Positions 1 to 35,111 of a stretch of DNA of 35,111 bases are shown in pieces. A program made the position numbers and the translations under genes. Below the pieces are notes generated by a model that was not told the DNA's origin, did not search any database, and was given only the letters and a program-made list of their open reading frames with translations. The DNA is from Cryptosporangium minutisporangium (GTDB taxonomy: Bacteria > Actinomycetota > Actinomycetes > Mycobacteriales > Cryptosporangiaceae): positions 131,497-166,607 of the forward strand of contig NZ_BAAAYN010000024.1 in assembly GCF_039536245.1 (NCBI RefSeq), in the 5' to 3' direction. Within the stretch, counting starts at the first letter, position 1. Every line of letters begins with the position of its first letter.

Positions 1-137
1 GCCCGGCGTGCGGTACCAGCCGCGGCGAGCAGGGACCACCCGATCGGTGCCGAGGGCCCTGACCGGGACGGGCCCGACCGTCGGCGGCCGCCCGGTGTAC
101 CGTCCCGTTGGGTGCGCTTGGCTCGGGAGGTAATCGG

Positions 138-197
138 ATGACAGGGGCACGCCTCGCGGAGCGGCTCCAGTTGGGTGACGCGGCGGTGGGTGCATGA
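138..197 (+). CDS. possible 19-aa leader peptide upstream of the MEDS sensor
   Basis: A short frame starts at ATG 138 with a good Shine-Dalgarno, GGGAGG at 125-130, and ends in a TGA that overlaps the start of the next gene as ATGA. The next gene has no comparable ribosome site of its own, so translation of this peptide could feed ribosomes into it. The peptide (MTGARLAERL...) matches no family I know. The same frame is closed by a TGA at 60-62, so it is not the tail of a longer gene in the window. It could be chance; the SD plus the exact 4-nt overlap is the only evidence. Confidence 0.3.
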   Translation: MTGARLAERLQLGDAAVGA

Positions 198-1147
198 CGG
201 CCGCGGTCAACGAGTTCGACCACCCGGCGCTGTTCTACCGCGACGACGAGGAGTACCTGGCCGGCACCGTGCCGTTCATCCGCGAAGGGCTCGCCGCCGG
301 GGAACCCGTCGCGGTAGCCGTTCCCGGACCGAACCTGCACCTGATCCGGGACGCCCTCGGCGCCGACGCCGAGCAGGTGCTGCTGCGCGACATGACGGTG
401 GTCGGCCGCAATCCGGGCCGCATCATCCCCGCGGTGCTGCTCGCCTTCGCGAACACCCACCCCGGGCGGCGCGTGCGCCTGATCGGCGAACCGATCTGGG
501 CCGGCCGCAGCCCGTCGGAGTACCCCGCCTGCGCCCAGCACGAGGCTCTGATCAACGCCGCCTTCACCGATCGGTCCGCGACGATCCTCTGCCCGTACGA
601 CACCGGGTCGCTGGATCCGGCGTGGGTCGAGGACGCGTACCGGACGCACCCGGTTCTGCTCGAGGCCGGTCTCCGCTTCGACAGCGCCGAGTACGCCGAT
701 CCGCTCGCGGTCGCGGCGAGCTTCAATCAGCCGCTGTCCGACCCACCCGCCGACGCCGCGACGCTCACCGTCGGTCTGCAGGCCCTGGCGGCCGTGCGTC
801 GCTTCGTCACCGAGCACGCCCAGCGCGCGGGCCTACCGGACGAGCGGATCGTCGATCTCACGATCGTGATCACGGAACTCGCCGAGAACGCCGTCGAACA
901 CGGCGGCGGCACCGGCCATCTCGCGGTCTGGGCCGACGGCGAGGATCTGATCTGCCAGCTGACCGACCGTGGGTACCTCGCCGACCCGCTCGCCGGGCGG
1001 ATCCCGGTCACCGACCACACCCGCCAGGGGGGCCGCGGGCTCCTGCTGATCAACCAACTCAGCGACCTCGTTCGCGTGCACACCACGCCGGTCGGCACGA
1101 GCACCCGGATCTACCTGAGCCGTCAGTCGGTCACCGAATCCGTGTAG
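194..1147 (+). CDS. MEDS-domain sensor with anti-sigma/histidine-kinase-type ATPase domain
   Basis: The 317-aa soluble protein has two parts. Residues about 9-165 look like a MEDS (DcmR-type sensory) domain, with the opening DHPALFYRDDEEY and the later CPYDTGSLDP. Residues about 190-312 are a RsbW/SpoIIAB-type HATPase: N-box ELAENAVEH near 229, DRG (G1) near 257, and GGRGLLLINQL (G2) near 279. There is no dimerisation/phospho-His domain and no membrane segment, so it is probably a cytoplasmic serine-kinase anti-sigma factor or partner-switching regulator rather than a classical sensor kinase. This architecture is common and multi-copy in actinobacteria. The start at 194 is chosen because it overlaps the upstream small ORF as ATGA and because the MEDS fold begins soon after it. 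No cognate sigma or anti-anti-sigma gene is adjacent, so its target is unknown. Confidence 0.85.
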   Translation: MTAAVNEFDHPALFYRDDEEYLAGTVPFIREGLAAGEPVAVAVPGPNLHLIRDALGADAEQVLLRDMTVVGRNPGRIIPAVLLAFANTHPGRRVRLIGEPIWAGRSPSEYPACAQHEALINAAFTDRSATILCPYDTGSLDPAWVEDAYRTHPVLLEAGLRFDSAEYADPLAVAASFNQPLSDPPADAATLTVGLQALAAVRRFVTEHAQRAGLPDERIVDLTIVITELAENAVEHGGGTGHLAVWADGEDLICQLTDRGYLADPLAGRIPVTDHTRQGGRGLLLINQLSDLVRVHTTPVGTSTRIYLSRQSVTESV

Positions 1148-1266
1148 CCGGTCGACTCCGGGACAGCCTGACTGACCTCTTTGTCCTGTGAACCAAGCGG
1201 GATCATTCTCGCACTCTGGTTGTCTCCTTTCACTCTAAGTCCGTGATTTCGCTCTCAGCACACGCT

Positions 1267-1272
1267 TACCCT
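1267..1272 (+). promoter_or_regulatory. candidate -10 box (TACCCT) for leaderless MFS transcript
   Basis: TACCCT fits the actinobacterial TANNNT -10 consensus and lies exactly 6 nt before GTG 1279, the spacing expected if the start codon is the first transcribed base. No Shine-Dalgarno precedes either candidate start and no clear -35 is seen, so this is inferred from spacing alone. Confidence 0.35.
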
Positions 1273-1278
1273 GTCGCA

Positions 1279-2898
1279 GTGAACTCCCGTGCCGCTCTGA
1301 CTGCTTTGGGTGCTTCCGCGTTCGTCTACGTCACCGCCGAAGCCGTTCCGGTGGGACTGCTCCCGGAGATCGCGTCCGACATGTCGGTCAGCGAGGCGGA
1401 TATCGGTTTGTTGCTGACGAGTTACGCAGCGGTTGCGGCGCTGACGTCGGTCCCCCTGACCGCGGTGACGATGCGCGTCCCGCGACGGCGGTTGATCGCC
1501 TGCACCATCGCGGCGTTCGCGGTCTCGCAGCTGGCGGCCGCGTTCGCTCCGACGTTCGTGCTGCTGGTCATGGCGCGGATGATGTGCGCGCTGGTGCACG
1601 GGATGTTCTGGGCGACGATCGCGCCGGTCGCCGCCCGCCTGGTCGCGCCGGAGCACCGCGGCCGGGCGACCGCGCGGGTCTTCCTCGGCAACTCGCTCGC
1701 CATCGTCCTGGGTGTACCGCTCGGCACCGCGCTCGGTCAGTGGTTCGGCTGGCGGCTCGTGCTGGTGGGTCTCGCGGTGGGCGGTGCGGCCTGCGTCGCG
1801 GCGGTGCTCTTCCTGCTACCGGCCTTGCCGCCGCTGCCGGCCGACGTCGCCACACCGGCCGGACAGCGGCTGCGCAACGCCGTGCTGGTCCTGCGCTCGG
1901 GGCCGCTCGTCGCGGTCTGCAGCGTCACCGCCGTCCTGATGACCGGCGTGTTCTCCGCCTACACCTTCCTCGCGCCCCTGGTCCGGCGCGACGCCGGCCT
2001 GGAAGGCCCGGCGTTGAGCGTGCTGCTGCTCGGGTTCGGCGCCGCCGGTCTGGTCGGCACCTGGCTCATCGGACGCTGGATCGATCGGTACCCCGGGCTC
2101 CTGCTGAGCGTGCTGATCACGGTGATCATCGCCGCGCTGGCTCTGCTCGCACCGGCGCTGGGACCGGTGCCGACGGTCATCGCGGTGCTCGCGTGGGGTG
2201 CGGCGATGACGGCCGCGCCGATCGTCCTGCAGGCCGCGGTGCTCCGCGTCGCACCGCACGCCGCGGACGCGGGGTCAGCGGTCTACGTCGTGGCGTTCCA
2301 GATCGGCATCGGCGGTGGATCGCTGTTGGGAGAGCGGATCGTCCGCGCGGACCGGCTCGAGGCGCTGCCGTTGGTCGCCCTGGTGCTCGCCGCGGTGGCG
2401 TGGGTGATCGTGCGGGCGTCCCGCAGGGCCTTCCCGCTGCGGCTGGCGACCCAACCGGCGACGGCCGCGCCCACCCCCGCACCGCCCGCAACTGCCCCGG
2501 CGGCGCCCGCGCCGACCCCGGCAACGCCCGCGCCGGCCGCAGGCGGCCACTGGGTTCACGGCCGCCACTTCGCTGAACCGTCGAACACCCCGGCCTTCAA
2601 CTGGTTCCAGAAGCCGTCGCAGGCCGTCAGCGGTGACGCTCGTCGGCAGCCGCCGGAGCAACGCCTCCCGGCTCCTCCACTCGACCGACGTGGTCTCACC
2701 CAGCCGCGGAACCCCTTGTGGTGGCTGCCGGAGGAGATCGGCGACACGACCGTGCACAGTGGAGCCCCGACTGGGAACTCCACCGCGCACGGTCCGCGCT
2801 CAGCGCCGCGCCCGCCGTTTGAACAGGCGGACGACCAGGGCCAGCGCCACCACCACGGCGAGCGCCGGTTTCCAGTAGGACCGGATCACGACCGGTAG
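1279..2898 (+). CDS. MFS drug/metabolite exporter (DHA1/AraJ-CmlR type) with long Pro/Ala-rich C-terminal tail
   Basis: Residues 1 to about 390 form a run of about twelve hydrophobic segments. The opening ALGASAFVYVTAEAVPVGLL is typical of the DHA1 (AraJ/CmlR) group of proton-coupled exporters, and the RVPRRRL loop after helix 2 corresponds to the MFS signature loop. Substrate cannot be assigned. An in-frame GTG at 1243 would add 12 residues; GTG 1279 is preferred because families of this type begin near MNSRAAL and a leaderless -10 fits it. After the transporter comes about 145 extra residues: a Pro/Ala/Thr run (about 392-425), then a charged, Trp-containing tail. The last 99 nt are antisense to the end of coxG. 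The tail is not usual for MFS exporters; it may be a cytoplasmic partner-binding extension, or the result of a lost original stop. Confidence 0.85.
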   Translation: MNSRAALTALGASAFVYVTAEAVPVGLLPEIASDMSVSEADIGLLLTSYAAVAALTSVPLTAVTMRVPRRRLIACTIAAFAVSQLAAAFAPTFVLLVMARMMCALVHGMFWATIAPVAARLVAPEHRGRATARVFLGNSLAIVLGVPLGTALGQWFGWRLVLVGLAVGGAACVAAVLFLLPALPPLPADVATPAGQRLRNAVLVLRSGPLVAVCSVTAVLMTGVFSAYTFLAPLVRRDAGLEGPALSVLLLGFGAAGLVGTWLIGRWIDRYPGLLLSVLITVIIAALALLAPALGPVPTVIAVLAWGAAMTAAPIVLQAAVLRVAPHAADAGSAVYVVAFQIGIGGGSLLGERIVRADRLEALPLVALVLAAVAWVIVRASRRAFPLRLATQPATAAPTPAPPATAPAAPAPTPATPAPAAGGHWVHGRHFAEPSNTPAFNWFQKPSQAVSGDARRQPPEQRLPAPPLDRRGLTQPRNPLWWLPEEIGDTTVHSGAPTGNSTAHGPRSAPRPPFEQADDQGQRHHHGERRFPVGPDHDR

Positions 2899-3546
2899 GA
2901 CGGTCGCCCCGAGGTCGAGCGCCTCCGGCTGCGACGGCTGCGCGGGCCGGTCCACCCGACCCTGCGCTGGCGTCGACGCCGGTGCGACCGCGGGCGTCCC
3001 GGCTCCCGCCGATGGCGCGGCCGGCTCGGTGGCCGGCGCATCGACCCCGGCCGGCGAACCAGTTCCCGCCAACGGCGTCGGGGTGGTGTCGGCGACCTCC
3101 GCCGGCCCCAGCTGCTGCTCCAGGCAGGCCACGAACTGTCCGAGCAGCTTGTCGGAGACCTCCTGGATCAGCCCACGCCCGAACTGGGCCGGTTTCCCGG
3201 TGACGTGGAGGTCGGTCACCACCTCGACGTCGGTCCCACCGCCGTCGGCCTCGGTCATCGTCACGGTCGCGGAGGCCGCCGCCGTTCCGTTGCCGCGTTT
3301 GTCCCGCCCCTTGGCCTCGACGACGAGCCGGTGCGCGCTCTCGTCCCGTCCGGTGAACGTGCCGGTGCCGTTGTAGACCAGCGCGATCGGCCCCAGCTTC
3401 ACCTTGCAGGAGCCGGTGAACTCGTCGCCGTCCACCGAGGTGACCTGAGCCCCGGGGAAACAGCCGGCCAGCCCGGCGACGTCCTGGAACCGGACCCAGG
3501 TCTCGTCGACTCCGGCGGGGACGCGGAACTGATGGGTCAGATCCAT
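2800..3546 (-). CDS. coxG: CoxG-like SRPBCC protein with C-terminal membrane anchor
   Basis: The 248-aa protein begins with an SRPBCC/START-type fold (residues 1 to about 145) of the carbon monoxide dehydrogenase subunit G family; the opening MDLTHQFRVPAGVDETW, VAGLAGCFPGAQV and LGPIALVYNGTGTF are characteristic. A low-complexity Pro/Ala/Gly linker follows (about 150-215). It ends in one hydrophobic helix (about 226-241) and a basic KRRARR tail, which suggests membrane tethering. In Oligotropha, CoxG helps recruit the CO dehydrogenase to the inner face of the membrane; a similar role is inferred here. It is the last gene of the cox run, starting 4 nt after the coxM stop. Its 3' end overlaps the convergent exporter gene by 99 nt. 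Confidence 0.85.
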   Translation of the reverse strand: MDLTHQFRVPAGVDETWVRFQDVAGLAGCFPGAQVTSVDGDEFTGSCKVKLGPIALVYNGTGTFTGRDESAHRLVVEAKGRDKRGNGTAAASATVTMTEADGGGTDVEVVTDLHVTGKPAQFGRGLIQEVSDKLLGQFVACLEQQLGPAEVADTTPTPLAGTGSPAGVDAPATEPAAPSAGAGTPAVAPASTPAQGRVDRPAQPSQPEALDLGATVLPVVIRSYWKPALAVVVALALVVRLFKRRARR

Positions 3547-3550
3547 CCGC

Positions 3551-4405
3551 TCACGCCCCTGCGGCCGCGAGCACGGCCCGTCGGGTGAGCACGCGCGCCA
3601 GGTGCTGCCGGTACTCGGCGTCGCCGTTCAGGTCCGACGGCGGGCTGGTGCCCTCGGCGGCCCGCGCGGCCGCCGGGGCGACCGCGTCGACCGCCGCCGG
3701 GACACCGGCGAGCGCGGTCTCGGTAGCGCGGGCTCGCAGCGGGGTCGAGCCCATGTTGGCGAGCCCGATCTTCGCCTCGGCGATGACGCCGCCCTCGGTG
3801 CGCACGGTCGCGGCGACGGCGACGATCGGCCACTGGTGGGCGATCCGGACGAACTTGGCGTGGTGCGCTCCCCAGCCGGTGTGCTTGGGAATCCGCACCT
3901 CGGTGAGGATCTCGTCGTCGCCGATCGCGGTCTCGAACAGCCCGACGAAGAACTCGTCGGCCGCAACGGTCCGGGTCCCGCCGGGCCCGGTGACGACGAA
4001 CTGGCCGCCCAGCGCCAGCACCGGCGCGCCCAGGTCACCGGCCGGGTCGGCGTGGGCCAGCGCCCCACCGAACGTGCCACGGTGCCGGATCTGCGCGTCG
4101 GCGAGGTGCTCGACCGCCTTGGCGATCAGCGTCGCGTGCTCGGCCACCAGCGGGTCGGAGCCGACCACCGAATGTTCGGTCATCGCGCCGATCACGATCG
4201 CGTCGCCCTCGTCGCGGATGCCGCGCAGCGCGTCGATCCGGCCGAGGTCGATCACCACCTCGGGGGCGTTGAGCCGCATCCGCAGCACCGGCAGCAGGCT
4301 CTGGCCGCCGGCCAGGAGCTTGGCGTCGTCGCCGTGCTGGGACAGGGCCGCGACGGCTTCACCGATCGTGGTCGGGGCCAGGTAGTCGAACTGTGCGGGG
4401 ATCAC
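3551..4405 (-). CDS. coxM: CO dehydrogenase-like medium (FAD-binding) subunit
   Basis: This 284-aa protein is the FAD subunit of a molybdenum hydroxylase of the xanthine dehydrogenase family. The FAD motif AGGQSLLP is at residues 32-39 and the second FAD contact TFGGALAHADP is near 112. The C-terminal CoxM domain ends with the region RARATETALAGVPA and after. The subunit passes electrons from the [2Fe-2S] subunit to FAD and on to the respiratory chain. The start is GTG 4405, which overlaps the coxL stop as GTGA, so the two genes are translationally coupled. Length and motif order are normal for the family. Confidence 0.92.
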   Translation of the reverse strand: MIPAQFDYLAPTTIGEAVAALSQHGDDAKLLAGGQSLLPVLRMRLNAPEVVIDLGRIDALRGIRDEGDAIVIGAMTEHSVVGSDPLVAEHATLIAKAVEHLADAQIRHRGTFGGALAHADPAGDLGAPVLALGGQFVVTGPGGTRTVAADEFFVGLFETAIGDDEILTEVRIPKHTGWGAHHAKFVRIAHQWPIVAVAATVRTEGGVIAEAKIGLANMGSTPLRARATETALAGVPAAVDAVAPAAARAAEGTSPPSDLNGDAEYRQHLARVLTRRAVLAAAGA

Positions 4406-6911
4406 TGGCCAGTCCCTTCCGTGCTGTCGGTGCCGGGCTGCTCGGTATCACCGTGCTGGCCTGGTTCGCCTTCGGCAAAGTGGGGCATCGCCGCCCCCTG
4501 CGTGGGCGTGTGCGCCGAAGCCCCCTGGACCGCCTTCCACACCCGCTCCGGTGTGCAGGGCATCTGGATGTCGTGCACGCCGAGGTGGCGGACCGCGTCG
4601 ACCACCGCGTTGACGACGGCGGGCGTCGAGGCGATCGTCCCGGCCTCACCGACGCCCTTGGTCCCCAGCGTGTTGCTGGTCGCGGGCGTCGTCGTGTGGT
4701 CGACGTCGAAGCTGATCGTGTCGGCCGCGGTGGGGAGCAGATAGTCCACGAGCGACCCGCTGACCAGGGTGCCGGACTCGTCGTACACGGCCTCTTCCCA
4801 GAGCGCCTGGGCGATGCCCTGCACCAGCCCACCGTGCACCTGGCCGGCGACGATCAGCGGGTTGATGACGTTGCCGATGTCGTCGCACGCCACGTACTTG
4901 CGCATCGTCAGCTCCCCGGTCTCGGTGTCCACCTCCATCGCGCACAGGTGGGTGCCGTGGGGGAAGCTGAAGTTGACCGGGTCGAACGTCGCGTCGCAGT
5001 CGAGCGAGGGCTCCACACCGTCCGGCATGTTGTGCGCGGTGAACGTCGCCAGCGCCACCTCGCCGATGCCGAGCCCCTGGTCGGTTCCCCTGACCTGGAA
5101 CCGGCCACCGCTGAACTCCAGGTCCTCGACGGAGGCCTCGAGCAGGTGCGCGGCGATGACCTTCGCCTTCTCGACCACCTTGTCCGCGGCCCGGACGACG
5201 GCTTCACCACCGACGACCAGCGACCGCGAACCGTAGGTGTCCATGCCCTTGGCGGAGATCTGGGTGTCGCCGTGCAGCACCTCGACGTCCTCGAACGGGA
5301 CGCCGAGCCGGTCCGCGACGATCTGGCTGAAGGCCGTCTCGTGCCCCTGGCCGTGTGGTGTCACACCGGTGACCACCTCGACCTTGCCGGTGGGGAGCAT
5401 CCGGACGGTCGCGTGCTCCCAGCCGCCTGCGCCGTAGTCGAGCGAGCCCAGCACGCGGGACGGCGCGAGCCCGCACATCTCGGTGAACGTCGAGACGCCG
5501 ATGCCGAGCTGGACCGGGTCGCCTGCCTCGCGCCGCTTCCGCTGCTCGGCTCGCAGCTCCTCGTAGTCGAACATCTCCTTGGCGCGAGCCGTCGCCGCCT
5601 CGTAGTTGCCCGAGTCGTAGGTGAGCCCGGCCACGGTGGTGAACGGGAACTGCTCGTGGGTGATCCAGTTCCGCTCCCGGATCACCAGCGGGTCCACGCC
5701 GACCTCGGCGGCGAGCTCGTCCATGATCCGCTCGATCGCGAACGTGGCCTCCGGCCGGCCGGCGCCGCGGTAGGCGTCGGTCCAGGTCTTGTTGGTCAGG
5801 ACCGTCTGGCAGGCGAAGTGGTAGGCGGGGAACCGGTAGATCGCGTTGAACATGAACGCCCCGAGCACCGGGACGCCGCCGCCGACCAGCGCCACGTACG
5901 CGCCGAGGTCGGCGAGCAGCTCCACCTTCAGGCCGGTGACGGTCCCGTTCCGGTCGGCCGCGAGCGTCAGTTTCTGCCACTGGTCGCGCCCGTGGTGCGC
6001 GGAGACCAGCGACTCCGAGCGGGTCTCGGTGTACTTCACCGGCTTGCCGAGACGCCGGGCGAGGAGGAAGGCGATGAACTCCTCCGGCGTCGTCTGGAGC
6101 TTGCCGCCGAAACCGCCGCCGACGTCCGGCGCGATCACCCGGATCTTGGACTCCGCGACGCCGGTGACCGCGGCGAGCAGGAACCGCAGGATGTGCGGGA
6201 TCTGGGTGGCCGACCACATCGTGATCTGCTCACCGGTCGGGTCGACGACGACCGAGCGCGGCTCCATGAACGCGGGGATCAGCCGCTGCTGGCGGTACTC
6301 GCGCTCGAGCACGATCCCGCCGCCGCGGGCCGTGGCGATCGCCGCCTCCACGTCACCGCCGGTCCCGGCCTCGGCGGAGTCGAACGTCCACAGCGCCGAT
6401 TTGTTGGTGCCCAGCTCGGGGTGGGCCAGCGCGCCACCGTTCTCCGGCGTCGCGGCGGCGGCCTCCTTCAGGTCCAGTGCAGCCGGGAGCTCCTCGTACT
6501 CGACCTCCACCAGTTCGGCGGCGTCGCGCGCCTCCGCGGCGGTCCGCGCGGCCACCACGGCCACGATCTCACCGGCGAACGTGGCCCGGTCCACAGCGAT
6601 CGGCGGGTGCACCGGGGTGGCCTGGTCGGGGGTGATCGGCCAGGCGTTGGGCAGGCCGCCCTGCTCCTCTTCGACGTCTCGCCCGGTGATCACCGCGACG
6701 ACGTTGGGCGCCTCGGCGACGGCGGAGGTGTCGATGCTGACGATGCGCGCGTGCGCGTACGGGCTGCGGACCATCGCCAGGTGCAGCATGCCGGGGAGGG
6801 TGATGTTGTCGGTCCAGCGGGTGCGGCCGGTGATCAGCCGCTGGTCTTCCTTGCGCCGCCGGTCGCGGCCGATCTCGGCGGCGAGTGCGTCGGGGCGGTC
6901 GTCGACGGCGG

Positions 6912-6915
<4 letters not shown>
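4402..6915 (-). CDS. coxL: CO dehydrogenase-like large (molybdopterin) subunit, form II
   Basis: The 837-aa catalytic subunit binds the molybdenum cofactor. Family motifs include RSPYAHARI near the N terminus, VGGGFGGK, the active-site loop AYRGAGR (near residue 380), [12 protein letters not shown] (near 520) and the catalytic Glu in GVGEAGT (near 752). AYRGAGR is the form II signature; true form I CO dehydrogenases carry AYxCSFR with the copper-binding cysteine, and that cysteine is absent here. CO oxidation is therefore uncertain, and another aromatic or aldehyde substrate is possible. The open frame runs on upstream to 7119, but the real start is GTG 6915, which overlaps the coxS stop as GTGA and is followed by [10 protein letters not shown], the usual start of the mature protein. 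It is coupled to coxM downstream in the same way. Confidence 0.93.
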
Positions 6916-7397
<482 letters not shown>

Positions 7398-7426
7398 GGG
7401 GGAGCTCCATCGTCCTTCAGCCGGAT

Positions 7427-7440
7427 GTGAGTCAGCTCAC
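7427..7440. promoter_or_regulatory. perfect inverted repeat upstream of coxS, candidate operator
   Basis: GTGAG-TCAG-CTCAC is a perfect 5-bp-arm inverted repeat, 30 nt upstream of the coxS start. On the minus strand a TANNNT box (TAGGGT, 7444-7439) overlaps its upstream edge, so a protein bound here would sit on the -10 and start site. The regulator encoded immediately upstream is the natural candidate, but nothing in the sequence proves this. Confidence 0.3.
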
Positions 7441-7483
7441 CCTAGGCACCGCGCGGTTGGCGGAAGGTTGGACACGCGGCCGG

Positions 7484-8734
7484 CTAACGCCCGGCGACCG
7501 CCAGCCGGGCTTTGAGCAGCGGAATCGCCGGATGCGGACCGCCGCCGCTGCCGGCGCGGTGGAGCCGCGCGAGGCAGGCTTCGACGACTTCGCGGTCGTA
7601 GGGCGCGAGGTCCTGGCTGTAGCGCAGCACCGCGTCCGGCTGCGGGTCCGCGAGCAGGGCCTCGCGCAGCGCGACCGCGACGTAGTCGGCGAGCTCGCTC
7701 AGCGCCGGGGAGTTCGTGCCGGGCAGCAGGTCGCCGCCGTAGGCGTCGACCGCCGCCGCGACGTGGCCGCCGCGGATCAGCGCGAGCACGTGCTGGACGT
7801 CGGTGGCGACGGGCATCAGCAGCCGGTACGGCCGGGACGACAGCTGGCCGCCGAGCGCCTGGCGCAAGTGGCTGACCTCGGCCTTGAGGGTGGAGAACGT
7901 GATCGCCTGGTCGCCGTAGACCATCGCGTGCAGCTGCTCGAGTGACAGCCCCTCCGGGTGCAGGGCCAGCAGCGCGAGCACCTCGGTCTGACGCCGGCTG
8001 AGCAGCAGCCGGTAGCCGTCGAGCCGGGCCTCCGCGGTGCCCAGCAGCGTCATCACCAGACCCGGGTCGGCGGTCTGCTCCGGCTGCGCGGACGGATGCT
8101 CGGTCGAGAACGGGATCGCGGTCTCGATCAGCCGAGCCATCACCCGTGCGGTGGCCAGCCCGATCGGATGCGTGCGGTCCCACGACGTGGACAGGTCGAG
8201 GACGCCGAGCTTCCGGCCGGACACCGGGTCGTGCACCGGCGCCGCCCAGCACACCCAGTTGGCGACGATCCGGGCGTAGTGCTCGGCGCTGAACACCATC
8301 GAAGGTGCGTCCAAGCGGTTGGCCAGGTCGAGGGCGTTGGTGCCGACAGACTCGTCGTCCCAGCGTCCGCCGGGCAGGAAACCCACCCTCTCGGCCCGGT
8401 TCCGCATCACCCGGCCGCCGTAGGTCCAGAGAATCCGGGTGTCGGCGTCGGTCACCGCGATCACCAGGTCGCCGTCCTCCGCGGTCCGGCGCAGCTCACC
8501 TTCGACGGCCTCGACCGCGGTCTGCAGCGGAGTGTCCTTCCAGACCGCGACGGTCTCGGACTCGTCGGCCATCGGCGCGGCCTCGACGTCGGTGGAGACG
8601 TGAGCTTCGCGGGAGCGCCCCCAGCTGGTGAGGATCTCCGGGCGTACCTGGGCCGCCACGTCTCCGTGTTCGGTGAACAACGCCCAGGCGCGCACGGCCT
8701 GCACCCTGCGCGCCTGTAAGTCGCCGTCGGCCAT
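7484..8734 (-). CDS. GAF-domain transcriptional regulator with winged-helix and BTAD-like C terminus
   Basis: The 416-aa protein has an N-terminal region (LTSWGRSREAHV...) followed by a GAF sensor at about 80-215 (NRAERVGFLPGGRWDDESVGTNAL, then VCWAAPVHDPVSG). These features are shared with actinobacterial GAF/Fis regulators of aldehyde and acetone metabolism. There is no AAA+ domain. Instead, residues about 250-310 are a winged helix (LSRRQTEVLALLA ... LKAEVSHLRQALGG) and about 320-400 resemble the BTAD helical domain of SARP activators (AAAVDAYGGDLLPG). It lies between coxE and coxS on the same strand, so it is probably the cluster's own ligand-responsive regulator. The start at ATG 8734 has GGAG about 8 nt upstream. 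The BTAD assignment is by pattern only. Confidence 0.8.
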   Translation of the reverse strand: MADGDLQARRVQAVRAWALFTEHGDVAAQVRPEILTSWGRSREAHVSTDVEAAPMADESETVAVWKDTPLQTAVEAVEGELRRTAEDGDLVIAVTDADTRILWTYGGRVMRNRAERVGFLPGGRWDDESVGTNALDLANRLDAPSMVFSAEHYARIVANWVCWAAPVHDPVSGRKLGVLDLSTSWDRTHPIGLATARVMARLIETAIPFSTEHPSAQPEQTADPGLVMTLLGTAEARLDGYRLLLSRRQTEVLALLALHPEGLSLEQLHAMVYGDQAITFSTLKAEVSHLRQALGGQLSSRPYRLLMPVATDVQHVLALIRGGHVAAAVDAYGGDLLPGTNSPALSELADYVAVALREALLADPQPDAVLRYSQDLAPYDREVVEACLARLHRAGSGGGPHPAIPLLKARLAVAGR

Positions 8735-8766
8735 CCGGAACTCCGTTGTCCCTGCGATCGCGAGTC

Positions 8767-8777
8767 AACGTGACGTT
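8767..8777. promoter_or_regulatory. short inverted repeat in promoter of the GAF regulator
   Basis: AACGT-G-ACGTT is a perfect inverted repeat in the 70-bp gap between coxE and the regulator gene, 33 nt upstream of the regulator start. It is more AT-rich than its surroundings. It may be an operator, but its sequence differs from the GTGAG/CTCAC repeat before coxS, so one protein for both sites is not supported. Confidence 0.22.
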
Positions 8778-8804
8778 AACACCGAAGGGTGACGCCGGGC
8801 GCAG

Positions 8805-9977
8805 CTATGCGCGCGCGATCACCTCGGTCAGTTCCGCGAACGCGGCGAGCGAATGGCCCGCCACGAAATCGTCCACAGAGGGCAGAACCGCCCGGATGCC
8901 GACCTGGACGGGTTCGTAACCGGACTTGCCCCGATGGGGGTTGACCCAGACGACGCGGTGCGCGATGCGGTGCAAGCGCGCCATCTGCTCGCCGAGCAGC
9001 GCGGCGTCACCCCGCTCCCAGCCGTCGGAGAACACGACGACGACCGCGCCGCGGGCCAGTCCGCGCCGGCCCCAGCGGTCCAGGAACACTTTGAGCGTCT
9101 CACCGAGCCGGGTGCCGCCGGACCAGTCCGGCACGGTCTGTCCCGCCGCGACGAGCGCCCGCTCGGGGTCGCGGGCGCTCAGGGCGCGGGTCAGGCGGGT
9201 GAGTCGGGTGCCGAGCGCGAACGTCTCCACGCCGGTCGTTCCCCTGCCCCGTGCGCCCTGCCCGATGCGGTGGGCCAGCCTCAGCAACGCGTCCGCGTAC
9301 GAGCTCATCGAGCCGGACACATCGACCAGCAGCACCACCGGACGCGGCCGCTGGGTGTGGCGGCGCCACTCGAGCGCCGCGGGCTCGCCCATCCGGCGGA
9401 GGCTGGCGCGCATGGTCCGAGAGGCGTCCAGTGTTCCTCGTCGCCAGGGCCGCTGGCGTCCGGACCGGCGCTGCGGCAGCCGCACCGACAACGTCCCGAA
9501 CAGGGCAGCGAGCCGCGCCTTCTCGTTCGCGGTCAGGGTGGCGATGTCGCGGTGCCGGAGCACCTCGGCCGCGCTCGCCCTCGCCTGCACGACGTCCTCG
9601 TCCGCGTCGCCGCTACCGCCGGTCTCCGACTCGGGCAGGATCGACGACGTCGTCTGGAGCGAGGGCGGCGACGACAGACGACGACGTGCGGGCCCGGCGC
9701 GGTGATCGAAGTACGCCTCGTAGACCTGGTCGTACCGATCCAGATCGGCCGGGGAGCCGCAGAGCGTCGCCTGGCCCGCGTGGTAGGCGGCCGTCGCGTC
9801 GTCCAGCCCGGCCATCGCCGCCGCTTCGAGGTAGGCCTGGGCACGGTCGTGGGTGACCGACACACCGGCCGCGCGGAGGGCGACCGTGAAGCCGAGCAGG
9901 ATCTCCTCCGCCTCGCGCACCGGTTCGCTCGTGGCCGCGCGGTCGACCGACTCTGCGATCCAGGAGCTTTCGGTCAC
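8805..9977 (-). CDS. coxE: VWA-domain protein, CoxE family
   Basis: This 390-aa protein has a C-terminal von Willebrand A domain with an intact MIDAS start DVSGSM (near residue 217) and later PDWSGGTRLGETL and VVFSDGWERGD. The N-terminal half is the CoxE/YehP-type helical region. CoxE proteins work with the CoxD AAA+ ATPase in maturing the metal centre of CO dehydrogenase-type enzymes. The open frame continues upstream to 10643, but the real start is GTG 9977, which overlaps the coxD stop as GTGA. The two genes are thus coupled, fitting the known MoxR-VWA pairing. Confidence 0.9.
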   Translation of the reverse strand: MTESSWIAESVDRAATSEPVREAEEILLGFTVALRAAGVSVTHDRAQAYLEAAAMAGLDDATAAYHAGQATLCGSPADLDRYDQVYEAYFDHRAGPARRRLSSPPSLQTTSSILPESETGGSGDADEDVVQARASAAEVLRHRDIATLTANEKARLAALFGTLSVRLPQRRSGRQRPWRRGTLDASRTMRASLRRMGEPAALEWRRHTQRPRPVVLLVDVSGSMSSYADALLRLAHRIGQGARGRGTTGVETFALGTRLTRLTRALSARDPERALVAAGQTVPDWSGGTRLGETLKVFLDRWGRRGLARGAVVVVFSDGWERGDAALLGEQMARLHRIAHRVVWVNPHRGKSGYEPVQVGIRAVLPSVDDFVAGHSLAAFAELTEVIARA

Positions 9978-10843
9978 GACGTGAGGATCCGGTCCAGGGC
10001 GTGCCGTACCTTCTCGGCGTCCTCCCGGTACTTGACCAGCGCACCGACGGTGCGCGCCGACGACTCCAGGTCGAGCCGCGCGACACCGAGCATGTGCAGG
10101 GCACGGGCCCAGTCGAGCGTCTCGGCTACGCCGGGCGGCTTCTGCAGGTCGACGTCGCGGAGCGCCTGCACCACGGTGACGACTTGCCGGTTCAGCTCGG
10201 CCGAGACCTCGGGGGCTCGCGAGCGGACGATCTCGATCTCCCGCTCCAGCCCGGGGTGGTCGATCCAGTGGTAGAGACAGCGCCGCTTCAGGGCGTCGTG
10301 CAGCTCGCGGGTGCGGTTGGAGGTGAGCAGCACGATCGGCGGCACCGCGGCGGAGACCGTGCCGAATTCCGGGATCGTCACCTGGTAGGTCGAGAGCACT
10401 TCGAGCAGGAACGCCTCGAATTCGTCGTCGGCGCGGTCGATCTCGTCGACGAGCAGGACCGCGGGCGCCTCCCGGAGCGCGGCCAGCACCGGCCGGGCCA
10501 GCAGGAAGCGCTCGTCGTAGAGGGACTTCTCGGCCTGCTCGGCGTCGACGCCGCCGGAGGCCTCCAGCGCCCTCAGGTGCAGGATCTGCCGGGCGAAGTC
10601 CCAGTCGTAGAGCGCCTGCGTGGCGTCGATGCCCTCGTAGCACTGCAGCCGGATCAACGGCAGGGCCATGGTCTGCGCGATCGCCTCGGCCAACGCGGTC
10701 TTGCCGGTACCGGGCTCGCCCTCCAGCAGCAGCGGGCGTCGCATCCCGAGCGCGAGGTAGGTCACCGTGGCCAGTGCGTCGTCACAGAGGTAGCCGGTCT
10801 CGCCGAGGCGTGCGGCGATGTCGGCAGCGGAACGGAACTCCAT
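9974..10843 (-). CDS. coxD: MoxR-family AAA+ ATPase, CoxD-like
   Basis: The 289-aa protein is a single AAA+ module of the MoxR/CoxD type. Walker A is GEPGTGKT at residues 42-49, Walker B VLLVDEID at 129-136, and sensor 1 is in IVLLTSNRTRELHDALKRRC. In Oligotropha, CoxD is needed to insert sulfur and copper into the Mo centre of CO dehydrogenase. Since the CoxL here is form II without the copper cysteine, the client reaction may be sulfuration or general remodelling only. It is the first gene of the minus-strand run, and its start is 99 nt from the divergent YheO-type gene. Confidence 0.9.
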   Translation of the reverse strand: MEFRSAADIAARLGETGYLCDDALATVTYLALGMRRPLLLEGEPGTGKTALAEAIAQTMALPLIRLQCYEGIDATQALYDWDFARQILHLRALEASGGVDAEQAEKSLYDERFLLARPVLAALREAPAVLLVDEIDRADDEFEAFLLEVLSTYQVTIPEFGTVSAAVPPIVLLTSNRTRELHDALKRRCLYHWIDHPGLEREIEIVRSRAPEVSAELNRQVVTVVQALRDVDLQKPPGVAETLDWARALHMLGVARLDLESSARTVGALVKYREDAEKVRHALDRILTS

Positions 10844-10849
10844 TCGACG

Positions 10850-10855
10850 AGGCTA
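10850..10855 (-). promoter_or_regulatory. candidate -10 box (TAGCCT) for leaderless coxD transcript
   Basis: On the minus strand TAGCCT matches TANNNT and is separated from the coxD ATG (10843) by 6 nt. No ribosome site precedes that ATG. This suggests a leaderless mRNA, but no convincing -35 is present. Confidence 0.35.
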
Positions 10856-10903
10856 CGCACACCCTCGTTGGCCCGCGGTTGGGACCGCCCTTGCACGGCC
10901 CGC

Positions 10904-10940
10904 CTGGACGAAGCGTCCAGCCCCTGGATAGTCTGTCCAG
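10904..10940. promoter_or_regulatory. two tandem 17-bp palindromes overlapping the YheO-type promoter
   Basis: CTGGACGAAGCGTCCAG (10904-10920) and CTGGATAGTCTGTCCAG (10924-10940) share the form CTGGA-N7-TCCAG. Their centres are 20 bp apart, about two helical turns, so two dimers could bind side by side on one face of the DNA. The first covers a -35-like TGGACG (10905-10910); the second contains the -10 box TAGTCT (10929-10934), 18 bp downstream. GTG 10942 follows the -10 by 7 nt, so the transcript is probably leaderless and directly repressible. The likely binder is the adjacent YheO-type regulator; the site could also affect coxD, 61 bp away. Confidence 0.6.
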
Positions 10941-10941
10941 C

Positions 10942-11541
10942 GTGACGCCTTCCTGGCTGGCGCCGTACGCACCGGTGTGCGCGGCGATCGCGGCCCTCCT
11001 CGACCCGCACGGCGAGGTCGCCGTCCACGACTTGGCCACCGAGCGGATCGCCGCGCTGTGGAACCCCCTCTCCGGACGCGCGATCGGCGACGACTCCCTG
11101 CTCGACGAACTGCCGGTCGCGCCCGGCGACGCCCCGGTGATCGGCCCCTACGAGAAGGTGCTGCCGGACGGACGGCGCTGCACCTCGGTCAGTGCGGTGC
11201 TGCGCGACACGGCCGGTGAGCCGCGGGCGCTGCTCTGCGTCAACCTCGACCGTTCCGACCTCGACCGGATCGCCGCGCTGTCCGGCGCGCTGTTCGCCGC
11301 CACGCAGCCCCGCCCACCGGCCCTGTTCGACCGCGATTGGCGCGAGCAGATCGCGCTGCGTGTCCACGAGTTCCGCCGCACCCACCCGGAGCCACTCGAC
11401 CGCGACGCCCGCCGGGACTTGATCGCCCAGCTGGACCGCGAAGGGCTGTTCGCGGTCCGGCGCTCCGCCGACCTGGCCGCCGAGGCGCTCGGCGTGTCCC
11501 GGGCCACCGTGTACGCACTGCTCAAGGAGGTCCGCGCGTGA
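10942..11541 (+). CDS. YheO/DauR-type PAS-like transcriptional regulator
   Basis: The 199-aa protein has an N-terminal YheO-type PAS-like ligand domain (about 1-115: LLDPHGEVAVHDLATERIAA, then GRRCTSVSAVLRD and LCVNLDRSDL) and a C-terminal helix-turn-helix (about 155-195: AAEALGVSRATVYALLKEVR). Relatives include E. coli YheO and DauR, a repressor of D-arginine catabolism in Pseudomonas. GTG 10942 is chosen because it lies 7 nt after a TANNNT box and the family fold starts there; the open frame itself reaches back to 10774. It overlaps the next gene, an aminotransferase, as GTGA, so regulator and enzyme form one operon. The effector may be the amino acid handled by that enzyme (inference). Confidence 0.85.
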   Translation: MTPSWLAPYAPVCAAIAALLDPHGEVAVHDLATERIAALWNPLSGRAIGDDSLLDELPVAPGDAPVIGPYEKVLPDGRRCTSVSAVLRDTAGEPRALLCVNLDRSDLDRIAALSGALFAATQPRPPALFDRDWREQIALRVHEFRRTHPEPLDRDARRDLIAQLDREGLFAVRRSADLAAEALGVSRATVYALLKEVRA

Positions 11542-12665
11542 GAATGCCCGATTTCAAGCTCGAAGCGCACTTCTCCCGCTGGGAGTTCGCCGCCCGCTAT
11601 CACCTGACCGCGTCGGACGCCCAGACGCTCACCGTCGGTGAACTGCTCGCGCTCGGTACCGACGCCGACCGCGAGCGGTTCATGGCGCTCCCCCTCGGTT
11701 ACGTCGAGACGTGGGGCACCGACGAGCTGCGCGCGGCGATCGCCGGCACGTACACCCGGTGCGCGCCCGACGACGTGCTGGCGTTCGCCGGCGCCGAGGA
11801 AGCCCTGTTCTGGCTGATGCAGGTGCTGGTCGGTCCGGGCGACCACGCGGTGGTCACGGTCCCGAACTACCAGGCGATGGAGACCGTGCCGCTGGTGGCG
11901 GGTGCCGAGGTGACCGGCGTCCTGCTCGACGAGCACGACGGGTGGCGGCTGGACCTGGACGCCGTCCGCGCCGCCCTGCGTCCGAACACCCGGGTGGTCG
12001 CGGTCAACTTCCCGAACAACCCCACCGGCGCGATGCCCGACGCGGCCACCTGGCAGGCCCTGGTGGAGCTCTGCGCCGAGCACGGGGCGCGGCTGGTCTC
12101 CGACGAGGTGTACCGCGGCGTCGAGCTCGACCCCTCGCTGCGGCTTCCCCAGGCCGCCGACCTCAGCCCGACCGCGGTCTCGCTCAACGTTCTGTCGAAG
12201 TCCTACGGGCTGCCCGGCCTGCGCATCGGCTGGGTCGCCTGCCGCGACCACGCCCTCCTGGAGACGCTGGAACGGCACAAGCACTACACGTCGATCTGCA
12301 ACGCCGGGCCGAGTGAGCTGCTGGCCGCGGTCGCGCTCCGAGCCGGCGAGACCGTCCGAGCCCGCAACCGCGCGATCATCGCGGAGAACCTGCCGCAGTT
12401 CGACGCGTTCTTCGCCGCGCACGCCGACCGGTTCGACTGGGCACGCCCGGACGGGGGCTGCGTGGCCTTTCCCCGCTACCGCGGCCCGGACGGCGTCGAA
12501 ACGTTCTGCCGGGAGCTGGTCGAGACCACCGGAGTGCTGCTGCTGCCGGCGTCGGTCTACGCCTCCGCGCTGGCTCCGGTCCCCGCCGATCGCTTCCGCA
12601 TCGGGGTCGGCCGCCGCGATCCCGGTCCCGCCCTGGAGGCGTTCGACGCGTTCCTCCGACGCTAG
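11538..12665 (+). CDS. PLP-dependent class I/II aminotransferase
   Basis: The 375-aa protein is a fold-type I PLP enzyme. NFPNNPTG (near residue 157) is the PLP/substrate loop, SDEVYRGVE carries the pyridine-N Asp, and the Schiff-base lysine is in LSKSYGLPGLRIGW (Lys near 221). The C terminus (RFRIGVGRRD) provides the carboxylate-binding arginine. The start GTG 11538 sits 7 nt after AAGGAGG; ATG 11544, two codons on, is less well spaced. Similar short aminotransferases act on amino acids or in capreomycidine-type cyclisation, so substrate cannot be assigned. Coupling to a YheO/DauR-type regulator hints at catabolism of a specific, perhaps D- or basic, amino acid. Confidence 0.87.
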   Translation: MRMPDFKLEAHFSRWEFAARYHLTASDAQTLTVGELLALGTDADRERFMALPLGYVETWGTDELRAAIAGTYTRCAPDDVLAFAGAEEALFWLMQVLVGPGDHAVVTVPNYQAMETVPLVAGAEVTGVLLDEHDGWRLDLDAVRAALRPNTRVVAVNFPNNPTGAMPDAATWQALVELCAEHGARLVSDEVYRGVELDPSLRLPQAADLSPTAVSLNVLSKSYGLPGLRIGWVACRDHALLETLERHKHYTSICNAGPSELLAAVALRAGETVRARNRAIIAENLPQFDAFFAAHADRFDWARPDGGCVAFPRYRGPDGVETFCRELVETTGVLLLPASVYASALAPVPADRFRIGVGRRDPGPALEAFDAFLRR

Positions 12666-12709
12666 GCAGGCCCAGCTGCGGCGGGACGGACCGATGGTGC
12701 GGGTGTGTC

Positions 12710-12715
12710 GATAAT
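12710..12715 (+). promoter_or_regulatory. candidate -10 box (GATAAT) for lipoprotein gene
   Basis: GATAAT differs from TATAAT at one position and ends 5 nt before ATG 12721, with no ribosome site in between. A leaderless transcript is likely. No clear -35 is seen. Confidence 0.35.
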
Positions 12716-12720
12716 GGCCC

Positions 12721-13698
12721 ATGCGGCGACTCCTCCTCCTCGGTCTGGTCGTGCTCACGGCGCTGGTGAACGGATGCACGTCCGGCGGGAAGGACGACCC
12801 CGGCGACGAGAGCAACGCGCTCGTACGTGCGCTGGAGCGGATTTCGGCGAGCGACACGACCCGGCAGCAGATCACGTTCGACGACACCGCCGCGCTCACC
12901 GAACTGAGCGACGACGCCGACCCGGCCGTCGGGTTCGGAGGCCTCGTACTGGCCGGATCGCCGGCACTGTCCGGGGACCTCAAGACCGTCGAGAAGACCA
13001 CGGGGCTGCGGCCCCGCTCGGCCTCGTTCACGATCAGCGCCGGGCGGACCCCGGCCGTCGTCGCCGTCGTCGCCGGCGGGCAGAACGCGGACGACGTCGA
13101 GAAGACGTTGACCGCCTCCGGCTGGAAGGCCGACGGGGACCAACTGGTGGCGTCCCCGGACGGATCGGTCTCCGACGGCACCACGCTCCCGATCCACCTG
13201 GCGCGGGTGCGCGCCGACGGCAGCGACGTCGTCTACGCCGGGAACGGCGCCCGCGTGTCCGACGTCGGGCGGAGCGGCAGCGCACGGGCGGACGGCGACA
13301 CGCTCGCCGACGACCGACGCGTCGCGGCGCTCGCCGACTGCCTGGGGGACGTCGTCGCGGCCACCTTCGTCGTCGGGCAGCAGCAGGGCAGCCCGACGAT
13401 GGTGGCGGTCGGCGTCCGCCGGCCGAAGACCGGCGACGACACTCCGCGAGCGGTGACCTGCACCGCCTGGTCGACGTCCGCGGCGGCCGACGCGTACACC
13501 ACCGACCTGCGCGACGCCCTGGCGCGCGGCACCACCGCGAGTAGCAGGCGGCCCTACGCCGAGCTGCTGAAGTCCGCGACCGTGCAGGAGATCGGCGGCG
13601 ACGAGCACGTCGTCGGATGGCAGGCCGAAACACCGACGAGCGCCGTGCTGATCCTGCAGATGGCCTGGCGCAACGAGCTGCCTGCTCTCGTCGCCTGA
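12721..13698 (+). CDS. predicted lipoprotein of unknown function
   Basis: The 325-aa protein starts with a basic n-region (MRR), a hydrophobic stretch and a lipobox-like LVNGC with Cys at residue 19, so it is probably a surface-anchored lipoprotein facing outward. After a Gly/Asp-rich spacer the mature part is acidic with alternating alpha/beta character (SFTISAGRTPAVVAVVAGG ... DDVEKTLTASGWKADGD). This resembles a tandem repeat of small alpha/beta units but is not a family I can name. The Asn at -2 makes the lipobox slightly unusual. It stands alone with its own likely leaderless promoter and ends 7 nt from the convergent acyl-CoA dehydrogenase gene, with no visible terminator between them. 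Confidence 0.75.
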   Translation: MRRLLLLGLVVLTALVNGCTSGGKDDPGDESNALVRALERISASDTTRQQITFDDTAALTELSDDADPAVGFGGLVLAGSPALSGDLKTVEKTTGLRPRSASFTISAGRTPAVVAVVAGGQNADDVEKTLTASGWKADGDQLVASPDGSVSDGTTLPIHLARVRADGSDVVYAGNGARVSDVGRSGSARADGDTLADDRRVAALADCLGDVVAATFVVGQQQGSPTMVAVGVRRPKTGDDTPRAVTCTAWSTSAAADAYTTDLRDALARGTTASSRRPYAELLKSATVQEIGGDEHVVGWQAETPTSAVLILQMAWRNELPALVA

Positions 13699-13705
13699 GC
13701 GAGCG

Positions 13706-14863
13706 TCAGTGGTCGAGCCGTCCGCGCTTGACGAGCTGGGCCGCGATCACGTTGCGCTGGATCTCGTTGGTGCCCTCACCGACGATCATCAGCGGCGCGT
13801 CCCGGAAGTACCGCTCGACGTCGAACTCGGTCGAGTAACCGTAACCACCGTGGATCCGCACCGCGTTCAGCGCGATCTCCATCGCGGTCTCCGACGCGAA
13901 CAGCTTCGCCATCCCCGCCTCCAGGTCGCACCGCTCCCCGGACTGCGCCTTCTCGGCCGCGTACAGGATCAGCTGCCGGGCGGCGGTGAGCTTCGTCGCC
14001 ATGTCGGCCAGGTAGTTCCCGATCGACTGGTGCTGCCAGATCGGCTTGCCGAACGACTCCCGCGTCTGGGCGTACCGCAGCGCGTCGTCGAACGCGGCTT
14101 GCCCGACGCCCAACGCGCGTGCCGCCACCTGGATCCGGCCCGTCTCGAGGCCCTTCATCATCTGGGCGAACCCGTGGCCGGGCTCCGCGCCCAGCACCGC
14201 GTCGGCCGGGACGCGCAGCCCGTCGAAGGTCAGCTCGCAGGCCTCCACGCCCTTGTACCCCAGCTTCGGCAGGTCCCTGCTGACGACGAGCCCCGGCCCG
14301 TGCTCCACCAGCAGCACGGAGATGCCCGTGTGTCTCGGCCGGGCGGCCGGGTCGGTCTTGCACAGCAGCGCGATCAGCCCGGAGCGTCGTGCGTTGGAGA
14401 TCCAGGTCTTGGACCCGTCGATCACGTACTCGTCGCCCTCGCGCCGGGCGATCGTGGCCATGTTCTGCAGGTCCGACCCGCCGCCGGGTTCGGTGAGCGC
14501 CATCGTGGCCCGCAGCTCGCCGGTGGCCATCCGCGGGAGGTACCGGTCCCGCTGGTCCGGCGTGCCGTACTCCAGCAGTAGCTTGGCGACGACGGTGTGC
14601 CCGCCCATCGCGCCGGCGAGCGACATCCAGCCCCGGGCCAGTTCGGCGGTGACCAGCGCGTAGCAGGGCATGGTGACCGGTGCGTCACCCCACGGCTGCG
14701 GGATCGCCAGCCCGTAGATCCCGAGCTGCTTCATCTGCGCGACGAGGCCCTCGGGGTAGGTGTTCGCGTGCTCCAGCTCGCGGACGACCGGCCTGACCTC
14801 GCGGTCGACGAACTCGCGCACCGTGTCCACGATGGCGCGCTCCTCGGCGTCGAGCGCGCTCAC
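13706..14863 (-). CDS. acyl-CoA dehydrogenase
   Basis: The 385-aa flavoenzyme has the full acyl-CoA dehydrogenase layout: an N-terminal helical domain, the FAD-contacting MALTEPGGGSDLQNM, the second strand motif DGSKTWISNA, and the C-terminal helical domain with RIHGGYGYSTEF and VGEGTNEIQRNVIA. The Glu in GEGTNEIQ is the likely catalytic base. It oxidises an acyl-CoA at the alpha-beta bond. The open frame continues far upstream to 15826, but the start is GTG 14863, overlapping the stop of the hydratase gene as GTGA and followed by SALDAEERAIVDTV, the normal start of the fold. Paired with a hydratase, it probably serves degradation of one specific acyl-CoA; the substrate is unknown. Confidence 0.92.
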   Translation of the reverse strand: MSALDAEERAIVDTVREFVDREVRPVVRELEHANTYPEGLVAQMKQLGIYGLAIPQPWGDAPVTMPCYALVTAELARGWMSLAGAMGGHTVVAKLLLEYGTPDQRDRYLPRMATGELRATMALTEPGGGSDLQNMATIARREGDEYVIDGSKTWISNARRSGLIALLCKTDPAARPRHTGISVLLVEHGPGLVVSRDLPKLGYKGVEACELTFDGLRVPADAVLGAEPGHGFAQMMKGLETGRIQVAARALGVGQAAFDDALRYAQTRESFGKPIWQHQSIGNYLADMATKLTAARQLILYAAEKAQSGERCDLEAGMAKLFASETAMEIALNAVRIHGGYGYSTEFDVERYFRDAPLMIVGEGTNEIQRNVIAAQLVKRGRLDH

Positions 14864-15711
14864 CCGGTCTCCAGTTCGACGGTCGCGGTCAGCGAGGGTC
14901 CGGTGCCGACGGCCACCTCGACACGGTTCTCGGACGGGATTCCGACCGCGACGATGCGGGTGGGCACGAACATGGGGCGGAGGATCCGGTAGGAGAACCG
15001 GCCGACCCGGCGGTCCGGGGCGTTCCGGCGCGGCAGCTCCAGCGCCAGCAACGCCATCAGCGGCCCGTGCACGACCAGGTCCGGGTAGCCCTCGACCTCG
15101 GTCGCGTACGGCCGGTCGTAATGGATGCGGTGACCGTTGTAGGTCAGCGCGCTGAACCGGGCGAGCAGAACCGGATCGGTAGCGACCTCTAGCGTCCAGT
15201 CGCCCGCGGGCTCGTCGGCAGCCGGTCGGTTCGATGTCCGGCCGGGATCGCCCGAGCGGTAGACGATGTCCTGCTCCTCGACCGCCACCTGCCGACCGTC
15301 CACGGTGAGCTCGGACCGCACGGTCACGAACGCCAGCTCCCCGCTCCGGCCGGACTTCACCGCGACCTCCGACACCCGGGCCCGGGACGACAGGTTCGCG
15401 CCGTACTCGATCGGAGCCCGCTGCTCGAAGCGGCCCCCGGCCCACATCCGCCGTCGATCGGGTATCGGCGGCAGGAAGGCGCCCTCGGTCGGGTGCCCGT
15501 CGTCGCCGAGCGCGGACTGCGCCGGGTGGTCGAGCAGCGTGAACCAGTGCCACAGCGGAGGGAGTTGCCCGCCCGGCGTCGGATCGGCCACGTCGAGCAG
15601 GGCGGCGAACGCGGCGCTGGGCCACGGATCCACCCGCCGGGACACCTCGACGAGCTCCGGCTGCCAGTCCGCGACCGCACGCGCCAGCGCGCTCGTCCCG
15701 CCGCCACTCAT
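14860..15711 (-). CDS. MaoC/HTD2-type hydratase (mesaconyl-C4-CoA hydratase-like)
   Basis: The 283-aa protein has the double-hotdog layout of the HTD2/FAS1-like dehydratase group. The N-terminal half contains LPPLWHWFTLLDH and LPPIPDRRRMWAGG, typical of mesaconyl-C4-CoA or 3-methylfumaryl-CoA hydratases. The C-terminal half contains FSALTYNGHRIHYDRPYA and DLVVHGPLMALLALE, with the conserved hydratase Tyr/His region. It hydrates an enoyl-CoA. It is upstream of and coupled to the acyl-CoA dehydrogenase, so the two could act in sequence on a branched or dicarboxylic acyl-CoA. ATG 15711 overlaps a tiny upstream frame (AEPVDAVAELLAG, closed by a TAG) as ATGA. That frame may be the remnant of a lost upstream partner gene. 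Confidence 0.82.
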   Translation of the reverse strand: MSGGGTSALARAVADWQPELVEVSRRVDPWPSAAFAALLDVADPTPGGQLPPLWHWFTLLDHPAQSALGDDGHPTEGAFLPPIPDRRRMWAGGRFEQRAPIEYGANLSSRARVSEVAVKSGRSGELAFVTVRSELTVDGRQVAVEEQDIVYRSGDPGRTSNRPAADEPAGDWTLEVATDPVLLARFSALTYNGHRIHYDRPYATEVEGYPDLVVHGPLMALLALELPRRNAPDRRVGRFSYRILRPMFVPTRIVAVGIPSENRVEVAVGTGPSLTATVELETG

Positions 15712-15854
15712 CCGGCCAGCAGTTCCGCCACGGCGTCCACGGGCTCAGCCTAGACGCCGGCACCTGGCAAGAGCCCGTCAGCGCCGCAACCGGCACCGGC
15801 CGAGCCTCGTGTCGGGTTAGCGGCAAGGTATGGGCTACGGAGCGGAATCAAATT

Positions 15855-15860
15855 TAAGCT
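15855..15860 (+). promoter_or_regulatory. candidate -10 box (TAAGCT) before the CIS-head regulator
   Basis: The stretch 15848-15860 (TCAAATTTAAGCT) is the most AT-rich in the 192-bp gap between the divergent hydratase and regulator genes. TAAGCT matches TANNNT, which would give a 5' leader of roughly 35-40 nt before GTG 15904, long enough for its strong ribosome site. No -35 is clear. Confidence 0.35.
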
Positions 15861-15903
15861 GTTGGTCCGAAACTCACACAGGCGCCCGGGGGAAGGGGTG
15901 CTC

Positions 15904-16671
15904 GTGACCCGCTCGGATCCACCAGTTCGCCGGCCCGGCCCGCCGCTGCCCGGCGCGTCCGACCGACCCCCGGCGAACGAGCGACGCCGGGATCACGAGC
16001 TGGCCGCCCTGCAACTGCTCGTCGTCGACGGCGTCCGGCTCTACCGGGAGGGCCTCGCGGTCGTACTGGCCCGGGAACACGGCGTGGGCCGGGTGCTCAC
16101 CGCGCACGACGCCTGCTCGGCCGCCGACGAGCTGCGTGAGCACCAGCCGGACGTCGTCCTGATCAACGTCGCGGACGGCAACCACGATCTCGTCCGCGCC
16201 GTCCGGGCGTCGGCGCCGGACACCGCGATCGTCGTCGTCGGTGTGTCCGAGTCGGAGAAGGACGTCGTCGCCTGCGCCGAGGCGGGCGTCGCCGGATACC
16301 TGTTGCGCACCGAGCCGATGGAGCACCTGCTCCGGGTGATGCGGTCGGTGCTGGCCGGCGAGACGCTGTGCTCGCCCCGGACCACGGCGCTGCTGCTCCG
16401 CCGGGTCCAGGCGTTGGCGGCGCGGCAGGTACCGGGCCGGCGCGCGGTGCCGGCCCTCACCGCCCGCGAGGAGGATGTCCTCGATCTGCTCGATGTGGGC
16501 CTTTCGAACCAGGAGATCGGCGACCGGCTCGGCATCACGGTCCGCACGGTGAAGAACCACGTACACAACATCCTGGAGAAAGTCGGGGCTCGGCGCCGCG
16601 GCGAGGCGGTGGCGGCGTACCGCAGGAGTCGCGTCGTCGGTTCCGCGGATCCGGCGGGGCGCCGGACCTGA
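15904..16671 (+). CDS. atypical NarL/LuxR-family response regulator with degenerate receiver
   Basis: The 255-aa protein has a charged N-terminal extension (1-35), a receiver-like domain (36-150) and a C-terminal LuxR HTH (about 185-245: LTAREEDVLDLLDVGLSNQEIGDRL, then TVRTVKNHVHNIL). The receiver has lost key residues. The acidic pair is D42-G43 rather than DD, the phospho-acceptor position in DVVLIN is Asn 88, and the conserved Lys after GYLL is Arg 135. It therefore probably acts without phosphorylation, through another ligand, partner or transcription level. Start options are TTG 15862, GTG 15898 and GTG 15904; 15904 is preferred because GGGGGAAGGGG lies just upstream. No histidine kinase is adjacent. 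As the first gene ahead of the CIS cluster and on the same strand, it is the best candidate regulator of the cluster (inference). Confidence 0.82.
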   Translation: MTRSDPPVRRPGPPLPGASDRPPANERRRDHELAALQLLVVDGVRLYREGLAVVLAREHGVGRVLTAHDACSAADELREHQPDVVLINVADGNHDLVRAVRASAPDTAIVVVGVSESEKDVVACAEAGVAGYLLRTEPMEHLLRVMRSVLAGETLCSPRTTALLLRRVQALAARQVPGRRAVPALTAREEDVLDLLDVGLSNQEIGDRLGITVRTVKNHVHNILEKVGARRRGEAVAAYRRSRVVGSADPAGRRT

Positions 16672-16701
16672 CGGACGGCATGAGGTCCTAGTACCCGCGC
16701 C

Positions 16702-16724
16702 GACCCGGACCGGTCCCTCGGGTC
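16702..16724. repeat. imperfect hairpin in the spacer after the regulator gene
   Basis: GACCCG (16702-16707) and CGGGTC (16719-16724) are perfect 6-bp arms around an 11-nt loop that itself contains the palindrome GGACCGGTCC. The 81-bp spacer also has two similar direct copies, GGTCCTAGTACCC (16684-16696) and GGTCCTTACCC (16721-16731). There is no T-run, so a classical terminator is not supported; an operator or attenuating hairpin is possible. Confidence 0.25.
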
Positions 16725-16752
16725 CTTACCCGGCTCCGGCGCCGCCGTCACA

Positions 16753-17112
16753 GTGGACCGCGTGTCGATCCGGCTGGCGGTGTCCGAGCTTCCCTCGCTG
16801 CTCATGGACGTCGTCCGCGAGGCGTTCGCGGACCAGCCGGACGTCAGCGTCGAGTTCCTGCCGGACGGCGACCTCGGCGCCGCCGTCGACCATGCGCGGC
16901 CGGACGTCATGATCCTCGGTGCCGCCGAGTCGGACGCCCACTGGGACCTGCTCCTCGAGTATCCGCGCATGGCGGTCCTGACCCTCTCCCCCGATGCCAG
17001 GGACGCGTGGGTCTGCGAGCTCCAGCCGCACGCCCGCCCGCTCGGCGAGGTCTCGCTGGCCGGCCTGCGCACCGCCGTCCGCGAGGCGGCCGGCCGACAC
17101 CGGAGGAGGTGA
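16753..17112 (+). CDS. small receiver-like orphan protein
   Basis: The 119-aa protein has alternating hydrophobic strands and helices like a response-regulator receiver (IRLAVSELPSLLMDVVREAF, then RPDVMILGAAESD, MAVLTLSPD and a final LRTAVREAA). It lacks the acidic pair, the phospho-acceptor Asp (MILG in place of xMDx) and the conserved Lys, and has no DNA-binding domain. It could be a degenerate receiver that binds the upstream atypical regulator, but this is by fold pattern only. GTG 16753 is used; GTG 16762 is also possible. The gene ends 3 nt before the next start, with the GGAGGAGGTGA ribosome site of that gene overlapping its end, so it belongs to the same operon. Confidence 0.6.
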   Translation: MDRVSIRLAVSELPSLLMDVVREAFADQPDVSVEFLPDGDLGAAVDHARPDVMILGAAESDAHWDLLLEYPRMAVLTLSPDARDAWVCELQPHARPLGEVSLAGLRTAVREAAGRHRRR

Positions 17113-17115
17113 CGG

Positions 17116-18363
17116 ATGAGCTCGGGTGACGTGCTGTCCGGTTTCCTCTGGCGCGCCAGAGCGGGGATCCGCACCGAAGGACTTCCGCTCTTCGCCGGCC
17201 ACGGCATGGCCGACCCCGCGTACCGGCCGCCGCGGCTGCCGTACATCTCGGTGGTCGGGCCGCTGACCGTCGAGCTCGAGCCCGACCGGGACCTGCCGCG
17301 ATCGGTCCAGCTCGCGGTCCAGACCCCCGGATACCTGCCCGGCGCCCGCCGCGAACCGGCCGACCGCGTCCCCGCCTCCGGCCCGCTCGTGCTGCTGATC
17401 GACGGCGACGCGACCGGCAGCGTCGACCCGGACCTCGCCACCCTGACCGGCCAGTCGTTCGTCGCGGCCGGGGTGGGCGTCGCGGTGGCCACCGCACTCC
17501 AGCAGGCCGTCCGGACCGCGGATTTCCGGACGGACGGCGCGATCGTCACCGACCCGGCCCGCCGCGCCGAACTGGCCGCGGTGACCGTGCGCTGGGACGG
17601 CCGCGCGCAGCGCCTCGTGCTGTCGTCCGGACGTCGCGGTGTCCGCACCGGCGCGGAACTCGACCCACGGCCGAGCCGGGTCGAGATCCCGGCGCCCGCG
17701 GGCCCGATCGCGACCGCGCTCGGCCTCGCCGACGCCGTACCCGTCCCCGGACGACTGGTCCGGCACCGCCGCCCCGCCCCGGCCGCCGTGGCCGTCGACG
17801 TCCGGGTCGACCTCTGGGCCGGCTCGCAGCTCGACCTCGCGGCGACGCTCGACGCGTGGACCGGCCTCACCGCCACCCGCGGTCAGTTGCTGGAGCGGAC
17901 CGCGCTCCCGGCCGAGGACATCCCGGCCGGCGCGGCCTCGATCCGCTTGCAGCCGGCCGGTGAGCCGGCGAGCCGCTCGACCCTGCTCCAGCTGGAGGCC
18001 GCCGAGGGTGGCGGGCTCGCCGACCGGGTCGCCGGTCGCCGACCCGCGCTGACCAGCGGCGCGACCGAGACGGCCACGGGTATCCGGCTGGTCGACGCCG
18101 GGACGGCCAGCCTGACGTTCTTCGAGGCTCCCCCGGTCCCGCTCGCCTGGCTACCCGAGCACCCGGCGCCGCACGGTTACGCGGCCACGTTCGGGCTGCG
18201 CACCGAGACCGGTGCGGTCGGCGAGCGGGCGCGGATCCTCACCGTGGAGGCGGACGGTGCTCCGGCGCTCAGCGTCGAGATCGAGTACCTCGCGCCGACC
18301 AACGGCGGGCCACCACCGGTGCGGCTGCGCGGTGACGCCCGGCGGGCCGACGGCACCGCGTAG
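17116..18363 (+). CDS. CIS-associated beta-rich protein, N-terminal part, ended by in-frame TAG inside a LamG-like domain
   Basis: The 415-aa frame starts at ATG 17116 behind the very strong ribosome site GGAGGAGGTGA. I do not recognise the N-terminal family. Residues about 60-185 contain a module (LTGQSFVAAGVGVAVATALQ, then VTVRWDGRAQRLVLSSGRRG) that looks like the small alpha/beta inserts of tail sheath proteins. From about residue 330 (AGTASLTFFEAPPVPLAWLP) a concanavalin-A/LamG-like beta-sandwich begins. The TAG at 18361-18363 falls in the middle of it, and the same frame continues with the missing strands up to 19098. As it stands the product is truncated within a domain and probably unstable unless the TAG is read through. 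The position directly before the sheath suggests a structural or target-binding role. Confidence 0.75.
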   Translation: MSSGDVLSGFLWRARAGIRTEGLPLFAGHGMADPAYRPPRLPYISVVGPLTVELEPDRDLPRSVQLAVQTPGYLPGARREPADRVPASGPLVLLIDGDATGSVDPDLATLTGQSFVAAGVGVAVATALQQAVRTADFRTDGAIVTDPARRAELAAVTVRWDGRAQRLVLSSGRRGVRTGAELDPRPSRVEIPAPAGPIATALGLADAVPVPGRLVRHRRPAPAAVAVDVRVDLWAGSQLDLAATLDAWTGLTATRGQLLERTALPAEDIPAGAASIRLQPAGEPASRSTLLQLEAAEGGGLADRVAGRRPALTSGATETATGIRLVDAGTASLTFFEAPPVPLAWLPEHPAPHGYAATFGLRTETGAVGERARILTVEADGAPALSVEIEYLAPTNGGPPPVRLRGDARRADGTA

Positions 18364-19098
18364 GCGGCCGCCGCCGGGGTCCTGGAAACGACGATTCTGA
18401 GCGAGGGAGCGCAGGTCCACGTCGTCGCGGACGCCGCCGCCGGTGCGGTCGCGCTCTACGTCGACGGAGTGCCGACCGGTGCCGCGAGCGGCACCCCCGC
18501 GCCCGGAGCACCCGCAGGCGGCACCGATCTCGTGCTGCGTCTCGGCGACGCCGCCGGAGCCGCGCCCGGGTTCACCGTCGAACATCTGCACCTCGCCGGA
18601 CGCCCGCTGGGCCCACCGGACCCCCGTGCGCGAGCCGGACTCGCCCCGGCCGACCGGTGGTCACCGGGTGATCCGGTCGCGCTCTGCCGGACCGAGGACG
18701 GCGTCACCAGCACCGGCGAGCTGTTCGTCGCCACCGCGCTGGCCGTCGACGGCGATCGGCTCCTGCTCGACCGGCCGGTGCCGAGTGCGTTCCCCCGGGC
18801 CCGGACGCTGGTGTTCGCCCGTTCCCTGTTCTTCTCGCAGCGGCAGCTGCGGCGACACGACGACCTGATGAACCGGCTCTACCGGATCAGCGCCGAGTAC
18901 CGCGTCTCGGCCTTCCTCGACGAGCGCGCCGCCGGCGTCAGCGCGCCCCTGGTCGAGGCCACCGAACTCGATCTTCTCGACCTCAGCCGAGGGTCGGCGG
19001 GCGCGGGCGGCGGACCGCCGTCCCGGCCGGCTCCCGGACATCCAGGAACGAGCGCTCAGCTCGTAGCCACCACACCCTCGGAGGCACCGCATGGCTGA
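18364..19098 (+). pseudogene. in-frame continuation of the LamG-like protein beyond the amber codon
   Basis: The same frame as 17116-18363 stays open for another 244 sense codons. It begins with the second half of the LamG-like sandwich (VLETTILSEGAQVHVVADA, then VALYVDGVPTG and FTVEHLHLAGRPLG, ending near codon 500 of the joined frame). Next is a beta-rich stretch (DRWSPGDPVALCRTEDG ... LLLDRPVPSAFPRA) and a helical C terminus (FFSQRQLRRHDDLMNRLYRI). Codon use stays strongly GC-biased at third positions, so the region has been under coding constraint until recently or still is. The first in-frame start is GTG 18469, without a ribosome site, so independent translation is unlikely. It is a broken gene, a readthrough product or a sequencing error. 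The stop overlaps the sheath start by 8 nt. Confidence 0.7.
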
Positions 19099-21469
19099 AC
19101 GGCTCACGCCCGGTGTGTACGTCGAGGAGGTTGGCGGGAACGTCCGACCCATCCAGGGTGTCGGTACCTCCACGGCCGCCTTCATCGGCGAGGCAGCTCG
19201 CGGCATCCCGGACCGGGCGGAGTTCGTCTCCGGCTTCCGCGACTTCGAACGCCGCTTCGGCGGCCACCGCCGCGGCGAGGCCGGATTCCTCACCGCGGCC
19301 GTGGAGGCGTTCTTCGCCGCCGGTGGCCGACGCGCGTTCGTGGTCCGGGTGCTGCCCACGGACGCGACGCCCGGAGCGTCGGCCGAGGTACCGGCGCGGG
19401 CCGCGGACGTCTGGGGCGTGAACCGGCCCTCGCTGCGGTTCGACGCCCGTGGCAACGGTGCCTGGTCGGACCATCTGCGACTGCACGTCGAACCGTCCAC
19501 GTCGTTCACCGACCGGGCCTACCGGCTGCGCATCGAGTGGACCGAGGGCGGGCGCTCCCGGACCGTCGAGACGTTCGACAACCTCCGCACCGATCCGGAG
19601 TCGGAGGACTACGGACCGCGAGTGATCGAAGAGAATTCCCAGTACCTGCGGGCCACCGACCTGTTCCAGCGGGATCTGGACGCCGCCGAGCGCACCGCGC
19701 CACCGCTGCCGGAGCAGGTGCCGGCGCTGGTGTCCAGGGAGCCGACGGTTGAGGCCGGGCACCCGATCCCGGTCGGGGCCCGGCTGACGTTCAGCTGGCG
19801 GGACGGATCGTCCGGGCAGGGCACCGACGTCGCGAACCCACCGGCGGTAACGTTCAGCGAGGCGGCCGTGGAGGATGCCGGGGGCACCGTCGCGGCCGGC
19901 CGCGGCACGCTCACCCCGGCCCAGCTCCGCGCCGTTCTCGGCGACGCTCTGGGCGAGGAGTTCCGGGTCACCCGCCCCGACGACGGCGACCCCGGCGACG
20001 ACATCGTGCGAATCGAGCCGGCCGTGGCGAGCGATGCGTACCTCGCGGTCCGCCTGCCCGACGACGACACCGAGTTCGATGTCTCCGGGCTGACCGCGGT
20101 CCGGATCACCGCCGCCGACGCCGAAGGCGAGAACCCCGAAGCCGTCGAGGTGGATCTTCCCGACAACACCACCGCGCTCTCCCCGGCCGCGCTGGCCGAG
20201 CTGATCGCCGCCGCTATGGCGGACGACAACCCGTACGGCCTCGCGGTCGACGCCGCCGGCCCGTTCGTCGTGATCACCGCTCCGGCGGCCGCCGACGGCG
20301 TCGGACTGGCGATCGCCGCGGTGGGCGGGAACGCGCCGTGGCCGGAGCCCGACGTGATCGCGGGCGATCCGGGCGTACTGGTGGACTCGCTGCGCGGCGT
20401 GGAGATCACGGTCAGCGAGACGATCCAGCCGGGCGTCGCACGGGCCCTGTCCGGCCTGTTCGGCTCGGTCCGCAGCGCGGGTCTGGTGGAGAACGACCCC
20501 GGTGATCCGATCCTGCGCCCGGCGCTCACCGAAGACACCCCGCTGCGGCTGGTCGGCGGCGTCGCCGCGGTCCGCGAGGTCGGCGTCGCCCAGTACGCGG
20601 GCGGCGTCACCGACGCCGGCCGCACCGGATTGCACGCGTTCGACACGGTCGAGGTCAACCTGCTGGTCATGCCCGGACGCAACTCGCCGGACCTGCTGTC
20701 GGCGGCGATGGCCTACTGCGACGCCGAGGACGTCTTCCTGCTCGCGGACGGCGTCGGCAGCGTCGACACCGACTTCGAGATCTCCGCCGACGAGGTGCGC
20801 CAACTGGTGGAGGGGTTGCCGGGCCGATCGGACAACGCGGCGATGTACTACCCGTGGATCACCGTGCCCGATCCGGTGAGCGCCGGCCGCAACCCCCGTC
20901 GCCTGGTGCCGCCGTCCGGGCACGTGGCCGGCGTCTTCGCCCGCACCGACAGCACCCGCGGGGTGTGGAAGGCGCCGGCCGGGGTGGAGGCCATTGTCAG
21001 CGGCGCCGTCGACCTGCAGCACCGCCTCGTCGACGCCGACCAGGACCTGCTCAACCCGATCGGCCTCAACTGCATCCGGCAGTTCCCCGGCGCGGGCATC
21101 GTCACCTGGGGCTCGCGCACGCTCTCCTCGGATCCGCAGTGGCGCTACGTCCCGGTGCGCCGCACCGCACTGTTCCTCAAGGAGTCGCTGCGGCGCGGTC
21201 TGCAGTGGGCGGTCTTCGAGCCCAACGACGTGGATCTCTGGGACCGGATCCGGATCAACATCTCCGCGTTCATGCTCGGCCTGTTCCGCCAGCGGGCGTT
21301 CCAGGGCGCGACGCCGGAAGAGGCGTTCGCGGTCAAGTGCGACCGGGAGACCAACCCGCAGGAGCAGGTCGACGCCGGGATCGTCACCGCCCAGGTGGCG
21401 TTCGCGCCGCTGAAACCCGCCGAGTTCGTCGTGATCCAGATCAGCCAGAAGAGCCTGCTGGTGGTGTGA
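19091..21469 (+). CDS. contractile injection system tail sheath protein
   Basis: The 792-aa protein is the contractile sheath. The N terminus (LTPGVYVEEV, GVGTSTAAFIGEA, FRDFERRFGG) is typical. The subtilisin-like sheath core is at about 480-650 (VNLLVMPGRNSP, AMYYPWITVPDP), and the C-terminal domain that builds the inter-subunit mesh is at about 650-792 (INPIGLN-like NPIGLNCIRQFPG, GTRTL-like WGSRTLSSDPQWRYVPVRR, LKPAEFVVIQISQ). It is much longer than sheaths of 350-500 aa because of about 265 residues between 210 and 475 that contain two small alpha/beta modules, probably displayed on the outer surface. GGAGG at 19080-19084 precedes ATG 19091 by 6 nt. It contracts to drive the tube through the target envelope. 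Confidence 0.95.
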   Translation: MAERLTPGVYVEEVGGNVRPIQGVGTSTAAFIGEAARGIPDRAEFVSGFRDFERRFGGHRRGEAGFLTAAVEAFFAAGGRRAFVVRVLPTDATPGASAEVPARAADVWGVNRPSLRFDARGNGAWSDHLRLHVEPSTSFTDRAYRLRIEWTEGGRSRTVETFDNLRTDPESEDYGPRVIEENSQYLRATDLFQRDLDAAERTAPPLPEQVPALVSREPTVEAGHPIPVGARLTFSWRDGSSGQGTDVANPPAVTFSEAAVEDAGGTVAAGRGTLTPAQLRAVLGDALGEEFRVTRPDDGDPGDDIVRIEPAVASDAYLAVRLPDDDTEFDVSGLTAVRITAADAEGENPEAVEVDLPDNTTALSPAALAELIAAAMADDNPYGLAVDAAGPFVVITAPAAADGVGLAIAAVGGNAPWPEPDVIAGDPGVLVDSLRGVEITVSETIQPGVARALSGLFGSVRSAGLVENDPGDPILRPALTEDTPLRLVGGVAAVREVGVAQYAGGVTDAGRTGLHAFDTVEVNLLVMPGRNSPDLLSAAMAYCDAEDVFLLADGVGSVDTDFEISADEVRQLVEGLPGRSDNAAMYYPWITVPDPVSAGRNPRRLVPPSGHVAGVFARTDSTRGVWKAPAGVEAIVSGAVDLQHRLVDADQDLLNPIGLNCIRQFPGAGIVTWGSRTLSSDPQWRYVPVRRTALFLKESLRRGLQWAVFEPNDVDLWDRIRINISAFMLGLFRQRAFQGATPEEAFAVKCDRETNPQEQVDAGIVTAQVAFAPLKPAEFVVIQISQKSLLVV

Positions 21470-22146
21470 GCGTGCCGACCGAACCCGCGCTGACGCCCTG
21501 GTACCCGCTGCGCACCCACCAGTTCCGGATCGGGATCCTGCCGCCACCGCCGGACCCGACCGGCGGGCGCAGCTTCCTCGGCGCGCCGGTCGGCACGTCT
21601 CCGGCGACGCCGCCGCAGCCGGCGCCGGAGGGCCAGAGCTACGTCGCCGGCGTGAAGCGGGTCTCCGGGCTCAACGTCTCGATCGCCGCGACCGAGACCA
21701 AGGAGGGCGGGAACTCGCTGCACCGGTACGCGAATCCCGACCGGGCGACGTGGGACCCGATCACGCTGGAGCAGGGCCTGGCGGTCGACGACACGCTGGA
21801 GCGCTGGGCGGCCGCGGTGCTCCGGTTCCTGCGGACCGGCGCGGTCGAGCCCGGCGAGCCGGTGAAGCGCAACGTCGTCATCGATGTCTGGGACACCCGG
21901 CTGCACGGCGCCGATCTGTCCGAGGGCCTCGTCGGGTCGGCGGACGACGGCGGCCGTCCACCGGATCAACGGCTCCGCCGCTACATCGTCGTCAACGCCT
22001 GGATCAGCAAGTTCCGCGCCGTTCCCCAACTCGACGCGCTGAGCAGCGAGGTCGCGCTGCTCGCGGTCGAGCTGACCCATGAGGGCTGGCACGCCGACCA
22101 GCCGTCGGGCGGCGCGCCGGCCATCGCCACCCCCGTGACCATCTGA
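21466..22146 (+). CDS. CIS tube/tail protein, long paralogue
   Basis: The 226-aa protein belongs to the gp19/CIS tube group: FRIGILPP... at the start, VAGVKRVSGLNVSIAATETKEGG in the centre and WDPITLEQGLAVDDTLERWA, matching the KR.SGL, EGG and LE.G...D..F..W pattern of tube proteins. Residues about 20-55 are a Pro/Gly-rich insert in the first loop. It is probably a tube initiator or baseplate-proximal ring, with the shorter paralogue downstream forming the main tube (inference from PVC/AFP systems). GTG 21466 overlaps the sheath stop as GTGA; GTG 21472 is an alternative two codons later. No good ribosome site is present, so translation depends on coupling. Confidence 0.85.
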   Translation: MSVPTEPALTPWYPLRTHQFRIGILPPPPDPTGGRSFLGAPVGTSPATPPQPAPEGQSYVAGVKRVSGLNVSIAATETKEGGNSLHRYANPDRATWDPITLEQGLAVDDTLERWAAAVLRFLRTGAVEPGEPVKRNVVIDVWDTRLHGADLSEGLVGSADDGGRPPDQRLRRYIVVNAWISKFRAVPQLDALSSEVALLAVELTHEGWHADQPSGGAPAIATPVTI

Positions 22147-22155
22147 GGAGCACCC

Positions 22156-22644
22156 ATGCCGAGGTTCGAGGAGTCCGATCGCCGGGACCCGTTCCGCAGC
22201 TTCAACTTCCACATCGTCCTCGGCGGCGTCGAGGTCGCGGCATGCCGAAAGATGTCGGCGCTGGACGTGACCGTCAACAGCGTGAAGTTCCGAGCCGGGA
22301 ACAGCAAGTCGACGGTCGCGGAGATGCTGCCGACGCTGGTCGAGTACGAGCCGGTGACGCTGGAGGCCGGCGTCACCAACGACCGGGCGTTCGAGGAGTG
22401 GGCGAACCAGCTCGTCCACCACGAGGACCGTCCGGGCCGGACGGCCGAGCCGAACTTCCGCCGCGAGGTGGAGATCCACGTCTACGACATCGACAACACC
22501 ACGCTCGTGCGCAAGTACGTACTGCACCGAGCCTGGGTCTCGAAGTACACCGCGATGTCCGAGTTAGCCGGTGACAGCCAGGAAGTCCTCGTCGAGACAC
22601 TCCAGATCACGTTCGAGGGGTTCGAACGGATCGAGGTGTCCTGA
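22156..22644 (+). CDS. CIS main tube protein
   Basis: The 162-aa protein is a typical inner-tube subunit of CIS and of the T4 gp19/Hcp type: DPFRSFNFHIVLGGVEVAACRKMSALD, VAEMLPTLVEYEPVTLEAGVTND and FEEWANQLVHHED, ending in a beta-strand VETLQITFEGFERI. Stacked hexamers form the channel holding cargo. GGAG precedes ATG 22156 by about 7 nt. The gene ends in TGATG, sharing one base with the next start. It is a divergent paralogue of the 226-aa protein just upstream. Confidence 0.93.
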   Translation: MPRFEESDRRDPFRSFNFHIVLGGVEVAACRKMSALDVTVNSVKFRAGNSKSTVAEMLPTLVEYEPVTLEAGVTNDRAFEEWANQLVHHEDRPGRTAEPNFRREVEIHVYDIDNTTLVRKYVLHRAWVSKYTAMSELAGDSQEVLVETLQITFEGFERIEVS

Positions 22645-23492
22645 TGCCGGCCGAGCTCCTGCTCCGCCGCGGGCTGGTCGACGACGTCGGCGACCGGCAT
22701 CGCCGGGTCGCGCTGCGTCCGCTGGCCGGGCGGGACGAAGCCCGGCTGGCCGACCGGGACGACGCTCTGGTGGCCCAGTCCGATGAGGACGCGGTGCACG
22801 AGGTATTGGCCACGTGCGTCGAGCGGCTCGGCGGGTACCGGGACGTGACACCGGTCCACGTCGCTGCGCTGTCCCGCGGCGATCGCCAGCGCCTCGCGCT
22901 GGCCCTGCGGGCGCTGATGATCGGCGACCAGCTCGTCCTCACCCTCCGCTGCCCGCGCCCCGACTGCGGTGAGCTGGCCGATCTGGAGCTGCGGGTGAGC
23001 GCGCTGCTCGACGAAGGGAGTACGGACGCGCCCGCCGAGCCGGAGTGGTGGACGGTGGACACGCCCGCCGGGAAGTTGCGGCTGCGCACCCCGACCGGCG
23101 CCGACGACGAGGCGCTCGCCGCTCTCGCCGGCTCACCGGCCGAGCGCGCCGCCGCGTTCTGGAACCGCCTGATCGACGCAGATTGGGCGGCGCTCGACAC
23201 GACGAGCCGCCAGCTGCTCGCCCGGACGCTGGCCGGGAGCGGCAGCCTGCCCGATCTGACGTTCGCCTCCCCCTGCCCGGCCTGCCGGGCGCTGCTGGAG
23301 CTGGAGCTGAACCCGTTCGACCTCCTGGTCCGAGAACTGGCGCTCGGCACCGACCGGCTGCTCGCCGAGGTCCACTGCCTGGCGTTCCACTACGGCTGGT
23401 CAGAGGACGCGATCCTCGGCCTGCCCCGTGCGCGCCGCTGGCGCTACCTGGAGCTGCTGCGCCAGCAGCTCGACGGCCGCCCGCTGGTCTGA
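22644..23492 (+). CDS. gp26-type baseplate hub chaperone with zinc-ribbon cysteines
   Basis: The 282-aa protein resembles the T4 gp26-like baseplate hub family seen in CIS loci (RPLAGRDEARLADRDD, then ALSRGDRQRLALALRALMIGD). Two cysteine pairs, CPRPDC (near 102-107) and CPAC (near 211-214), could bind zinc together. The C-terminal 45 residues (VHCLAFHYGWSEDAILGLPR, ending RYLELLRQQL) look like the small DUF6760/tail-chaperone motif that is usually a separate gene, so this may be a fusion. It probably helps assemble the hub rather than being part of the final particle. ATG 22644 overlaps the tube stop by one base. Confidence 0.72.
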   Translation: MPAELLLRRGLVDDVGDRHRRVALRPLAGRDEARLADRDDALVAQSDEDAVHEVLATCVERLGGYRDVTPVHVAALSRGDRQRLALALRALMIGDQLVLTLRCPRPDCGELADLELRVSALLDEGSTDAPAEPEWWTVDTPAGKLRLRTPTGADDEALAALAGSPAERAAAFWNRLIDADWAALDTTSRQLLARTLAGSGSLPDLTFASPCPACRALLELELNPFDLLVRELALGTDRLLAEVHCLAFHYGWSEDAILGLPRARRWRYLELLRQQLDGRPLV

Positions 23493-23513
23493 GAACACCG
23501 CTGAGGAGCGCCG

Positions 23514-23717
23514 ATGCACGAGAAGCCGCACAACGGGTTGACCCGACGGCAGCTGGACTACGAGCTGTCCTGGCTGCTGCGCCGGTGCCCGCGGGACCCG
23601 GCCAAGCTGCCGGAGTTCCTCGGCGAGGTCGTCGTGACGCTGATCGACCGCAACAACGCGGCGCAGGCCGCGCACGCCGCCGACGGAGCCCGCACCGATC
23701 TGCCCGAGAGCTGCTGA
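23514..23717 (+). CDS. 67-aa CIS-locus protein of unknown function
   Basis: A small, helical and charged protein (NGLTRRQLDYELSWLLRRCP ... LPEFLGEVVVTLIDRNNAAQ) with its own ribosome site, GGAG 7 nt before ATG 23514. Its stop is 1 nt before the next ATG. It has no signal peptide or membrane segment. Its place between hub-assembly genes suggests a small chaperone or adaptor. I cannot name a family. Confidence 0.7.
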   Translation: MHEKPHNGLTRRQLDYELSWLLRRCPRDPAKLPEFLGEVVVTLIDRNNAAQAAHAADGARTDLPESC

Positions 23718-23718
23718 C

Positions 23719-24504
23719 ATGGTGAACCTCGACCCCCGCCTGATCGCGTTCGGGGCCCAGCTCGAGCGCGGCGCGCTGATGCGCATCGGTGCGCCGGCGG
23801 CGTCCGGGTCCCCGGCGGCGGGGGCCACTGCGGCGCCGGGCGACGAGCTCACCGGCGACGTCCTGTACTTCCAGTACAACCCGGAGACGATCAGTCGGAC
23901 CCGGACCGGCAAGTGGGAACCCCGGAAGAAGCGCAAGAGCGGCACGGTCGCGGCACCGGCCGACGTCCGGCAGCGGGGCGGCCAGGGCTCGTCGGCACTG
24001 CTGGCCGAGGCCGAGACCGTCGCGCTCAAGGTGCTCTTCGACGCGACCGAGGCCGTGCTCGCCGGCCGCACCGACGCCGCCGAGTACGGCGTCCTGCCCC
24101 AGCTGGCGTTCCTCGAAGTGCTCTCGACCGGCAAGGAGGGACAGAAAGGCGACGCCCGTCGGGAGGCCGTCCAACCCGTGCGCCCGGACGAGCTGCTGCT
24201 GATCCTCGGTCAGCGGCGACTGTTCCCGGTGGTGCTCACGAACCTCACGATCACCGAGCAGAAGTTCCTGCCGACGCTGGTACCGCTCCGGGCCGAGGCC
24301 GACCTGAAGTTCACCGTGCTGGAGCCGGACGAGGCCGCGTACCGGGCGTGGATCTCGACCGCCTACGACCGGCTGCTCGCCGGCCGGGTGAGCGCCGCCG
24401 CGAAGGCCGCGGCCCAGGGCGACGTCGCCGCGGCGATCGCCCGCGAGCTGGCCGGTGACCCGTTCGCTCCGCGGCCGAGCGCCGCCGAGGGGGTGGCGAT
24501 ATGA
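23719..24504 (+). CDS. CIS tube-domain/hub protein (Afp7/Pvc7 N-terminal type)
   Basis: The 261-aa protein has the CIS_tube N-terminal fold: VLYFQYNPETISRTRTGKWE is the hallmark, followed by ALKVLFDATEAV, LPQLAFLEVLSTGKEG and the strand-rich LLLILGQRRLFPVVLTNLTI and FLPTLVPLRAEADLKFTVLE. In AFP/PVC-type systems the same protein usually ends in a LysM domain and joins hub and tube. Here the C terminus is only an Ala-rich helix, and a LysM-like unit is encoded separately downstream. The N-terminal Ala/Gly/Pro-rich insert (about 25-42) is unusual. Its stop overlaps a 27-aa mini-ORF as ATGA. Confidence 0.85.
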   Translation: MVNLDPRLIAFGAQLERGALMRIGAPAASGSPAAGATAAPGDELTGDVLYFQYNPETISRTRTGKWEPRKKRKSGTVAAPADVRQRGGQGSSALLAEAETVALKVLFDATEAVLAGRTDAAEYGVLPQLAFLEVLSTGKEGQKGDARREAVQPVRPDELLLILGQRRLFPVVLTNLTITEQKFLPTLVPLRAEADLKFTVLEPDEAAYRAWISTAYDRLLAGRVSAAAKAAAQGDVAAAIARELAGDPFAPRPSAAEGVAI

Positions 24505-24575
24505 CCGAGCGCTTGCGCGAGGTCCGGCTAGCAGAGTCGATTCTCGGTCATGACCGCGACGAGCGTAGCGAGGAG
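24501..24575. repeat. REP-like palindromic spacer between hub and LysM genes
   Basis: ATGACCGAG (24501-24509) and CTCGGTCAT (24543-24551) are a perfect 9-bp inverted repeat around a 33-nt centre with a CTAG core. The segment ends in GAGCGTAGCGAGGAG (24561-24575), whose GAGGAG also gives the ribosome site of the next gene. GAGCGnAGCGAGGAG-type strings are, in my recollection, frequent short intergenic repeats in Frankia/Micromonospora-like genomes. Nearly all other CIS genes here abut or overlap, so this spacer stands out. Confidence 0.5.
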
Positions 24576-24584
24576 TTGTCATGA
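24501..24584 (+). CDS. 27-aa mini-ORF bridging two CIS genes within a repeat-like spacer
   Basis: ATG 24501 overlaps the preceding stop as ATGA and the TGA at 24582-24584 overlaps the next ATG (24581) as ATGA, so the frame exactly fills the 76-nt gap between two genes. The peptide (MTERLREVRLAES...) is polar and matches no domain. The DNA looks like a short palindromic repeat rather than a gene. Its likely effect is to keep ribosomes moving across the insertion. Confidence 0.35.
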   Translation: MTERLREVRLAESILGHDRDERSEELS

Positions 24585-24862
24585 CCGACCGGTCGTCCCG
24601 CCACGCCGACCTACCCACCTACCGGCGGGCGGTGGCCGGTGCACCGGCCGACACCGAGCTCTACACCCCCCAGCTGCGCACCCGGCCGGACGCCGTCGTC
24701 CGGCACGCGGTCACCGGCGCGGACCGGCTCGACCTGCTCGCCTACCGCTACCTCGACGATCCGCACCAGTTCTGGCTGATCGCCGACGCCAACCCGGACA
24801 GCGACCTGGACGCGCTGATCGAGCCCGGCCGGACGCTCGGAATCCCGCGGCGGCCCGCATGA
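24581..24862 (+). CDS. free-standing LysM-like/tail protein X-type CIS protein
   Basis: The 93-aa protein has a disordered N-terminal third and then a LysM-like unit: VVRHAVTGADRLDLLAYRYL, DPHQFWLIADANP, ending in PGRTLGIPRRP, the usual YxVxxGDTLxxIA...I.x.N.....L.pG..L.IP layout. Similar gp53/tail protein X units sit between hub and spike and may bind peptidoglycan or simply join hub parts. It appears to supply the LysM half missing from the protein encoded at 23719-24504. GAGGAG 5 nt before ATG 24581 gives a ribosome site, and its stop overlaps the next gene as ATGA. Confidence 0.78.
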   Translation: MTDRSSRHADLPTYRRAVAGAPADTELYTPQLRTRPDAVVRHAVTGADRLDLLAYRYLDDPHQFWLIADANPDSDLDALIEPGRTLGIPRRPA

Positions 24863-26148
24863 GTCCGGCACAGCGCCGGCCGGTGCTCCGGCTCTGGCTG
24901 GACGGCGTCCCGCTGGAGAAGCTCGGCGACTGGGTGCTCCAGGTCGAGGTCGAGGAGCGCTGCGACGAGGCGTCCTCGCTCCGGCTGAGCGTCGACCTGA
25001 GCCCGATCCACGGCAGCGACGCCGCCGGTGACTGGGACGCGCTGGAGCGAGGCAGCTTCGCCGCCGATGCCGCCGTGCCGGACTTCGGCCTGCTCCGCCG
25101 CGTCACCGTCCAGTTCGGCCTGGAGAGCGACGACCCGGACGGGCCCGAGATCAGCAGCACGGTCTTCGACGGTTACCTGACCGCGGTCGAGCCGGTGTTC
25201 GGTGAGGCCAGGGTGCCCGACTCGCGGCTGGAGCTGACCGGCGTCGACGCGTCCTGCCTGATGCACTTCGAGACCGTCACGCGGACCTGGTCGGACCTCA
25301 CCGACGTCCAGATCGCCAGGGAGATCTTCACCCGCTACGGCTTCGCGGTCGTCGACGCCGGGAAGCCGGGCGCCACTCTGGAGGACGGCGGTCTCGACCG
25401 GCCCGGCGCCCGGGCCGTACTCGTCCAGCGCGCGACCGACGCCGAGTTCCTCCGGATGCTGGCGCGGCGCAACGGGTTCGAGGCCTATGTCGCGCCCGGG
25501 CCTGGCCCGGTCACCGCCGGGCCGCACCCGGCCGGTTCGGTCGTCGGGCACTTCCACTCCCCCGCGGTCGCGCTGCCGGAGCAGCCCGCGCTCGCGCTGT
25601 TCCCGCGAGACGCCCCGACGCTGGCCAGCTTCCGGGCCCGCTACGACAGCCACCAGCCGACCCGGATCATGGGCTGGCACATCGACGAGCAGACCCGGCT
25701 CCTGCAGCGGGTCACGGTCAGCGACCCGGGTTACCGGCGGATGGGCAGCCACAGCCGGGCCGACGTGCTGGCCACCCGACTGGCCGCAATCCAGCCGGTC
25801 CGGCATGGGACCTCACCGACGCCGATGGAGTCGGTCGACGTCCAGACCAGCGACGTGCCGCACTCGGCCGCGGAGGTGACCGCGCTCGCCCGCGCGGAGC
25901 TGCGGCTGATCGACTGGTTCGCGGCGGGCACCGGCACCGTGCTCTGCGAGCGGTACCCGGTGATTCTGCGGGCGGGCCGCCCGATCGGATTGACCGGCGC
26001 CGGCCACCTGCTCGACGGTTCCTGGTACGTCCGGGCGGTACGGCACCGGTGGGGCGTGGACCCGGACGAGGCGACCGTCGAGCAGTCGATCCGACGGTAC
26101 GAAGCGGACGTGACGCTGGTCCGCAACGCGCTCGGCGGGGCCGGCTGA
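24859..26148 (+). CDS. gp27/late control D-type baseplate hub protein
   Basis: The 429-aa protein matches the phage late control D / gp27 hub fold: an N-terminal strand set (PVLRLWLDGVPLEKLGDWVL, then EEASSLRL-like DEASSLRLSVDLSP), the middle GVDASCLMHFETVTRTWSDL with DVQIAREIFTRYGF, QRATDAEFLRMLARRNGFEA, and a C-terminal WYVRAVRHRW with EATVEQSIRR. It forms the trimeric hub that holds the central spike. It ends before any gp5-type OB-fold or beta-helix needle, so unlike VgrG it lacks the spike part. ATG 24859 overlaps the LysM stop as ATGA although the open frame extends far upstream. It shares one base with gp25 (TGATG). Confidence 0.87.
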   Translation: MSPAQRRPVLRLWLDGVPLEKLGDWVLQVEVEERCDEASSLRLSVDLSPIHGSDAAGDWDALERGSFAADAAVPDFGLLRRVTVQFGLESDDPDGPEISSTVFDGYLTAVEPVFGEARVPDSRLELTGVDASCLMHFETVTRTWSDLTDVQIAREIFTRYGFAVVDAGKPGATLEDGGLDRPGARAVLVQRATDAEFLRMLARRNGFEAYVAPGPGPVTAGPHPAGSVVGHFHSPAVALPEQPALALFPRDAPTLASFRARYDSHQPTRIMGWHIDEQTRLLQRVTVSDPGYRRMGSHSRADVLATRLAAIQPVRHGTSPTPMESVDVQTSDVPHSAAEVTALARAELRLIDWFAAGTGTVLCERYPVILRAGRPIGLTGAGHLLDGSWYVRAVRHRWGVDPDEATVEQSIRRYEADVTLVRNALGGAG

Positions 26149-26531
26149 TGGCCGGGATGGAGTTCTCGCTCGCGTTCCCGTTCCGCACCGCCGACCGGGG
26201 CGGGGCCGCGGTCTCCGGCCGCGCGGCAGCCGTGCACGAGCAGCTGGAGCAGCTGCTGCTCACGGTGCCGGGCGAGCGGGTCAACCGGCCCGACTTCGGA
26301 TGCGGTGTGCAGCGGCTGGTCTTCGGCGGCGCGAGCCCGGAGGTGGCCGCCGCGGCCGAGTACGTCATCTCGACGGCGGTCCGCCGATACCTCGGCGAGC
26401 TGCTGACCGTGGACGCGGTGCGGGTCACGGTCTCCGACAGCCAGCTGTTCGTCGACGTCCTCTACACGCTGGTCGACACCGGCGAGGAGCTGGTCGCGAC
26501 GATCGCCCAGCCGGTGGAGGGCGCGCCGTGA
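26148..26531 (+). CDS. gp25-like baseplate wedge protein
   Basis: The 127-aa protein is the gp25/lysozyme-like wedge subunit: EFSLAFPFRTADRGG, an EQLEQLLLTVPGERVNRPDFG motif (the conserved LLTxPGER.NRPdfG) and CGVQRLVFGG, followed by IAQPVEG. It starts sheath polymerisation at the baseplate and is among the best conserved CIS markers. ATG 26148 overlaps the hub stop. Its own stop overlaps a second mini-ORF as GTGA. Confidence 0.95.
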   Translation: MAGMEFSLAFPFRTADRGGAAVSGRAAAVHEQLEQLLLTVPGERVNRPDFGCGVQRLVFGGASPEVAAAAEYVISTAVRRYLGELLTVDAVRVTVSDSQLFVDVLYTLVDTGEELVATIAQPVEGAP

Positions 26532-26632
26532 CCGTGTACCCCGGCGCACTCCTCCGCTCCGCTCCTCGGTCGCTAGGACTCCCTGCGATGCTCCCCGCTC
26601 TCTCCGGAAACACGGCGGAGCGCACCTCATGA
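26528..26632 (+). CDS. 34-aa mini-ORF bridging gp25 and the giant wedge gene
   Basis: GTG 26528 overlaps the gp25 stop as GTGA and the TGA at 26630-26632 overlaps ATG 26629 as ATGA. As with the 24501-24584 frame, it exactly fills the gap between two CIS genes. The peptide (VTVYPGALLRSAPRSLG...) matches no family. The DNA contains a CT-rich string (26549-26577) with a CTAG core that resembles the opposite strand of the first spacer. Confidence 0.3.
   Translation: MTVYPGALLRSAPRSLGLPAMLPALSGNTAERTS
26549..26577. repeat. second REP-like element, inverse orientation
   Basis: CTCCTCCGCTCCGCTCCTCG followed by GTCGCTAGG resembles the reverse complement of the GAGCGTAGCGAGGAG string and CTAG core found at 24561-24575 and 24519-24522. 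The match is loose. This would be the second copy in the cluster, again confined to an intergenic spacer. Confidence 0.3.
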
Positions 26633-29600
26633 CGACGCGCGAGCTGAACGGCGCCGATCTGCCGGCCGCGCTCGCCGCGGCTCAGCAGGCGCTGCTGGCC
26701 GCCGCGTCGACCGGGCGGGCCGCCGACCAGGTCTGGCTGCTGCCCCCGGGCACCCATCGGATCAGCGGAACCCTGGACCTGGGTGCCCCCGGAGTCGCGC
26801 TGACGCTGCGCGGACGGCGCACGATCCTCGGCCTCGTCCCGGTGCCCGGGAGCGCCGGATCGGTGACCGCGCTCGGGCTGGGCGGCAGTGCGGTCGTCCT
26901 GGAGGACGTCGAGGTGACGTGCGCTCCGGTCGACGCCGACCTGGTCGGGATCCGGCTGACCGGCAGCGCCCGGGTAGCGGTGCGCCGGGTCCGGGTGACC
27001 ACCCTGCACGCCGCGACCACGACCGGGCTCCGACTGGAGGCACCCCGCGTCGAGCTGACCGACACCGGAGCAGCCGATCTGGCCGCGACCACCGGGCCCG
27101 CGACCGGCGTGCAAATCACTGCGGCCGACAGTCCGGGCGATGCCGCCGACGGCATCGTCACCGGCGTCCGGATCAGCGTATCCCGGGTGCGCGGGCCGCA
27201 GGCCCGTGGGCTTTCCGTGGACGCCGCGGCGGGCAGCCTGACCGGCCTGACGATCAGCGACACCGAGGAGCCGCTGCGGATCTCGGCCGGAGTCACGACC
27301 GCTGAGGTGCACATCGAGCGGCTGGCCGAGGCAGACGCACTGGTCGCCTGGCTGGCCGCCGCCCAGGAGCGGCTCGTGGCGGCACCGGCGGGCAGCGGCG
27401 AGACCTGGCGGCTCCCGGCCGGCTCCTTCGAGCTCGACGCCGGGCTGCGGCTCGGCGTCGAGGGCCGGAACCTGACCGTCACCGGCAGCCGGGACACCGA
27501 ACTCGTCTTCGGCGGCGCCGCCCCGCTCCCCGGTGACCTCGTCGGCCTGGACGTCCGAGGGGACCGCGTGCGGGTGGCGCAGGTGTCGGTGCGGGCGCGA
27601 GCCACCGGTGCGCTGACCGGGGTCCGGGCCACCGGCACGGTCTCGGCGCACGTGGACGACGTCCGGGTCAGCGGGCTCCGCGGCGCCGACGTGTTCGGTC
27701 TGGAGGTCACCGCGCCGGAGGCCGCGCTCACCGGCGTCACCGCGGACGACGTCCGTGCCACCGGCACGACCGCGACCACGCTCGGCATCGGAGTCGCGGT
27801 GACCGGCGACCGGGTCGGGGTGTCCCGGCTGACCGTGGCACGGCTCCGCGCTCCGCTCGTGACCGGCCTCGGGCTCACCGCGGCCGAGCGCGCCGACGTC
27901 GCGCTGCTGCGGCTGACCGACATCGCCGGGACGGAGGCCGAGGGCGCCCAGTTCCGGGTCGTCGGCCCGCCGGACACGCATCGGGAGCTCTCGCTGCTCG
28001 ACGTCCGCGCCGAGCAGGTCCGCGGCACCGGCGACTCGGCGATCGGCCTGGTCCTGTTCGTCAGCGGCGACCTGGGGCTGCGCGGAGTGTCGGTGGCCGG
28101 CGTCGAGGCGGCCACCGCGTACGGCGTCCTCGCGGTGGCCGCCGGCGCGCTCGACTGGCTCGGTGGCACGGTCACCGACATCCGTGGAGTCAGCCGCGGT
28201 GCGGCCGGTGCGCGGTTGCTGGCGATTCCGTCGCCGTCCGCGTTCACCGTTCGCGACGTCCACGTCGAGGCCGTGCGGGGCGCTGCCGTCGGGCCCTCGG
28301 CGCAACCGTCACCGTCGTGGCGCTCCTGGCTCGACCGGGTGCGGCCCTGGGTCGGGGACGGCACCGGCGTCGGCCCGCCCGGACCGTTCGCCACCGCGGA
28401 CCCCACCCACGTGGACGACGTCGCCGGGCTGCACGTCTGCGCGCCGGTGGACGAGAGCGAGCCGTGGCTGGAATCGGTGACCGACGCCGGTGAGGTGATC
28501 GTCGCCGAGTGCGTGGTGCGCCGGGTGAGCGGCACGGCGGTCCAGATCGACGGCGAACTCCGGGACTCCGAGCTGCGCGGCGTCGAGGTGTGGACCGCGA
28601 TCCGCAGCGGTCATCTCGCCGGTGAGCGGATCCGGCTTGCCCAGCTGACCGTCCACCGCGTCCAGACCGGCCTCCAGGTGGCCGCCGGAGCGCTGACCGC
28701 GGCCGACAGCCTGCTCACCGGTGTCGTCGACGGCGCCGCTCTGGTGCCCGGCGTGCAGGCCGAGGTCGACGCCGCGCTCGCGGTGTTCGCGACCGGCGCC
28801 CCGCCGCCGTTCCAGCTGCCGCCGGAGCCGCTCTACGTCACGCCGGGCCCGGTCGGGATCCCGCCATCGGTGCTGGCCGGTGGGCTGGCGCCGTCCGTCG
28901 CGGTCGACCTCCGACTGGCCGATCCCACGCGGCACGCGCTCGCCGTGCGGGTGCCGGGCGACGGCGACGACGTGCCGGTGTACCTGGGTGCACACCCCCC
29001 GGACGCGGATGCCCACTGCGCGCTGCGCGACCCCGACCCACCGCTCACGCCGGTGCCGCCGCCGGTGCCGCCTCCCGGTCCGCCCGTGGACTACCGCGCC
29101 CGGGACGCCCGCGGCCTGCTCGGTGTGATCACCGACCGAGCGAGCCGGGTGTTGCCCGGCTGGGCACCGACCGGCCCCGCCGACCAGACAACGATGTGGC
29201 TGGAGCTGCTCGCCGCCCGGCTCGACCAGCTCGCGTACCGGCAGGAGGTCGCCGTCGCCGAGGGGTACCTGGGCACCGCGCAGTCGCGCCGCTCGGTCGA
29301 GGATCACGCCCGGCTGGTGGACTACGAGCCCGACGCCGGGCTCTCGGCGACCACGATGGTCGAGCTGACGCTGGACCCGGAGCCGCTGGGGCTGGCCGGG
29401 GCACTAGCCAGGACCGGGGCGGTCGTGGTTCCGGCCGGCACGCTCGTCGTCAACCCGGACGCCGCCGACCGGCTGGTCGTGTTCGCCACCGAGGAGGACC
29501 TGCCGGTCGACCCGGCCTTGGCGGAGCTGCGACCGGCCGAACCCGTGCCGGTGGGCGCGACCAGCGCGATCCTGGCCGAGGACCTGACCGGCCTTCGGCC

Positions 29601-31011
29601 CGGCCGCTGGCTGGTCCTGCTGGCGGCCTCGGACGTCGACGTTCCACCGCACGTCGTCCGGGTGACCGCGGTGGAGCTGGGCACCGACACCACCCGGGTG
29701 TCCTGGGATCCACGCCGTCCCGCGCCGGTGGCGTACCTGCCCGGCGCGTGCACGGTGCTCGGCAACGTCGTCCCCGCGCACCACGGGCTGCCGCTGACGC
29801 CGCTCGCCGCCCAGGGCGCCGCGGCCGTGCTCGACGACGCCGAGCTCCTCCGCCCGTGGCGCGAGCGGCTCACGGTGCGGGTGACCGGCGGCGACACCCG
29901 CGAGGTGGACCTGCCGTGGCAGCCGGTCAGCCGCCACGCCGCGGGGTGGCCGCTGCCGGATCACCCGGCGCGCACCGGCGTGCCGCAGGTCCGGCTGAGC
30001 GTGGACGGCGAACCGTGGACGCTCGCCGACGATCTCGCCACGCTCGGCCCCGGCGACGAGAGCTTCGTGCTCCGGCCCGGCCACACCGGCGGGGTCGCGG
30101 CGGTGGTCGGGGACGGCGTGACCGGCACTCGGCTGCCCGACCGCGAGGTGACCGTCGAGTTCGGCGTCCGGATCGGACTGGGCGCGATCGGGAACGTGGC
30201 CGCCGGCACGTTGGTCCGGCTGCTGGCCCTGGGCAGCGGCGGCGACGCCGACCTGCTGCTCGGCACCGGCGACGCCGACCGGGTCGAGCTGCTGCGACGG
30301 CACCTGCGGGTGACGAACCCGGTGCCGGCGATCGGTGGACGCGACCCCGAGCCGCTGGAGCGGATCCGGTATGCGGCGCCGCTCGGCGTTCGTGAACTGC
30401 TTTCTGCCGTGGTGCCGGCCGACTACGAGCGCCTGGTCGGCGCGCTGCCGGAGGTCGCGGCGGCCCGGGCCAGGGTGCGCACCGACGCGCCTCGGCCGGT
30501 CGTGCGGGTGACGCTGCTGCTCCGCGACGAGGACGCGCTGACCGTCGCGGGCCCGCCCGGTGAGGCCGAACGGCTGCGTCGCTGGGCGGTCGCGAGAACG
30601 CGGCTGGAGGACGTCCGGCTGCTCGGCTTCGACGTCGAGCTGGTCCCGCCACGGTTCGTGCCGATCGACCTGGATCTGAGCATCGACGCCGCCGCCTGGG
30701 CGCGCGCCGAGACGGTTCGGGCCGGCGTCGTCGCGGCGCTGGCCGGAGACGGCGGGCTGCTCGACCCGGACACCTCCGGCCTCGGCGGCGATGTGCACCT
30801 GGACGCCGTACACCGGCGGGTGCTCGACGTGCCCGGCGTCGACGCGGTCCGGGTGCGGCGGCTGCGGCGGCTCCAGCCGGGTGCGGCCGACCACCGCACC
30901 GACGGCGTGCTGCCGGTCGGCACCGAGGAGGTCGCGGTACTGCGCCACCCGTACGGTCCCACCCAGCCGCAGGGCCTGCTCACGGTCGAGGTCTGCGGAG
31001 GCGTGCCATGA
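26629..31011 (+). CDS. giant CIS protein: tandem right-handed beta-helix fused to a baseplate-J-type wedge
   Basis: The 1460-aa protein has two unlike halves. Residues 1 to about 230 and about 236-600 each begin with a pectate-lyase-like opening (WLLPPGTHRISGTLDL; WRLPAGSFELDAGLRL) and continue as tandem coils of about 25-33 residues, each ending in GLxV-type turns (GVRATG, GLEVTA, GIGVAVTG, GLGLTA, GLVLFVSG, GVLAVAAG). A few more coils (about 620-720) end in a Pro-rich hinge at about 803-820. The rest (about 822-1460) is a baseplate assembly J-type wedge: MWLELLAARLDQLAYRQEVAV, YLGTAQSRRSVEDHARLVDY, VVVPAGTLVV, then C-terminal PLGVRELLSAVVPADYERLV and DLSIDAAAW. GGAG lies 8 nt before ATG 26629. 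The beta-helix may be a baseplate-mounted receptor-binding or spike element; that role is inferred. Confidence 0.85.
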   Translation: MTTRELNGADLPAALAAAQQALLAAASTGRAADQVWLLPPGTHRISGTLDLGAPGVALTLRGRRTILGLVPVPGSAGSVTALGLGGSAVVLEDVEVTCAPVDADLVGIRLTGSARVAVRRVRVTTLHAATTTGLRLEAPRVELTDTGAADLAATTGPATGVQITAADSPGDAADGIVTGVRISVSRVRGPQARGLSVDAAAGSLTGLTISDTEEPLRISAGVTTAEVHIERLAEADALVAWLAAAQERLVAAPAGSGETWRLPAGSFELDAGLRLGVEGRNLTVTGSRDTELVFGGAAPLPGDLVGLDVRGDRVRVAQVSVRARATGALTGVRATGTVSAHVDDVRVSGLRGADVFGLEVTAPEAALTGVTADDVRATGTTATTLGIGVAVTGDRVGVSRLTVARLRAPLVTGLGLTAAERADVALLRLTDIAGTEAEGAQFRVVGPPDTHRELSLLDVRAEQVRGTGDSAIGLVLFVSGDLGLRGVSVAGVEAATAYGVLAVAAGALDWLGGTVTDIRGVSRGAAGARLLAIPSPSAFTVRDVHVEAVRGAAVGPSAQPSPSWRSWLDRVRPWVGDGTGVGPPGPFATADPTHVDDVAGLHVCAPVDESEPWLESVTDAGEVIVAECVVRRVSGTAVQIDGELRDSELRGVEVWTAIRSGHLAGERIRLAQLTVHRVQTGLQVAAGALTAADSLLTGVVDGAALVPGVQAEVDAALAVFATGAPPPFQLPPEPLYVTPGPVGIPPSVLAGGLAPSVAVDLRLADPTRHALAVRVPGDGDDVPVYLGAHPPDADAHCALRDPDPPLTPVPPPVPPPGPPVDYRARDARGLLGVITDRASRVLPGWAPTGPADQTTMWLELLAARLDQLAYRQEVAVAEGYLGTAQSRRSVEDHARLVDYEPDAGLSATTMVELTLDPEPLGLAGALARTGAVVVPAGTLVVNPDAADRLVVFATEEDLPVDPALAELRPAEPVPVGATSAILAEDLTGLRPGRWLVLLAASDVDVPPHVVRVTAVELGTDTTRVSWDPRRPAPVAYLPGACTVLGNVVPAHHGLPLTPLAAQGAAAVLDDAELLRPWRERLTVRVTGGDTREVDLPWQPVSRHAAGWPLPDHPARTGVPQVRLSVDGEPWTLADDLATLGPGDESFVLRPGHTGGVAAVVGDGVTGTRLPDREVTVEFGVRIGLGAIGNVAAGTLVRLLALGSGGDADLLLGTGDADRVELLRRHLRVTNPVPAIGGRDPEPLERIRYAAPLGVRELLSAVVPADYERLVGALPEVAAARARVRTDAPRPVVRVTLLLRDEDALTVAGPPGEAERLRRWAVARTRLEDVRLLGFDVELVPPRFVPIDLDLSIDAAAWARAETVRAGVVAALAGDGGLLDPDTSGLGGDVHLDAVHRRVLDVPGVDAVRVRRLRRLQPGAADHRTDGVLPVGTEEVAVLRHPYGPTQPQGLLTVEVCGGVP

Positions 31012-33464
31012 GGCCGTCGCTCGACGCCCATCGTTCCCGGGAGCACAGCGGCCTGCTGGCGGCGATGGCCGCGGACGGCCGACGCCGGGCCCGGTCGCTG
31101 CCCCGCCCCTGGGATCCGGTCCGGCAGGAGCCGACCGAGCTGGCCGACCACGGCCGTGGACTGCTCGACGCGTACGCGCTCGGCCTGCACGTGCTCTGGG
31201 TCTACCAGGAGGCCTGGGCCGACGAAGGTTTCCTCGGCACCGCCCGGCTGCCGTCCTCCGTGCGGCGCCTGCTCGACCAGGTGGGCCATGCCGGGGACCC
31301 GGGGTTCGCCGCGGAGGGTCTGCAGCACTTCCGGTGCCGCGAGGGCGAGCCGGTGACGCTTCCACCGGGGTTCCGGGTGCGGGCCGAGGCGGTCGGCAAC
31401 ACCCCGGCCGCCGTGTACGAGACGACTCGCGCGCTGCGGCTCTCACCGGTGCTGAACGAGCTGCGCGCGACGCTCCCGGCGGCGCCGACAGGGCCGGCCG
31501 CGCCGTCCTCGGCCGGGGCGATCGCCGACGCGTTGCTGGAGCCGGAGATCATGGTGGGGCCGCCGGAGGTCGCCGGTGCGGTCGCGCTGACCGACTCGAT
31601 CGGCCAGCGCTTCGCGGTCGCCCGGGCCGGATCGCTCGCCCAGCGCAACGCCGGGCGGGCCCGGCAGCAGGCGCTCGGTCTCGCCGATCTGGTCAGCCGC
31701 CTGCGGGCGGCCGGCGCCGAAGCGCTCTGCTCGGACGTCTTCGAGCAGCTGTGCGCCGAGCTCTGCGCGGTGCAGGAGCTGGCCAACCAGGCGGGTTACG
31801 AGCCGGCGCCGGGGCCGCTCTCGGAGTCCCAGGAGTTGCTGCTCACGCTGCTCCGCGATCTGGCCACCCGGCAGCCGGACGCGGTCGAAGCGTTGGGCGG
31901 GGCTCTGGCCAGGCAGGAGGACGAGACCGACGCGGCGTTCTCCGGGCGCCTCGATCGCCTCGCGGCCTTCCTCGACGCGCTGGTCGGCAGGCTCCTCCAG
32001 GAGGCCCGCGACCAGGTCGTCCGGCTGCGCGGACCGCGTGCGCTGGAGACGCTGGACCGTTCCCTGGGCGCGAATCCGCCGGGCGCTCCGGTACCCGGCA
32101 GGGGCAGTGGGACCGCCGCTCCCGGCACCGACGCGCTGTTCCTACTGCCGGTCGGGAACCCGCCGCAGGATCCCGGCACGCTGCTGCGCCCCGGGGATTG
32201 GCTCGTGGTCGCCGACGAGAGCACAGAGGATCCCCCGACCCGGACGTACCGGGAGGCGGTCCAGGTCGTGCGCCTGCGTCGACAGGCCCTCCCCGGTACG
32301 TCCTCACCGGCGACCCGCGTCACGTTCGCGCCGCCGCTGACCCGCCGATACGACCTGGCGACCACCGTCCTTCTCGGAAACGTCGCCGAGATCACCCACG
32401 GCACGACCGTCACCGAGACGACGGCCTGGACCGGCGACGACGCCCACCTGCCGCTGACCGCCGGACCGCTCACCTGGATCCGCTCGGCGAGCCCGGACGC
32501 CGCCGGAGGCCGGGTGCCCGCAGTCGAACTGTCGGTCGCCGGGCGGGGTTGGAGCCGGGTGGACGACCTCCGCCACCGGGCCGGGACCGCTGCGTTCGCG
32601 GTCGAGGTGGCTGCGGACGCGACCGGTCGGCTGCGGCTGGCGGAGGCCACCGGTGGCGTCGGCGCCGCCGCCGTACCGGTCGGCGCCGAGGTCACGGTCA
32701 TCTACCGGACCGGCGTCGGCGCCGAGGGGAACCGCCCCGCGCTGGCGGTGGCAGCGGCCGCGGGTGCCGAGCCCGCGGTGGCGGCCACGTTCAACCCGCT
32801 ACCGGTGAGCGGCGGCGTCGATCCGGAGGACGCCGACGCCGCCCGGGCCCGCGCGGAGGCGGGGACGCACGCCCCCGGACGCGCGGTCTCCGCCGGGGAC
32901 GTGCGCGCGCTCGCGCTGGCGTTCGGCGGAGTGCGGCGGGCCGCGGTGCTGCGCGACCCGATCCGGCGGCGCGATCACGTCACCGTCGTCATCGCGGCCG
33001 AGGGTGGCGCGGACCTCGACCCGGCCGACGCCGCCCGGCTGCGGAGCTTCCTGGTCGCGCGGACGCCGCCGGGGACCGCGGTGACGGTCGTCGACCGGAA
33101 CGTCGTCCCGGTGCGGATGCGGCTCGTGCTGCGGATCGAGCCCGGTGCCGATCCACTCGCCGTGGTTCGTTCGACCAGGCTCCGGCTCGGTGCCGACGCC
33201 GAGCCCGGCGAGCCGCCCGGCCTGCTCCACCCCGAGCGCGCCGAGTTGGGCCGCGGGCTGGCGGTCTCGGCGGTCTACGGTGCGCTGGCGGGCCTCCCAG
33301 GTCTGGCCTCGGTACTGGTCGACCTGCTCTACCGGGACGGCACCGCGCCCGCGCGGCACGACCGGATAGCGGCCGGACCGGCGGCGCTGGTGGCGTGGGC
33401 CGCGGTGACGGCCGGGGGCGCCGACCCGCTGGACCTCGTCTGGGAGGAGGCGAGCGACCGGTGA
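31008..33464 (+). CDS. baseplate J-family assembly protein
   Basis: The 818-aa protein is a gp6-type wedge component. The N-terminal region (VYQEAWADEGFLGTARLPSS) matches the start of the wedge half of the previous gene, so the two are paralogues. The baseplate J core is in the C-terminal third: NPLPVSGGVDPEDADAARAR, GRAVSAGDVRALALAFGGV, VTVVIAAEGG and RMRLVLRIEPG. Residues about 165-560 form a large helical and beta-rich insert typical of CIS versions. It forms the iris of the baseplate with the gp25 and tail-protein-I-like neighbours. GGAGG 6 nt before ATG 31008 serves as ribosome site. It overlaps neighbours on both sides (ATGA and GTGA). Confidence 0.88.
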   Translation: MRPSLDAHRSREHSGLLAAMAADGRRRARSLPRPWDPVRQEPTELADHGRGLLDAYALGLHVLWVYQEAWADEGFLGTARLPSSVRRLLDQVGHAGDPGFAAEGLQHFRCREGEPVTLPPGFRVRAEAVGNTPAAVYETTRALRLSPVLNELRATLPAAPTGPAAPSSAGAIADALLEPEIMVGPPEVAGAVALTDSIGQRFAVARAGSLAQRNAGRARQQALGLADLVSRLRAAGAEALCSDVFEQLCAELCAVQELANQAGYEPAPGPLSESQELLLTLLRDLATRQPDAVEALGGALARQEDETDAAFSGRLDRLAAFLDALVGRLLQEARDQVVRLRGPRALETLDRSLGANPPGAPVPGRGSGTAAPGTDALFLLPVGNPPQDPGTLLRPGDWLVVADESTEDPPTRTYREAVQVVRLRRQALPGTSSPATRVTFAPPLTRRYDLATTVLLGNVAEITHGTTVTETTAWTGDDAHLPLTAGPLTWIRSASPDAAGGRVPAVELSVAGRGWSRVDDLRHRAGTAAFAVEVAADATGRLRLAEATGGVGAAAVPVGAEVTVIYRTGVGAEGNRPALAVAAAAGAEPAVAATFNPLPVSGGVDPEDADAARARAEAGTHAPGRAVSAGDVRALALAFGGVRRAAVLRDPIRRRDHVTVVIAAEGGADLDPADAARLRSFLVARTPPGTAVTVVDRNVVPVRMRLVLRIEPGADPLAVVRSTRLRLGADAEPGEPPGLLHPERAELGRGLAVSAVYGALAGLPGLASVLVDLLYRDGTAPARHDRIAAGPAALVAWAAVTAGGADPLDLVWEEASDR

Positions 33465-35111
33465 CCTCCACCGAACTGAGCCCGGCTGCCGACCGGCTGG
33501 CCTCCCTGCTGCCTGGCGTCTACCGCACCCGCGACGAGACCGTCGCCGGTCGGCCGCTCCGGGTGCTGCTCGAGGTGCTCGCCTCCCCGCTGGCCGAGCT
33601 GCAGGCCGCGATCGACCGGCTCCGCGACGACCACTTCGTCGAGCGGGCGGACCCGGCGGCGCTGCCACTGCTCGCCGAGCTGGTCGGCGCCCGGCTGCTC
33701 GGCGACGATCCGCGCACCAACCGCGGTGTCGTGGCCCGCACCGTCCACTGGCGCCGACGCAAGGGCACCGCGGCCGCGCTCACCGACGTGCTCCGCGTGA
33801 CCAGCGGGTGGGACACGGAGGTGGACGAAGCGTTCCGGTCGCTGCTCCAGACGCAAGACCTGGCCCACCCCCTGCCGTGGCGTGGCATGGTCGCGGTGCT
33901 CACCGACCCGATCGCGCTCGCCGACCCGCTGGCCCGCCGCGCACCGGCCGGGCGCGAACCGCGCCGGGCCGCGGAACCCAGCCGCCTGGCCGCCCGGCTG
34001 CCCGGTGAGAGCGTCGAGACGGCGCTGGCCCGGCTCGGTCGCGCCGACGCCGGTCTCCCGGCCGCCGCGCCCCGCACCGTGGACCTGCTGGGGTGGGCCC
34101 GGCCGGAGCAGACGGTGATCAGCACGGCGCGGTTCGACCAGGCCGAGCTGGACCGGGTCGAGCCCGGCGACCGGCGGCCGGTCGACGGCCCGGAACGCGG
34201 CTACCTGGGCCTGGTCCTCGACCCACGGGGCGGCGATCAGCCCCTGGTTGGACGGTCGCCTCTCACCGAGCCCGTCGCCGCGACGACCGAGCTGCACGAG
34301 CCGACCGCACCCGAACCGCCGACCGGGTTCCGGACGCATCTGCTCACCCCGACCGGACTGGCGCTGGACCCGGACGCCGCCGAGCGCGCCGACAGCATCG
34401 GCGTCTTCGTCGACGACGTCCGGGTCGTGGGCGGCGACCCGGTTCCGGCGGCCGGCGACGACCTCCGGATGGCGCCGCTGGGACCGGCGCCCCTGCTGCG
34501 GTTCGCGGACGCCGACCGTCCCGCACCCGGTGACGAGTGGACGCTCGGTCTGGTCGCGATCGGAGACCCGAGCCGAGTCGCGGCGGACGTGCTCGACGCC
34601 GAGCCCAACGGCGCGGTGACCGCGGCCAACCCCGGGCTGATCCGGGTGGTGGCCCGCCGCGGTGTCACCGGCCCGTCGGCGGTGTCGGACGCGGCGCAGG
34701 TGCCCAGGGCCGGAGCCACGATCGCGATCCGAGTGCGGCGGGCAGGCACCGACCAGGGACATCGTCGCGCCGCCGACGGCACCTGGCAGCGGTTCACGCT
34801 CGGCGAGGTCACCGGGGCACCGGCGAGCGACGCCACCGGCGTGGTGTCCGGCGGCACCCGGCTCGTCGCACGTCTCGAGCAGGCCACGGCCGGTGGGTTC
34901 GGACTCGCGCTCTGGCGTCCGGACTCGCCCGCGTCCCGGTGGACCTCCCGGCCCCTGCGGCTGGACGCTCTTCCAGCCGGCGACCGTCCGGCGGCCTCGG
35001 TGCCCGGCCCGGCGCTGGCCGCGCGCCGGATCGACGACGGCACGGTGCTGATCGTCGGACCGGCCACGGGCGGCACTACCGGGGCCTGGCGGATCCCGGA
35101 TCCGCTGGCCG
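33461..35111 (+). CDS. phage tail protein I-like baseplate wedge protein, partial (runs off window)
   Basis: GTG 33461 overlaps the preceding stop as GTGA. The frame stays open for 550 codons to the window edge, so the 3' end is missing. The N-terminal 150 residues match the tail protein I/gp7-like group of CIS: RLASLLPGVYRTRDE, RVLLEVLASPLAELQAAIDR, DPAALPLLAELVGARLLGD and VHWRRRKGTAAALTDVLRV. The rest is a beta-rich region of unknown fold (ERGYLGLVLDPRGGDQPLVG, SIGVFVDDVRVVGGD). It probably bridges the wedge to outer fibres. GGAGGAGG lies about 10 nt upstream. Confidence 0.87.
   Translation, partial: MTSTELSPAADRLASLLPGVYRTRDETVAGRPLRVLLEVLASPLAELQAAIDRLRDDHFVERADPAALPLLAELVGARLLGDDPRTNRGVVARTVHWRRRKGTAAALTDVLRVTSGWDTEVDEAFRSLLQTQDLAHPLPWRGMVAVLTDPIALADPLARRAPAGREPRRAAEPSRLAARLPGESVETALARLGRADAGLPAAAPRTVDLLGWARPEQTVISTARFDQAELDRVEPGDRRPVDGPERGYLGLVLDPRGGDQPLVGRSPLTEPVAATTELHEPTAPEPPTGFRTHLLTPTGLALDPDAAERADSIGVFVDDVRVVGGDPVPAAGDDLRMAPLGPAPLLRFADADRPAPGDEWTLGLVAIGDPSRVAADVLDAEPNGAVTAANPGLIRVVARRGVTGPSAVSDAAQVPRAGATIAIRVRRAGTDQGHRRAADGTWQRFTLGEVTGAPASDATGVVSGGTRLVARLEQATAGGFGLALWRPDSPASRWTSRPLRLDALPAGDRPAASVPGPALAARRIDDGTVLIVGPATGGTTGAWRIPDPLA

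What the first reader, a model, noticed from the sequence alone, without database searches (positions are those of the whole stretch)
26629..31011. Baseplate wedge carrying an N-terminal double beta-helix of about 800 residues
The first 800 residues show two pectate-lyase-like openings and more than twelve coils of 25-33 residues, and a Pro hinge joins them to a baseplate-J-type half. Phage beta-helices are normally separate tailspikes or central needles. Fusing one to the wedge would place several copies around the baseplate rim or, if folded inward, near the missing spike. This could be a built-in receptor binder or glycan-active element.
Basis: partly seen in the sequence, partly recalled or inferred. 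Interest (0 to 1): 0.72.

Follow-up and report, generated by a model that had tools for sequence, protein, structure and literature searches.

The report
Injection-machine baseplate protein with built-in beta-helix
A bacterial relative of a phage tail (a molecular syringe) appears to have swapped the small front domain of one of its baseplate proteins for a huge rod-like beta-helix, a fold that phages often use to grip cell surfaces, which would give the syringe extra arms that may touch its target or guard its needle.

Summary
Window 26629-31011 encodes a 1460-aa contractile-injection-system wedge protein whose first ~700 residues are predicted to be a beta-helix (AlphaFold2, 47 of 55 ten-residue blocks to residue 550 at pLDDT 80 or more; NCBIfam beta-helix hit E 1.9e-9). 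The 'two openings' are a tandem duplication (residues 10-198 and 237-417; profile E 5e-21), each with a cap helix. A Pro-rich linker joins this to a wedge core related to Streptomyces coelicolor Cis11 and T4 gp6.

It is not ordinary. In 14 of 14 ordinary actinobacterial relatives read, a different domain of 137-188 residues sits there; it has no significant match in front of the linker in the three loci with the beta-helix (this genome, Micromonospora pattaloongensis, one more Micromonosporaceae), whose cores form one clade. So it looks like a domain swap. It does not replace the fibre: a 2637-aa DUF6519-like fibre candidate lies downstream, and so does the 'missing' spike, which is lengthened.

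Best reading: six wedge-borne beta-helices form an arm or cage beside the long spike and serve as a second target contact, by analogy with the Alg11 cage of AlgoCIS. Fusion and fold class are well supported; copy number, position and function are inferred. New variant of a known kind.

The parts
26629..31011 (+). wedge1: Cis11/gp6-type baseplate wedge subunit with N-terminal double beta-helix, 1460 aa
   Evidence: ORF and codon bias; orthologues in G062 and G887; core profile A5 to S. coelicolor 9GTP chain 1K, E 1.7e-43
26629..27333 (+). residues 1-235: first beta-helix with cap helix 11-27
   Evidence: AF2 model, block pLDDT 69-94
26656..27222 (+). residues 10-198: first copy of the tandem duplication
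   Evidence: hhalign against 237-417, E 5.4e-21
27337..27879 (+). residues 237-417: second copy of the tandem duplication
   Evidence: hhalign
27334..28308 (+). residues 236-560: second beta-helix with cap helix 235-251
   Evidence: AF2 model, block pLDDT mostly 80-97; TIGR03805 hit on 254-349
28309..28728 (+). residues 561-700: helix 562-577 and loop, then a weaker strand-rich continuation
   Evidence: AF2 model, block pLDDT 43-83
28729..29028 (+). residues 701-800: conserved segment of unpredicted structure between beta-helix and linker
   Evidence: pLDDT below 50 in both models; 48% of residues 721-780 identical in all three proteins
29029..29085 (+). residues 801-819: Pro-rich linker
   Evidence: sequence; Pro-rich stretch at the same place in ordinary relatives; a profile of whole ordinary wedges matches from residue 801 on
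29089..31008 (+). residues 821-1460: wedge core
   Evidence: TIGR02243 E 6.2e-29 for the whole protein, 101 bits, below the curated 155.8; PHROG 219 and 6 'baseplate wedge subunit'; Foldseek to 9GTP E 4.9e-20
26148..26531 (+). gp25-like sheath initiator, directly upstream
   Evidence: PF04965 E 4.1e-13
31008..33464 (+). wedge2: second Baseplate_J/TIGR02243-like subunit, overlapping the end of wedge1 by 4 bases
   Evidence: PF04865 E 2.2e-7; TIGR02243 E 9.8e-27, below cut-off
33461..35110 (+). Tail_P2_I protein (Cis12/gp7-like), continuing past the window
   Evidence: PF09684 E 1.5e-6 on L026:4958-6691, the same gene
24883..26148 (+). baseplate hub (GPD-like)
   Evidence: PF05954 E 4.1e-6 on the longer ORF 24550-26148, 26.6 bits, below the curated 30.1; start from my gene caller
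23719..24504 (+). CIS_tube protein
   Evidence: PF19266 E 1.1e-7
22156..22644 (+). inner tube protein 2
   Evidence: PF06841 E 3.2e-28
21466..22146 (+). inner tube protein 1
   Evidence: PF06841 E 1.7e-17
19115..21469 (+). sheath
   Evidence: PF04984 E 4e-15

Best explanation
The gene encodes one of the two Cis11/gp6-type wedge subunits of an actinobacterial contractile injection system. In this small lineage the N-terminal domain (137-188 residues) of the ordinary wedge was replaced by a ~700-residue double beta-helix, made by duplication of a capped unit and joined to the core through the pre-existing Pro-rich linker (fusion and replacement: supported by sequence; fold: predicted with good confidence to residue 550). 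By homology with the S. coelicolor baseplate (two Cis11 plus one Cis12 per wedge) each particle should carry six copies, one per wedge (inferred). I think it most likely that these six rods, roughly 10-13 nm long by residue count and a recalled rise of 0.48 nm per coil, stand beside the central spike as an arm or cage built into the wedge. Fibres (the downstream DUF6519-like giant) would bind first; contact of the beta-helix tips with the target surface would then move the wedge directly and help open the baseplate, as proposed for the Alg11 cage of AlgoCIS. Position, copy number, ligand and trigger role are inferred, not shown.
For: Fold class and duplication. Core identity. Swap rather than addition: the profile of the ordinary N-domain recovers 14 of 14 ordinary wedges when each is left out (E 9.9e-15 to 7.8e-50), and in six frames of the three beta-helix loci as fetched its best hit is E 2.1; a profile of whole ordinary wedges matches own from residue 801 and G062 from 828, that is from the linker on. 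The three cores are one side of a branch with support 100/100. The helix diverges faster than the core, with a gradient from the far end: own/G062 dN 0.42 (residues 10-235), 0.35, 0.29, core 0.19. The same three loci have a spike of 403-406 aa with OB and gp5-type domains, against 165-225 aa at the 14 ordinary loci, so long spike and long wedge arm occur together. Precedents: PMC12237407 (passages): Cis11 is peripheral and surface-exposed, and an AlgoCIS Cis11 extension forms a cage around the spike. PMC13314943 (passages): Alg11 domains III/IV are the cage, with two potential carbohydrate-binding modules, proposed to open before the iris expands.
Against: No assembly was modelled; residues 691-830, which set the direction of the helix, are unpredicted. 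The swap may not be clean: single-sequence matches to the ordinary wedges of G018 and G002 reach back to residues 768 and 748, and the ordinary N-domain profile gives weak hits in G887 (E 0.0075 in a leave-one-out run, 0.0042 against the three proteins alone), mainly at residues 782-813 next to the linker, with smaller ones inside the helix. The Alg11 cage was not compared structurally. The beta-helix is poor in aromatic residues (F+W+Y 2.4, 2.2 and 1.4%, against 3.6-4.4% in the cores), which does not favour glycan binding. Faster divergence can also mean relaxed constraint. Only three members are known, so the link of long spike and long arm is one evolutionary event.
Confidence: 0.45

Rival explanations
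1. Structural collar only: the beta-helices are a passive sleeve or spacer that shields or centres the unusually long needle and stiffens the baseplate; they bind nothing.
For: Co-occurrence with the long spike; few aromatics; only weak similarity to carbohydrate-active families.
Against: Faster, outward-increasing divergence is more typical of a contact surface than of a packed collar. No assembly evidence either way.
Confidence: 0.27
2. Built-in glycan-active enzyme (depolymerase-like): the helix cleaves capsule or cell-wall glycan under the baseplate.
For: The listed Foldseek neighbours are largely GH55, PL6, AlgE epimerases and tailspikes.
Against: Those hits are weak (0 of 249 at E 0.001 or less) and follow from the shared fold. 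Up to E 1, the only Pfam family matched by any of the three N-terminal regions is the P22 tailspike, E 0.035. I looked at the conserved polar residues as a list only; no surface or active-site mapping was done.
Confidence: 0.1
3. Intracellular docking arm: the system acts inside the producer, as in Streptomyces, and the helix contacts a producer membrane protein (the role proposed for the CisA-Cis11 pair).
For: Streptomyces CIS particles are cytoplasmic and Cis11 is the predicted CisA partner (PMC12237407, PMC10066040, passages).
Against: This locus has a DUF6519-like fibre candidate and an eCIS_core-domain protein, unlike the fibre-less S. coelicolor locus. No CisA homologue was searched for and no membrane segments were predicted.
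Confidence: 0.1
4. The N-terminal region is a degenerating or neutral passenger domain.
For: It diverges faster than the core; against G887, dN and dS of residues 10-235 are about equal (0.82 and 0.80).
Against: It is kept at nearly full length and in frame in three genomes of two families, with many invariant positions, and dN is below dS in all four segments for own/G062.
Confidence: 0.05

Closest known systems
Cis11-type wedge of the Streptomyces coelicolor CIS (PDB 9GTP, J-like chain of 652 aa in 12 copies; that this chain is Cis11 is inferred from the copy number; PMC12237407, passages)
   Same: Same wedge core: profile A5 E 1.7e-43; core model to 9GTP E 4.9e-20.
   Different: Its match to the core profile starts at residue 13: no N-terminal domain in front.
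Ordinary wedge1 of other actinobacterial CIS loci (14 read here)
   Same: gp25-wedge1-wedge2 order in all 14, a Tail_P2_I-like gene recognised next in 12; homologous core of 28-35% identity in the 12 that were aligned; Pro-rich linker. DUF6519 confirmed by Pfam in 4 of 4 genes scanned.
   Different: N-terminal domain of 137-188 residues instead of ~800. Spike upstream of gp25 and short; between them 10 of 14 loci have a short gene I read as PAAR-like (Pfam support weak).
Alg11 of AlgoCIS (PDB 7AEB; PMC13314943, passages)
   Same: A Cis11-type wedge with a large extra part at the target side, proposed to sense a second receptor. Weak core match E 0.004.
   Different: Its cage is made of domains III and IV with possible carbohydrate-binding modules; the word beta-helix does not occur in that paper's text. 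Where its extra part is inserted was not tested.
eBAP5 (DUF6519) fibres of eCIS (PMC12923769, passages)
   Same: CIS proteins, correlated with Actinobacteriota, that often carry pectin-lyase-type beta-helices.
   Different: There the beta-helix is in the C-terminal region of a separate fibre gene; here it is at the N-terminus of the wedge itself, with a DUF6519-like gene present as well.
Phage tailspikes (P22, Sf6, HK620, CBA120 TSP3)
   Same: Same general fold class by Foldseek and weak profile hits.
   Different: Tailspikes are separate trimeric proteins (recalled); this one is fused to a wedge, with no supported homology to any one tailspike.

Membership tests
Cis11/gp6-type (TIGR02243-like) baseplate wedge | Sequence match of the C-terminal half to the family | tested here: met
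   TIGR02243 E 6.2e-29; A5 profile (15 rows, 12 of them ordinary wedges) to 9GTP E 1.7e-43. The window protein alone found no such wedge at E 0.001 by phmmer; its best was gp6 9F4A at E 0.51.
Cis11/gp6-type (TIGR02243-like) baseplate wedge | NCBIfam equivalog cut-off of TIGR02243 (155.8 bits) | tested here: not met
   101 bits for wedge1 and 93.8 for wedge2; so a relative, not filed as the equivalog.
Cis11/gp6-type (TIGR02243-like) baseplate wedge | Wedge fold, and gene position between gp25 and the second wedge/Tail_P2_I genes | tested here: met
   Foldseek 9GTP E 4.9e-20, T4 gp6 5HX2 chain D E 1.5e-13; model pLDDT 63.5, TM only about 0.2. Gene order.
   No Pfam family matches wedge1 at E 0.1; the Tail_P2_I gene is a separate one downstream.
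Right-handed parallel beta-helix | Parallel strand solenoid with N-terminal cap | tested here: met
   AF2 model; TIGR03805 E 1.9e-9 in 2 of 3 members, below the curated cut-off. Prediction only; handedness was not measured but taken from the neighbours found.
Phage tailspike depolymerase | Separate trimeric spike with catalytic residues | tested here: inconclusive
   It is fused to a wedge, so not a separate spike; trimer state and catalysis not tested; profile hits E 0.019-0.035 only.
eBAP5 (DUF6519) fibre | DUF6519 domain | tested here: not met
   No DUF6519 match to wedge1. The downstream giant is similar to Pfam-confirmed DUF6519 genes (phmmer E 1e-13 to G018, 3e-13 to G1065) but does not itself match the Pfam model at E 0.1, nor does its G887 counterpart.
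AlgoCIS-type wedge cage | Wedge extension surrounding the spike and opening on firing | not testable with these tools
   No complex prediction or particle structure available.

The most novel reading that the evidence does not exclude
A distinct subtype of contractile injection system in which the wedge itself is the second receptor sensor: six wedge-borne double beta-helices form a cage around an elongated needle that seems to lack a PAAR-like tip, so that touching the target pulls on the wedge directly, without a separate fibre in between.
Probability: 0.3. Interest if true: 0.75.

Novelty: new variant of a known kind. Interest (0 to 1): 0.56.

Why it matters
How target contact is passed to the baseplate to fire a contractile injection system is open. 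A receptor-type fold fused directly to a wedge subunit would turn that question into a one-protein experiment. It also suggests that the N-terminus of the Cis11-type wedge is an exchangeable slot with at least three states (nothing, a 137-188-residue domain, a ~800-residue beta-helix region).

Tried and rejected
Considered and rejected: gp7/Pvc12 identity of the core; replacement of the fibre gene; a missing spike; a chance ORF; a widespread ordinary domain.

Led nowhere: sequence homology of the wedge helix to the beta-helix of the giant protein or to the Tail_P2_I protein (best E 0.08 and 0.036). PDB sequence search with the N-terminal profile: 2 chance hits, E 0.38 and 0.43. Viral contig scan: 303 pattern matches, 0 relatives. 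Phage and plasmid tblastn: 3 and 9 records, all matching from residue 822 on. Autocorrelation: weak. The second AF2 model (residues 640-1460) did not resolve residues 640-825. One local match of that model to a Klebsiella K1 capsule lyase (94 columns, E 9e-4) could not be placed because the output gives no ranges.

G210 (open frame 1397) looked like a further long wedge; my gene caller gives a 650-aa gene with a chance open frame upstream. G154's 1533-frame belongs to another gene of that genome; I printed only part of it and did not test its fold. In one search the frames printed for L110 and L098 were of the wrong strand; the gene caller gives 650 and 653 aa there. G1053/G1073 (1186 and 1167 aa) have their extra length inside the core.

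Rows dropped: of the 28 genomes with a core match in the order search I read the gene in 15 (3 with the beta-helix, 12 ordinary); the other 13 were judged by the open frame of the best hit only (1151 aa or less, too short). Two more ordinary genes (G154, G562) come. Gene ends outside annotated records come from my own simple gene caller. The name PAAR-like was my reading; Pfam PAAR_motif was found in 3 of 5 such genes scanned, E 0.00022-0.012, below cut-off, and in none of the other 2, so the absence of PAAR in the three loci (0 hits with a 10-gene profile) is weak evidence and was softened on re-check.
Full report
WHAT IS THERE. The window lies in a 9.2-Mb genome, contig C24 131497-166607, of the same order as named Micromonosporaceae relatives. 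It holds a contractile injection system (CIS) operon on the + strand: sheath (19115-21469), two tube proteins, a protein with a weak T4_baseplate match (PF12322 E 0.00037, below cut-off), a CIS_tube protein, hub, gp25, wedge1 (26629-31011), wedge2 (31008-33464) and Tail_P2_I (from 33461). Beyond the window follow a 2637-aa protein with a beta-helix match (L026:8851-16764), a 403-aa spike (L026:17312-18523; OB domain E 1.6e-19, Gp5_trimer_C 30.2 bits, just under its cut-off of 30.9; its G062 and G887 counterparts pass it), an eCIS_core-domain protein and, on the other strand, an AAA ATPase.

THE PROTEIN. Wedge1 is 1460 aa. AlphaFold2 with a three-row alignment predicts residues 1-550 as a confident strand-rich solenoid (47 of 55 ten-residue blocks at 80 or more), a weaker continuation to about 690, and no confident structure for 691-830. 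Cap helices sit at 11-27 and 235-251. Profile comparison shows that 10-198 and 237-417 are copies of each other (E 5.4e-21, 36% identity), while 561-760 matches neither part. TIGR03805, a parallel beta-helix model, matches at E 1.9e-9 in 2 of 3 members, below its curated cut-off. Of the 50 PDB neighbours listed by Foldseek, 49 are enzymes or tailspikes that I recall as beta-helices, but none of 249 reaches E 0.001 and TM-scores are low; in the viral library 2 of 214 do. So the fold class is supported; no particular relative is.

THE CORE. Residues 821-1460 match PHROG baseplate wedge families and TIGR02243. The A5 profile finds a J-like chain of the S. coelicolor baseplate (9GTP, 12 copies) at E 1.7e-43 and T4 gp6 at 7e-13; the core model (mean pLDDT 63.5) finds 9GTP at E 4.9e-20. 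PMC12237407 (passages) says each wedge there has two Cis11 and one Cis12, so this chain is presumably Cis11. Here wedge1 and wedge2 are two different Cis11-like proteins and Tail_P2_I would be the Cis12-like one; six copies of wedge1 is my inference.

RELATIVES. The whole protein was sought in 101 genomes: 11 match, only the own genome and G062 over the full length, the other 9 from residue 748 or later. With the core profile, 28 of 397 genomes of the order match, and a third long member, G887, appears. With N-terminal profiles: 1 of 394 genomes of the class, 2 of 250 of the family of G062, 1 of 160 of G887's genus. The genome-contig scan, which used two short peptide patterns, gives one locus, Micromonospora pattaloongensis DSM 45245, whose contig length (214075) equals that of G062's contig. 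In a phylum sample 25 of 286 genomes have a TIGR02243 gene; among the frames over 1300 aa the own one is the only one with this N-terminus that I recognised, one (G210) being a chance frame and one (G154) another gene not tested for fold. These samples overlap and hold one genome per species. In the own family (5 genomes) a same-genus genome, G002, carries an ordinary CIS.

A DOMAIN SWAP. In the 14 ordinary wedge1 genes read, the core motif (DYLAKD-like) starts at residue 138-189; in the three helix members at 808, 821 and 843. The ordinary N-domain has a shared pattern (NGID-VEV ... GD-S-YTL ... F-F); that it is a beta-sandwich is only my reading of that pattern. A profile of it recovers each ordinary member when left out (14 of 14) and has no significant hit in six frames of the three helix loci as fetched (best E 2.1). 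Leave-one-out versions give weak hits to G887 (0.0075 at best), and against the three proteins alone G887 scores 0.0042, mainly at its residues 782-813 beside the linker, with minor pieces inside the helix. A profile of whole ordinary wedges matches the own protein from residue 801 and G062 from 828, while single-sequence matches to G018 and G002 begin at 768 and 748. So the exchange lies in front of or near the linker, and a short remnant of the old domain may remain. The three cores are one side of a branch, support 100/100, on a long stem.

CO-CHANGES. In the three helix loci the spike is 403-406 aa and lies downstream of the giant gene; in the 14 ordinary loci it is 165-225 aa and lies upstream of gp25. 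A profile from 10 short genes between spike and gp25 of ordinary loci, which I read as PAAR-like, finds none in the three loci; Pfam supports that reading only weakly, in 3 of 5 scanned. The giant protein is similar to DUF6519 genes of G018 and G1065 (phmmer E 1e-13 and 3e-13), which Pfam confirms as DUF6519, though the giant itself does not reach the Pfam model. PF13229 beta-helix is found in the own giant (E 1.4e-7); the G887 giant has only a pectate-lyase-like hit at E 0.025. PMC12923769 (passages) names DUF6519 as the eBAP5 fibre anchor, correlated with Actinobacteriota, often with C-terminal pectin-lyase beta-helices. So the wedge helix comes beside the fibre candidate, not in its place.

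EVOLUTIONARY RATE. Identity own/G062 is 47% for residues 1-235, 58% for 236-560 and 75% for the core; dN falls along the chain, 0.42, 0.35, 0.29, core 0.19, with dS 0.53-0.80. Against G887, dN and dS of the first part are about equal (0.82 and 0.80), so strong constraint is not shown there. This fits a target-facing end or relaxed constraint; it does not decide between them.

MECHANISM. In AlgoCIS, domains III and IV of the Cis11-type wedge form a cage at the spike, carry possible carbohydrate-binding modules, and are proposed to open before the iris expands (PMC13314943, passages). I propose that the beta-helices here do the corresponding job with a different fold. Supported here: fusion, predicted fold class, duplication, swap, a single clade, co-occurrence with a long spike. 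Inferred: six copies, position, ligand, trigger. Main rival: a passive collar for the long needle. The glycan-enzyme idea has no direct support; the low aromatic content speaks mildly against it.

PRIOR ART. Paper searches (listings only, except four papers of which I read passages: PMC12923769, PMC10066040, PMC12237407, PMC13314943) showed me no report of a beta-helix at the N-terminus of a CIS wedge. The library lacks most subscription papers and all bioRxiv preprints, and I could not search predicted cellular structures, so an unrelated case elsewhere is not excluded.

Noticed in passing
L026:8851-16764 (downstream of the window): A 2637-aa DUF6519-like protein with a PF13229 beta-helix match (E 1.4e-7), against 432-1322 aa in the four ordinary DUF6519 genes scanned (one of them cut by the end of the fetched stretch); similar giants lie in G062 and G887.
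   Followed up: partly
L026:4958-8783; L029:8818-12513; L080:2034-5954: The Tail_P2_I protein of this subtype is 1231-1306 aa in G062 and G887, with a weak kelch-like match in the middle (PF24681 E 1.6e-5, below cut-off), against 661-852 aa in the 12 ordinary loci where it was recognised. In this genome the gene holds an unresolved base just past the window's end.
   Followed up: partly
window 28729-29028 (residues 701-800): The segment between the helix and the linker is among the best conserved parts of the N-terminal region, yet neither model gives it a structure; it may dock the helix on the baseplate.
   Followed up: no
L082:8988-12548 and L083:6528-10031: Two ordinary-type wedge1 proteins are 1186 and 1167 aa, with several hundred extra residues inside the core rather than at the N-terminus; possibly another kind of wedge extension.
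   Followed up: no
L094:724-6357: An 1877-aa protein at the end of the locus has an eCIS_core domain (E 2.4e-19) and a metallo-beta-lactamase-fold match (E 5e-5); a cargo candidate.
   Followed up: no
L087 (G154 contig C2, 222,614 bases): An ordinary CIS lies on a contig of the same length as plasmid NZ_CP108040.1 of Streptomyces sp. NBC_00299, which also matched in the plasmid search: such systems may be plasmid-borne.
   Followed up: no
window 15898-16671: A LuxR-type response regulator gene lies upstream of the operon (PF00196, PF00072), with a similar one upstream in G062 by its opening sequence: possible regulator of the system.
   Followed up: no
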